This document shows, piece by piece, positions 1 to 64,000 of a DNA stretch of 64,000 nucleotides. The notes under the pieces were generated by a model. The model did not search any database, had not been told where the DNA came from, and worked only from the letters and a program-made list of their open reading frames with translations. The DNA comes from Lophium mytilinum (Eukaryota; Ascomycota; Dothideomycetes; Mytilinidiales; Mytilinidiaceae): contig MU004197.1 in NCBI GenBank assembly GCA_010093605.1, positions 496,001 to 560,000 on the forward strand, given 5' to 3'. The position numbers and the translations under genes are program-made. Each line of letters opens with the position of its first letter. Positions within the stretch are counted from its first letter, which is position 1.

Positions 1-880
1 GCCTACACACCCCAGCTTCAGGGCGCTCGTCCGACATCTTTGGAAGAGTTGCAAGGGATTGGCTAGGTTTGCAGCCGACGAATACAGGACCTTGCCGGTG
101 GATGGGTTCTTGAGGAGGGGAGGTGTAGAGAACCTGGAGCAAAGAGGACTTGACGGCGGGGTTACTTCACATTTTCTTTGGCGCAACCTGGTCTAGTGAA
201 TCAACTATGCCAGGTCAGGTGACATGGCCGAGCTTTGCCGCCAGTGCCCAGCAAAATTCAATCATCGGTTCCTCATCACACCTTTCTCTCTTCTCGACCA
301 ACTTCTTTTTGCCCCCCACGCCCTTGTTTCCTCACTTCTCTGGGGGCAGTTGATGACCTTTATAGAGTCAGCTGTTCTCCCTTCTTTGGGAACAGCTGAT
401 GATCTTTACAGAGTCAGCTGTTCTGCTCAGCACTAGTTGCGAAGGGCAGTACGTCGATCTCCTTAACGGTTTCGAACCGGGAGAGGCGTTTCGGGGTTTG
501 TCGATCTCTAAAACGGTAGCGAACCGGAGAGACGCGCTTTGCGTTGATCTCCTCTCGGTGGCTGGACGGAGAGGCCACTCACAGCGACGCAGATCTCCTA
601 ACGCTCAGTCCCTTGGAACGGTCGCAGCCGGAGAGGCTCTTCTCCTGCCCGGACTTCTTTTCGCTGCCTCGCAAAACGAGTGGTCTGTGGCTATCTCCTC
701 AATAATTGGGTTAACTTCCTTCTTTCTCTGCGCAGCGACAGACGAGGATGCAAGGGCGCCTGAGAGGTCACAGTTCCTCCTTTGCATGGGGCTAAGCTGC
801 CTTCGTTCTTCGAAGTAGCTTTCCCGCGGCATCGCCGTGTCCTTCGAATACTGCCGCTGTGTTCAAGGTTTTTCGCTGAC
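1..880. other. left-edge noncoding stretch with degenerate tandem repeats
   Basis: No convincing gene is visible. Two near-identical units containing GAGTCAGCTGTTCT lie at about 350-430, spaced about 49 bp. A second set of four degenerate units spans about 449-640; each has a GATCTC core followed by a CGG..GGAGAGGC-type tail, 50-60 bp apart. From about 730 the sequence is a diverged match to the segment upstream of the second intron-like repeat copy (about 6770-6886), so this is probably the leader/promoter part of a duplicated module. Open frames here show no domain and I treat them as chance. Confidence 0.5.
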
Positions 881-883
881 TAG

Positions 884-1078
884 GTAAGTCAGGTATGTTG
901 TCCCTCCCCCCCCAGCGCCGAGTTCGCACTTCTTCGCAGTGCTGGGGACCAGTAGCCTTCGGGCAAAGCTAGGACGAACTCATCTTGTATACAATTCACA
1001 ATCAATCCTCTACGTTCAAATATATCTGCCTCCTTGAGGTGATTTGGTGATGTCGTGATGTTTTTATTACTCGACCAG
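884..1078 (+). repeat. structured intron-like repeat, copy 1
   Basis: A 195-nt segment begins with a strong 5' splice-site sequence (GTAAGT) and can end at CAG (1078). Its first ~105 nt are almost identical to copies at 6887 and 11215. In the core, CCCCAGCGC (910-918) can pair with GTGCTGGGG (939-947), GCACT with AGTGC as an inner hairpin, and GAGTTCG (920-926) with CGAACTC (975-981), which makes a pseudoknot. GCC-TTCG-GGC (955-964) is a stable tetraloop hairpin between them. It sits 237 nt upstream of the start codon of the zinc-finger gene at 1315 on the same strand, so a 5' UTR intron is likely. An introner-like element is my preferred reading; a structured RNA or transposon remnant remains possible. 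Confidence 0.7.
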
Positions 1079-1314
1079 CGACGCCTGTGTTTCTCAATGC
1101 CCTCTTAACTCTTCGTGCTTCTAATCTCTAATAGCGCCTTACAACTTACATACTCCGAAGCTCATCCGACCATCTCCTCAGCGCAGGCAACAAATACCCC
1201 GCAACCTTTGATACACCACCTGGGTCCACACCTTCTACGCCACGAAAGCATTCTCCATCACTCTACATCCATCTTCGGATTAAGAACGATACCTACACAA
1301 TCCTTCACCCCAAC

Positions 1315-1911
1315 ATGCTTTCCTTCTCCACCGCCTTCTGTGGCGCCTGCGGTCAAACCCACTACGACATCTCCTCAGAGGCCGAGGTGAAGCTCTGGAA
1401 AGATCTGGAAGCTGCCAATGCCTCCGCCGACTCCCGCGCCGTCTCCGCCATCATCGCCATTCTCCGCGATTGTTCCGCGGCCAAAGACTGCCATGCCAAA
1501 CACACTATCCATCATGCGATCAGGCTCGAGGGTGAACGCATGAAGCTAGAGCAAGAGACGTTCGACCTGAAGGTGGAGATCAAGGATCTAAAGAAGGGAA
1601 ACGAGCGCCTCCCCAACGAGCGGTTTGATGGGCGGATGGAAAATCGAGACTTGGGCGGGAAGAAAGAGATGCTGGTTGGCGAGAAGGAGGAGGCGTCTCT
1701 GCCACGGAAACTGGTCTGCCAGGCCTGTTGCGAGAGCTCTGGAACGCGAAACAGCTTGTGTGATGGGAGGTACCCGTGTACCGAGTGTATGGCACAGGGC
1801 TATACGTGCTTCTACAAGAAGTGCTTCAAGACACGCAGCGGTGTTAGATGTAAAAGCTCTACGTGTACAATGTGGCACGGCGAGGAGGGGTATAGACATG
1901 GCGAGTTCTAG
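1315..1911 (+). CDS. Zn2Cys6 + CCCH coiled-coil family protein (paralog A)
   Basis: Single-exon gene, 198 residues, with ATG preceded by CAAC. I do not recognise a named family. The N-terminus has C9-x2-C12-x3-H16 followed by Tyr, and a conserved Cys about 45 residues later, a plausible zinc knuckle. Residues about 70-125 are charged and coiled-coil-like. The C-terminus has C135, C138, C149, C155, C158 and C165, close to a GAL4-type binuclear cluster but with a long C2-C3 gap (10 residues). C170, C179, C184 and H188 then match a CCCH finger. It ends HGEEGYRHGEF, against HxExGYG in its paralogs. It is the shortest complete member. A nuclear nucleic-acid-binding role is inferred only from the finger types. 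Structured repeat copy 1 lies upstream in the same orientation. Confidence 0.8.
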   Translation: MLSFSTAFCGACGQTHYDISSEAEVKLWKDLEAANASADSRAVSAIIAILRDCSAAKDCHAKHTIHHAIRLEGERMKLEQETFDLKVEIKDLKKGNERLPNERFDGRMENRDLGGKKEMLVGEKEEASLPRKLVCQACCESSGTRNSLCDGRYPCTECMAQGYTCFYKKCFKTRSGVRCKSSTCTMWHGEEGYRHGEF

Positions 1912-2510
1912 ACGGGGGTAGGACGTGGTCGTTGGTACGGGGACTATACAAACTGGATGTTGGGTAATTTGCAGCCCCAAACTCTACATAGTTCCGTTCG
2001 TTATTTGGGATACTTCAACATGTCATCGGAACTTGGCAGAGTGCTCAGAACCATGGAGGAAATTGATTCCACAAACAAATGCTACAGCTCTTGGACATAT
2101 TCTGGCTGTGTGAAGACACAAAACCAAACATACGGATTTTGGCCGGTAGCGTGCAGGATCTTTGCTGGGAGGTGCTCGAGAGAGCATGAAGGATTCCTAG
2201 AAAAATACTTTGGTGCTCCGGAGACTTCGAATTGTGTGATGTTCTCCTACTTGCCCGTCAGGTCAATGATGTTCGGGGGTCTGGTGCAGACAAACGTAGA
2301 AAAACTTGTGCAGTGGTGTATCCAGATGCCAAAAGGTATTTAGTGAGTTTGTCTAGTGATATCGGCACCAAGAAAACTTCCTAGTAAGGACGTAGACAAA
2401 CACTAGCACAAAGCATCTCCCCTACCTCTCACCCAGCTGTTTCAGTATCAGCCCAAAATTTCCTACCCACCGACGCATCTGGCCACTCCCACCCCACCTC
2501 CAAATCTACA
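1912..2510. other. intergenic, no supported gene
   Basis: This lies between two family paralogs on the + strand. One 128-codon ATG frame (1957-2343) exists, but it has no domain, no repeat relationship and no splice support, so I do not call it. The last ~100 nt before 2511 are C-rich, as is usual for a fungal 5' leader. Confidence 0.4.
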
Positions 2511-2990
2511 ATGGATATCATCAATACCTGTTTCCCCAAGATGCTCTGCAACGACTGCGGCACCGAGCACTACAACCTGACGGACGAAGAAGAAGACAAC
2601 CTCTGGAACATCACTGACGGTGGCGAACTAACCGCCCAAATCATGACCATCCTCCACGACAACTCAAATCGAAAGCGTTGCCTATTCGATGCCGTTAATC
2701 GCAACGACCCCTCTCTGAAGTACCGCTTGGACAAGAAGGTGGAGACTTTCACGCACTTGGAGAGAACGTTCATTGTGCTTCAGAAAGACCATGTGGATCT
2801 GAAGGCGAGTTTTGACCAGCTGAGGAAAGCTACCATGGAGCGAGTGATAGTGTACGAGAGGAGAACACGAGCTCTATTAGAGGAGAAGAAGGCGTTGGAG
2901 GCGCGGAGTACGCAGCTGGAGTTGGGGATTGCCACGTTCAAGAGTCTTGGGCTAAGCGTGATGAAGGCTAGAGGGCATGGAGACATTTGA
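2511..2990 (+). CDS. N-terminal-only paralog of the Zn2Cys6/CCCH family
   Basis: Single-exon frame of 159 residues. The N-terminus carries the family knuckle CNDCGTEHY (C13-x2-C16-x3-H20), then an acidic EEEDNLW stretch equivalent to SEAEVKLW in the 1315 paralog, and the later conserved Cys in RKRCLF. Residues about 75-150 form a charged coiled coil. The protein stops at ARGHGDI without any Zn2Cys6 or CCCH motif, and I see no convincing finger remnant in the following 230 bases. It is therefore either a truncated relic or a functional finger-less partner that could heterodimerise through the coiled coil (speculation). It is tandem with paralog A. Confidence 0.6.
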   Translation: MDIINTCFPKMLCNDCGTEHYNLTDEEEDNLWNITDGGELTAQIMTILHDNSNRKRCLFDAVNRNDPSLKYRLDKKVETFTHLERTFIVLQKDHVDLKASFDQLRKATMERVIVYERRTRALLEEKKALEARSTQLELGIATFKSLGLSVMKARGHGDI

Positions 2991-3221
2991 TGATTTATAA
3001 GTCGACGCGAAGCAGCGAAGACCCAGCATAGGGGAGATTAGACTAACTTTTGACGAAGCTGCCACATGATAACTGTGGCCCTCTTTACAGTGGCATGGGT
3101 TCAACAAGACTAAAGCCGGAGCAGTGAGATATCTACGTGCCCGGGTTTGCGACCCATGAATATCCACCATCCTCACCCAGGCCAATACCGCAAAGACCAT
3201 CCTCATCAAGCTATACATAGG

Positions 3222-4040
3222 CTACGTCTTTGTCTTGATAGCGCCCTCGCTCTGGCCAATCTCCCGTGCGATATCAGCGTCATAGCCATATCCCAATTCA
3301 TCGTGAATCGCACTGCAGTTCTTCGTCCGGCAAGCTGCTCCCTTCTTCCCCTTCTCGCCGTTCTTGTATCGTCTGCATCGACCATATTTGCAACCCTCGA
3401 CAAGCTTGTCGACAGTGCAGTGTGCACAAGGAAGTTGTCCGTCGCAGGCTCTGCGCTGGCGGTAACAAGCCACGCAAATGAGCTTACGGGATAGAGCCTG
3501 GGCGAGCATTTCGGAAGGTGTGGGGACTTTTGGACGAGACGCTGCTGCGTCTGCTGGAGCAGTAGCGGATCGAAGCGCTATCAGCTCATCGACGACAGTC
3601 TTGTAGTCATGCCGGAGGTCCGCGTAGAGGGGACGAAGTCTGTAGAGCTCCGCTTGATCCTGCTCATGTGCGAAAGTGACGATTCTGGCGTTCTCCTTGC
3701 TATCTCTGAGCCTGCGGGATAGGTCTTGGGATAGCATTTTGTAAGGCGTAGGGGCATGTGGATAAGGAGTTGCTGCGTTTGTTGGAGCAGCAGCGGGTCG
3801 AAGCTCTGTCGCCTCTTCGGCGACAGCCTTGTAGTCTTGCCGGAGGACCTCATAGAGGGGTCGAAGTCTGTCGAGCTCTGCTTGAGTCTGCTCGTGGGCG
3901 AGAGCGGTGTTTCTGGCGTTCTCCTCGCTGTCTCTGAGCCTGTCTTCAGTGTCTTTGAGCTTCTTACGCACTTCTTGTATTTTCTTGTTCGTTCTGTTGC
4001 AGGTGGAGCACTTCTTGCCGTCACAGTCCTGATCTGGCAT
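3222..4040 (-). CDS. Zn2Cys6 + CCCH coiled-coil family protein (paralog B, duplicated coil)
   Basis: Single exon, 272 residues from the ATG at 4040 (context CCAAGATGCC); the open frame extends further upstream without an ATG. The N-terminus has CDGKKCSTC in place of the usual CxxCxxxH. The middle contains two diverged direct repeats of about 80 residues, each with a RLRDSxENAR...RLRPLY..LR.DYK core and ending in a PTP-rich linker. The C-terminus has CVACYRQRRACDG, then PC-x2-C-x8-C: an exact C-x2-C-x6-C-x5-C-x2-C-x8-C GAL4-type pattern. A CCCH finger follows (C-x14-C-x4-C-x3-H) and HDELGYGYD. The basic YRQRR between Cys 2 and Cys 3 resembles the DNA-contact loop of fungal Zn2Cys6 factors, but here the cluster is C-terminal. 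Confidence 0.8.
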   Translation of the reverse strand: MPDQDCDGKKCSTCNRTNKKIQEVRKKLKDTEDRLRDSEENARNTALAHEQTQAELDRLRPLYEVLRQDYKAVAEEATELRPAAAPTNAATPYPHAPTPYKMLSQDLSRRLRDSKENARIVTFAHEQDQAELYRLRPLYADLRHDYKTVVDELIALRSATAPADAAASRPKVPTPSEMLAQALSRKLICVACYRQRRACDGQLPCAHCTVDKLVEGCKYGRCRRYKNGEKGKKGAACRTKNCSAIHDELGYGYDADIAREIGQSEGAIKTKT

Positions 4041-4451
4041 CTTGGCGACTTGTTGTGTTTGGTGCTTGGTGCTTGTTTGGGGTGGTGGAGAGGAAGGTCG
4101 AACAGCCAAAGAACTCTAGAAATCTGGGAGGGCTAATCGTACACCTCCACCCCTGTTATTTCACCACCTTCTAATTGGTTCAGAGGCTCGGCAGGATGCC
4201 TTCTAATATTCACTTTTACGTATATCGATCTGTTCGTGCATCTCTTCTGTATATAAGGTCATGCATGAAACCGTACAGCTGTATATACAGCCATTCCGCT
4301 TTATCGGCATCCTTCTCATCACATTTCGCCGTACATATGTACGTAGGGAAGCAATTACGCTATGTGTTACATTGCTATCATCGTGCCTACGTCATTATGT
4401 CTAGAAGCATCCCACATGTCTTAAAACCTTAACATACCATTGAAGATCGCC
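4041..4451. other. intergenic, no supported gene
   Basis: Promoter-side sequence of paralog B, running into the relic pair at 4452. I see no gene, RNA or repeat I can support. Confidence 0.4.
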
Positions 4452-4625
4452 TCAAGCCATGCACAATTCCATCTCCAGAACATCATCATCACCATCATTC
4501 TTGTTCTTAGGTCTTGCTTGTGGGAATACAGTACGTCCACCGCTGCCCAGGAAGTTCCCTCCCACTCGACTCGGAATATCGTGAGCCGCCTCCCGCAGGA
4601 TGTCATCGTTGAAGCCACACCATAA
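4452..4625 (-). pseudogene. C-terminal relic of the zinc-finger family (minus arm)
   Basis: On the minus strand this encodes only the tail of a family member: CGFNDDILREAAH, then SRVGGNF, then an acidic stretch ending EMELCMA and a stop. It matches, at both DNA and protein level, the tail of the gene at 8292-9215 (CGFDDDILREAAH ... EMELCLA). The match breaks off at about 4625, inside the HNEMGCG motif, so the fingers, coil and N-terminus are absent. A fragment of similar type begins at the same point on the opposite strand. Confidence 0.75.
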
Positions 4626-4627
4626 AT

Positions 4628-4866
4628 GCAAGAGCATACACGATGAGATGAGATATGGTTACGATGGTGGTATTCGGCGTCAGGCAGGACACCAGACTTC
4701 ACCTCCAGGCGGACATCACCCTATGCATGAACTTCGTGGGCCCCGGCGTCAGAAGGAGCGCGTCCTTCCCCCGATCACTGGAAAGAAATGGCCGTGGGAG
4801 GAAGGGCGCAAGGAGGCGGATGAGGAGCTTGAAGTGGAGACTGAGATGGAGTTGTGCTTAGTTTGA
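4628..4866 (+). pseudogene. C-terminal relic of the zinc-finger family (plus arm)
   Basis: On the plus strand the frame starts abruptly with CKSIHDEMRYGYDGG, the last CCCH Cys and His plus the HxExGYG motif. It continues through a proline/basic linker to an acidic tail ending EMELCLV and a stop. No start codon or upstream fingers belong to it. It lies head-to-head with the minus-strand relic, joined within the homologous finger motif. The ending EMELCLV matches EMELCLA of the gene at 8292-9215. Confidence 0.75.
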
Positions 4867-6886
4867 TGTGGAATTGTTAGTGTTGACAGGCTCGAAGTGA
4901 AGCCTCGGATGGAGCTGTGTGAGTGTCTGGCTTGGTGTAGGGCTAATCGAGTTTACGGGCTTGGATGAGTGCTATGGCGATGGATTGACATCTCGATGTG
5001 GCCGTCTTACAGCGGTCCTGAGCTGCTACATGTGCCATACTAAGCCTCTCTGAGCTTTCTGACCATTAACGAACGCAAAATGTCAAGGCTCAGAGCCTGC
5101 GAATTAGACCTTCTTATCAATGTGACTCGAGTGCTTGATATATGGTATGTGGGCAGTGATCTTGCGGGTGTGTGTGTCACGCTAAGACTCTCTCAGCCTA
5201 TTGAATATAGCGGGTCTTAAATTGTATACCCCGGACTCCATCAGTTAGCACTATGTACTATTTCTGTTAAGTTCTTGATCTGTGGCGAGTGGATTGCGGC
5301 GGTGAGGATACGTGAAGTCTGGGACTTGCAAATGTGACCCATAGTAGGCTATCTCTTCAGGCACAATATATATATACTGAACAAATCCCCGCATCTCTGA
5401 GTAGGAAGGCGAGTTCGCGTGAAGCGTCGAGGGGCACGCACAAGTCACGTACTCGCCAAATCTGGTAGCGATGGTGATATGAGGTCCGGACTGCGCGGCA
5501 GATAAGCAAGTGAGAATCCCACTACCTCACCATAAGCCTTTCGTGATCCTGATCACCCAGTCCTAGTGGAGAATAGGTTACCTTTTGACTGTTTGATCAT
5601 CTGCTATCCAGGCTACTCCTGACAGTGTTACTAAGTAAGCACGGCGAATCCTCAGCATTGGTGTATCCGATTCCGTAAGGTAGTCGAGTGGTCAAAGGGT
5701 GTTCTGCCTTCCACTGTGCCAACTTTGACCTCGCGTGCTAGTTTCCCAAAGCCTCTGAAGGCGCCTCAAGTAGCGGTAATTGAATACGTTGAGTCCATTT
5801 TCGTTAGTGCTGAGAGCCGGCCGCTTCTATACGGGATCTGTTCAAAGCCCGATATCCCTGATCGTAAGGTTATGCAGTTGGATCCCCGAGTGTCCAGCCT
5901 TGCTCACCCAACACCGCTGTGAGGAGTCACCCGCACACCACGTAGCCTACTAGCCAAAGCGTAGTCCAACTTCTACTGTGTCAACTTGAACATCGCGTTC
6001 GGGGTTTCAAAAGGGTTTGAAGGCGCCAATAGCATCGGAATAGATATGGGAGATTAGGTTGTTAAGTCTATCAAATCTCTGTATATATGTGATGCTGAAT
6101 TTTATACGCAAACGTACTTCCAAGGCGGGCGTGCTTAGGTTATGTCCGCTTGCCCATCACCGCTTGAGGTCCTTTAACCCACTGTTGCAAATTGAAACTT
6201 AACAGCTTTAGCAAACTTGATATCTCTCTGAGCCACTCCAAATGGCACCACTTCAAGTTCCGGTTGCTGCAGCCCGTGATCTGCCCAGTGTAAACGTGCT
6301 TTGCACCCAAGTCACATGGGGGCTGATTTAGCGTCTTGGCGTGAATACAAAACCTCGCCAGGTCGCCCTCGCAGAACTTTCTTTCCTTCCTCACCCACCT
6401 TCATTTTCCTTTTCGCACATGCCGCCATCAGTGCTCTGTTCTTCCTCTTCTCTCGGTTCCTTGGAAAGGTTGAGAATCGCAAACTGCGGGTCAGCTGGAC
6501 CTTGACAACTTGGACTTTGTTGTTTGGAAAGGCTGAGAATCGCAAGGCGAATTAGCTGGACCAGGAAAGGCTGTGCGAGAGTTGCGAGTGCGCGTCCGCA
6601 GCTGGACCACCTGGGAATGTTGTGAGGGCTAGGATCGTCAAACGCATTACGGGGGGGCCTTAAACAGGCCGAACGGCGAGGCGGTCTTGGTCTGATCGTC
6701 ACTACTGGGACCGCGTACGGAGAACAGCAGATGATATCAATGCAGGCGCTCGGTTTCTTCTTCTGCTGGCCGCAGCGACGAGGATTCAAGGCCCGGTAGT
6801 CGCTGTACCTCCGTCCGCAAGGGAAAGTGTGCATTAACCACGCAGCTTTTTAGGTGGCATGTGTCTTCGATCTGGCGGCATCTAAG
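4867..6886. other. 2 kb gene-poor stretch with decayed repeats
   Basis: No gene is supported. About 5712-5790 and 5966-6045 are diverged direct repeats sharing ACTGTGyCAACTT, a CGCGT core and GAAGGCGCC. About 5585-5645 (TTTTGACTGTTTG ... CTCCTGACAGTG) resembles the tandem units at 62.07-62.90 kb. About 6458-6610 holds three short units, GGAAAGG..TGAGAATCGCAA to AGCTGGACC, at about 45-60 bp spacing. About 6770-6886 resembles the segment upstream of structured repeat copy 1 and is probably its leader homolog. Confidence 0.5.
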
Positions 6887-7080
6887 GTAAGTCAGGTATG
6901 TTGTCCCTTCCCCCCAGCGCCGAGTTCGCACTTCTTCGCAGTGCTGGGGACCAGTAGCCTTCGGGCCAAGCTAGGACGAACTCATCTTGTACATAAGTCA
7001 TAGTCAATCCTTCACCTTCAAATTTACCTGTCTTCTTGATGTGACCTTGGTGATGTTATGACTTCCTGGTCTAATTGCAG
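6887..7080 (+). repeat. structured intron-like repeat, copy 2
   Basis: A 194-nt segment from GTAAGT to CTAATTGCAG, with a clear branch-like CTAAT close to the acceptor. The core differs from copies 1 and 3 only in the C-run and in one base of a predicted loop. All pairings are kept: GAGTTCG at 6922-6928 with CGAACTC at 6977-6983, and CCCCAGCGC with GTGCTGGGG. It lies 366 nt upstream of the start codon of the small gene at 7446, same strand. Of the three copies this has the best complete intron signature. Confidence 0.75.
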
Positions 7081-7445
7081 AAGAGGCAGACTCTTGGGGC
7101 GTATCGCTGTGTTATATCGGGCATTTTTTGGTTGACTGGCTCAGCGTCAGTCTAGCTTTGACAGCAAACTGCAGAATCATGAAGGAATTTGAAGCATACT
7201 TGAGTTTCGGTGGACGGCTTGGCATATAGTGAATATAACAGGTCATATAAGCGTCAGGTCCATATATCTTCGGTAGACTATTCGAACCGCACCCTTCAAG
7301 GTCACTTGACCATTCTTCCGCCGTGCACCCACAACTTCTCCACCGCAATCTTACTCTTAAATCTCAGTGCCTGCCTCTCCCCACCCACACTCTCTACACA
7401 GGCCATTCCCAGCCCCAACCAGCGCGGCCTTCCTCATCGGACATT

Positions 7446-7920
7446 ATGAGCGACACCAGTCATCAGTCGACCCCGGAGACGGCTCAAGAAACTCTCCGTC
7501 GTGTCATGAAAAACGCTCAGCAACTCATGGACGAGAGGGAGCAGGCAAAGAAAGATGGCGAAGCAAGTGCTCACTTCTCAAGCTCAATCGACTATCCATA
7601 TTGACGTTAGATATCCAGAAAGAACTGGAACACGTATTCAATGAGCGCGGAGCGCCATTAGAACCTGTGCTAGCGAACCTGGCTCAGCAAGTAAGACTTT
7701 CATTTCATTCTCGTATATTGATACACATGTGCTGACCATTTCATTATAGCAGGCTATCAACCGCGAGATTGCTGAAGCAATCCCTAAGCTCCGGAGCGCG
7801 ATAGCTGCTGTAAACGAGGAGAGTAGGAGACTTCGGCTTGGGATTTCGATCATCCTTGTCAAGGCAGCCCTTCTGCAGATTGAGGTGGACAGGATTCGGG
7901 TGAACGATGAGAGGGATTAG
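7446..7920 (+). CDS. small coiled-coil protein, 3 exons
   Basis: Predicted exons 7446-7566, 7611-7690 and 7750-7920, joined in frame to give 123 residues. Intron 1 (44 nt) has a TTGAC branch and GTTAG end; intron 2 (59 nt) starts GTAAGA and ends ATTATAG. The product is rich in Glu, Arg, Gln and Ala with heptad-like spacing throughout and no Cys or recognised domain. I do not recognise it. A decayed copy lies at about 11.6-12.2 kb behind the same structured repeat. Conserved spacing from that repeat suggests a shared leader and promoter. Intron 1 is short for a fungus, so the first splice is the weakest part of the model. Confidence 0.55.
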
Positions 7921-8291
7921 TCGGGGAAGGAGAGATTCCGATCAGAGGAGACAAGTCGATCAGCGGAACTAAGATCAAGTGACCATGCTATTCAGAGGCC
8001 TTGTGTAAACGTTGCAGGTAGAGATGGCAAAGACGCGCGCGCGACCATAATCGCGTATCGAGCGTTGACATCTTAGAGCTCTGGTCACTGGAGAAATCAA
8101 TGGTGGTGATGGGGACTTGCTTGCACATGCATGTGTTCTAGTGCTAGGTATAAGGCCAACAAGAGCATATTAGAACCAATGTCTTGCAGTTGTCTGAGTG
8201 AGATCGGTCCGTCAACAAGCTCGACAAGAGACAAATCCTTTTGCTATACCACTCTTACAAATCTATCGAACTCATATCCTCAGATGTCTCT
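7921..8291. other. intergenic; downstream part of a duplicated module
   Basis: About 7921-8090 aligns with about 12040-12215 (shared AAAGAC..GCGACCAT.rTCGCGT core), so the duplicated module extends past the stop codon of the small gene. The remainder has nothing I can support. Confidence 0.45.
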
Positions 8292-9215
8292 TCAAGCCAG
8301 ACACAACTCCATCTCCATATCGTCATAATCGTCCATATCCTTAGGTCCTGCTCGCGGAGATACAGTGCGCGCACCCCTCTCTAGGAAGTTACCTCCCACA
8401 CGACTCGAAATCTTATGAGCCGCCTCCCGCAGGATGTCATCATCGAAGCCACATCCCATCTCGTTGTGGATAATGAAGCACTTCATCCTCTGGCATGTAC
8501 GTCCCTTCCTGTTCTTGTAATAGTGGCACCGCTTGTACTCGCAGTCCCTGCCGGTGCTGGTGCAGTTCTCACAGGGAAACTGTCCGTCGCATACGTCGTG
8601 GTGGTTCCAGCAGAGTTTGGACACAAGTTTGCGAGCCGCGGCTAGGGAGGCCACGTTGTTTGAGGCTGAGTGTGCTGCGCTGCGGCAGGCTGGAAGCGGA
8701 AGAGCATAGCGAGGAGCTGAAGGGTCAGTGAGAGCCATGGAGAAAGTTCCAGTCTGGGCAACGGGAGCCTGTGAGAGTTTTTGGGGGTCAGCAGGACGCA
8801 GAGGAAGGCAGATAGTGGAGGAGGTGGTGAGAATGGCTGTGGCTCTCAATTTGGACAGTTCACTCTTCAATCTGGAGACCTCATCTTCCAATTTTGAGAT
8901 ACGGTCTGTCTTTTTCGAGTCTTCGGCGAGGAGGGTATTGTAGTTCTGGCGGACGCTTTCGAACAGTGCTCTAAGCTGTTTCTTCTCTCTCTCGCAATGT
9001 TCCAGCATGGCGCTGCTCTTATCGGCCTGCTGCTTGTGCTTACTGGCGTAGTTTCGGAGGGCCGACACCCTACGGTTTGGCTTCGTGGCACAGGTAAGGT
9101 CGGTGTGTGTCTTGTCAAGAGCGACGTGTGGCTTTGCGGAATTGACCATCTCTTTGACGAAACTGTTCATCTCTTCCGGATCTCTGCCTGCCACTTCGTG
9201 GTTGCCGTGCGACAT
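8292..9215 (-). CDS. Zn2Cys6-like + CCCH coiled-coil family protein (paralog C)
   Basis: Single exon, 307 residues, ATG at 9215. The N-terminus lacks the CxxCxxxH knuckle of its relatives, so either a first exon is missing from the model or the domain has been lost. Residues about 75-150 are a coiled coil (HCEREKKQLRALF to LKSELSKLRA), followed by a Ser/Pro/Ala linker. The finger region reads KLVSKLCWNHHDVCDGQ, where Ser replaces the first Cys of the Zn2Cys6 pattern, then PC-x2-C-x6-C. The CCCH finger is intact (C-x10-C-x4-C-x3-H) with HNEMGCGFDD. A long acidic tail ends EMELCLA. That tail is duplicated in the relics at 4452-4866. Confidence 0.75.
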   Translation of the reverse strand: MSHGNHEVAGRDPEEMNSFVKEMVNSAKPHVALDKTHTDLTCATKPNRRVSALRNYASKHKQQADKSSAMLEHCEREKKQLRALFESVRQNYNTLLAEDSKKTDRISKLEDEVSRLKSELSKLRATAILTTSSTICLPLRPADPQKLSQAPVAQTGTFSMALTDPSAPRYALPLPACRSAAHSASNNVASLAAARKLVSKLCWNHHDVCDGQFPCENCTSTGRDCEYKRCHYYKNRKGRTCQRMKCFIIHNEMGCGFDDDILREAAHKISSRVGGNFLERGARTVSPRAGPKDMDDYDDMEMELCLA

Positions 9216-9489
9216 GTTAGCAAAGATAGAGAAAAATGCTGGTGGATGGATGGTGCGCGGTTTGCACCTGCTATTGTGGTCTTCGGGTTAGGAGGAGTAT
9301 CGTATGGTCACCGGGAACAATAATGAGTGGTAAGGTAGTAGTTAGGTGCTATTCACCTTCTCTCTGGGGATGCACATGATCCAATGCTGAGTACCATGCA
9401 AAAGCTCCCCTCAGCTATCACATCTAGTCCATTGTTCCTGCCCGCTTCTTCCTCCCTTCTACCTTGTTCGCCTCTTCCTGCTGCTTCGC

Positions 9490-10403
9490 CTAGCTCTTCT
9501 TTTCTGCGTCTTCGCGGATGGCGTCGTCGAAACCATATCCGCGCTCTTCGTGTACGTTGTTGCAGTTGCTGCTCACACAACCGTTTGGCTTGCGGCCGAG
9601 CATTTGCTCCCTATAGCGACGGCAGCGGCGAAATTTACACTTCATCTTCGACTTGCTGCATTCAGAGCAGTTGGCTTCGCCATCGCAGTCTTTGTTGAGA
9701 GTGTAGCAAGGCGTGCACACAAGCTTGCGACCTGCAGTGACGGCGGAGCGCAATGCAAGCGGCTGCGAGAACGGGGTGCGCATGATTGCCTGGCTTCGAA
9801 CGTGTTCTCGGAGAACTGTCAACTCGGCGGACATGTCCTCGCGGACTCGAACAAGACGCGCTTCTGAGATGTGCTAGACACAAAGTCGTTAGCTGTGAGA
9901 TTAGAAGGACAGTTTTGAAAGTGTAAGCTTACCGCTTTCTCTGCTGCAACTCGATGAATGGTAACTTCTCTCTCCGCGGTGTCCAGCTTCGACTGTAGGT
10001 AGGCTATCTGTGCCTCGAGTGTAGCTCTCATACGAGCCTCCTCTGCCTGCATCTGTGCCTTTTCGGCCGCCTTCTCCAGCTGTACCGCCGAGAGCTTCTG
10101 CTGTAAGATGCTGATCTCCTCCTCTAAGATCTCCTCTACGCCTTCCAATGCCTCAGATAGGCATTCGTCCTTCTCTTCCCAGCGCTTGATTTCATTGGCC
10201 TGAAAGTCGATTTGACGGGCCGCAATGGCTTGCTCGCAGTTCTTCGCCAGTGTGAGATCCCGGAGGACGAGAAGGATCTCCTGTCGCTCTGACGGCTCGA
10301 GATTGTTGGTGCCAAGGAGGGAGTGCAGTCGTAGCTGTTCATTCACTTCTACGAGGTAGTGCATGCCGTTGCACGCAACGCAATGGGAAGTAGGGTACAA
10401 CAT
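9490..10403 (-). CDS. Zn2Cys6 + CCCH coiled-coil family protein (paralog D, two exons)
   Basis: Exon 1 is 10403-9933 and exon 2 is 9873-9490, with a 59-nt intron (GTAAGC, CTAAC branch, TGTCTAG) joined in frame to give 284 residues. The N-terminus has HCVACNGMHY, the family knuckle, and the later conserved Cys in AKNCEQA. Residues about 60-150 form a long Glu/Lys/Ala-rich coiled coil. Exon 2 encodes CTPCYTLNKDCDG, NC-x2-C-x6-C, a CCCH finger and HEERGYGFDD. Here the intron separates the coil from the fingers, whereas the other paralogs appear intronless. It is on the same strand as paralog C. Confidence 0.8.
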
Positions 10404-11214
10404 AGCAGCCCGCTCGTAGGAGTGCAGAGAATTGCCCCGGTGAGCTGAGAATGTGGTGAAGTAGCGGTGTTGGCGAGACGAGATGTTGAAGGGGGGAGGT
10501 TGTGAAGAGGTGAGGAGTCGAGGAGGTGCTGCGACGGGCTAGAAGTACTCGTTTGCGATGGTGCGGTGGGGATTCACCGCCCCGCTACCCGGCAGAGATG
10601 TTGTGGACAGACTGTTTACTTGGGAACGAGTGCATAAATCGGCTTTCACGTGGTATCAAGTTATGTACACGTGATCAGGCTGCTGAGTCATCTGCCAAGG
10701 CCACACGAAATATTTTCCTATAAGAGCTCGCTTGCCCGTCCAACTTCCGTTCTCGCACCACCTTCCTCACATCTTTTTTCACCACCATCTCGCATGCTAC
10801 CACCACTCTATAGGCCAGTAGATCGACTGCGGTGCGTTGGGGAATGTTCGTGGTCCCCTTCCACCGTTAAGGCAGTCTTTCGTGCGATACGAGAGGAGGA
10901 GGTTGGCCAGGAGGGCAAACGGTTTGCTTCTTTTCAGGGGGACTGTTGCGTTGGTCCTCTTTGGGGGAGACACCCTCCCGACGTCGCCTCACCATCTGTC
11001 GTTTCGCGCACGAGGAACCGTCAAGTGGTTCGAGCCGACCTCTGTCTTTGCAGCACCAAGACAAGTCCTCGTTCTCACGGCATCGCCATCGGTACCCTCG
11101 AAACGCAAGGGAGAATGCCGCGGCGATGGAGCCAGCTTTCGGATACCCAGGCCGTTCGCCCGCATACCCCCCATCGTCCGTTGGATCTCCAGGTGGCATG
11201 CACCCGCTGCTAAG
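10404..11214. other. divergent promoter region and leader of module copy 3
   Basis: The left part is the promoter side of paralog D. A TATA-like CCTATAAGAG at about 10716-10725 precedes a CT-rich stretch, plausible for a + strand transcript that would contain structured repeat copy 3. The last ~30 nt (AGGTGGCATG ... CTAAG) match the end of the copy 2 leader. Open frames in this GC-rich stretch overlap on both strands and show no domain. Confidence 0.4.
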
Positions 11215-11404
11215 GTAAGTCAGGTATGTTGTCCCTCCCCCCCCAGCGCCGAGTTCGCACTTCTTCGCAGTGCTGGGGACCAGTAGCCTTCGGGCAAAGC
11301 TAGGACGAACTCATCATGTATATAATAATTAATTCACACCCTTCAATCTAAGTCCTGACTGCCTTCTTGATATGGCTTGGTGATGTCATGACGTGTTTGT
11401 CCAG
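11215..11404 (+). repeat. structured intron-like repeat, copy 3
   Basis: A 190-nt segment from GTAAGT to CCAG. The ~105-nt core is identical to copy 1 except at its far end. The pseudoknot arms are GAGTTCG (11251-11257) and CGAACTC (11306-11312). An ATGAC branch-like motif lies about 15 nt before the putative acceptor. It is upstream of a decayed homolog of the gene at 7446, in the same orientation. Confidence 0.7.
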
Positions 11405-11676
11405 CTGCACGGTTCCAACAGGAAACTCTGCACCAGCACTTACCCATGAACAGCATCAATGGCAAATCTATCAGCATTCTCACCTGTTAGTAGCCGCCAT
11501 TGGTCTCATTGACTTCACTGCTGATCTTTGCCACCACGCCATCAAAATCTTTTCATGAACATCCTCCAGCCCGTGGGTTTCACCGGCCAGGCAGGTCGTT
11601 CTCTGAGACTACGTCATTACTTCAGCTCCCCCGTCCCAGCCAAAATCAAAGCCGACTATTCACCAGCACCGCGAAC

Positions 11677-12215
11677 ATGCTGCCTAGGATCGCGGCGTCC
11701 AAGGTACACAAAGCACTGAATGTAAGGCTACTCCCGTAGTCTCGAAAACCGCAGGAGACGATCCAAAAGTCCGAAGTGACAGCCGAAGCTGTGCTAGCAA
11801 AACCGGCTGGGGGAGTGAAAGGGCTTGTTCGATCCCGCATATCGTTCGAAAGTCGCACGCTAACGACTTGATACAGACGGCTATCGACTGAGAGCTTCTG
11901 AAAGCCTTCCCACACTCTAGAGAGCCCTGGCTGCTCTGCGCGAAGAGCGCGAGAGACTTCGGCCTGTCGAATCGGTTGCGCATATAAGGAACGCCCTACT
12001 AAGTATGGCGGTGGGTAGAGCTGAGTTGGACAATGGGAGGAATGGTTGGAGAAGGAGAGACAGACGGAGGGATATTCTCAGTCAGCTGGAGCTAGATCCA
12101 ATGACCATGGTGCTCAAGTTCTGTCTACAAATTGCATCCAAAGAAGGAAAAGACACGTATGCGACCATTGTCGCGTCACAAGTGTTGGCATTTCAGGGCG
12201 CGGATCACTAGTACA
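11677..12215 (+). pseudogene. decayed copy of the small coiled-coil gene
   Basis: DNA from about 11880 to 12215 aligns with exon 3 and downstream sequence of the gene at 7446: a GCTATC.AC..GAG start, a shared GAGACTTCGGC segment, then AAAGAC..GCGACCAT. The reading frame corresponding to exon 3 carries an in-frame stop where the intact copy has an Arg codon, plus small indels. The boundary at 11677 (an ATG in a plausible position) is approximate, and exons 1 and 2 are not clearly preserved. With structured repeat copy 3 it forms the second copy of a ~1.1 kb duplicated module. Confidence 0.6.
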
Positions 12216-13808
12216 AGTTGGGAATATCAACAGGGAATGGGGGTAGTACATATGCTCGTCCTTTGAAACTCAATAGAACGACAGTATCATTTGTTACTGC
12301 CCCAGCTATATACAAGAGTCGTACCGACTTCTCCTCAACGCCTGAGGTAATAAGAGGAAGTTAGCAACTTCGCAAATGTAAACAAGGCATTTACTTACGT
12401 GAAAGGCTTGTTAGTGGCGCCACCATCCTTCTAGCGTGTCGCAGCAGGGGACTATCAACCTCCTCCCGACCTAAATGAATGATATGGCAGTCGAGACATG
12501 CCACTGGAAAGCCTCCGGCTGGATGCGCAGTCCCTTACGAAACGAAAGTGCCATGAAGCCTCGCGAGCACAAACCCCCTTGTGAGTTGCCCCCCAGACAG
12601 GAAAGTGAGTGGCAGCTTCAGAGATCATCATGACACCAGGTTTCGCGAGTCGACAAAGGTGATGTCGGTTGTGGTGTGGTTCTCTTCGCCGAACGACGTA
12701 TGAGCTCCCACGGCACAAAAGCGTCCTTTGCCGAGCAGTTCAGCTTTCTAGCCAAACCCAAGAAAAGAGAACGAATCCGAGGATGTGGCATGTGGTGGGG
12801 GTGGGAGATCAGAGATTGAGGTGGTAGAAGGATGGAGAGAGAAAGTATTTGCGAGGAAGGACTTGCTTAAGTAGAGAGCCGGGAATGAATGATCAGTGTC
12901 GCACGTGAACGGAGGTCCAATACATGGGATCTCGTCATTCTATTCACTAATCTTTCGATTGTCCCAGATCTGAGATTCCTACTCATAAGGGACAACTCTT
13001 GTGCGATATATCAAGATATTACATGCATGCTAAAACGACGAACTGAAATTTATGAGAATAAGACTCAGACAACGCACTTGAATACAGCAAATCTTTAATC
13101 CAAGTGTAGCGGCAGTCCGAAACCATTTTAGGTGACCTCGAGAGTTGTCAAGTTTGCCAAAACTGCTACTCTACAGACTGTGATACCAGACTAAAGGGCA
13201 TCTACCAGTAACGGGCCTGAATATAGAAGACAAGCACACAAACCCAGAGAAAGAAATAGCATATAAAACCTAAATACCAAGTACATACAGCTGTCTGTGT
13301 CCAATCTATAAAGCAGCCTGTCCGTATCTATCTACTATGCAACCACCCCCAACACTGGCACAAACTAGATTAGCTTGAATAAATCTGGAACCAAACTGAA
13401 AATCCTCAATGCCACGCCAGACAGTGAAGATGTGGAGACAAACGTTCAAGTGCACCTTTTTCAACCTTGCCACTGTTGGGGGTTCCCCTAGAAACATTCG
13501 AAAGTGTAAACCAAAGCAACAGTCCATGCATTGAAGAACAGACTAGTATTTGACGGACAGCGTACTATTCAGCTGGACTGCTTCTGACAGAGATTTAGAC
13601 GAACACGACTTAAGTTAGTGTACCGTGCATAGAAGGGCAAGCTACCTTTCGACTGCCAGCCAACCATTCAAGTAGGGTCCTCCCGACAGTGACATAGACC
13701 GAGCAAGAACAAAGCCCTCATATCAGCATCCCCACACACCAGATCCACAACTGCCCCCTACGACACCACCACCCCAATCCTTCCATGCCACAACACACCT
13801 CCCTAATG
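12216..13808. other. 1.6 kb without a supported gene
   Basis: Short frames only, with no domain, splice pattern or repeat I can defend. The stretch is moderately AT-rich in its second half and lies at the 3' side of paralog E. Confidence 0.4.
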
Positions 13809-15035
13809 CTACAAACCTCTCTTCCTCTTCCCCGCCACCACCCCGCCTCCCACCTCCTCCCCGCCCCTATCCAGCGAAGCAGCCTTCCTCCTCGCCGCAT
13901 TACCAATCTGCAGATCCCACCCATACCCCAGCTCGCTATGCACCGCAACACATCTCTCCTTCGTGCAACCAAACTCTCTCGACCCGTTTGCGAGCTTCCT
14001 ATGCTGCTTGCACAGCTCGTACCGGCACTTCTGCGCGTCTCCGATGCCAACGCAGTAAGCGCAAGGATGCGCGCCATCGCAGTCTCGACCGAGCTTGCAG
14101 CAGGTCACGCAGTCGAGCTTCCGGGGCCCTGATGGGCGTGGAGAAGGGGAGATCGGGGGATAGAGCCCTGGCGGCATCGTGGGGCTGGTGGCGGGGATGA
14201 TGGGGGTTTGAGTGGGAATGGTAGGTCCGATCGTTGCTTCGTCTGAGCATTCGGACTTCAACTTCGTCTCCTCCGCGCGTTCGGAAACCGGAGCCTCCTT
14301 ACTAGCCGCCCTAAGCTGCCTGACTTCCGCAACAAGTCTATCATTGCTGTCCGTAAGCCGCTTGATCTCGCCTTGATTCGCCGCTTTCCACCTTCGCGCA
14401 TCCACCTCCGCGACCCTCAACTTTATCGAAATCGCATCACGCTCCCTCTGAAGCGCCGCTATCATACGCTTCGTGTCTATGGCCGTGACGGCCGCGATCT
14501 TCAGATAGCTAGCCTCTAGCGCACCGTGATGTTTCTCAGCTGTTTCGCGCCATTCCCTCTGGTTCTCGAACCTGTCATTGGCTATCCGCAACTCGACGCG
14601 GAGTAGATCAAGCTGCGCTGCATCGTGCTGCCGCTCTGTGTGCCACGCGGCGTGCTCTTCTTTCAGCGCGTCGTGCAACTCGGCGGCTGATTCGCGCTGG
14701 AGCTTCTCGTTCGCGTACCGCTCGTTGGCAATCTGCACCTCGACGCGGAGTAGATCGAGCTGCTCTACGTTGTGCTTCCGCTCCGTGTCCCGTGCGGCGT
14801 GTTCTTCCTCTCGTGCCTTTATGAAAGCATGCTGTTCCATCCTTAACTCGTTAGCCTCGGCGGCGAGCGTGGCCACTGCGCAGTCGATGGATGCGCGGAT
14901 CTCGTGTGCTGCGTCGGTAGAGTCTGCCGTCCGGTATCGATCGATGAGGAGCATCAAGGCGGCTTGGTTGGAGGGTACGGGGATCTCGTGGTGGGTCTGG
15001 CAGATACGGCAGGGCGTGGACCCGGAGGAGGACAT
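13809..15035 (-). CDS. Zn2Cys6 + CCCH coiled-coil family protein (paralog E, longest)
   Basis: Single exon, 408 residues, ATG at 15035. The N-terminus has CRICQTHH (CxxCxxxH) with a conserved Cys about 45 residues later. Residues about 65-255 are a long coiled coil containing a direct duplication of about 50 residues (cores QLDLLRVEVQIANERY and QLDLLRVELRIANDRF). A Pro/Thr/Ser linker follows. The fingers read CVTCCKLGRDCDG, PC-x2-C-x8-C, then a CCCH finger and HSELGYGWD. The end, KRKRGL, is a basic nuclear-localisation-like tail. It is the only member here with such a tail and the one that best supports a nuclear role. Confidence 0.85.
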   Translation of the reverse strand: MSSSGSTPCRICQTHHEIPVPSNQAALMLLIDRYRTADSTDAAHEIRASIDCAVATLAAEANELRMEQHAFIKAREEEHAARDTERKHNVEQLDLLRVEVQIANERYANEKLQRESAAELHDALKEEHAAWHTERQHDAAQLDLLRVELRIANDRFENQREWRETAEKHHGALEASYLKIAAVTAIDTKRMIAALQRERDAISIKLRVAEVDARRWKAANQGEIKRLTDSNDRLVAEVRQLRAASKEAPVSERAEETKLKSECSDEATIGPTIPTQTPIIPATSPTMPPGLYPPISPSPRPSGPRKLDCVTCCKLGRDCDGAHPCAYCVGIGDAQKCRYELCKQHRKLANGSREFGCTKERCVAVHSELGYGWDLQIGNAARRKAASLDRGGEEVGGGVVAGKRKRGL

Positions 15036-15670
15036 TTCGGCGGAGCCTGGGGGAGAGGGATGTACCGATAGAAGCGGGGAGGTGTTGGATTGCAGAGAGA
15101 GGCTTGTGCGTGTGAGGGCGTAGGTATCGTAGGTTGGCGGAGAACGAAAGGTGGTGTTAGATCGCGGATATTGTAAGTTATACGGCGTGAGCGTTGGGTG
15201 AATGGGGGTTCGGAGCTAGGCGATCTTTCATGTACCATACTTGAGATGGGTCTTGGTCGTTAACGATGACGAACCGCGTTTTGGGGGAAGTTGGTCCAAA
15301 GGAGGCGGAACCAGTCTGAATCGAAAAATGATTTGAATCTTGTGTCTCTAACTGGCAGAATGAGCCCGCGTGTCCACTCTCCATGGAGCAAAGCTAGCTT
15401 CTCCCCCGTCCGATATCTGCAGCAGTGGACCAATCCGTCTCAGTCTGCTCAAGCTCCAATCCTGCCACCTCAACGCCACCGTGAGGAACAGCCTGAGGAG
15501 TAGGTAGTCGGTCAGTCAAAAGGTAACGAGATCTCTATAGCATCGCCGTTTACATGGTATGGTATCCCAAGACCACACTGATGGAACCGATAGCTGCGCA
15601 ACGAGACAGAAGACATAAGAAAGAATTGCGAATCCAAGTTTCTACTTAGCTAGAATATGTTCCATCCCCA
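15036..15670. other. intergenic between two minus-strand genes
   Basis: This contains the promoter side of paralog E and the 3' side of the coiled-coil gene at 15671. No gene, RNA or repeat is supported. Confidence 0.4.
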
Positions 15671-17213
15671 TTACTTACCCCCTTGCGCAGTCGGCTCGTT
15701 CCAATACCAAACCTTCGACTTCCTCAAAAGCACCTTCTCTTCCAACTCCCCACTAACCAAGCCCGTCCCAGCACCAGCGTGTCTCCTAACACCCCCGAAG
15801 CACATCCAGCCATACTCCGGATCCTCCGAGCCGGCGTGAAACACACTAAGAACCTCGGTTTCGTCGCGATCAAGAGGAAACGGACTATAATCCTGCAGCC
15901 ACACGTATCTATACCTTGATCTACCGTGGTCTGCGTTCCAGTTAATACGATGCGCAAGCTTGCAAGCGTCTTCAGCGATTTGGATAAGTGCGAGCTTTAC
16001 GAGGTTTCGCGCTTCTGTGGCTATGGCGGGCGGGTAGGCGTAGAATTCGGAAAGGCCGCTGGAGATGACGGATTCGAGGTATTCAGCGGCGAGGCGGGGG
16101 TAGAGGGTTTGGTCGATGTCTAGAATTTCATTGATGGTTAGTGGATATGGCTAGGTACGATGGGAGTTGAGGCTTACCGATGTTGCTCTGAGCTAGTTTG
16201 TCTATTAGTTCCTCTAATTCAGTAATCTTTGCTATGTGATGCTGATTATGTTCGTCCGGGGGCCGGTGAGAGGTATCAGACGTCTGGGTCGGCGATGGTT
16301 CCATAGGTGGCTCGTAGCGGAAGAAAGTCTTAAACAATTTGAGCCCGATGTACCATCTCAGAAAGAGTGATCGCATCTTCTCGTATTGCGCAAAGTTTTC
16401 CCATTTGTCTGTGACGATAGGCTTATAGCGTAGTATCATGTTTGAGACTCGTTCGATCGAGATATCGAGATCGCTGAAGAACGTAACGACATCCCTATCA
16501 GAGAGGGCTGCTTTGAACAGCTGAGAAACTTGAGAGCTAGGTGGAGCGCTTTGGGCAGTGCTAATGGAGTATCGAGGGTCATCATGCCGGGGCAGCGAGA
16601 CGAGGCGCTTGGTGATGTCTTTTGTGAGATTTTCCTTAAGTTCAGTGACAGTGTGTTGGAGCGATGGTAGCACCTCTTCTGCCAGAGTTCGACTCTTGCC
16701 TTGCTTGCCCACCCCCTGATGGCCACCTGAATCACCTGGACTATGTTTAAGTTGTGTTGTAAGCTGTCTGACCTCCTTCATAAGACGCTCATTCTCGGGC
16801 TGCAGCTTGTCCACCACCACCTTCAATGTATCGCACTCCGATATAGTCCCTTGTAGCAGATTGTTTGTCTTTTCCAAGCCCGAGTTCTCTATGACTAGTC
16901 CCACCATCTTTCGGCGTAGACTTTCGAGCTCCTCGTTGAGACTCTTTACATCGGGCGCTCTAGAGAAGTAAGGTACTCGATGGAGTGCTCCGAATGGGCC
17001 GTATGAAATTGGCTCGTCTGCTGCGCCATTCGATGTTTCGTCTGAAGCTTCACCGGCCGTTCCTCCATTCCGAGCATCGTGAACCCTGTATGCTCGATCG
17101 CGCCGGACACGGAAGCGGTCGATCGCGTCTTGGAGGTAATGTTTTAAGAGGGCCTGGAAATTCGGGTCCTTAGGGTCGATGTCCGGCGGCCAAGCACCGC
17201 TTCCATCGGCCAT
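15671..17213 (-). CDS. coiled-coil protein of unknown function, two exons
   Basis: Exon 1 is 17213-16178 and exon 2 is 16119-15671; the 58-nt intron has GTAAGC, a CTAAC branch and ATTCTAG. The joined frame is 494 residues. An acidic/Pro start (MADGSGAW) is followed by a helix (LLKHYLQDAIDRFRVRRDRA), a coiled coil at about 90-160 (SLNEELESLRRKM to LMKEVRQLTTQL), a helical middle and a C-terminal part rich in aromatic residues (WLQDYSPF, YGWMCFGGVRRH). It has no Cys clusters and is not part of the zinc-finger family. I do not recognise a domain. It is the last gene before the transposon block. Confidence 0.7.
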
Positions 17214-18143
17214 GCTGATCACAAGTATAGATTGGAGTGGGCAGGGGACGCGGAAGAAATTCTTGGAGTCCTAAGGACTGGGGAAGATCGGAGCTGGTCT
17301 TCTTTGTTACGAGCGGCCAAGGCCTGCTCCCCGAGAAAATGCGAACAGCTTGACAAAGAAGTCTGAGCATATTCGTACCACGTGCTTAGCAAGTTTGAGG
17401 ACTTTTGGGTGTCGCCGAAGTTTGCTTTATTCAAGCTGCAAGTCGGATGATTGTGTGATGAAGAATTATTTCAGTGATTGAAGTTCAAAGATCAGAATGA
17501 GATGATGAGAGCACATTAAATAATACCTAGCCTTGGTATGGCCTACCTTGCCTTAGAGCGGCTGTAAAACACTGGTCTCTCTTCTAGTCAGGTCCTCCAT
17601 ACCCGTACGTTACTTTCTGAAGCGCCTCAGTCGACTAAGATGGCCTTCAGAAGCCCTCAAAAGACCCTTTAATCCTCCAAGGAGGCGGTCAATGGACTTA
17701 CCTGATGCGCAAATTGCACATGTTGGTTTGAAGACCCCTGAACAGTGTTAAGTAACAAGTGTCAAAAACAAGATGAGATAAGAAGACGCGCAACGACTCG
17801 TAGTGGATCCAAAAGGGATGAGCGGACGTCTGGCTCCGCCCTTGGCTAGACTTCGTAGCTGGAGAGCACAACTGTGGCTCTATGCAATCATCAAGACCAC
17901 AGCCAAATAGCGATATATACAGCCTTTCTCTGGGATGAATATCAAAGAGATGCTGATGAGAAAGTCACGATGCAGTCTCGGTGTTTGAGATTTCTGCGGC
18001 GATCACTGCCCCAACCTGACGCGCCCGCCCACGCTAATCCCCGTCGACCCCCAGCCTTATCTCTAAACTTAGCCCCAAGTCCAACAGACAGCCAAAGCTT
18101 ACGCAAAAAGTTACGAGGGCTGTGATTTCCGCGTTACGTATGT
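17214..18143. other. normal-GC flank of the transposon block
   Basis: No gene is supported. About 17735-17760 (ACCCCTGAACAGTGTTAAG) resembles the repeat units at 5.6 kb and 62 kb. Base composition changes abruptly at 18144, exactly at the terminal inverted repeat. Confidence 0.45.
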
Positions 18144-18346
18144 AATTTGTCGTATTCAAAATGGAGTACATTCCTTAGCGTTTTTCTCCGTGCACCCCCC
18201 CTAATTTTATAAGCGCGCGCCTAGGATTATTAGATAGGTTATATATTAATTTTTAACTACTTTTTAATATACCTATATTAGCTATTAGTAAGGCCTCTTA
18301 TATATATATTAGAGCTTATATACTAATAATTTTTAGTATTTCTAGT
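18144..18346 (+). repeat. outer terminal inverted repeat, left
   Basis: This 203-bp arm begins AATTTGTCGTATT and includes a 7-C run and GCGCGCGCCT. It matches the reverse complement of 30495-30697 at about 95%; the differences are nearly all transitions plus one single-base indel. Confidence 0.85.
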
Positions 18347-18689
18347 ATAAGTTAATAACTTAATCTATAGTTAAATTCTTCTCTCTATTAGCGCGTAAAC
18401 CTAACTCTAGAATTAAACCCTAATATTAGCCTTACAGCGCCTAGATATTATATAGCTTCTTTAGCTTAATAAGTACTCTAAATAGATTACTAAGGTTATT
18501 TATATCTACTAGAAGATAGTATATAATATAGAAAAATATATAATTCTCTATAGCGCGCCCGTAAGGCCTTTATAACTTAAAATAGAATAGCTAAAAAGAC
18601 TTACTATAGTAGATAAAAAGGCGGTGCTTTAATAGCTTCTAGAAGATAGCTAGCGTAATTAAAATAAGATTTAAATATAGCTTAATTTT

Positions 18690-19480
18690 AAGCATAGTAT
18701 TAGAGCTTTATAGCTAACTATATTATATATAATAAAGAGAAATAGATAGAGTAAGAAGTAGGCCTAGCGCCAGTTAAACTACGTAAGTAAGAAGTTAAGG
18801 TTAAAGTACTTAGAGCTTACTAGTTACTATAAGCTAGAAAATCTTATCTTTCTTAATAAGTCTATATTTAATAAGAAGACTAGCTAGTACTATTACATAT
18901 ATATATCTATTAAAAGTCCTGCACGCTACTAGGGGCCTATAAATTATAGAAATATATAGAGTATATACGTAGTAATAAGTATAGTAGAGTAGCTACTATA
19001 TATAGCTATATAAGAGAGCTACTTTAATACTAAGAAGTTCTAAAGCTAGATTATTACTACTTTTCTACTAGCTATAGAAGGCGAGTTTAAGGGCCGCTTA
19101 AAAGTTATTATTCTAGATAATATTAGAATATATACTAAGAAAGCTCTTATATATATAATCTAGGCGTAAGAATATCTAGTATATTTTCTACTACTATACT
19201 TGCTAGATTTTAACTCTATAAAGTTAACCTTTACTATACTAAAGGCGTAGATCTATAGGTATTACTATTATCTACGCCCAGCCTATTATAACTTTAGTAA
19301 CTTTCTAAGAACTACTATTAAGTAGAGCTAGTATAATTACTTTACTTAAAAGTAGTTCTATTATATAGCTAGAGAAGTATACTATATAAGAGAAGAGATA
19401 GATAGAATTTAGGCTAAGCTAGATGCGTATAAAAGAGGTAATACTAATACTTAAGTTAAGAAGAAGTAGATAGAGAAGTA
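18690..19480 (+). mobile_element. Tc1/mariner-like DDE transposase relic
   Basis: Degraded + strand coding sequence. DNIRIYTKKAL (from about 19115) and LLDFNSIKLTF (about 19204) correspond to the family signatures DNARIHT and SPDFNPIE, with the two acidic positions about 36 codons apart, consistent with DD34E-type Tc1/mariner. Stops interrupt the frame repeatedly and the final catalytic Glu position reads as Lys, as expected from RIP. The N-terminal helix-turn-helix part is not clearly readable. It lies inside the outer TIR. Confidence 0.6.
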
Positions 19481-19582
19481 GGTTAAGGCCTAAGTATATA
19501 CTATATATAGCCTTTCTATTTAATATATACTCTATATATAGCCTTACTATTTTAGCCTTACTATTTTCTATATACTCTCTAG

Positions 19583-21181
19583 GTTAAAGCTTAAGTATTA
19601 GTGCTGGTAGATAATCTATAGCTTGCGTATTAATATAGGGTAAAGTTATATAGTAAAGCTTAATAGCTATTATTTATTTTTCCTATATATTCTTACTTTT
19701 CTCTTAACTCTTTTTTTTCTTTAAACTCTATATACTATTAATTACTACCTCTATAATACTATAGCTAATAATACTATAGCTAATAACGCTAGTAATTAGG
19801 GCTCTATCTCTAGCCTAATTAATAATATTCTCGCGGAGCCCTTCTTCTCTCCGCCTCTTACTGCGCACCCCTTTAGAACTACGCACCCCTTTAGGCCCCT
19901 TAGGGTTTACCCGGATTCTCTAGTAATATAGGTAGTAGCGGCTAGGCCGCTTTCTACTAAGAAGGAGATAATAGGCGTTTAAGCTAAAGATAAGGCGCTA
20001 GAAGCTTCCTCTAGTAAGAGCCTAGAGGATTCTAGCCCTTAGAGGCTTTATATAGTATATAGTAGGCCTATATACTCTCTTTCTACTCTTACTATTAGTA
20101 GAGATATCTATAATATATCTAACTAGAAAAAGAATAAAGATAAAAATAAGAATAAAAATAAAGAGAAGAGAACTAATCCCCCTCTACTATATATAATTCC
20201 TAGTATAGTAGCTTAAGAATCTAGCTAACCTATTTATATAGAAAGCGCCGCGCTTACTATCTACTCTCTCCCCTTACTATTACTATTATTCTAGGCCTAC
20301 TAACTCTCTCTTAGTATACTAATAACCTTACCGCTACTCTTAGCTTCTCTACTATTACTATAGCCCTCTAAAAGTACTTCTACTACGCTAAGCTTATCTA
20401 TATAGAGCTTATTAATAGCTAATATAGCTAGAATTAGGCGGGCCTAGCCTATAGTATATATCTAGAGTGCGCCTAGAATATACCTATAAAGGGCTATTAT
20501 TAGTATAATATTAATTTCTATACTAATAATAATCTAGGTAGTAAATATAGTATATATAGGGTTAGAAGTAAGTACTATATATAGATTAATACTATAGAAG
20601 ATATAGTAGCGTTTAAGTAGGCTCTAAAGTCTAGGGCTAGTTATGCTAGAAGAAAAAAGTAGAGAATTAAGCCTATTTAACTATATACTTAGAAACTATA
20701 ACTATAACTTTAAAAGTTTATTACTACTAACTAATATTTCTATATATCTAGCACGCGGATATAAATATACACGTCTAGACGCGTAATTTAGCTATCTATT
20801 TATATAATTTAGACTTATATTTACTAAGATATAATAAAGTAATAGATTCTATCTCTAGGTAGCCTTTCTATTTTATATATACTCTATATATAATCTAACC
20901 TAAGGCTTAAGTATTAGCTATAAGAATTCTATAAGAATTCTATTCTAATAGTTTATAGCTTAAGTATTAGTAGTAAGGATTTTATTTTAATATTTTAAGG
21001 CTTAAGTATTAGCGCAGGGCAAATTTCCTCTATGCTAATACTTAAGCCTTAAAATAGAATTCTTACTACTAATACTTAAGCTGTAAAATATTAGAATATA
21101 ATCCTTACTACTAATACTTAAGCTGCAAGATATTAAGGTATATTTTTATATTTTGCCCGCACTAATACTTAAGCCTTAAAC
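19583..21181. mobile_element. inner TIR element / MITE-like palindrome cluster
   Basis: GCTTAAGTATTAGTGC near 19590-19604 and its reverse complement near 21157-21174 bracket about 1.6 kb. Further copies of the GCTTAAGTATTAG motif in both orientations crowd about 20905-21115, including a near-perfect palindrome of about 130 bp centred near 21020. The pattern suggests one TIR element with several MITE-like insertions of the same family. No coding sequence is readable between the ends. Confidence 0.5.
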
Positions 21182-21194
21182 TATAAATACCCCC

Positions 21195-21290
21195 TAATTA
21201 ATAGATAGTATATATATTATAGGTAGTATATATATTATAGATAGTATATATATTATAGATAGTATATATTAGATAGATAGTATATATCTA
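21195..21290. repeat. AT-rich tandem repeat
   Basis: Four or so tandem units of about 19-20 bp (ATAGTATATATATTATAG type) immediately before the LTR element. Confidence 0.7.
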
Positions 21291-21381
21291 TTACTATATA
21301 CTCTACCCTCTATTACCTAGTAGAGTAAGATTAAATACTACTTTATTCTTCTAGTATAGCTGCTTAAATCTATATAGCTTC

Positions 21382-21617
21382 TATTACATTATTTCTTAGC
21401 ATTCTCTTAGTAGTTATTAAGGTTAGGGGTTATTATATGCACGGATGTTACGTAATCTCCGGGCCGAGGGTTCTTCCGGCGCCCGGGGTTCTGCTGGCGC
21501 CCGGGGTTCTACCGGCGCGCACACAACTATATAGTAGGCTTATGGCCGGAGCCTCTCTCCTCTCTATATAACCTTATTAATAGAAATATAACCCTTTTCT
21601 TAGCTATAAACCTAATA
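21382..21617 (+). repeat. 5' LTR of the Gypsy element
   Basis: 236 bp, paired with an equally long copy at 28360-28595. The ends are consistent with a TGTTAC...TAACA-type LTR altered by RIP. It contains a run of GC-rich GGGTTCT..CCGGCGC units. Confidence 0.85.
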
Positions 21618-24600
21618 CTAGGTTGCGTTATTCTTTAAAACCTAGAAATATAGAAATATAGAAACCTTAATTTCTTTTTACATAGCTATACCGCCGTGCG
21701 CGCGCGCACCTATATAGGTGCTGCTGCTAGCTTTAAGATTTAGCTATACAGTTACTTAATTACTAACCTTAAAACTAACACGTTTCCTTTTCTTACTTAC
21801 TTACTTACTTACTTACTTACTCTAAAACTCTCTTCTTATTTCCTACACCCGCATAAAGCCTAGGCCTTACCATAAATAACTAGGTATAACTAACTACATT
21901 AATACGCCCGGTGGGCGACCCTATAACTCTAATATTCTATAAGGTAAGGGGGGGGTTAGTCACCAGGACTTTAATAAGATATAGAATACTTAAGGCGATA
22001 TCTTTAAGGAAGCAGATAAAGAAGTACTATAGGTAGACCTTAACCGCTTAGCGTTATGCACAAAGAACTAATAGAACCGTCTAACTAAGTAGCGCAAGCG
22101 CGTTAGTGAACTACTTAACACAGCCGTATTAGAGGCGCTTAATACCTAGGACTCCTATACTATTAGTGCGGACTCCTAGAATATAGAAAGCCCTATTACC
22201 TTTAATCTTCTTCTAGATCTCTATAATATTAAGGACCTTACTATAAAGCTAGGAGGCACTATATTCTAGAGTTTATTTAAGTTCCGTTAGTAGGTAAACT
22301 CTAAACTGCTTAAAGCCTTTAAGCTACTACGCGCTCTAGTTAAGAGCACTAATATCTATATTAATAACTATAGCGCCGGCTTAGAGAAATAGAAGAACAC
22401 ATCTATAAATCTTTATAAGAAGTTTAATAATATAGACAAGAAACTTAGCAACTTAAAAATCTAGCTTAATAACTCTAAGCTTAGCCTCTAGGCTGCATAA
22501 GCCCACGCATACAACCTCTAATAATAACAGTAATAGTCTAAACCTGCCAAGACAATATCTAAAGAACCCGTTTATTTTAACAATAATAAGCGGCGCGACA
22601 ATAACGTTAACTATTAGCGGATAAACGGCGGGACTAGAGGACAACTATAAGGTAGAACTAATAACTACGGTTGCAAGGGCTATAATAACTACGCAGAGCC
22701 TAGATACACTTCTCCTGCTCTAAATGCAAATCTCCGCAGCGGCGGCAACTAAGCCCGCCGCTTAGCTTCTCCTTATAATAAGCGTTTAGACAACTAATAT
22801 TATAATAATAGCTACTATAATAGCTATACTCCACTATATACTTAACCACTATTATTAATATCCTACTAGCATAACTACTGCTGGCCGGACCCGGTTATAT
22901 TTAACGGAGAGGACCTAGACGCATATCTAATCTAGCGCAGTAAGGTCCTCGCTAAGATTCGCCATGCCTTTCCTAATAAGACGGATAACTATAAGCTTAA
23001 TTATATTAAGAGCGTTCTTTTAGGCGGACCCTTTAAGCGTATTTAGGCACACTGCCGTAATTAGGTTGTCTATAATAATATTAACGCCCTCTGTTCTTTA
23101 GATAACAGATATAGCAAATATAATATTAAGGCTAAGGTACTAATGCAGTTAGAAACCCTCTATATAGGCAATAATTCTTTCACTACATTCTATAACTATT
23201 TCTTAGATATTACCGGCGACCTTAACCGGGGGCCTACTAAGCTTATCTATTAGTTTAAGACACGTCTTACACTATACCTGTAATCTAAGCTTATTAATAG
23301 AGTAATATATAATCGCTTTAATAACTTTATATAATACGTCCGCACTATAGATATATAGAATATAGCTTTCTAGCAGGCTAAGAAGCATAATACTCTTATC
23401 TTCCAGCCCCGTTAGGCTACGGCGTTAACCACCACGACAACTACCTAGTCCACTCGCGGCCGGGGCCGCGGCCGTGGCGGCTATTTATCTACGCCCGCCA
23501 TAGGTGCTAATACAACAACTGCAACTATAATAATAACCTTAAACGCTACGCGCGCACCTACTATTATAGCCGCGGCTAGTATAGAACAGCGCCTCCGCGC
23601 TATAAACCCGGCGGATAAACTAGCGTATATTTAAAGCATTAGTAAGCTTACTAAAGCTAATAAGAAGAGGACGCGCGCAGCTGGCGCTTGCAACCGTTGT
23701 TGCTGCATCGGTCACCGCGCCGTTAATAATAATTGCCCTCTTTAAAACTTCTCCATCTAGATAACTAGCGGCCTTCCTCTCCGCGCCACTAACACTACAT
23801 TTTCCGGCCAGGAAAACGAGTAGTCCTTAAGCATAGTCGCGCCTAAGGACCTATTATAATTAATTATAAACTAGAATATACCCCGTTATTAACCCTATTA
23901 TTAACCCCGTTATCTACCCCCTATTCTATACTAACTTCCTCTAAGTGCGGCAACTCTATTACTACTAATAACCTTCTAGAACTATAAAGGAAGGCCTAGA
24001 AACTGCATAAAAGCTATTATAGGGGCACTAAATATAGAACACCTAAAAAGCACTAGATAAGAAAAGTAGTAGAACCCCTACCTTAGTTTAACACCCCTTT
24101 CTAGCTACAGGAGGTACTAGAGTATATTAAGAATAACAAGAACTAGCCGGAACTTTATATTTCCGCAACGGCTATTACACGTACCCAGCACGATATTATA
24201 AAGCTCCAGCCAAAGAAAGGTAGTTAGTACTTACTTTCTTATTCTATAGCCTTAGACAGTAATTAAATTATTTACACTTACTCTTTCTCTAATAATAGTG
24301 CAACCTCCTCTTTTATTAATTAATTATTTACGCGTAAACATAAAATTTATTATATTCCTCTTAATTTACCTCGCCACCTAATATATATTAATAATTCTAA
24401 TTTATTATAATCTATTATACACGCTGCAATTATTAATATTACTATAGGCTTCTACACAGAGTAACTAGTTTACTACATCGCCGACCTAGGACATATTCCT
24501 CTAGTCCTAGGCATGGATTAGCATAAAACCTATAATCCAGAAATTAACTTTATTAAAAAGAGCTTCTACTTCTGCTAATTATAATGCTGTAATCTACACT

Positions 24601-27600
24601 GCTATTATAATAGTGTACTAGCCAAGATATACTACAAGGGAGCCCTATCTTACATCTCTAGACCTAACAAGTTTTAGTCCACATTCTTATTTGCAACATC
24701 TATTGGTTTAATGGAACACTATATTTAACGCGCTAAGCCTAAGAACCTTATTTAGATCTACGGACTAGAATTTATATCTAAACCGGACAACTCTTTATTT
24801 AATACACCCGCTATTAGACACGTAATTAGCGTCCCGGAAGATAACGGCACGCTTAAGCTCTACGCCCTATCTATTAATAAATATAATAAGTTTATAAAGG
24901 AGCGTAGAACGTATTTATCTAATAAACTATAGAAATAATTAGATAAGTATTTCCACCCTTAGGTTAACATGTGGTTACAATAGGAAGTAGAATACCTGCC
25001 TCCGCACCGCGACTATAACTACGCTATACTTCTACAGCTGGACGCTCCACTGCCTAAATATAAAACCTAAGCCATCTTAGAAGAAAAGAACCGCATTATC
25101 TATAATAAGCTCTAGAAGCTACTAGGCAACAGTTTTATTAAGAATAGTAACTCTTCTATGCACGCACCTGTACTACTTATTAAGAAGCTAGATAGATCTT
25201 ACTAGTTCTATATTAACTACCGCGGTCTTAATACTATTACCGTAAAGAATTAGTATCTAATTCTAATTGTCTAGGAGACGCTTAACTGTCTCTGCAAGGC
25301 TAAGTAGTACACTAAATTAGATATTATTTCCGCCTTTAATCGCGTACGTATTAAACCTAGCAATAAATAGAAGATAGCGTTTATTACACGCTACGGAATA
25401 TTCTAATCTAAAGTCTTAGGATTTAGCATATACAACGGCCCCGGCACTTTCTAGATATTTATTAATAATATACTTCGCAAGTACCTAGATAACTTCTACT
25501 TAGCCTATATAGACAATATATTAGTATTTATAGACGGGACTAAAGAGGAGCACATTACGCATGTATAAAAGGTACTAGACTAACTGCGTAAAGCCGGCCT
25601 ATACCTTAACATTAATAAATGCAAATTCCTCGTTAAATATATTAAATACCTTAGACTTATTATTACCACCAACGGCATTAAGATAGACCTAGACAAGGTT
25701 AAGGCTATTACTAAATAGGCAACTCCTACTTGCCTTAAAGATATATAAGCCTTCTTAGGCCTAGCTAACTTCTATAGGCGCTTTATATAGGGCTTCTCGC
25801 GGCTATATAAGCTGCTTACTAACCTTTTAAGAAAAGGACTAGATGGACGCATCTAATTTAACTAGACATTAAGCTGCTAGAAGGCCTTTAACGACCTTAA
25901 AACCGCGTTTACTACCACGCCCTGTCTTAAGCACTTTAATTCTAACCGGAAATCACGCATTAAAACTAATGTATCTAACCACGTAGCCGCGGGCGTATTC
26001 TTATAGCTGCATAACAATAGTATATAGCACCTAGTTGCCTTCTACTTCTATAAGATAATACCGGCGGAGTGCAACTATAAGATCTATAATAAGAAGTTAC
26101 TTACTATTGTCCTTGCGTTTAAGGAATAGAAACTATAGTGCCAGGGCAATAGACACTAAGACCCTATCTAAGTACTAATAGATTACCGGAATCTATTATA
26201 CTTTATAACTACATAATAACTTAACCAGCGATAGATGCGCTAGCTCTAGATCCTCTTAGAAATTAATTACGTCCTAATATACCGGCCCGGCCGTCTAGAA
26301 ACTAAACTGGATAGTCTTACGCGTCGCAGCTAGGACCTTCCGCAATCTAACAATAATAAACAATTTCTATTTTAACAATAGACCGTAATTAAAATAAGAA
26401 ACCTTACCTTAGAAATATTAAAGAATCTTTATCTATATACTACGGGCGTTATAGACGCTACTTATACTAGACCCCTCTATAAGCTTATTAAGAAGGCGTA
26501 TAACGCTAATAAAACCGCGTTCTAGGAAGGTGGCAGCAATCTAGATAACTAGTTAGATGACTATCTAGTCTACTAAATTATGGCGCTTAAACAACGCAGT
26601 AATTAAAAGCTCCTACGCGACATCCTAAAAGACAAGCGCGTCCAGCTATTAATAAGCGAGCTAGAGGTTACTAATAATAAACTATAGGTTCTATATAAGG
26701 ACTCTAGACAACTATTTATACTATAATTAGCTGCACTCTAGCTAAGGATCTTGCAGCTAGGCTATAACTATACTAGCGCAGGATACGGCGGCTACGCGGA
26801 TTACCTATAATAGATTCATCCTAACTACTACTAGCCTAGGTTTACTAAATTAATTACAAAATACGTTAACGCGTGCTAACGCTACCATAATATTAAACCG
26901 TCCAACTTTACTAAGTAAGGCTTCCTCCGTCCCTTGCCTATCTCTCTCTACCGCTGGCGCAACATTGCGTTAGACTATATAGTCGACTTACCTATTTATA
27001 AACGTTACGGCCGTAAATACCGCTATATACTTATCGTAATTAACCGGTTATCTAAGAAATGCTACTTTCTTGCCGTTACCTTACTAGAAGTAGACGAGCT
27101 TACTAAAGTCTATTTTTAGTAGATCTATTAACTCCACGGACTACTAGCGTCTATTACTAGTAACCTAGGCACGCAATTTACTTCTAAATTCTAGCGATAT
27201 CTCTACTGTTAGTTAAGATTGTTGCTTAATACGTCCACCGCCTTCCACCCGGAAATAGATAGTTAGATAGAAATCGCTAATACTAATATAAAGAAGTATC
27301 TATAAGCCTATATTAACTATATATAGGACAATTAGTATAACCTATTACCCTCTGCGGAACTAGTAGCTAATACTTACGTCTTAGCCACAATAGGACTATC
27401 TCTATTTTTCGCGAATTACGGCTACAACCCTCGCTTAGAGCTTGAGCCGCCTACTATTAAGGATAAAAAGATATCTAAAAACAAGGAAATTAAATAGGAG
27501 CTAGCTAATAATATAGCCTAACGTCTAAAGGATATTAAGGTCTACTTACGGGACTATATTATATAGGCTTAAGAAGAGTAAGCTTACTAAGCTAACCACT

Positions 27601-28359
27601 ACTAAGATGCCGCAGCCGATATACGCGTTAACGATATAGTCTAGCTTAACGCTAAGAATATTAAGCTAGACCGCGCTAAGAAGGCGCTCGATAATAAGTT
27701 TATAGGCCCCTTCTGCGTTAATAAGGTTATTAATCGGGGCGCAGCTTTTTATTTAGACCTACTATCTAATACTAAGATCTACAACGTCTTCCACCTGTTA
27801 CTGCTACGGCTGGATACTTCTAAACCTATTAACGGCCAGGATAGGCTGGAACCTATGCCACTACTAGAGCTAATCTAGCATAAAGATAATAATAAACCCA
27901 TAGAAGAGTTTATAGTTACTTAAATTATTAACTTACGCGTTAAGAATAATAATGTACAATATAAAGTATACTACGTCGGCAGTGCACAACTATATAGGTT
28001 CTAGCAACTGTCTAGAAACCTTAAAGGCTGCCTTTATAAAGTCTTTAACTTCTATTATTGCAGCCTATAGAAGCCTAAACCACCCGCTTACTTTATTAAA
28101 CTAAGGGACTAGACTCTACCTATATAGTAGAACTTCTAGAACGTTACTATATTATTATAATAGTCTAGTACAACCTAAGATCCTGCGCCATTATTAAATA
28201 GTAGAATTAATTTAACTAAGGACGCCTACCCGCATAATTTTGTTAGCACGCTCTATCTATACGCAGAGCTACGCCTATATTAGCTATCTAATATATAAGT
28301 TTAAATAGTAAGTCTTCTATAGTTCTTATAGGAGCTTAGTTTTTAAAAGGGGGGGCACA

Positions 28360-28595
28360 TATTACATCGTTTCTTAGCATTCTCTTAGTAGTTATTAAGG
28401 TTAGGGGTTATTACGTGCACGGACGTTACGTAATCTCCAGGCCGAGGGTTCTTCCGGCGCCCGGGGTTCTGCCGGCGCCTAGGGTTCTGCCGGCGCGCAC
28501 ACAACTACATAGTAGGCTCGTGGCCGGAGCCTCTCTCCTCTCTACGTAACCTCATTAATAGAAATACAACCCTTTTCTCGGCCATAAACCTAATA
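28360..28595 (+). repeat. 3' LTR of the Gypsy element
   Basis: 236 bp, preceded directly by an A/G polypurine tract and followed by CTTC, which also precedes the 5' LTR. Confidence 0.85.
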
Positions 28596-30494
28596 CTTCT
28601 TAGTAAACTTTATAGCTATTCTATCTAATATTTCTAGCTATATAGCCTTATAATACGCCTCTAAGCTTCTATTTATTATCTAATAGAGGAAATCTATATT
28701 CTAAGTCTAATCTATTACTATCTAGGCCGCCTACTACTAGTACTAGTGTAAACTAGTATTCTATATACTATTAACTTTCTAATAGAAGAACGCCTCTAGT
28801 ATATCTATATTCTTCTTCTTAGAGTATACTAGGCTTAAGCTCTTTAGTTAGTAAGGTTCTATAGCGGCCGGGGCCTAAGTTAAGAACACTAGTAGTAGAG
28901 GAGGAGAAAGAGAAGGCATAGATATAGGTATAGATGCCGGCGTATATAGAAATACTAGATACCTAGTAGAAATATATAGATTTAGTAGATAATAGAGTAG
29001 TAGAGAAGGGGGAGAATAGTAGCTATACTACTACTATTAAGGCTATAACTAAGGCTATAACTAAGGCTATAATAGAGGCTACTATATACTTAAAAACCTC
29101 TTAGCTATAGCTATTATCTATTATATACTACTAAACTTTATAGTCTACTTTATTATTACCTTAATATTATCTATAGTACTTACTACCTACTATACTCTTA
29201 TTATCTTTACTAGCTAATAATATTCTAAACCTATAGGCCTATTTATTTAAAGCTTCTTTAATAATTTAATTAGAGGCACTAATATAGTAGCCTTACTGCG
29301 CGCTATAGCGTTAGCCTATACCTTCTACTACTTAGTAAATATAATAAAGTGCTCGCCGCTATTAAGAAAGTAGTAGCTATTAAAGTTACTGCACCCTTTA
29401 TTAATATACTTCTAATACTATATTAGGTCCACGTTATAGTCTCTTATATTAGTAATTCTACTTATTATAGCCTTATACTACTATAGTAGCTTTCTACTAT
29501 AACTCTTAGGCGTAGCTATAGCTAGTAAGAACTTAGGCGCAATTAACTTTCTAGATAGATTAGATAGAACTTTATATTTAAATAGAAGCGCTATAGTACT
29601 CTTTTAAAAGACTACCTACTTTATATTAAGAGCTATAAATAATCTATTAAAAGAGAATATAGAGAAGTTATCTATATTATATATTTATATACTGCCTTTA
29701 CTATTTAAAGTATATAGTACTATAGTATAGAAAGTAATAGTATACTCTACCTAGTAGTTACTATTAGCCTATACCTTTATAACTAGCTTATTAAGTTCTA
29801 GCTTAATATTATTACTAGAGAGGCTAAACTATATTCTTATACCTACTACCTTACTACCCGCCTTCTTCTTATTAATAAATAGCTAGAATAATAGGTTAAT
29901 ATTATAGTCTAGAGAACTAGCAGGCGTTAGTAGTAATATTAATACTACGCACTTATAGCGCGCTAGAGTACTAGAAGTAGAAGAGAATATAAAGGGTAGT
30001 ACTCTATCTCTACCTAGTAGTAATAATAGCAGTAGGCCTAGTATAGAGTTATAACTATTCTAGATCTCTTTATTCTATACTACTTCTTCTTACTACTATA
30101 CTATCTTCTTTTACTATTATACTACCTCCTCTTACACTACGCGCTACCTATCTATTGCCGCAGCCTTATATATAGCCTTTTTAGCTACCTAAGCCTTACG
30201 CTATAGTCTATTCTTTCTCTCTTTTACTATCTTAGCTAAAAGATCTATATCTAGTCTTATAGTAGCTTTAATAGTAGCTTAGCTATTATTAAAGCGTATA
30301 TACCTCTCTTTCTATTTAGTAGTCTATATATTTTTTAGTATAACTTTAAGTAATTCTATAAAAGTACCTACTTCTTCTTTTTCTTCTTTTTCTTCTCTTC
30401 CTTCTCTTTCTCTACCTTCTCTAGCCGCCGGCGGGTCTCTAGAGCGTTAGGTATTATTATTAAAGATTACGCCGCGTTAAGAATATTATAGTAG

Positions 30495-30697
30495 TACTAG
30501 AATACTAGAAATTATTAGTATATAAGCTCTAATATATATATAAAAGGCCTTACTAATAGCTAATATAGGCATGTTAAAAAGTAGTTAAAAATTAATATAT
30601 AACCTATCTAATAATCCCAGGCGCGCGCTTACAAAATTAGGGGGGGTGCATGGAGAAAAACGCCAAGGAATGTACTCCGTTTTAAATACGACAAATT
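30495..30697 (-). repeat. outer terminal inverted repeat, right
   Basis: This 203-bp arm is the inverted partner of 18144-18346. It ends about 250 bp upstream of the start codon of the sugar transporter gene, so the promoter of that gene abuts the element. Confidence 0.85.
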
Positions 30698-30947
30698 CAA
30701 CTCTATCCCTCTCTCCTTGACCGCGTGTTCTATTGCTCCTACAATTGCCTCTGTCTGAGACTCCTTTCCCCTTCGCCGCACTCACCTCCTTACATCCCTC
30801 TGCAACATCCGCCCAGCGCGTCTCACCTCCCACCCTCGGAATTCTGATGCTCCCCCAACGAACCTCCACTTGATCTAAGCGCGCACGCAAGCCCCTCGCG
30901 GACGACACACCACCACACGGCGAGGATTCGAGGAGGACGAGGACGCC

Positions 30948-32866
30948 ATGCCGCCAGTCTCGCAATGGAGCGGCACGCCAGCGATCAAGGGGTCGACCGA
31001 GTCGATGCGCATGGCGCTGCTGACGCTGGTGTTGGTTGGATTGCAGTATGCCCCCAATCCCATACCCACCCCTTCTCTATATAGAAACATTGGCTGACCA
31101 ATTTCCGCGTATCTAGGTTCACCTGGGGCATCGAAATGACCTACTGCACACCCTACCTCCTCCAGCTCGGGCTCACCAAGAGCCGCATCAGCCTCGTGTG
31201 GGTCGCGGGCCCGCTGTCGGGGCTCATTATGCAGCCGGTTGTGGGCGTGATCGCGGACCGGTCGAAGAGCAAATGGGGCAGGCGGCGGCCGTTTATGGTG
31301 GGCGGAACTGTGGTGGTTAGTTTGTGTTTGCTGGTGCTGGGGTGGACGAAGGAGATTGTGGCGTCGTTTGTGACGGAGGTGGAGCTGGTATGTTTGATTT
31401 TGGGAGATTGAAGTCGGGGATTGGGGGATCGGGCTGACATGGTGTTGCAGAGGAAGTCGTGCACGATAACGCTGGCTGTGCTGAGCATTTATGCGGTGGA
31501 TTTTGCGATTAATGCTGGTAAGGGAGACATCTATGGGAATGTGGGATATGGCTGATGATGAATAGTTCAGGGGTCTTGTCGGAGTTTGATCGTGGATACG
31601 CTTCCCATCTCGAAACAGCAGATGGGCTCATCGTGGGCTAGCAGAATGGTTGCGGTCGGACATTTGATCGGATATGGAGCTGGAGCTCTGGATCTTGGGA
31701 AGATATTTGGACCGACACTGGGAGATACGCAGTTCAAACAATTGACTGCCATTGCAGCTATTGCGTTGTGTGTCACAGTTGGGACGACATGCTGGGCGGT
31801 CACCGAGAGGGTTCTGATTTCGGACGGGTAGGTGAAAGCAGTATGTCTCATAGATTTGATACTAATGTGACGATAGGAAAGATGCTCAGGGCGAAATCGG
31901 AGCAGTTGAGACCGTCACACAGATCTTGAAAACCGCCACGAGCCTGCCACCTCGCATTGCAGCTATCTGCTTCGTACAATTCTGGTCATGGATTGGATGG
32001 TTCCCGTTCCTTTTTTATAGCACAACCTGGGTGGGAGAGATATATCTGCGATACGACGCCCCGGTCGAAGCACGACAGTCCGACGACACCCTCGGCCAAG
32101 TTGGTCGAATCGGCAGCATGGCCCTCATTGCCTTCTCAACAATTACCTTTGCCTGTTCCGTCATGCTCCCATGGTTCGTCGAGGCTCCCCAGGACGAGAA
32201 GCCAGGCTTCACACCTCGACCGCCGACCCGACTTGCGCCGATGTTGATTGAGCTGGAAAAGTACAAGCCGACGCTCCTTACGACATGGATGATCTCCCAT
32301 TGCATCTTTGCCGGCTCCATGATCCTCGCGCCTTTCGTGACATCTTTGCATGGCGCAACTGTCCTGGTGTCGATCTGCGGGATGTGAGTATTTCCTGCAT
32401 GCCCCCTTGAGCCCTTCTAACCTCTCACAGATCCTGGGCAATCACATGCTGGGCTCCTTTCACCTTCATGGGCGTTGAAATCAACAAGATCAGTACAGCG
32501 GGCAATGGCCACTCTTATGGGCATCTGAATCGTGACTCAATAGAGCTCGAAGCTGGCAGTTCTCCTGTCCTCCATCTCGCCCACTTCCCGGACGAAACGC
32601 CAGCCTCGACCGGAGAGGGATCAGGGGTCTATCTTGGCATTCTGAATCTCTACACGACGCTCCCGCAGTTTGTTGGGACCTTCATCTCATGGGCTGTGTT
32701 TTCCATCCTGGAGCCGGGGAAGAGCCCCGAGCTGGCCAAGGAGGCGCACCCAGACGAGCACCACTCGACGGATGGGCCAAACGGGATTGCAGTTTGCCTG
32801 TTTATCGGGGCCATCTCAGCGGTGGTGGCGGCATACGCGACCACTCGGCTGCGGCACATTCATTAA
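30948..32866 (+). CDS. SLC45/sucrose-type H+-sugar symporter (MFS)
   Basis: Six exons: 30948-31045, 31117-31387, 31451-31517, 31566-31827, 31877-32383 and 32431-32866, joined in frame to 546 residues. It is a membrane transporter expected to import a disaccharide or alpha-glucoside with protons. Evidence: multiple hydrophobic segments, the FTWGIEMTYCTPYLLQLG first-helix region and the RSKSKWGRRRPF loop after helix 3 that is typical of the SUT/SLC45 (GPH-like) branch. Further support comes from WFPFLFYSTTWVGEIY in the second half and a helix-rich C-terminus (IAVCLFIGAISAVVAAY). The hydrophilic loop before the last helices is normal for the family. Substrate cannot be told from sequence. Its 5' region lies directly beside the RIP-hit element. 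Confidence 0.85.
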
Positions 32867-33408
32867 TTTCAGTCTTTGTCTCTTTTCTGCGGCGTTTGGC
32901 GGCTCTAATCAATGACTCAGCTGAAGCCGGCTTGGGCGGTGATAGGGCTTGTAGAATCAGCGAGTGGGCGGCATTGTCGGGCGTTTGATACCACATAGAC
33001 AGTCGATAGCATGAAGCAATCGTCACATTGGCAAATACGTGTATATATGCCGCTGCGGTGGCCCGATGCAGTGCCAGGTGTCGTGTCGTCTGTACGAGTC
33101 CTACGTTCACTTTCCATCCGGAGGGCCCTCTTCGCCAGCGCACTCTTCTTCTGCACATCCGCACACTGCCCAAATACCACGACCCGGATTGCACATAGTT
33201 AGCTTCGTCAAGACACATTCACCCGCGCCGCCTACACGCGTTCGCACCCGATTTATCGCCGCTGGGTTGCTGCTCGGCCGCTCCCTGTCGTTGCTAACGT
33301 TGAGGGGCAAAGGCCTAGCGTACCTAATTTTCTTTGGGGCAACCTACAACACCGTCCACTACCTCGACACCACTCCACCCCGAAAAAACCCTTCAACCAT
33401 TCGTCATC
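32867..33408. other. intergenic; NAP1 promoter side
   Basis: No gene is supported. CT-rich leader-like sequence precedes the start codon at 33409. Confidence 0.5.
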
Positions 33409-34907
33409 ATGTCTGAGCCCATCCGCCAGAAGAAGCTCGACTCCTCCATCACCGCCCCGTGAGTTTCCTGCCATCTTCATCTTTCACAGACATTCTGTCC
33501 CCAATCGCTCCCCCGCCTCAACAGCCCGTCATGGACCCAGCTAACACTATCGTCCGCCCGCCCAGTACGCCCCAAAACACGCCTGCCAATGCCGCCCCGA
33601 TATCGTCGAGGGCCCAGCAGCCCGGCGTCGCGAGCATCAAAGAGGGTGAGTCCTCTACCTGTCTCTGTCTTCTCCCCGCAGCCCCGCGTTGAGCCTGAGC
33701 TTGACCGCTAATCCGAATTTTCTGCAACAGAGGACAACGAGCGGGCCGCTGCCGCCGCCATGTTCGCGCAGAACCCGGCCCTCATGTCTATGATGGAGGC
33801 CAAACTCGGGCGCCTCGTTGGCCGCTCGTCTGGCTACGTTGAGTCGCTGCCCGCCTCTGTCCGCCGCCGCGTCGCGGGCCTCAAGGGCATCCAGAAGGAG
33901 CACTCGAAGCTCGAGGCCGAGTTCCAGGAGGAGGTCCTGCAGCTGGAAAAGAAATACTTTGCGAAGTTCACACCGTTGTACGAGAAGCGCGCCAAGGTCG
34001 TGAACGGCGCCACCGAGCCGACCGATGAGGAGGTCAAGGTCGGCGAGGAGGACGAAGAGGATGAGGAGGACGATGCCCCTGCCGAGGAGAAGAATGAGGA
34101 TGCCGGCGAGGGCGTTAAGGGCATTCCAGAGTTCTGGCTTTCGGCCATGAAGAACCAGGTCTCGGTCGCCGAGATGATCACAGACAAGGACGAGCTGGCG
34201 CTGAAGCACCTCACTGACATCCGCATGGAGTATCTCGACAGGCCTGGGTTCCGACTGATCTTCGAGTTTGCCGAGAACGAGTACTTCACAAACAAGACCA
34301 TCTCCAAGACGTATTTCTACCAGGAAGAGAGCGGTTATGGTGGTGATTTCATCTACGACCACGCCGAGGGTGACAAGATTGACTGGAAGACCGGGAAAGA
34401 TCTGACCGTCAAGATCGAGAGCAAAAAGCAGAGGAATAAGAGTATGACTCAACAGAACTCAAGCATTTGAACATTGCTAATTCTTTATAGACACCAAGCA
34501 GACCCGCGTCGTGAAGAAGACCGTTCCCACCGCTTCGTTCTTCAACTTCTTCTCCCCACCGAAGCCCCCACAGGACGACGACGATGCGACTACCGACATC
34601 GAGGAGCGTCTCGAGCTCGACTATCAGCTCGGCGAGGACATCAAGGAGAAGCTCATTCCACGCGCCATCGACTGGTTTACCGGCGAGGCTCTGCAATTCG
34701 AGAGCCTCGACGACTTCGACGAGGGCGAGTTCGAGGACGAGGACGATGAGGAGGACGATGACCTCAGCGAGCGGGACGAGGATGACGACGAATCGGATGA
34801 AGGCGTAAGCCTATCCCATTCTTCCGCTAATTAACACCCACTAACCACGTTTTTAGGACGATGGCACAAAACCCAAGCAAGAAGCAGCCGAGTGCAAGCA
34901 GAGCTAG
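33409..34907 (+). CDS. nap1: nucleosome assembly protein 1 family histone chaperone
   Basis: Five exons: 33409-33458, 33566-33645, 33731-34441, 34491-34804 and 34857-34907; 401 residues. It binds H2A-H2B and assists nucleosome assembly and histone transport. Diagnostic stretches are the dimerisation helix ([20 protein letters not shown]), [61 protein letters not shown] and the acidic C-terminal tail. An internal acidic loop interrupts the NAP domain, as in yeast Nap1. Intron 1 was set by frame: only the acceptor at 33565 (CTAAC branch upstream) keeps the chain open. Length and domain order are normal. Confidence 0.93.
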
Positions 34908-36288
34908 ACGCTTCACACAAATTTCCTGAGTTCATATCACGGTCTCGGTGCACGGAGATAGAGGGCTTAGGGATCATGCATGGGTAGTGTGTTTTTGCGA
35001 TGTGGTGGTGTTTTATCCATCGGCTGCTCATTCTTTCTTCAAGGTCGATGGGCGGCGCGAGAGACATGGCTTGCATTACGAATCAGGATCCACAGAGATT
35101 GTTCTGTGTCCTGGTGTCACTATTGCCCCCGTCCACATCTACAGTTTCTTTCCTTAATTCCTTTTTTGGTCCCGGCATAGTAATTCGACTCTTCGAGGCT
35201 TGACTCTTTCCCCGAACCCTCACCCAATCACACACTACCGTTAAGAGCTTGCTTACGAGGCTAGCTCCACCCACCAACGCACTCCACCGACCATCCGGTT
35301 ACGTTTCACACTCGATACGACACTTCATACCTACGCAGCACCCTACTTACCGTCACTTTCCTTGGCTTTTCCTGGCTGGATTATGCGCGACTCTGCTTGT
35401 TGCTTCATTGGGGTCGGCGCTACGTTTCTTCATTTGCTTTTGTTGGTGGATGGCTTATGCGTTTATGCGATATGTGCTTGGAAAGGATACGGACGAGCGA
35501 GCGACGGAGGCGGAGAAGCAAATATATGGTAGCTCGATTCTGTAGACCAAGACTTTGATTCCCGAGCCTCGTGTGCAATTTCTCCATGCTAACAGAATCA
35601 CTTGCTTACGAGGCAGTAGAGTGTACTGGGTTGTGACGGATCATTGGTTGGTAGTTGTTGGGAGAGAGAGGTGGACCGCGCTGACGACGTCCGGGGTAGA
35701 ACGCTGTGAGACCATTGTGATCGGAGACAGTTGGGAAAAGTGCCGATTATGCCGCGTAGATTAGTATTGCAGCTGCTTGAGTCAAGTCAGTCCGGTCGGG
35801 AAGTCTTTCCGGGGTACCTGAGCGAGAAATAAATGATACTTGATACTATTCTAGTCGCTCATGAAGAAGCTCTGGAATCTCGAGCTTCGAAACTAATACA
35901 CGTCCCTAGGTTCTACTGGACATATGTAAATCATGCTCCTCGTATATCGGCCATTTTTTATCGCCGTGCCGTGGGGAAATGGTGGCATCCGGACTCGCTG
36001 ACTGTGCCCATGTCCGTCCGGATGTAGAGGAGCAGTATTAGATATCATGAGGATAGAAACCCAGAAGAGGGCTCCGCCGAACACATTCTCCTTGAACCAT
36101 CTAGAACTTAATTCATTCTTCGAATCCCAGCATCCAGCCACCTCGTGCAAATCTCACTTCCCTTGTTCTCGACCTGCATACACACCTGCACGGACGCACA
36201 CCGAAAACGAAAAGTGTGGCTGAAAAAGTCCCCTCTATTTGCGCCACAATTACTGGGATTACAATTGCATCATCAGGCTCGACTGATC
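34908..36288. other. 1.4 kb intergenic region
   Basis: No gene is supported. A hydrophobic open frame at about 35.25-35.54 kb lacks an early ATG and I do not call it. The last ~150 nt are the probable leader of the phosphoglycerate dehydrogenase gene. Confidence 0.45.
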
Positions 36289-38463
36289 ATGGCCTTTAAC
36301 CAATTTTTCTACATTGACTCAGACTCGCACTACGACTTCGACCGAAGCCCCACCATACCTTCTACGCCCTCTACGCCCTCAATACCGCCCGCCAATTCCG
36401 ACCAACACCTCTCCCCTGAAGCAGCCTCCCTCTTCCGCAAATCCTTCACGTTCTCCCCGCGCAACTTCTCTGTAGGCTCCGAAACCGGCCCGCTACCAAT
36501 ATTCGACTACGCCTACGGCGATTACCCTAAGAAGGAATTTGTGACTCCTAAGGAATATCTGCTAAGCCCTCGGACGGCATCAGGGGAATTTAGTCCCAGA
36601 ACTGGGCAAGAGGAGTATAACAGTCCCACAACTGCATCGTCAGAATACAGCCCGCAAACCACCTCCTCCGACTACGAATTCGAGTACGAAGAACCCTTCG
36701 AATACGACGAGATAGACTCCGGAATCGAGAGCTCTACACCCCCGCTAGAAACCTATACCGCGCCCGCCGACCACGCAAATCCGCTCACGCAGTGTCCGCT
36801 GTCCTCGCGCCAGGCCCCAAACCAAAATCATCCTCCCCGATCCTCGTCTCCGTTCTCAACCGCAGTCAACATGACTTCCGCTCGGGACATCCAGCCTCGC
36901 GCCGGCGACCTCGCCCGCACAGTCTCCAACTCGCTCTCGCTGAGCACGAGCCCTGAGTTCAACCGGTTCCACTCGCCCATCGAAGCGCGGCAGGGCAGCT
37001 ACTCGAGCTACACCGGCGGGACCATCGGGCTCGCAGCTAAACAGCTGAAGCCCTTCGACACCAAAGACATCAAGGTGCTCCTCCTCGAAAACGTGAACAC
37101 AACCGGCGTCGACATTCTACAGGGGCAGGGCTACCAAGTCGAAGCGCTGAAGTCGAGTTTACCAGAAGACGAGCTGGTCGCGAAGATTAGGGATGTGCAC
37201 GTCATCGGCATCCGCTCGAAGACGAAGCTGACGGAGCGCGTGCTAGCGCAGGCGAAGCATTTGATCGTGATCGGGTGCTTTTGTATTGGCACGAATCAAG
37301 TGGATTTGCAGTATGCGGCGAGGCAGGGGATTGCGGTGTTTAACTCGCCGTTTAGCAATTCGAGGAGTGTAGCGGAGCTGGTTATTGGGGAGATTATTGC
37401 GTTGGCGAGGCAGCTGGGCGATCGGTCTAACGAACTACACAACGGGACGTGGAATAAGGTCAGCAAAGGCTGCTGGGAGATCCGAGGCAAGACGGTGGGG
37501 ATTGTGGGGTATGGGCACATCGGGAGTCAGTTGTCTGTGCTGGCGGAGTCTATGGGCATGTCGGTCATCTACTATGATGTGCTGAACCTCATGGCGCTGG
37601 GGACGGCAAGGCAGGTGGGGAGTTTGGAGGAACTGCTTGCGGGGGCTGATTTTGTGAGTTTGCATGTGCCGGAGCTGCCGGAGACGACGAATTTGATCGG
37701 GGCGAAGGAGTTTGCGCAGATGCGAAATGGAAGCTATTTGCTCAACAATGCCAGAGGCAGCGTGGTGGATATCCCGGCGCTGATTGAGGCCATGAAGAGT
37801 GGGAAAATTGCGGGCGCGGCGTTGGATGTCTACCCGAATGAGCCAGCTGGGAACGGCGACTACTTCACCAACGACCTCAATCCGTGGATAGAAGAGCTCC
37901 GGAAGCTCAAGAATTTGATCTTGACACCGCACATTGGCGGTAGCACGGAAGAGGCACAAAGCGCGATTGGAGTTGAGGTCAGTCAGGCGCTGGTAAGATA
38001 TGTCAACGAGGGCACGACGCTTGGGGCTGTCAATATGCCAGAGGTCAATTTACGCTCCCTGACGCTGGATGAGCCAAACCATGTCAGAGTCATCTACATA
38101 CATAAGAACGTGCCTGGTGTGCTTGGGCGAGGTAAGACTCATTCCCCTCCATTCCGATCCGATGCTGATGGCACAGTCAATGCGATTCTCGGTGACCACA
38201 ACGTCGACAAGCAGATGACTGATAACAAAGGCGAGGTGAGTCTTCCCACTCCCCTATTCACTTCTATTCGAAGGCGTCGACGCTAATGACTGGGATAGGT
38301 GGCCTACCTCATGGCCGACATCAGCGACGTCAAAGAAAGCGAAATCCGGGATCTCTATCAGAGTCTCGAGAATCTGTCTTGTAAGCTGAATTCATCTTCA
38401 GCGAAGACGCAGCAAATGCTAATGGGTTCAACAGCTCGTGTACGGACAAGAGTGCTCTACTAG
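36289..38463 (+). CDS. D-3-phosphoglycerate dehydrogenase (serine biosynthesis)
   Basis: Four exons: 36289-38131, 38177-38235, 38299-38380 and 38435-38463; 670 residues. It catalyses NAD-dependent oxidation of 3-phosphoglycerate, the first step of serine synthesis, in the cytosol. Evidence: FCIGTNQVDLQYAARQGIAV, the Rossmann GxGxxG region (VGIVGYGHIGSQL), the catalytic Arg loop (NNARGSVVDIPAL), the PHIGGSTEEAQ helix and a C-terminal ACT domain (HVRVIYIHKNVPG to RTRVLY) as in Ser3/Ser33. The start chosen (ATCATGG context) adds about 190 residues of low-complexity Ser/Pro/Tyr-rich sequence before the conserved core. An internal ATG at 36871 would give a protein of usual length, so dual starts are possible. 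Confidence 0.92.
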
Positions 38464-39452
38464 ATGCGCTATCAAAAGTGTTTGGATCCGTGCTGCATTG
38501 GTTCGCGCTAGTCTTTCAACCGAGACCAAAATAGAATCTTCTTCTGGGAGGTAGAAAAAATGAGGTGCTCAACGCACGGGGTGGTTAGCATTCAACATGG
38601 CGTTTTGCCGGCGGAGTCGGTATCCACACTGCATTTATTCTGGCGGAGAAAAGGTAGATCGCAACTCTTGCTCTTTAGCTTTGGATGGGAGAATGATGGA
38701 TGGTGGAGGTAATGAAAACGAATTCCTATCAGTGCTAGAACACCTCAGTAGTGCCTTTCCGCAATGCAGCGGCCAAGTGGCGGCAAAACTCTGCTCGCGA
38801 CCCATGGGCTGTCCCAATCCAGACCCAAAATAGTGAATGAAAGCGGTGAACAGGCGGTGGCTGGGATCGGCCTGTGAGTGGCTGGAGGGCGTTTCAGATG
38901 GCCGGGGACAGCTCAGATCTCAGCGCGCTCCGTTCGCCTGGAATGTGGAGGTAAACTCTTAGGCGAAAGATCGGAACACTGCGTCTGCGTGTTTGGAACG
39001 CGAAGGAGCCATGGTTGAGGTTGTGTTTATAGATGTTTGTATAGATGTATGATGCAGGCTGCTCTGAGCTGCCAGGTACCACATGCAGTGCCTTTGCCTG
39101 GGTGCATGCCGTGACTCGATGCGTTCGTTCTGCTGTTCACATCAGGGGCGGTGTAGAATCTCTGACCCCGGTCGCGGCACCTCTTCACGCCAGCACCCAA
39201 CTTTATTGCCAAAGACCCTGACGGCCTCAACAACACTGCACTTTCATGACCAGCGCCCTCGGGGACATTGACGATTAATGCGAATGCCTTCTGTTCTGAT
39301 CCCTCGCATCCTCGCCCTGTAGCGCCCGTGCCGTGCCTCTTTCAGCCCTTTCTTTCTTTCGCGACGTCTGTTCCTCGACGGACCTCCCGCCGGCCGTCTA
39401 GCGTTCACCACCACCATCCCACATCCTCAATATCCTCCATAACGCCGCCAAT
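38464..39452. other. intergenic; myosin promoter and leader
   Basis: No gene is supported. The final ~150 nt are CT-rich and end in a good start context for the myosin ATG. Confidence 0.5.
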
Positions 39453-42400
39453 ATGGCTCACATCTACGACGTCGGCACGCGGGCGTGGCAGCCGGACGTC
39501 ACCGACGGCTGGGTGGCCTCGGAGGTCGAGGACAAGATTGTCGAGGGCGACAAGGTCAAGCTGATCTTTCGCCTGGACAGCGGTGAGGTATGTCTCTACT
39601 CTCTTACTCCTTTAGTATACACGTTTGGATTATGCTAATGGGAGTCTACGACGGCAGGCCAAAACCGTGACGACCACCCTCAAGGCCATCCAAGATGGCT
39701 CCGATCCCGCCCTACCCCCCCTCATGAACCCGGCCATGCTGGAGGCCAGCGACGACTTGACGAACCTTTCACATTTGAACGAACCCGCTGGTAGGTTCTG
39801 AGCCACATCCCGGCATCAGATTTGAGGATACTGACCTTGGGAACAGTCTTGCAGGCTATCAAGCTGCGGTACTCGCAGAAAGAAATTTACACATACAGCG
39901 GTATCGTGCTGATCGCAACGAACCCCTTCGCCCGCGTGGAGTCGCTATATGTCCCTGGTATGGTGCAGGTGTATGCCGGCAAGCAGAGGAGTTATGGTGC
40001 CCCGCATCTTTTCGCCATTGCGGAGGAGGCATTCGCGTGAGTATACCAATTTCTGATTGTCTTCACATTCCCAACTCAAGGCCAGGATGATGCTAATTTG
40101 GACGCAGCGACATGCTCCGAGACAACCGAAATCAGACCATCGTCGTATCTGGCGAGTCCGGAGCTGGAAAGACGGTCAGCGCCAAATACATTATGCGATA
40201 CTTTGCAACGCGAGAAGACCCGGACAAGCCCAGCAAGCGGGTCAAAGGCCGGGCAGACACGATGAGCGAGACTGAGGAGCAGATTTTGGCTACGAACCCC
40301 ATCATGGAAGCTTTTGGTAATGCGAAGACGACGCGAAACGACAACTCCTCCCGTTTCGGTAAATATATTGAGATCATGTTCGACAAGAAGACGGACATCA
40401 TTGGCGCTAAGATAAGAACGTATCTGCTGGAGCGGTCCAGGCTCGTTTTCCAGCCGCTGAAAGAGCGGAATTACCACATTTTTTATCAGATGGTTGCGGG
40501 TGCTACGCCTGAGGAGCGGAAGGAGTGGAGTATGAGGCCGGTTGAGGAGTTTGAGTATCTCAACCAAGGGAGCGCGCCGATCATTGATGGAGTGGACGAC
40601 AAAGCCGAGTTCGATGCATTGAGGAGTTCGTTGGCGACGATCGGTGTGGGCCCGGATACTCAATCACAGATTTTCCGGTTACTCGCCGCGCTTATGCATC
40701 TTGGAAATGTCAAGATTTCTGCCTCGAGAACCGAATCATCTCTTTCGCCAGAGGAGCCAGCCCTCGTCACGGCTTGTGGACTTCTCGGAATTGATCCGAA
40801 CAGCTTTGCCAAATGGACTGTTAAAAAGCAGCTCATCACTAGAGGCGAGAAAATCGTGTCAAATCTCACCCAACAACAGGCCATAGTTGTTAGGGACTCC
40901 GTGGCGAAGTTTATTTACTCGAGTTTGTTTGACTGGCTCGTGGACATCACCAACCAAAGTTTGGCTACGGAAGAGGTGCTCAGCCACGCCAACTCTTTCA
41001 TTGGTGTTCTGGATATCTACGGATTCGAGCATTTTGCGAAGAACTCCTTTGAGCAATTTTGCATCAACTACGCCAACGAAAAGCTGCAGCAAGAATTCAA
41101 CGCCCATGTTTTCAAGCTTGAACAAGAAGAATACCTCCGCGAGCAGATTGACTGGACTTTCATCGATTTCTCGGACAACCAGCCTTGTATCGATCTTATT
41201 GAAGGGAAGATGGGTGTTCTGTCGCTGCTCGACGAAGAGTCTCGGTTGCCCATGGGCTCGGACGAGCAATTTGTGACGAAGCTACATCATAATTTCGCTG
41301 CGGACAAGCAGAAGTTTTACAAAAAGCCAAGATTCGGGAAATCCGCTTTTACTATCTGCCATTACGCCATCGACGTTACATACGAGTCTGATGGATTCAT
41401 AGAAAAGAACAGGGATACCGTGCCAGACGAGCATATGGAGGTTCTCCGGTCTTCGAACAACAAGTTCCTCGGGAAGGTCCTGGAGGTTGCGGCGATGATT
41501 CGGGAGAAAGAATCGGCTGCAACTGCTTCCACGAAACCGGGCGCGGCCATGTCTGCCGGGCGCAGGATCGCCGTCAACAGGAAACCGACGCTTGGTGGCA
41601 TCTTCAAGTCGTCTTTGATCGAGCTTATGGGCACCATCAACTCCACCGATGTCCACTATATCCGTTGTATCAAGCCCAACGAAGCGAAAGCGGCCTGGAA
41701 ATTCGAAGGGCCCATGGTTCTCAGCCAGCTCCGCGCTTGTGGTGTCCTCGAAACTGTTAGGATTAGTTGTGCGGGTTACCCGACTCGATGGACATACGAG
41801 GAATTCGCGCTGCGCTACTACATGCTCGTCCCGTCAGCTGGCTGGACTCCGGAGATCCGGCAGATGGCCAACCAGATTCTGAAGAGAGCACTTGGTGCTG
41901 GCAAAGGTGATGGAACAGACAAGTACCAGATGGGTTTGACTAAGATTTTCTTCCGCGCTGGTATGCTGGCTTTCTTGGAAAATCTGCGAACTGCACGTCT
42001 CAATGGGGCGGCGATTATGATCCAGAAGAATTTGCGGTGCAAGTACTACCGCCGCAAGTATTTGGAGGCCAGGAGCGGGATCATTGCGTTCCAGTCACTC
42101 GTCAGAGGACATCTTGCGAGGGAGCGTGCGGAAGACGCTCGGCAAGTCAAGGCCGCCACAACCATCCAACGTGTCTGGCGCGGACAGAAGGACAGGAGGC
42201 ATTTCCTATATGTCCGCAAAAGCATCATTCTATTCCAGGCTACTGCGAAGGGTTACCTGGAGCGCAAGAACATCTTGGACACCAGGCTCGGCGCGGCTGC
42301 AAGGATGATCCAGAGGAACTGGCGGCAAACAAGACAGCTCAAGTCCTGGAGAAACTACAGGAGGAAGATCGTTATCATCCAGAGCTTGTGGCGCGGACGG

Positions 42401-44703
42401 AAGGCCCGCCACGCGTACAAGGGTCTGCGCGAGGAGGCCCGCGATCTCAAGCAGATCTCGTACAAGCTGGAGAACAAGGTCGTCGAGCTTACGCAGTCGC
42501 TGGGTACGATGAAGCGCGAAAACAAGACTCTGCAGGGCCAGGTCGAGAACTACGAGAGCCAGCTCAAGTCGTGGAAGACGAGGAATACCGCTCTCGAGGC
42601 GCGCAACAAGGAGCTCCAGACCGAGGCCAACAAGGCTGGTATCACGGCTGCGCAGCTCTCGCAGATGGAAGACGAGTTCAAGGTTCTGCGACACAACTAC
42701 GACGAGAGCACGGCCAATATGCGCAGGTTGCAGGAAGAGGAGAAGCAGCTGCGTGACTCGCTCAAGAAGACGACGGATGAGTTGGAGCAGTCGAAGAGGC
42801 GGAGCATGAACTTTGAGTCTGAGAAGTCGTCGCTCAAGCAGCAGTTAGTGGATCTGCAAGACCAATTTGAGCTGCTCAAGCGTACTGGACCGCTCAATGG
42901 CGAGATGCCGAATGGTATGGGGCATACAACGCTGCCCGGCAGCAACCTCATCAACCTTGTCTCGTCGAAGAAGCCGAAGAGGCGGAGTGCGGGTCCCGAC
43001 CGCGCGGATCTCGATCGCTTCAGTGCTACGTACAGCCCAAGGCCGGTTTCCATGGCTGTTGGATCGGGGGTGCATAGGCAGAACCTCTCTGGCTCTACAT
43101 TTGCCCCGATGGACAATGTGGAGTTGGAGCTTGAGAGTATCTTGGCCGATGAGGAGAATCTGAACGATGAGGTCACGCTTGGTCTCATCAGGAACTTGAA
43201 GATCCCGTCGCCGACTACGACACCGCCGCCAACGGACAAGGAGGTGCTATTCCCGGCATACCTCATCAATCTCGTGACTTCAGAGATGTGGAACAACGGC
43301 TTCGTTAAGGAGTCGGAACGCTTCCTCGCGAATGTCATGCAATCGATTCAGCAGGAAGTCATGCAGCACGATGGCGACGAAGCGATCAACCCGGGCGCGT
43401 TCTGGCTGTCTAACGTCCACGAGATGCTCTCCTTTGTCTTCCTGGCCGAGGACTGGTACGAGCAGCAGAAGACGGACAACTACGAGTACGACCGCCTACT
43501 GGAGATTGTCAAGCACGATCTTGAGAGTCTCGAGTTCAACATCTACCATACCTGGATGAAGGTGCTCAAGAAGAAGCTCCAGAAGATGATTGTCCCCGCC
43601 ATTATCGAGTCGCAGTCTCTGCCCGGATTTGTTACTAACGAGAGCAACCGCTTCCTCGGGAAGTTGCTGCAGAGCAACAACACACCTGCGTTCAGCATGG
43701 ATAACCTACTCAGCCTACTGAATAATGTGTATAGGGCCATGAAGGCATACTACCTCGAAGATTCGATCATCACGCAAACCGTTACGGAGCTGCTGAGATT
43801 GGTTGGTGTTACAGCGTTCAACGACCTGCTCATGCGGAGAAACTTCCTCAGCTGGAAGCGCGGTCTCCAGATCAACTACAACATCACGCGGATCGAGGAG
43901 TGGTGTAAGAGCCACGACATGCCCGAAGGAACGCTACAATTGGAGCATCTAATGGTTTGTTATCTTCATCTCTACCCTATACCCAGATCGAAATTGCTAA
44001 CTCGTTGAAATTACAGCAAGCAACCAAGCTCCTCCAACTCAAGAAAGCCACCCTCAACGACATCGAAATCATCCAAGACATCTGCTGGATGCTCTCCCCC
44101 AACCAGATCCAGAAACTGCTCAACCAGTACCTCGTCGCCGACTACGAGCAGCCCATCAACGGCGAAATCATGAAGGCCGTCGCGTCGCGCGTCACGGAGA
44201 AGAGCGACGTGCTCCTCCTCACCGCCGTCGACATGGAGGATTCGGGTCCCTACGAGATCGCGGAACCGCGCGCGATTACGGCGCTAGAAACGTACACGCC
44301 TAGCTGTGAGTTGTCCGCTTTCAGTAACATTAACCGCGAGGTCAAGAGGCGGAATGGGGATCGGTGGGTGTGGAACTATTGGTGGTTGAAGCGGTTGAGA
44401 CGGTTTTATAGTCTGCAGGGTATAGGTATCGGCAACCACCTTCATCACCAGCGATTTGAGTTTGACTATGGGGATGACGAGAGGGACTATTTTTACGCAA
44501 TGGAGGCTGACCGTTTTGTGTGTACAGGGCTGCAAACACCGAGGTTGAAGAGACTGGCGGAGATTGTGAGTGCGCAGGCGATTGCGCAGCAGGAGAAGCT
44601 GGAGTTTGATGGGGATGAGCCGAATGGGATTGAGAATGGGGTTGGGGAGGCGAATGGGCATGGGTTGCAGGGCTTGGCGATCCAGGAGGTTGAGGGGGTG
44701 TGA
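39453..44703 (+). CDS. class V myosin heavy chain
   Basis: Six exons: 39453-39587, 39658-39790, 39847-40036, 40108-43954, 44017-44305 and 44528-44703; 1,589 residues. Actin-based cargo motor for vesicles and organelles in hyphal tip growth. An N-terminal SH3-like subdomain (WQPDVTDGWVASEV) precedes the motor. The motor has P-loop GESGAGKT, switch I NDNSSRFGKY, switch II LDIYGFE and the actin-binding HYIRCIKPN region. About six IQ motifs follow (IQKNLRCKYYRRKY onward), then a coiled coil and a C-terminal DIL cargo-binding domain (about residues 1200-1520). The last intron (44306-44527, 222 nt) is a multiple of three with no stop in frame, so it could be retained. Without it the tail reads TYTPSWLQTPRLKRLAEIV, which fits family expectation. 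Confidence 0.95.
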
Positions 44704-45545
44704 GGGTGAGTGTTGCAACGGGGTGGGCAGAGTAGAAGAGAATGCGCGGAGGACTATGTGCCGGGAAGATTGGGTCTTGCTTCGCCAAATGATTTGTTTA
44801 CATTAGATTCACGAATGGGGCGGACTATAGGTTTTTTACGTTCTGCTTCGAGCGGGCGCTGCTGCTGCTATGGGCTGCAGCCGCGGCGCTTGGCTTGCTT
44901 TATGCCCCTGGGAATATGAGGTTTCTGGGGGATTGGGTATTGTAGCATCTTTTGCGTAATGGTTATTTTTTTGGACGGCTCTGATGGTTGAGTTAATGAT
45001 GGGTGTGGGGAGGATGTGTTTGATAGGGAATGGAAATCTCATACTCATCACGTGACCGCAAAGCAATGATTTGGCATACTGATAGTCTGCCTCTTCTACG
45101 GATTGAAAATCCGCCCTACAAAGATATCTAAGATGATTTCCTGCATACGATTCCATAGCGATTGTGAGTGTGAACACGTGCCAAGGCTCGACGTTCGTGA
45201 GTTCCGAGTTTGGACCGGCTTCAGCCTGACTTGCAACTATCGCGAGCTGATCACCACTATCGTGACTACTATCTCACTTCCCATGTCTGAATGATAAGAT
45301 GATTTCTCGGACTCGGTGACCCCCGCTTGGAATGCGTCGTCATCACGCGTCTTGGTACAGCACATTCATCGTCGTGTGTGCGTGGAGCTAAGCCACGACG
45401 CCACGACGAGAGGTCAGCAGCGATCGCGCAGAAGCATTGACTTTGATAGCTTCGACAGCATCAACCCCGTCGACCTCACTTCCCATACTAGAGGAGTGCT
45501 TTCTTTTCAAAGGTCCAGGCGTTAGTTCCTGCCTCGTCTCAAATC

Positions 45546-48500
45546 ATGGCTTCTGCGTCCAAGTCTGTTTCTCTTCTCACCTGTCCCATGTGTCAATATT
45601 CCGTGCTTCCGTCGGATAGCTATGTCCTGGAACTGCATTTCGAGCAAGAACATACGCCGGATTCGCCGTTCAGGATCCAAGAAGGGGATGATGAAGATGT
45701 GACGGGTGAGAGAAGCCTTCCGCCACTACCGCCGCGGCCTCCTCCCAAACCCTCGCGCTCTCCTCTCCACGAGCCATCGATGGCGGAAGGCAGCACGAAC
45801 GACAACGACACTTCCTCGGATGATGACGATGATGACAACACGGTGCTCTGCCCCGAGTCCTCCTGCGGCGAGACGGTCCTCCTCGCCGAGCTGAACGAGC
45901 ACCTCGACTTGCACCAAGCAGAACGGCTGACACTCGATGCGGACGCCGACGACCATCACCATTCACAGCATCCACATTCACAGTCACATTCACATTCGCC
46001 ATCAACAACTTCATCATCCACCATGCAGACATTAACCGAAGAACCCGCACCCTCATTCCTAGAGCAGAATTTCAACACCGCGGCTGTCCCGGATGCTCTC
46101 CGCCATAGCGGCGGCAAGGCAGCTGCTGGCGGCGGGCAGCAGAAGCCGAAGGGTGCGAAGATTAAGCGGAAGAGGGGGAATTCGTCGGCGAGTGAGAAGA
46201 GTACGCTTAGCCGGAGTATCTTGAGCTTTAACCCGTTTTCGTTGAAGAATTTGACAAAGGAGCGGAGGGGACCGCCGGGTGGGGTGAGGTTGGGGGTATG
46301 TCTTCCCTACTTTGATCTTCATGGTTCATTGTTCATCATCTGTCTATACTATCACGTCGTCATCTCTTGAGGTGGCTTTGCTAATTGTTCATCAGAAAGC
46401 CGAATTGGGCCCTTTCGCCTGGGAGGAAAAGATGCCGAAATGGCTTCACCGCCAACTCGAACAAGGCCCCAGGATCTCTTTGGTTAACCGCATCGGCCGT
46501 GATGGCCGTCTCGTCCGTCAAGAAGAAGTCCAGAATGAAACTCCAGGCCTCATTCCTATCCTTGCTCAGCTATCCGCGGTCGACAGGACAGTTCAAGCCG
46601 CTTACTACTGTCACCCTGCCATTCTACACATCGGCAAGACGCCTAATGAGGGTGGCTTCTGCGGGTACCGTAATATCCAAATGCTGGTCTCGTATATCCA
46701 GGGCGCACGAGCTCAGGGTTATGACGAGTTCACCGGACGCACGCCTGGTATCCTCAAGTTGCAGGATTTGATCGAGCTGGCGTGGGATAAGGGTATCAAT
46801 GATATCGGCAGAGCGCAGACGGGTGGCATCAGGGATACTAGGAAGTATATTGGCACTCCAGAGGTATGTGCTCGATCCGTCTCCTCATGATCGCGACTGA
46901 CTTCGTTGTTCCTCAAGGCACAAGCACTCCTCCTCAGTTCCCAAATCGACTGCGCCGTCGACGTCTTCAGCGATTCCCCCGATGGCCGTCTCATGGCTCA
47001 CGAGCAGCTCTTCAACGCCGTGGAGAAGTACTTCCAGCAAGCCGCCATTCCGGACGACCGCTCCAATGTTTTCAAGACGCTGCTTCCGCCTATCTATTTG
47101 CAGCAGCCGGGGCACTCACTGACGATCGTGGGCTTCGAGAGACGCAAAGACGGATCGTGTAATCTTATTATCTTCGATCCGATGTTCCATACTAGCCCGA
47201 GTATGCATAGGTTAAAGGGCCGGAGGAATATCAGGACGCCAAGGCCAGAGGTGTTACACGCGTATCGTCGAGGGGCGAGGCAGTTAAAGAAGCATGCAGC
47301 TTTCGAGATTCTGATGTGAGTCCATCAGCTGTTTCGCATTCTTTCGGTAGCTAATCTTGGTTTCTCTCTAGGTTGACTGCGCATCCACCATTGTTCCCGG
47401 CTTGGGATGTATGAGATGCTCTGTCCCAAAGCCTTCTCAGCCTTTGCACTTTCAGCGATCTTAGACTATATGATACCCAGATCATACCATTTATCAACGC
47501 ATACATGCGCTCGACAACAATCAGATCTCTTTCTTCACCATTTGCTAAACGTTTTGTGAACGACAGGTACTCAACCAGTTCCCAGACTGCCGCTACCTCT
47601 ACGTCTTCTTCCGCTCGCGCACGCTCGGATACGACGTGTACCCTGAAGACCACTTCCTGCGCAACTTCCCATGGCAGAACTACGGCGGTCTTTTCATTGT
47701 GGACGACTCCCGGTTTGCTCGCGCCGAGACTATGAACCCACTCACCGCCGCTGCCCTCCGCCGTCTCACGTCTGAAGGCTCTGCCGTCTCGAGTTTCAAA
47801 GATAGTGGATATGGTTCTGCCAACTCTACCGCTGATACCATGGCGTCCCGTGCCATGGCCCGCATTGCTAGTCTTTCAATTCAAAGCGCAGTCCAGAGCC
47901 GCAGAGTGAGCGCAATGGGCCCTCTCGATGGTGGCATTACGGCTCCTCCCAGCGTCGGTCTCAACGAGGTCGATCCTATGCACAACTACATGAGCATGTA
48001 TGCTGCGGGTAAATCGGCCAGTCTGTTCCCTGCGGCGAGATTCCATCCAGGATATCTCGAGCCTAATAGCCCTACGCCCGATGCGAAGTGCTTCTTTCCT
48101 AGCCCTCAGTCTTCTAATAAGACTGGGTCATCGGCGGCACTGCACGGAACCACCCAGTATGCCAGCAAGAGTAACCTTTTAACAACACAGTACAGCAGCC
48201 CTATGAGCTTTGACAAAAGTGAAACAACCCTCCCTTCTTTCGGCGACCTGATCGGATTCCCTCACAACCGCTTCAGCAACCAAGTCGGAGTCTTGCCTAC
48301 ATTCTTCTCCAACGAGACGACACCAGCATCTCCACCGAAGTCTTCGTCCGACGACCAGAGCCCTCTGAGTCCGCGCACCGCTATGTGGAACGCGAAAACG
48401 CGCCAAGAGGTCTTCCAAGGCCTCACGCACAACCCAACCCGCCACGGCCCCGCGCCGCCATCCCATCTCCAGCCCGGCACCGCGAAACCATACAAACCCC

Positions 48501-49177
48501 TACAATTCCTCCTCGGCCAGCCCCATCTCGACCTAGACGCCATCCCCACCGTCTCGCAGACCCGGCAAACCTGGCCCGTCTCACCGCCCCATATCCCACT
48601 ACAACCTTCAACTCTGTATTCCGCTACCACGCCCTCCCCGCCTCGCGTCGCCGACCCAGCCGCGGCCGTAACCCCCACCTACCCTAACCCAGCTTATCCC
48701 TCCACTCCCCCCGGCCAGGGTGCGCAGACCCAGTACCACCTCCCCACCGGCATCGAAACCCTCTCCTCCTCCCCCTTCTCCGGCTCCGACGCCCCGACCC
48801 TCATCTCCTTCACCAGCTTCCGCAGCGCGGACAACGGCCTGCTGGCTGTCGCCCCGCTCAGCGAGGCGCTGGTCGCGGAATACCGGTTCTGGCAGGCGTG
48901 CGGGCGGCGCGCGTGTCCCTTTGGGTGTGCGGGTGGGGAGAAGGGGGAGTGGGAGGCGAAGGGGAGGCTGTTTAGGGATGAGGAGGTTGTGAGGGAGGAG
49001 GTGGTTGTTGAAGAAGAGGAGGCGGGTGAGCAGGGGTTTGATGGAACGAGGGAGTGGGAGAGGGTGAGGGTGGAGTATATGGGCACGGAGATGAGGGGGG
49101 ATCAGACGGGAGCGGGGGAGTGGGAGGCGCGGAGGCTGTTTAGGGGGGGGAGTGAGGCGGGGGGGTTATACGGCTGA
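45546..49177 (+). CDS. ZUP1/UFSP-like C78 deubiquitinase with long C-terminal extension
   Basis: Five exons: 45546-46295, 46396-46863, 46918-47315, 47372-47408 and 47567-49177; 1,087 residues. Cysteine peptidase of family C78 (ZUFSP/ZUP1, Mug105 in fission yeast), expected to cleave ubiquitin chains in genome maintenance. Two C2H2-like fingers (CPMC..H..H near 13; CPESSC..H..H near 100) precede a basic linker and the catalytic domain. Catalytic features are Cys in GGFCGYRNIQML, His in QPGHSLTIVGFE and Asp in IFDPMFH. The fourth intron (158 nt, CTAAAC branch) joins PPLFPAWD in frame to VLNQFPDCRYLYVFFRS; without it the protein stops at 47414. The remaining ~480 residues are Ser/Pro-rich and disordered, ending in an acidic and Gly-rich tail. 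A two-gene alternative is possible. Confidence 0.82.
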
Positions 49178-49330
49178 CGAGTGCCGAGGAGGCGTTTCCT
49201 TTGCGTTTGGTTTAGGGTGGGGGTTTTGGGTTGGTTTCGGTTGGGTAGGGAAAGGTAGCGTGAGGGGTGGGTTCAGTTCATTAGTCTTTTCCTTTTTTTG
49301 AAGGTTTTCGAGGTTGACGGTGAGGGTTGA

Positions 49331-50007
49331 GGTGATGTGTGGGATTTTAATATCTTACTTCCTGGGTCTTGACTTCGCCGTTCTCGCTGGTAAGCTTTCT
49401 GGGCGTCTTTTCCGATGCCGACAAGTCTGAGCTCTACCTTCATCTCTTCTACTCAAAGCCCACGCGCTGGGCTTGTTCTTTCTTTCTTCACTTAACCGTC
49501 TCTAGCCTTGCCACCGGGAAACAAACGACAGAAACAGCACCGCTCTCAGAAAGCCCGCGCAATCTCCAGTTCGCGACCTGCCACGGCTTCGATCACCGCT
49601 GCGAGGGCGCGTTCCCATGCCATACGTGCATGAATAAAAGTGAAGGGGACAAGTGCCGATGTGACATCTCCAAAGAGCATGAGAAGTTAGCGAGGGGAAG
49701 CGAGCGTACGGTTGCTGAGATGGCAACTGTGGTGCCGCTTCTGAAGAGCTCAGGTTTAGGTCGGACGAGAGTATCAAGGATGCTGGTTTCAATAGAACTG
49801 CTACTTGCTAGAAAGGTGAAAGCGGTTGAAAAGGTGAAGGGTAAAAAGCGCGTCAAGCGGGATGGCTATGAGATGAGGAAGGCTGCCGAAGATGTTGAGA
49901 AGAGGGCTAATGATGAGGCGACGGATGTGGATAAGCTGGCTTCGCGGAAGCAGAGGAAGGGGGATGCGTTCAAATTGGCGGGGATAAGGGGCTTTGGCGC
50001 TATGTAG
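49331..50007 (+). pseudogene. decayed Zn2Cys6/CCCH family copy
   Basis: The + frame contains TCHGFDHRCEG, PCHTC, C and CRCDISKEHEKLARGSERT, which aligns with CCKLGRDCDG ... CKQHRKLANGSREF of paralog E. The first Cys of the Zn2Cys6 pattern is gone (FATC instead of CxxC) and no CCCH finger or GYG motif follows. The frame has no ATG upstream of the fingers. A GTAAGC...CTTAAC..CTCTAG intron-like stretch lies in front, but joining it does not lead to the Cys frame. The remainder is Lys/Arg/Glu-rich. I read it as a degenerate family member inside the conserved block. Confidence 0.5.
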
Positions 50008-51382
50008 GCACGGAACGACTTTTAAAGTTATGGACACGGATCGGTTGCTGGAGAGCTTTACGGGCATGTGCGTGGAAGCAACCGCCTTTGGAGGATTCCT
50101 GTTATAGAGGGGTTCCTGATACGGAAGAGTCTTAGCTTAGCGATGTGGCGTGGTCTCGGGAAGCTCTACTAGCCGTGATATCGGCGACAATTTCCTTCCA
50201 TTCTGCGTCAACTACCCTGGCGAAGCTGGCAAAAGCTACAACGTTGCTGTGCCAGTGTATGGGCACTTGACGATATTGTTTTACACTAAGCGTTAGAGAG
50301 TCTTTGACAGATCTACCTTTCCGGGCCTAACGATGGAGACATTGGAAGATCTGTTCCACGCTCCAATGATGGGCATGCACATGCACGTAGAGCACTCAAG
50401 CCTCCATAGTGGGGGATCCGGAATACTTAATCTAGATGAGCGAAATGGACATCATTGCCGCCGAAAACAACTGCATACAAGATTGACCGGTGCCATCCTG
50501 GCCCCTGCCGCAATGACCTAGATGCTGGTACGGCTTGACTGCGTTAGACTATACATCCCCAAGCGCCAGGTCTGTTAAGTGATGTCTCGTGGTATCACGA
50601 TCTATCACGAGGAGTCCGGCTGCGCGCCTTCGAATCAAACTTTCTATGTACATACCAGCGGTGCGTCAATGGTTGATATAAGTATGTCATAATGATAATG
50701 CATAGGTTCACCACTAAGCGCGGATGGCGTCCATCAGCTCCAGTCGTCGCTATACCCCTCCAGCTCTTATGAAGAACGCACATCATCACTGGTCACTGAC
50801 GGTAATCTGCATCATATCGTGGGCGCACAACACCTCCCAACCATATATCCACCCAGTCTCCGTTTTGAACCACCACACCATGGAAACGCCTTCATCTCTT
50901 TTGACCCCGTGCCACCAAATCCTCCAGTCCCACAAAACCATGGGGAGAAACTTAGCTCGATATCTTGAACCCCACAGAGGTGCGGTGTTCGCTGCGCTGA
51001 TTGCAGCCGGGGGAGTCAGAGGAGAGGTTCATATACCCGGTTGATGGGGGTGGCACGTGGGCGGCACGGGGTGAACGTGATGGAATGGGAGGGGTCACGT
51101 TGGTTAGCCTTCATAGGTTTGTGCGGCATTGTTTGTCCGTAGAACTGGTGGAGGTATCACGACCCGTGTTGAGATGTCTGGGGTAAGGCTGACTTGATCG
51201 CCCTGCCCAAAACCTAAGCATCAGTAGAGCAGCCCCCAATATCAATATGGTCCTGTGAGCGCGTGCAGTGCACTTTCGAATTGCGAAGAGTTGCTCATTC
51301 GTCTTTTCAATCCTACCAATCATTGGTACAAGCTAAATCGGGGGTATATATACCTACTCCATCTCCGCCTTCAGCTCTCTGA
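50008..51382. other. intergenic, no supported gene
   Basis: Nothing I can defend on either strand; only short frames without domains. Confidence 0.45.
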
Positions 51383-53347
51383 CTACGGAGCCGGCACGCT
51401 CGAACTCAGCGTAGCGACCGTCGAGCTCGCAGCAGCAGACGACGTAGCAGCCGATGCCACCACCCCCTTAAGCGCCACATCATCCAGCCACAGCCCCAGG
51501 AGATCACCCGGCGTAATCCCAACGCACGACAGCCGCATACTGAAATCAACCGTGCTGCTACTAAACTGCACGCCCGTCGCCGTCGTCTCAACCCAAACAT
51601 TCGCAGCAGCGCTCGCAGGCCTCCCGAGTGCCGTCCGCGCAAACTCGACCCCGTCCCCGAAGAAAACTAGCTGGCACGGGACGCCAGTGTTGGACGTGCG
51701 GTATTTGGGCCGTGCCCAGGCGCTGAAATCGTAGAGCATGTCCGGACACACGCTGATGGTCTGGTCGACCCAGATCCAGTCGCCGGGGCTGCCGGCGGAG
51801 TACACTGCTTCGTTTAGGCCGCTGTGCTGGGGCAGGGCGGAGTTAGCGCCCGAGTTTGTGGAGAAGCTGCCGTAGCCGGAGATGTGCCAGTGGTCGAGGT
51901 AGTCTTCGAAACCGCCGTTTAGGATGGGTGAGGTTGCTGTGCACGCGGGAGCTGTTGTTGGAGTGGTAGGAGAAGCGGCGGTTGGCGACGAGTCGCTTGT
52001 TAAAGACTCAGTAGTTGATGCAACCTCGGATGTTGTGCTGGATTCGGGTGTGCTACTTGTTTCGGATTCGACAGTGGACGTAGGAGAAGCCGATTCGGGC
52101 TCCGTGGAGCTGCCGGACGAGGAGGCGCTACTTGTTTGAGAATCTGCAGAAGATGTCGAAGAAATCGACCCAGATTCAATAAGGCTGCTAGACAAGGAGC
52201 TTGCGATGGTTGAGGTAGTCTGGCTAGCTTCGGGAATACTAATCGTAGATGATGGTACAGTTGTAAAGACTTTGGACTCTGAAGCGGTGCTTGATTGCAA
52301 TGCGGATGTTGAAGACGACGAGATGAACCCAGAAGTCGTGCTTGAGAGAACGACGCTAGGCGAAGAGCGGGATGAGCTCATGTAAGCCCGAGTTGAAGCA
52401 GTCGATTGAGAAGAGCGAGACGTGGAAGTGCGAGCTGTTGACCGCATGGACGAACCCGATACAGGCTTCGAAGCACTTGAGGACTTGCATGGGGCTGACG
52501 AGCTGGATTTGGCGGTTGTGCTGGAAACTTTCTTGGTTAGGGAGGAGCTACATATAGTGCTGGAGACGACCTTGGAGCTGGATTTAATGCTAGACTTCGC
52601 GCTGGATATTGGCTCTGGTTTCGGTGCCTTCTTGGTATATCCTAAAAGCTGTTAGGCAACATCAGGGCGTCTAAATCGGTGAGCGCCTACCATTCGACCC
52701 GGTGATGACGATGTGGAAGCCTTGCACCCAGTGGCCCTTGTCCTTGACCTGACTAGCACAGACCTGTGTGAAGAAAGCATCAGTAAGACGGAACGGTGCC
52801 ACACTCGGTATTGACGTCTTTACGTACGGGAGCTCCCCAAAGTGTACATTTATAGTTCGTGGTCGAGGGGGGGTTGGGACATTTAGAAGCCTTTGGTTCT
52901 AGGGAGGGATCTCTTTCAATAAAGCTAGAACCTTGTTAGGAAACGTATATAGCTAGCATTGCGATTACGCACATATTGAAACCTTCGCAACCCTTCATAG
53001 CATTACACAGCGAGGCACAATTTCCAGCGCTATAGCTGGTCAAGATGTGGGAGCCAAGGTAACGAGAGGCCGACACAGAGCCTTTCTCTGCCCGGAACAC
53101 TCGAGAATATCCAACTGGAGTATGCGCAGAGGAAGATAATGCCTGAAGATAGATAAGCAGTGGTTCTAGAGAAGGGCTTAGAGAGTGCGCTTGCCTTAAG
53201 CGCGGAAAGAGCATAAAAGTCGCCCACGGTATCATGTCTAGGTTTTGGCCCATGACCGGCCGGAAGAGCTTTACATGCTGTATCATAAGACGTAGGGATC
53301 GCAGAAACAAGACTCGCAATAGCAGATACCCAAATGAGGGTCAGCAT
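51383..53347 (-). CDS. secreted PAN-like / CenC-type carbohydrate-binding protein
   Basis: Five exons: 53347-53195, 53142-52973, 52924-52828, 52763-52691 and 52641-51383; 583 residues. A signal peptide (MLTLIWVSAIASLVSA) leads into a PAN/apple-like domain (CASLCNAMKGCEGFN, then ERDPSLEP, KCTLWGAP, GFHIVITGSNG). A long Ser/Thr-rich stalk follows, expected to be O-glycosylated. A CenC/CBM4_9-like domain (ILNGGFEDYLDHW to LWLDDVALKG) ends in a Ser/Ala tail. It probably acts at the cell wall or in the extracellular matrix binding glycans. Intron 1 uses a GC-AG pair (AAG|GCAAGC); the others are GT-AG with CTAAC/CTAACA branches. No GPI-type hydrophobic tail is evident. Confidence 0.8.
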
Positions 53348-54713
53348 CGTCACGGCAGAATTAATAGAAATGACGAGGTGCTCGGGTAAAACGAGTGTCG
53401 GCAGACAGAACCAAATCAACGAGTGGATGCGCTCTATTGAAAAAACGCGACAGAGTGAGGTTGAAGGCAGAATTCCGCAAAGTGCAAAGATGGGCGGCAA
53501 GCATCTGATCATATGTCAAAGCTCGATCTCATCCGCAGCCAGCCACGAGGTCGGGGCAGAGCCCAGCACGGCGTCGCCGCGGCTCCAAGGGGCACCAAGC
53601 CTGAATTGGGTTGAAGGGGATCCGAAAGCGGTATAGTATTGATCTAGACGGGAGCATTTCTGTCCGAGCTTCTCTTGGTGTTTAGCGATGTGTTTGTGAG
53701 ATTCAGACGCGTGCCCAGGCCTGAGTGGCATGCTTGTCGCGAAGCTGTCGAGTCATCGTCAAGTGCAAGACAACTTTAGTGTGATACAGTTGCATTATTT
53801 GGAGCTAAAGCTGTTCTTCAAGATCAGAGAAAATGAAGGCGTTACACAGCGTCGACGTTGATGTTTTGAGAGAGGGGCGCTTGGCATTATTAGAGAGGCT
53901 CTAGTGCACGACGCCACAAAGCCACGTCGCTTATCCTTTCTGCTTTGTCGAGCCACTACCTAGGTAGATCTAGCGTCAGGGGAACAGCGTGGCGGTCCAG
54001 ACCAGCGCTATTCTTGGCTGGATGAAAAGTCTCACTACGGCTGCACACACCCTGGAGAGCGAATCCAGCCAGCACAAGAGCAGTCCTTTGACGTACGATT
54101 CGACTAGTCGAGCCTCACCAGGACCAAAAGGGCGGCGTTACCATGTCCATCGCTCCGTGCTCTGTCAAAAAGCTTCGAGAAGGTGATCTTTAGGAGCAGC
54201 AGACCTCTCCATCGTCCAGTATTCAAGTGTTCGACGTCGGGGGTTCGTAAGAGGTGTGTTAAACGCAGCGGCGAGAATATCAGGTCAATCTTCATCACAC
54301 GATCGCGATAACAGTCCTCGTTTGGCATGTCCCTGCCGGCAAATTTGTGCCGTGAAACAATACGATTCTCTCAAACGCGCGCTTTTCATTCTCTGGACGC
54401 AGCCAAACGAGGAACGTCTTCAGGGTGACGTGTTGCTGGTCTTTCGGAAGATCATTTTGCCATTGCATCTTCATCATTTCATCCGTTGAGTATTCTTCTC
54501 CAAAGCAGAGCAGAGTGTTACAGGATTGGGGTCATTGTCCAGATCGAACCTGCCGTAAAACAATAACGAACATATTCATTTCAACGTCAATGGCTAACGG
54601 AAAAACGAGAGACTTTGGCGACAGCCTGTAGTAGATCGAAATACGTGACGACCGAAAAAGTAAGCAGTCCCGAAAGAAGGCCAACGCGCTACCACTTACA
54701 TGAGCACACTCAA
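53348..54713. other. intergenic with an unassigned minus-strand frame
   Basis: About 54295-54540 on the minus strand encodes an open stretch (EEYSTDEMMKMQW, then HVTLKTFLVWLRPENEKRAF) directly downstream of the dynamin-like gene. It might be a further exon of that gene or a separate small gene; I could not link it in frame. The rest is featureless. Confidence 0.35.
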
Positions 54714-57711
54714 TTATGTCTGTAAGCTTTCCAGTGTTAGATAGCAATCCTGCAAGTTATCCCGTTTGCGCTGCACAGCATCCCATTGCCTGCGCCGTTC
54801 ATCATGTTTCGGATCGTGCGTGACTTTATCGAACAGCTTCGCGTCTCGGATCCAGTCAGGGCTGAATTCCTCGTCAAGGGAGCGGAGCAGGTGGCGCTCC
54901 ACGACTTGGATGACGACGTTGTCAATGTAGCGATCGCGTGCAATCTGCCGTCAAAGAGATTAATACAACATGCCCTGGAGTAAAAGCCAGAGGAGCGGGC
55001 CATGGAAATACCAACCCTGTAATAAATCAGCATCTCCCGCATCATTTGCACCGCAGCTTCCTGTCGCTTCCCTTCTGGATCTCCAAGCCCAATCACCTTC
55101 GCCATTTGCTCATTGCTTTGCGGCGGAAACACTTTCTGGGCCTCAGCATCCTTGATCCTCTTCGCAAGCCTAACAGCGAATTTCTCCGAGGATTGCTGTA
55201 GAAACATCAAGTTCTCCGTAACGAGATCACACGTGCGATCTACTTCAAGCGCTGCCAGCTCAGCAGCTGCGTTTTTGATTCGTTCTTGTAGTCGCTTTTC
55301 CAAGACATGCTTTCAAAAATTCGTCGCGATATCAGGGAAGTCTTTACCCAGCTTTCGGTTGACGACTAGGAGTAAGAAATCTCTGCAATGCCTGTTCGCT
55401 AGCTTTAAATATTCGCGGGATAGCTCCACCCAGGGCTTGGAGTAGTGATGGAACAGTTTGGTCGTACGCTCTGGATCGAAATTCCCTGGTAATTCCGTTC
55501 CCACAGTCTCTTTCAGAAAGCGATGAAAGAAGTCTGCCCACGCAAAATTATCCGGCGGTTCCTCGTCAGGCGCGACTTTGTACTCTGATCTGTGCCCTTT
55601 TGCCTTCATCTGCGCATCGAAAGCAGCATTCCCGTCCCGAATACGAGAACGAAGGTAACGGGACGATTTTTCGTCTTCCCCTATGCCGAAGAAAGAGGGA
55701 TCGAGGCGATAGGTACCGAGGACGGCCTGGGATGTGGTTTTTGATATTTCGAGAAAGCGTTTCGAGAGAATACTGGCAAGCTTGGATGGATCGAGTAGGC
55801 CCAGCCCTAGGTGTTCCAGTTGAGCATCATAGTTTGCGAGCCTCGTTTCGATATCGGTACGGACGCTGTCGATTTGGTCAAGCGTATGTTTATATAGAAG
55901 TGTGCCAAGACGGGGGACTAGATTTCTCACGCCCCACTGATCGGTCTGGTATAACGCATGCCAGTTGTTTGTCTTGCCTGCGTTTTCGCCACTATCTTCA
56001 GACCAGACCTCGTCGCGGAAAAAGTTCTCTTCATTTGCGTCGCGCTCTGCAGATGAGGTTCCGGCCTGTGTTTTTTGATTGCTGCGATTGACGAGAACGT
56101 GACACCCTTTTCCGAACTTGAAAAAAGCGTCGTCGGACTGTCGGGCGAGCTTAAACCAGTCTGCCTCACTCTTTCCTCCAGCGTCGATGCGGTCAGGTTT
56201 GGTGATAACCCCAAAGGTGCGTCGGCCTTCTGGATCCACTCGGCGCGCCTTTTCGAGGATACCATGATCCTTTTAGATTGTTAGCTTAGCCAAAAGGGTC
56301 CTAACCTGGCAGGATTTACCTGAAAGTCAACATTTGAATTAACTACCGGCAGTATTACAGACATTTCATCCCTTATGTACTTGTCTGTAATTGACTCTAC
56401 GATGCGGATATCGTCTGCATTTCCTTGCACTGCTTTACCAGGGTTCACAGGAATCAGTCCTGGCAAATCCACAAGCGTGAGGCGAGGGCATCTCGGACCC
56501 CGAATCTCAACACAGAGCACGTCTCCAGCAAAGCGTGGTTGGTTCATGGAACTGCTGTCGTTGAAACCCATTGCATCGGATGCAAGTTTGACAAGTCTGT
56601 CGAAATTATGAGGACCCGATGTGCCTCTGAATCGTTTAAGAACTGTCTGTTCACTTTCAGTACGTGAAACATCCGGAGATATCTTGGCTGTGATAGCAAT
56701 CTTTACTAGCGTGTGATCGGTGATCAAACGAATCCTATAGACCTTGATTAGTACCATGTTCGTGGACACATGCTGATATTGCAAGCTGCTTTACGCAACG
56801 ACACTCCGTATGAAGGATGCTTTGGGGTAATTTGTGGAGTAGACAATCGGTACTCCTTGTTCAACACCACAGTCATATACTTATTCTAGCTGTATTTACT
56901 CGGTCACAAATCGCGTACATGTGCCATCGCCACGTGGGAAGGAGACGTGAGTAATAGCTTCCATTACCGAGCTTTTTCCGGAGGACTGCTTTCCACAGAC
57001 CACTAGTTGAGGTAGCTTGAGCTCTTTCCGGAGGTCGTGATCTCGGATCGCGTCGACAACGTCAAGAAACTGTATCTCCCTAGGATCTTGGAATGACCAG
57101 AGGCCAATAACATCTTCCCATTCATCAGGCTCGGTCCCCTCCGAATTCAAAGGACGAGACTCGTGCGCGGTGAGTTCGACGGGTCTTGAAGCGGGTTGAC
57201 TTGGAGTTGCAGGTGACTTGGGGGAGTTGATCGTCGGTGCGGGACTTGGAAGACAATTCCTAGATGTACTCGGCATCTTTTCTGCGTCGGGAGTCCTACT
57301 TCCAGGGGTAAGGGCAGGGCTGGGCGGCCGATGGAGGGAAGTCATATCCGCAGTATTTTCTCTTCGGGGCTGCGAAGCCGGATTTGATAGTGCAGATTCG
57401 GGATGGTAATGTAGAATCTCCTGTCGAACGTCACTATCGTTAGGATAGTCCGTCCTTTGGGGCCTGGAAATCGAGGAAGATGCTGCGGTGGACGAAGATT
57501 GATGACGCCTGTTATCGGAAATATCTTCGATCGGGAAAGATGGTGCTTCTCGAACTATTTGTTGTGGTGGGATGGAAGCTTGCCTTGCAGGTGGTTCCAC
57601 CCAGTTGCCTGGGGCCTGACTACTGGCCGACGCTGAATAGGGGGGTATGGTGAGATGATCGTAGTACTGGTCACGTGACTTTCGATGTTTTTTGCCCAGC
57701 AATGCGCTCAT
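54714..57711 (-). pseudogene. dynamin-like GTPase with an in-frame stop
   Basis: Four exons: 57711-56900, 56734-56320, 56269-55016 and 54944-54714, giving 903 codons with one internal TGA at 55315-55313. A disordered Ser/Pro N-terminus (about 200 residues) precedes a complete GTPase domain: G1 GKQSSGKSS, G3 DLPGLIPVN, G4 TKPDRID and G5 LVNRS. The middle/stalk and the GED-like region (ERHLLRSLDEEFSPD) follow. It resembles the large fungal dynamin/Mx-like paralogs rather than Vps1 or Dnm1. The TGA falls in the stalk (after DIATNF) and the same frame continues with good family sequence. The gene is therefore recently inactivated, read through, or affected by a base error. CGA-to-TGA would fit a single C-to-T change. 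No short intron removes it convincingly. Confidence 0.8.
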
Positions 57712-58983
57712 GATGTGCGAGTGAGAATGGATATGTTAGTTGTATTGAGAAATGAGAGACTGAGAATGTACTGGAGTGTGGTATAAATCATGTTTCGCGC
57801 GCGCACTGCTTTCGTAGGCAGCATTTAGCAGGCTGAGATTTGCCTTCTTGTAAGCCTCATGCCGATATTGCCATGCATACCTTTATTGAATATGTTCTTT
57901 CAGCTACGCCATGAGTGCCCAGGATGCGCCACGATGGTGCGCGAACTGATTTGCCTTTCACATGGTAACAGACTTTTCAGCCTTGCCTATGAAACTGGGT
58001 GGAGAGCGCTTGGCAGCCTTGTCAAGACCTCGTATACGGCAGGCTGATGGCAAAAAGAGGAAAGAGTACGGTGACGTGTTCGACGAGCGCATTACCGCAT
58101 ACAACTGTGTGGAAAGTCTCGCTTCGCCACGATACGAAGATGACCATCGAGCTGAGAACGAAGAGCCGTGTAAACAGGAGGAGCCCCGTTATAACGTTCT
58201 AGCGCTTGCTGCAACTAACAATCTTTGTCAATCGCTTGATGCCTTGGACGCTTTTGCGAGGTGCTCCCATGGCGCTTGAAGTGCAATGATGAGGGTGACG
58301 CTATTCGGAGTCGGTTGCGTTGCGGAAACGGAAGGTCGTGGACGTAATTTGGAAGGTTAACTTCTCAAGCTAGGAGCTACGGCAACACTACGATCCCGAT
58401 TTATAGACCACAGACGAGAGTTGAGATGAAAATTGCTGGAATCGTGGATATAAGAAGATGAAGAAGGGCAGTAGCCTGGGAGGTTGGGACGGAAGGCACC
58501 GTGCCAAGACGGGGCCGGAAATACCCACCAACCCGCATGCTCGGGTGGGCTGCTTCACGCCGTCTCCCCTTGATCATCTCGCTACGTTTGAGCTCTCGAA
58601 ATCAGTCTCCCAACCCCCGCAGGCCCCATCAAAACCGTGTCAGGACGCGCACAAGATGCTATATTCGAGTCCTTACCGACTGTGGCGTCAACCGGACGTT
58701 CTCGTCCGCGGCGGGGCCGTTGTTTGAGGCTTCCTTAATCTCCTGTACGCGACCTAATCATGATAGAATCTCCGATGTGCAATTATCCGATAAGTGTGGA
58801 AATAGCTTTAGTAGCGGAGTTCCCTTTCTTTCGTTCTTCGCCTCTCGCACTCTCTTCACATTCGTTCGTAGACATTGTTCAGAGTCTCTGACTCCATTAC
58901 ATTCATTTTTTCACGCATTCGCTTCATCTTCTACATACCGTCCCTCGATATTTGTGCTCAACGAATCTGCCGGATCAGACGTG
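57712..58983. other. 1.3 kb divergent promoter region
   Basis: This lies between the dynamin-like gene (minus) and the expansin-like gene (plus). A 105-codon ATG frame at 57962-58279 has no domain and is not called. Confidence 0.45.
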
Positions 58984-60246
58984 ATGAAGTCTTCACTGAT
59001 CGCCCTCGCTGCAAGTTTCAGCCTTGCATTTGCCCAAGACAGTTTCTGCGCTGGAAATGCCGTCACTGTTACTGTTACTCCCACTAAAACGATAACTTGC
59101 GGGGGTACTATCTACACGACAACGACTCTAAAAGCAACTACTGTTACAATTCAGCCGTCAGAAGGTTTCCAATCGATTGCGACTATTGCTTCAACCCTTT
59201 ATCTCACGCCATCCCCGATCGCCGAGCTTCCATCGTCGTCTGTCCTTGAGGCCGCAAGCAGCGCCAGCCCTCTGATATCCTATAAAGCATCGTCTGCCGG
59301 AACGCCCACCACACTCTCATTCGTATATGCCTCCACAGCAGTGACAGGGCTTGCTGGCAAGAAAGAAGCGGCACATGCATCTGTGTCAACCCCAGCGTCT
59401 TCTTTCATCAAGGCTTCCTCGTCTGCCATCAAGGCTTCCTCAGTGAAGGCTTCCTCTTCCGCCGTTGCAGCCGCTACGCCCTCTTCGAGCAGCGCCAACG
59501 CTTTGAGCGGGAGCAACGCCGGCCAGGCAACATACTACGGAGATGGTAGCATCTCAGGCGGCATGTGCTCCTTTACCACATACACTCTTCCTTCCGGCAT
59601 TTTCGGAACTGCCCTCTCCGACTCGAACTGGGATACAGCCGGCAACTGCGGTGCCTGTATATCTGTGACTGGACCAAGCGGTAACTCGATAAAAGCGATG
59701 GTGAGTATCTCTTCTCGTATCCTGACGTTACTCGGTCTCGTATGGAATGTGTGCTGACATGCTTGGCGAACAGATCGTAGACCAATGTCCAGGATGCGGC
59801 CTCAACCACCTCGATCTCTTCCCCGATGCTTTCTCCGCCCTAGCCAACCCGACTAAGGGTGTCATTGATGTATCATGGACCGTTGTCCCTTGTGACATCA
59901 CATCTCCTATTAGCCTCCACAACAAAGACGGAGTCTCTGCCTACTGGTAAGCTGTCTTTATTATCTAGTTAGCTCAACTTACATATGCTGATGTATAAAC
60001 AGGTTCTCAATGCAAGTCGTCAATGCGAACGTTCCCGTTGAATCCCTCGAAGTCTCTACCGATAGCTCCGTCACGTGGCAGGCCACTGAGCGCCAAGACT
60101 ACAACTTCTTCCAACAGGCGAGCGGATTCGGCACCACCTCCGTCGATGTTCGCATCACTAGCACCACGGGCGAAAAGATCATTGTCAAGGGTGTTCAGAT
60201 AGCGAGCGGGGCGAGCACTGAGGCGAGCTCCAACTTCTCTGCTTGA
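58984..60246 (+). CDS. expansin-like secreted protein (double-psi beta-barrel)
   Basis: Three exons: 58984-59700, 59774-59946 and 60003-60246; 377 residues. The ATG at 58984 was chosen because it gives a clean signal peptide (MKSSLIALAASFSLAFA); the open frame extends further upstream. A Ser/Thr/Ala-rich stalk includes repeated KASS units near residue 140-160. The barrel starts at GQATYYGDG and includes GNCGACISVTG, VDQCPGCGLNHLDLFPDAF and WTVVPC. A C-terminal CBM63-like beta domain follows (WFSMQVVNANVPVESLEV to VKGVQIASG). Expansin-like proteins loosen cell-wall polysaccharides without hydrolysis. HLDLFPDAF is the family's Asp-containing barrel motif. A role in host or self wall remodelling is inferred. 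Confidence 0.88.
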
Positions 60247-60662
60247 GCGTAGGGCCTACGCAAGAGAATGGCTGGGAGTATTGAGTATAGTGTGTTTTGG
60301 CTATGAGAGCATGTCAGGGTAATTTCTTTCATTCGTGGAACCAGGGGCTTCCAGAAAATATTGCTTTTCCATTCTCATGTAAATATATATCTATTGGTCC
60401 AAGCCCGAATTCTTTAGAGGGCGCAAAGCTGTGCCTCCAGATTCTAAGCTAGCATTCGCTAATTATGGTTCAGTATTTGATTGGCTTTGGCCACGATATC
60501 CGTGAGAATTACCCAATTATACCAAGAATACCTTGCGGCCTAATTGACCGTAGATGGATTATGCCTGCTAGCCAACGACTTTCTATCCCCCGACGCCCGA
60601 ATGAGCCGTAGGAAAAGGCAAATTAGCACCCCCAAGGAGAAGCAAAACCACCTCTAAGTTCC
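60247..60662. other. intergenic between convergent genes
   Basis: 3' sides of the expansin-like gene and zinc-finger paralog F. Nothing else is visible. Confidence 0.45.
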
Positions 60663-61664
60663 CTATCGGACCTGGTAAACCTTCTCGTCGTGAACGAAGC
60701 CGCAATCCGGGTTCAAACAGCCAACTTCGGTGTTGAAGTAAGCGCACCTGCTATACTTGCAAGTCAGATGATCCCGTCTGCAAAGCTTGCATGGGTAGCC
60801 ACCGCTGCATTCCACTCTGAGCGTATAGCACTTTTTGCACGTCAGCTTGCGACCTCTCCCTCCACGGGGCGGCATATGGGGCAGAGTATCTTCGACGTTT
60901 GCGCCCGTTGGAGCGGCAGGCAAGGGATGAATATTGACACCAGTCAGCGGAGGCATAGTCCTCTCCCGCAAGTTTCGCGCCGGGTTCGGGGCGGCAGGTA
61001 CATGTCTGGACTTCGCGATGCCTATTGGAGCAGCGCCCATGAAAGCCTTGCGACGGAGGTCTGCAACGCTCGGTCGGCGCTGCAGCGTATGGCGCTGATT
61101 ACCGTTGCCAGCAGCTGGAGTTTGTTCCCGTCCCTGGGCCCTCTCGAGCTGGCTCGCCAACTGCAGATTCTCTTCCCGGAGCTGCGCGATCATGTTGTCT
61201 TTGGCCTTCTTGCCTTCCTCCCACTTCTCTTCGATCCCCATGTGTAGGTCTTCATTTTGCTGGAGCGCACGTTCTTGGCCCTGCAGTTTGCGCTGCAGTT
61301 CAGTGATTAGATTGTTCTTCGTGTCGCGCTCGTGCTCTGCGGTAGCTAGCTCAGCGCGCGCGAGTTGGGTGTTGGTGTGGAGGGTTTCGTTCTCCTTCAT
61401 TGTGTCTTCTAGTTGGGCGATTATTCCCATCTTGTCATCGTGCTCCCGCTCTGCGGTCGCCAGCGCGTCACGCACGGCCTCTTGGCTCGCGCAGATTTTG
61501 GAAGTAGAGACATCTTGGAGAACGTCGCGGAGTTTGTCCTTCTCGATGGTGGAGAGGGTATCAAGTTCTTTGAACAGGGCCCAGAGATCTTTCTCGTCAT
61601 CGGCGGTGAGGACCCAATGGTCAGATTGGCAGATAGGGCAATGGCGGATGCCATACGTGTCCAT
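60663..61664 (-). CDS. Zn2Cys6 + CCCH coiled-coil family protein (paralog F)
   Basis: Single exon, 333 residues, ATG at 61664. The N-terminus has HCPICQSDHW (CxxCxxxH) followed by DDEKDLW, equivalent to EEEDNLW of the 2511 paralog, and the later Cys in SKICASQ. Residues about 65-190 are a coiled coil with two similar AExEHDxK units. A Pro/Arg-rich linker leads to CKKCYTLRVECSGG, PC-x2-C-x6-C, then C-x8-C-x4-C-x3-H (CCCH) and HDEKVYQVR. The GYG ending is replaced by KVY. It is about 45 kb from paralog E, across the transposon and conserved blocks. Confidence 0.85.
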   Translation of the reverse strand: MDTYGIRHCPICQSDHWVLTADDEKDLWALFKELDTLSTIEKDKLRDVLQDVSTSKICASQEAVRDALATAEREHDDKMGIIAQLEDTMKENETLHTNTQLARAELATAEHERDTKNNLITELQRKLQGQERALQQNEDLHMGIEEKWEEGKKAKDNMIAQLREENLQLASQLERAQGREQTPAAGNGNQRHTLQRRPSVADLRRKAFMGAAPIGIAKSRHVPAAPNPARNLRERTMPPLTGVNIHPLPAAPTGANVEDTLPHMPPRGGRGRKLTCKKCYTLRVECSGGYPCKLCRRDHLTCKYSRCAYFNTEVGCLNPDCGFVHDEKVYQVR

Positions 61665-63027
61665 GGTAAAGTTGTGGTGTGTCTGTGATAGTTGGGGTTG
61701 GATGTAGGTGTAGAGGTTTGCTCCTCGCTGTCTTTGATGAAGAATTTGCTATAATTTGGCGGGCCGAGCTCGGGTAACGGTGAAATTAAGGCATATGTTA
61801 TTTGATGAGTTGAGATGAATTCGCTATAGTGGGCCCATAGGCACCTGCACAGGTTGGTACTCATGTATGGAATGCTGACGTAGAGACAATGGAACAGTGT
61901 GTATGAATGTGCGGGGAGATACCCCTCATATAGGCCGTAGGTGGCCCTCTCCACTCCTGACTGACACTAGCATTACTGCTGAAACTGTGATATCGACGTG
62001 AAAAGTTAGAAAGTTAGACTGCGAGTTTTAAGCATCCTATTGTCTGGAGGGCGACCTGCCTGTGGAGCCACTCCTCACAACGGCGTAAAGCAAGCAAGAC
62101 TGAGGCTAAAGTAGGGCAATACTCCATCTGTATGCCTGGGGATAGAAAGTTCATCTCCTTCAACTACGTAGTGGATATCGAGCTACTCTTTGACTAGCTA
62201 GAAACTGACTAGCTAGGTCACCCTCACGGTGGCATTGGATAAGCAAGACTGAAGTCAATTCATGGTAATATCCGCTTTGTAAGCCTGGAAATGCGACAAT
62301 CACTTCTTCAACTTATATATGTGTCGATGAGGTGAACATTGGGCTATTCTTTGACTGTCCAGCGGCCTACTAACTAGGGCGCTCCTGACGATGGCGTTAG
62401 ATAGGCAACACTAAAGCTCTAAGGACACACTTTCCTTCAAACTTTTCAATATTTCGAGGTATCATTCGCAGTAAGGTAGAAGCACACACAAAGATATGAA
62501 GATGATTGCATAATTTACTACTTCCTAACAATCTTCCCCTCCAGACAATTTCGGTGCATGGTCTTGAAAAGCTATCTAGCAATACAAGAGTTACTGGATC
62601 TCGAGTTACACATCACGTTCCTCAAAGAACCAGGTTGTTGTCGCTGTAAGTTAAATGATTGCTGCTCATCTTGAGCTGAAAAGCTGATTAGCCCATGATC
62701 GAAAGTCGCCTGATATCCTCGTCAACCCATTTACAGTGACCAGTCAGAAGCCTATGCACACCCCTTTACCATTACATGGGGTACCCCCATAAGTGTTTAT
62801 GCCTTTAAGTGCCATGTCAAGTTCCAGGCAGTGTGAATTGGACCGCTCTTTGACTTACTGTTCAGTAACTGGCTGGGCGACCCCTGGCAGCGGTGTTATA
62901 TGAGCAAAATTAGAGCCAAAAAGGGATAAGTCCGCGCGCTTGGACTGCATCATATGCGTACTGTGCGAATTGATTGACAAAAACAACCGTCTATGGTCTT
63001 TCAGATATGCCCTCACCATTCCCATAT
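61665..63027. other. 1.4 kb stretch with degenerate tandem repeats
   Basis: No gene is supported. About 62068, 62219, 62380 and 62878 each start a diverged unit (CtCCTsACrrYGGCGTt-type core, GCAArAcT, then a CTCTTTGACT element near the end), about 150-165 bp apart. Further decayed units probably fill the gap before the last. Related fragments occur at about 5.6 kb and 17.7 kb. Confidence 0.5.
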
Positions 63028-63990
63028 TCAACACCCATATCCGGGCTCGTCATGAACGGATCTGCAATCCACTAATTCACAATCTTCGTCCCCGTACTTG
63101 ACGTACCAGCACAGAGCAAAACGGCATCCTAAACGACTCAATAGACAAGCCTGGCAAGGAAACTTGCCGTCGCAGCCGATTTTGCGAACAAGGCAGTTGA
63201 TACATACGAGCTCGCGAGGAGGTGATATGGGGATGATGCTATGGGGTGAAATATCTCGCGAACTCAGCTTCGAAGCACTAGGCGTCATGGTAGGCAAAGA
63301 ATGGTCGCTGTCCTCCATGATTGAGCTTCCGCGGTGACTTGGAGGGAGTCCGAGATATCCAGGATAGTCGCTGAGAGTGAGCTTCTCTGCTTCAGTCCTC
63401 TTGATATTTGGGAGAAGCTGCTGTCTACGCTGCTCCATTTCGGCCATCTCTGTGCGGAGCTGCTCCTCGGGTTGTGAAGCCTCTGACTGCTCGCCTGGCC
63501 CCTGTGATCCTTCAGGGCGGAGTCCGAGGCGAAGAAATGGCACCTTCTCCTTTTTTGTTTTTTTCTGTGGCTTCGTTGCGTCCTTTGCCGCTCCTTTGCG
63601 CTTCAACCCCTTGGGTTGGGGTTCTATGACACTCTGTGGGGCCTTTATCTTTGCCTCTAGCACAACGCCCTTACGGGTTGAGGCAGAAGCTTCATCAACC
63701 TGGGCTTTCACGGTCCCCTGTTTCTCCGTTACCTTTCTTTCTAGCGCCACACGCCCCTGCGCCAACGCAAAGACTTCCTGGGCGAGGGTCTGGTTCTCTC
63801 GGAGAAGGGTCTTGTTGGCGCAGGCTTGTGCAGCACAACGATCTTCCAAGAGGTTGGAGATATCTTCCTTCACTTCGGTATCACTGGTTTCCTTTGAGAA
63901 GGCTAAGAGGAGCTTTTCGTTTTCGTCTTCGGGGAGTATGTAGTGACCCGTCTGGCACATCGGGCAGGGTTGGCGTCTAGGCATTTCCAT
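63028..63990 (-). CDS. Zn2Cys6 + CCCH coiled-coil family protein (paralog G)
   Basis: Single exon, 320 residues, ATG at 63990, close to the window edge but apparently complete. The N-terminus has CPMCQTGHY (CxxCxxxH) and the later Cys in AQACANKT. Coiled coil occupies about residues 50-115, with a second helical stretch at 165-200. The linker between them is Lys-rich (KRKGAAKDATKPQKKTKKEK), a possible nuclear-localisation signal. The C-terminus has CINCLVRKIGCDG, PC-x2-C-x6-C and a CCCH finger. The protein ends directly after HDEPGYGC, without the tail seen in paralog C. Confidence 0.85.
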   Translation of the reverse strand: MEMPRRQPCPMCQTGHYILPEDENEKLLLAFSKETSDTEVKEDISNLLEDRCAAQACANKTLLRENQTLAQEVFALAQGRVALERKVTEKQGTVKAQVDEASASTRKGVVLEAKIKAPQSVIEPQPKGLKRKGAAKDATKPQKKTKKEKVPFLRLGLRPEGSQGPGEQSEASQPEEQLRTEMAEMEQRRQQLLPNIKRTEAEKLTLSDYPGYLGLPPSHRGSSIMEDSDHSLPTMTPSASKLSSRDISPHSIIPISPPRELVCINCLVRKIGCDGKFPCQACLLSRLGCRFALCWYVKYGDEDCELVDCRSVHDEPGYGC

Positions 63991-64000
63991 CTTGACGGGG

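What the first reader, a model, noticed from the sequence alone, without database searches (positions are those of the whole stretch)
1315..15035. Locally expanding family combining a C-terminal GAL4-type Zn2Cys6 cluster with a CCCH finger and an N-terminal CxxCxxxH knuckle
Six apparently intact genes in this window (1315, 3222, 9490, 13809, 60663, 63028) share one C-terminal pattern: C-x2-C-x6/10-C-[DS]G-x3-C-x2-C-x6/8-C-x4-C-x8/14-C-x4-C-x3-H, mostly ending HxExGYG. A seventh (8292) has it with one Cys lost. Most also have CxxCxxxH plus a later Cys at the N-terminus and a coiled coil between. Zn2Cys6 is normally N-terminal in fungal regulators and CCCH fingers normally bind RNA; fusing the two at the C-terminus behind a coiled coil is unusual. 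The coils, linkers and tails vary strongly while the metal ligands persist, suggesting selection on the fingers. A nuclear DNA- or RNA-binding role is inference.
Basis: partly seen in the sequence, partly recalled or inferred. Interest (0 to 1): 0.85.

Follow-up and report, generated by a model that had tools for sequence, protein, structure and literature searches.

The report
Clustered fungal coil-and-zinc-cluster protein family
A fungus carries a cluster of old, strongly diverged sister genes for probable nucleic-acid-binding proteins that join a long helix to a tail with a yeast-Gal4-type zinc cluster plus one more probable zinc site; the parts are of known kinds, but I found no name for the combination.

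Summary
Seven genes carry the C-terminal pattern (8292 with its first Cys replaced by Ser); 0 of 200 shuffles gave a match. Gene 9490 needs a 59-bp intron. An eighth gene (2511) has only the N-terminal half; 3222 and 8292 lack the N-terminal unit. Three partial, decayed copies lie at 4.5-4.9 and 49.5 kb.

The Zn2Cys6 half is real: one of seven modules passes Pfam's Zn_clus cut-off and four match below it, a profile finds Put3 in the PDB, and template-free models rank Pho7/Put3/Hap1 first with weak E-values. The CCCH half rests on ligand conservation. The N-terminal CxxCxxxH...C unit and a long helix are modelled confidently in 60663.

'Locally expanding' is not supported: synonymous sites are saturated or close to it in 21 of 21 pairs, so the paralogues are old. 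A coil before a C-terminal zinc cluster has precedent in PacX, a C-terminal cluster in Ume6. The appended CCCH motif, the N-terminal zinc unit and the half-proteins are what differs.

Most likely: oligomeric nuclear regulators with a three-zinc nucleic-acid-binding tail whose contact surface has changed (no Lys/Arg before Cys3 in 7 of 7). No fungal genome could be searched; distribution and expression are untested.

The parts
1315..1911 (+). Family member, 198 aa: N-module, short coil-like stretch, C-module at 1705-1893 (Cys2-Cys3 loop of 10 residues instead of 6)
2511..2990 (+). Family member, 159 aa: N-module and coil-like stretch only, no C-module found in or just behind it
3222..4040 (-). 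Family member, 272 aa: coil with an in-frame 76-residue tandem duplication, C-module at 3288-3488; no N-module
4452..4640 (-). Partial, decayed copy of the 3' end of a gene like 8292 (77% DNA identity over 168 bp)
4624..4863 (+). Second partial 3' end on the other strand (34% identical to 8292 over 79 columns), overlapping the first by 17 bp
8292..9215 (-). Family member, 307 aa: coil, C-module at 8448-8633 with Cys1 replaced by Ser; no N-module
9490..10403 (-). Family member, 284 aa from two exons (9933-10403 and 9490-9873) with intron 9874-9932; N-module, helix-rich stretch, C-module at 9535-9732
13809..15035 (-). Family member, 408 aa: N-module, helix-rich middle with a 49-residue in-frame repeat, C-module at 13923-14123
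49537..49775 (+). Decayed C-module copy: Zn2Cys6 part 40% identical to 13809 over 55 residues with ligands lost; the CCCH part is in another frame, with a stop inside and its His lost
60663..61664 (-). Family member, 333 aa, modelled full length: N-module, one helix 39-180, disordered linker, C-module at 60672-60851
63028..63990 (-). Family member, 320 aa: N-module, C-module at 63037-63225; the only one of the seven modules above the Pfam Zn_clus cut-off

Best explanation
An old, clustered family of fungal regulators that act as coiled-coil oligomers in the nucleus. A small N-terminal zinc site (CxxC, His and a Cys about 42 residues on, inside the start of a long helix) caps a coil that brings two or more chains together. 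A flexible linker carries a compact three-zinc tail: a Gal4-type Zn2Cys6 cluster and, after four residues, a CCCH-type site. The tail binds nucleic acid, most likely DNA, but not through the usual Gal4-type contact, because no Lys or Arg stands before Cys3 in any of the seven. Half-proteins (2511 with coil and no tail; 3222 and 8292 with coil and tail but no N-cap) may pair with full ones and modulate them. Shown: ligands, architecture, decayed copies, the Zn2Cys6 likeness by profile and model. Inferred: zinc occupancy, oligomerisation, nuclear site, nucleic-acid binding, pairing of half-proteins.
For: Ligand columns hold 62 of 65 C-module Cys and 18 of 21 N-module Cys at a mean identity of only about 38% and 25%. 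Zn_clus: 63028 28.7 bits full length and 32.7 as module against a cut-off of 21; 5 of 7 modules match at E up to 10. The module profile finds Put3 at 4.4e-05, and 15 of its 22 PDB matches up to E 10 are zinc-cluster chains. Template-free models show a short helix after Cys1 and after Cys4, and the top six PDB matches of the full-length model are Pho7, Put3 and Hap1 entries. N-unit pLDDT 86-96, helix 39-180 mostly 94-98, linker 182-272 mostly below 50. No strongly hydrophobic leader or membrane stretch. PacX, with the same order of coil and cluster, is nuclear, and an allele that keeps its coil but loses its cluster is partly dominant (PMC4832277).
Against: 1 of 7 modules passes the Zn_clus cut-off; 1315 and 13809 do not match it at all. 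The CCCH half has no profile match above cut-off, no PDB match and a poor model. Seven unrelated Cys-rich peptide chains score E 0.013-0.12 with the module profile, so Cys spacing alone inflates scores. Foldseek E-values are weak (0.33-2.3; 0.86-1.4 for the four zinc-cluster matches) and superposition is close for Put3 only (1.0-1.5 A), while Pho7 gives 5.5-9.1 A there and Put3 5.8 A. NLS-like motifs occur in 4 of 8 proteins, about what shuffles give. Heptad periodicity is not significant in four of eight. Raw identity of the N-units (25%) is no higher than that of the middles (26%); only the shuffle z-scores separate them, and two N-unit pairs are at z 1.2 and 2.0. No basic residue before Cys3 speaks against ordinary zinc-cluster DNA binding. 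No expression data.
Confidence: 0.5

Rival explanations
1. RNA-binding regulators: the CCCH-type site is the working part, as in Nab2-like fingers, and the Zn2Cys6 part has become a structural prop.
For: 60663 has a weak Nab2-like CCCH match (E 0.054 full length; 0.0055 as module). The CCCH half is basic in five of seven (net +4 to +7). No basic residue before Cys3 in the Zn2Cys6 half.
Against: 1 of 7 modules matches a CCCH family at all, and below the cut-off (17.0 bits against 27). The charge of the half is negative in that very module and in 63028 (-2 and -3). No PDB match for the half alone.
Confidence: 0.2
2. Zinc-stabilised protein-protein adaptor: coil and metal sites build an assembly and no nucleic acid is bound.
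For: No Lys or Arg before Cys3 in 7 of 7; the N-unit has no significant relative in Pfam or the PDB.
Against: Net positive charge of the Zn2Cys6 part in 7 of 7 modules (+1 to +8); the best solved relatives of that part are DNA-binding regulators.
Confidence: 0.17
3. Decaying remnants of an ancestral dual zinc regulator: most copies are no longer functional and the pattern is ancestry rather than present selection.
For: Three decayed partial copies, one lost Cys1, three half-proteins; a coil repeat in 3222 with dN about equal to dS (0.247 and 0.248).
Against: 62 of 65 Cys remain in ligand columns although synonymous sites are saturated or nearly so; the frames of the seven C-module proteins, 198-408 codons, stay open.
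Confidence: 0.13

Closest known systems
PacX of Aspergillus nidulans (PMC4832277)
   Same: Amino-terminal coiled coil, carboxy-terminal zinc binuclear cluster; homologues reported within the Leotiomyceta
   Different: PacX is a 661-residue protein with the cluster at 445-472; 'CCCH' occurs 0 times in the paper's text. PacX lacks a Pro one or two residues before Cys4, whereas 6 of 7 here have it directly before Cys4. No N-terminal zinc unit and no clustered family are described in the parts I read.
Dual-specificity factors 'Zn cluster + C2H2/CCHC/CCCH' (Shelest 2017, PMC5415576)
   Same: One protein with a Zn cluster and a second type of zinc finger; 140 of 191 fungal TFomes have some, at most 23 in one genome
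   Different: That group merges C2H2, CCHC and CCCH; the A. nidulans examples shown are two C2H2 domains followed by a cluster, N-terminal in all but AN1705. The order, the type of second finger and the coil differ here.
Fungal Zn2Cys6 family, Pfam PF00172 (Put3, Pho7, Hap1 as solved relatives)
   Same: Six-Cys spacing, CDGxxPC-type core, two short helices in the model
   Different: C-terminal position, coil before instead of after, no basic residue before Cys3, immediate continuation into a second metal site
Ume6 of Saccharomyces cerevisiae
   Same: C-terminal Zn2Cys6 cluster that binds DNA (title of Anderson 1995 seen in reference lists only)
   Different: I know of no coil-and-CCCH arrangement there (recalled)
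Nab2-like CCCH, Pfam PF22683
   Same: C-x4-C-x3-H end and a sub-threshold match of 60663
   Different: 6 of 7 modules do not match; the loop before it is 8-14 residues

Membership tests
Fungal Zn2Cys6 (PF00172) | Six Cys in binuclear-cluster spacing | tested here: met
   6 of 7 modules complete, 8292 lacks Cys1
Fungal Zn2Cys6 (PF00172) | Pfam gathering score (21 bits) | tested here: inconclusive
   Modules: 63028 32.7; 8292 18.9, 60663 17.1, 3222 14.3, 9490 7.3 below it; 1315 and 13809 no match
Fungal Zn2Cys6 (PF00172) | Fold of solved clusters | tested here: inconclusive
   Top matches are Pho7, Put3, Hap1 in both searches; Put3 1.0-1.5 A over 36 columns, but E-values 0.33-2.3 and larger rmsd for the rest
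Fungal Zn2Cys6 (PF00172) | Basic residue immediately before Cys3 (Lys in Put3 and Pho7, alignments) | tested here: not met
   G, A, E, D, D, V, L in the seven
CCCH zinc finger | C-x7/8-C-x5-C-x3-H (recalled) | tested here: not met
   C-x8/14-C-x4-C-x3-H in 7 of 7; broader CCCH definitions would admit it (recalled)
CCCH zinc finger | Profile match above cut-off | tested here: not met
   0 of 7; best is 60663 to PF22683 at 17.0 bits against 27; no PDB match for the half
PacX homologues | N-terminal coil and C-terminal zinc cluster | tested here: met
   Model of 60663; description of PacX
PacX homologues | No Pro one or two residues before Cys4 | tested here: not met
   Pro directly before Cys4 in 6 of 7
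PacX homologues | Sequence homology to PacX | not testable with these tools
   No collection of fungal proteins was on hand; not tried
Dual-specificity Zn cluster + zinc finger factors | Two recognised DNA-binding domains by domain annotation | tested here: inconclusive
   Zn_clus passes in 1 of 7, no second finger passes in 7
Lineage-restricted family | Restricted distribution among fungi | not testable with these tools
   No fungal genome collection; nulls in viral and prokaryote contigs say nothing on this

The most novel reading that the evidence does not exclude
A fungal-specific regulator family with its own three-zinc tail, in which a Gal4-type cluster and a CCCH-type site form one unit that reads a new kind of target (or DNA and RNA together), while clustered full-length, coil-only and tail-only paralogues combine through their coils into many different complexes.
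Probability: 0.17. Interest if true: 0.65.

Novelty: new variant of a known kind. Interest (0 to 1): 0.45.

Why it matters
If the tail is one folded unit it would be a new use of the zinc cluster, which is more numerous than all other transcription-factor groups in ascomycetes (PMC5415576). It would also allow a direct test of what a long coil before a C-terminal cluster is for, which the PacX authors left open. The survival of many paralogues next to a strongly RIP-mutated block is of interest too.

Tried and rejected
Chance Cys-rich ORFs: rejected (0 of 200 shuffles; 21 module pairs align at z 6.6-18.2 against 30 shuffles each). Recent local expansion: rejected by synonymous divergence. dN/dS of fingers against coil across paralogues: not estimable, because dS is infinite in 13 and 1.35-2.40 in 8 of 21 module pairs and the middles hardly align better than shuffled sequence (20 of 21 pairs under z 3, one at 3.7). 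Secreted or membrane protein: no strongly hydrophobic stretch. Nuclear localisation signals: about as many as chance gives. Transposon protein: no transposon domain among Pfam matches of the members at E up to 10 apart from a sub-threshold Zn_ribbon_InsA match of one N-unit at E 0.1. Match 59726-59947 to the N-profile (6.9 bits): rejected, it matches DPBB_1 just below the cut-off. N-profile match to a TFIID subunit in the PDB at E 0.22: treated as chance. Scorpion-toxin match of module 9490 (E 2.5): treated as Cys-spacing noise. Relatives in viral contigs (3 scans, 0 relatives) and prokaryote contigs (1 scan, 0 relatives): no information on a fungal family. Paper searches: nine counted; no listed title or abstract start describes a Zn2Cys6-plus-CCCH fusion, but the lists showed only part of what matched, and the library holds open-licence papers only. 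One paper search was left unused.
Full report
What the window is. No genome is held for the 64-kb window. By its content it is from a filamentous ascomycete: core genes such as NAP, a 2-hydroxyacid dehydrogenase, a myosin with IQ and DIL domains and a dynamin, and an AT-rich block at 18-30 kb with the dinucleotide signature of RIP (TpA/ApT 1.68-2.00, second index 0.22-0.52). RIP as a sign of Pezizomycotina is recalled knowledge. The species is unknown to me.

The observation. A six-frame regular expression for the whole C-terminal pattern gives six matches and none in 200 shuffles. The seventh gene, 8292, has Ser for Cys1. A profile of the seven modules scores each at 72-88 bits and a further, decayed copy at 49.5 kb at 20 bits. 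3222 and 8292 have no N-unit. The profiles were built from these same sequences, so their own scores are high by construction; the independent evidence is the shuffle control and the pairwise alignments. Against 30 shuffles each, 21 module pairs align at z 6.6-18.2 and 15 N-unit pairs at z 1.2-12.3; of 21 pairs of middle regions 20 are under z 3 and one (1315/13809) is at 3.7. Raw identity over aligned positions is 38% for C-modules, 25% for N-units and 26% for the middles, so for the N-unit the case rests on the z-scores and on the ligand columns, not on identity. In the alignments 13 of 59 gap-free C-module columns and 5 of 64 gap-free N-unit columns are invariant, against a mean of 0.00 when rows are shuffled (0 of 2000 reach it).

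Gene structures. Six of the seven C-module genes, and 2511, are single reading frames from ATG. 9490 consists of exons 9933-10403 and 9490-9873 joined across a 59-bp GT-AG intron in phase 0 that contains CTAAC, a branch-site-like sequence; the joined protein has 284 residues. The coil of 3222 holds an in-frame tandem duplication of 76 residues (dN 0.247, dS 0.248) and that of 13809 one of 49 residues (dN 0.26, dS 0.71).

Age. Across the seven modules dS is infinite in 13 and 1.35-2.40 in 8 of 21 pairs. The paralogues are therefore old. The closest duplicate is a partial 3' end at 4452-4640, 77% identical in DNA to 8292 over 168 bp; a second partial 3' end lies on the other strand and overlaps it by 17 bp. 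The copy at 49.5 kb has lost ligands, and its CCCH part lies in another frame with a stop inside. The picture is birth and death in place, not a recent burst.

Zn2Cys6 half. Pfam Zn_clus (cut-off 21 bits), scanned module by module: 63028 32.7, 8292 18.9, 60663 17.1, 3222 14.3, 9490 7.3, none for 1315 and 13809; full length, 63028 has 28.7. The module profile finds Put3 in the PDB at 4.4e-05 and Pho7 at 0.003; 15 of 22 matches up to E 10 are zinc-cluster chains and 7 are unrelated Cys-rich peptides at 0.013-0.12. A template-free model of the 63028 module (mean pLDDT 77.8 for the best, 50.8-65.8 for the other four) and of full-length 60663 both rank Zn2Cys6 structures first in the PDB. E-values are weak (0.86-1.4, 0.33-2.3). 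Put3 superposes at 1.0-1.5 A over 36 columns, but at 5.8 A, and Pho7 at 4.6-9.1 A. The residue before Cys3 is Lys in Put3 and Pho7 (alignments) and G, A, E, D, D, V or L here. That this region contacts DNA in Gal4-type proteins is recalled.

CCCH half. C, C, C, H and a following E are invariant in seven of seven. 0 of 7 pass a Pfam CCCH cut-off; 60663 has a Nab2-like match at 17.0 bits against 27 as a module and 13.8 at full length. The half alone finds nothing in the PDB up to E 10. In the full-length model it has pLDDT about 43-65, and in the module model it is drawn as strands. A third zinc of CCCH kind is the simplest reading of invariant ligands but is not shown; the tools gave no coordinates in which to measure the site.

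N-unit and coil. CxxCxxxH and a Cys about 42 residues on are invariant in six of six, with one Leu. The model of 60663 shows a hairpin at 5-8 and 15-18, a helix 21-32 and one helix from 39 to 180 in which the last Cys (58) lies. Pfam gave three matches of one member each at E 0.086-0.1, far below cut-off, and the PDB one at E 0.22; none of the Foldseek matches of the full model is significant. My simple heptad test is significant in two of eight proteins only, so the oligomer is an inference. The model is a monomer prediction from nine rows of this window, one of them partly unspliced.

Function. No strongly hydrophobic leader or membrane stretch; NLS-like motifs in 4 of 8 proteins, about what shuffles give. 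The best reading is an oligomeric nuclear regulator with a nucleic-acid-binding tail. The closest characterised protein in layout that I found is PacX: nuclear, N-terminal coil, C-terminal cluster, required for repression of pacC; an allele that keeps the coil and loses the cluster is partly dominant (PMC4832277: abstract, sections 14 and 17 and found passages read). By analogy only, 2511 could act in the same way on its relatives.

Literature. Shelest 2017 (PMC5415576, section 9 and found passages read) counts Zn cluster plus C2H2-like factors in 140 of 191 fungal TFomes, at most 23 in one genome, with CCCH merged into C2H2. PMC9232553 and PMC8637145 were seen in passages only; PMC8224235 and PMC2447501 only for the cited title on Ume6. 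Nine counted searches listed no paper whose title or abstract start describes a C-terminal Zn2Cys6-CCCH unit; several lists were cut short, and subscription papers are not in that library.

Verdict. A real, old, clustered family; known kinds of parts in an order that I did not find described; a new variant of a known kind. Interest is moderate because distribution, expression and binding are untested.

Noticed in passing
18144-30697: A 12.5-kb AT-rich block (31-39% GC) with a strong RIP signature, bounded by a 197-bp inverted repeat (95% complementary); its longest stop-free stretch is 77 codons. Of three frames of 80 codons or more listed at 18-31 kb, one crosses its right edge and two lie outside. 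Probably a RIP-mutated element or nest of elements.
   Followed up: partly
882-1053, 6885-7056, 11205-11398: A repeat of about 170-190 bp in three copies, all on the + strand among the family genes, 84-90% identical, with a nearly invariant core of about 100 bp that can form a GC-rich hairpin (fold little better than shuffles: z -0.9 to -1.3). No Rfam match.
   Followed up: partly
4452-4863: Two partial 3' ends of 8292-like genes on opposite strands that overlap by 17 bp at their truncated sides, as if joined by a rearrangement.
   Followed up: partly
21382-21619 and 28360-28597: A 238-bp direct repeat, 92% identical, inside the RIP-mutated block; possible long terminal repeats.
   Followed up: no
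16128-17213: Coil-rich ORF of 361 aa beside the cluster without a recognised domain (best Pfam match HALZ, below cut-off); not picked up by either family profile.
   Followed up: no
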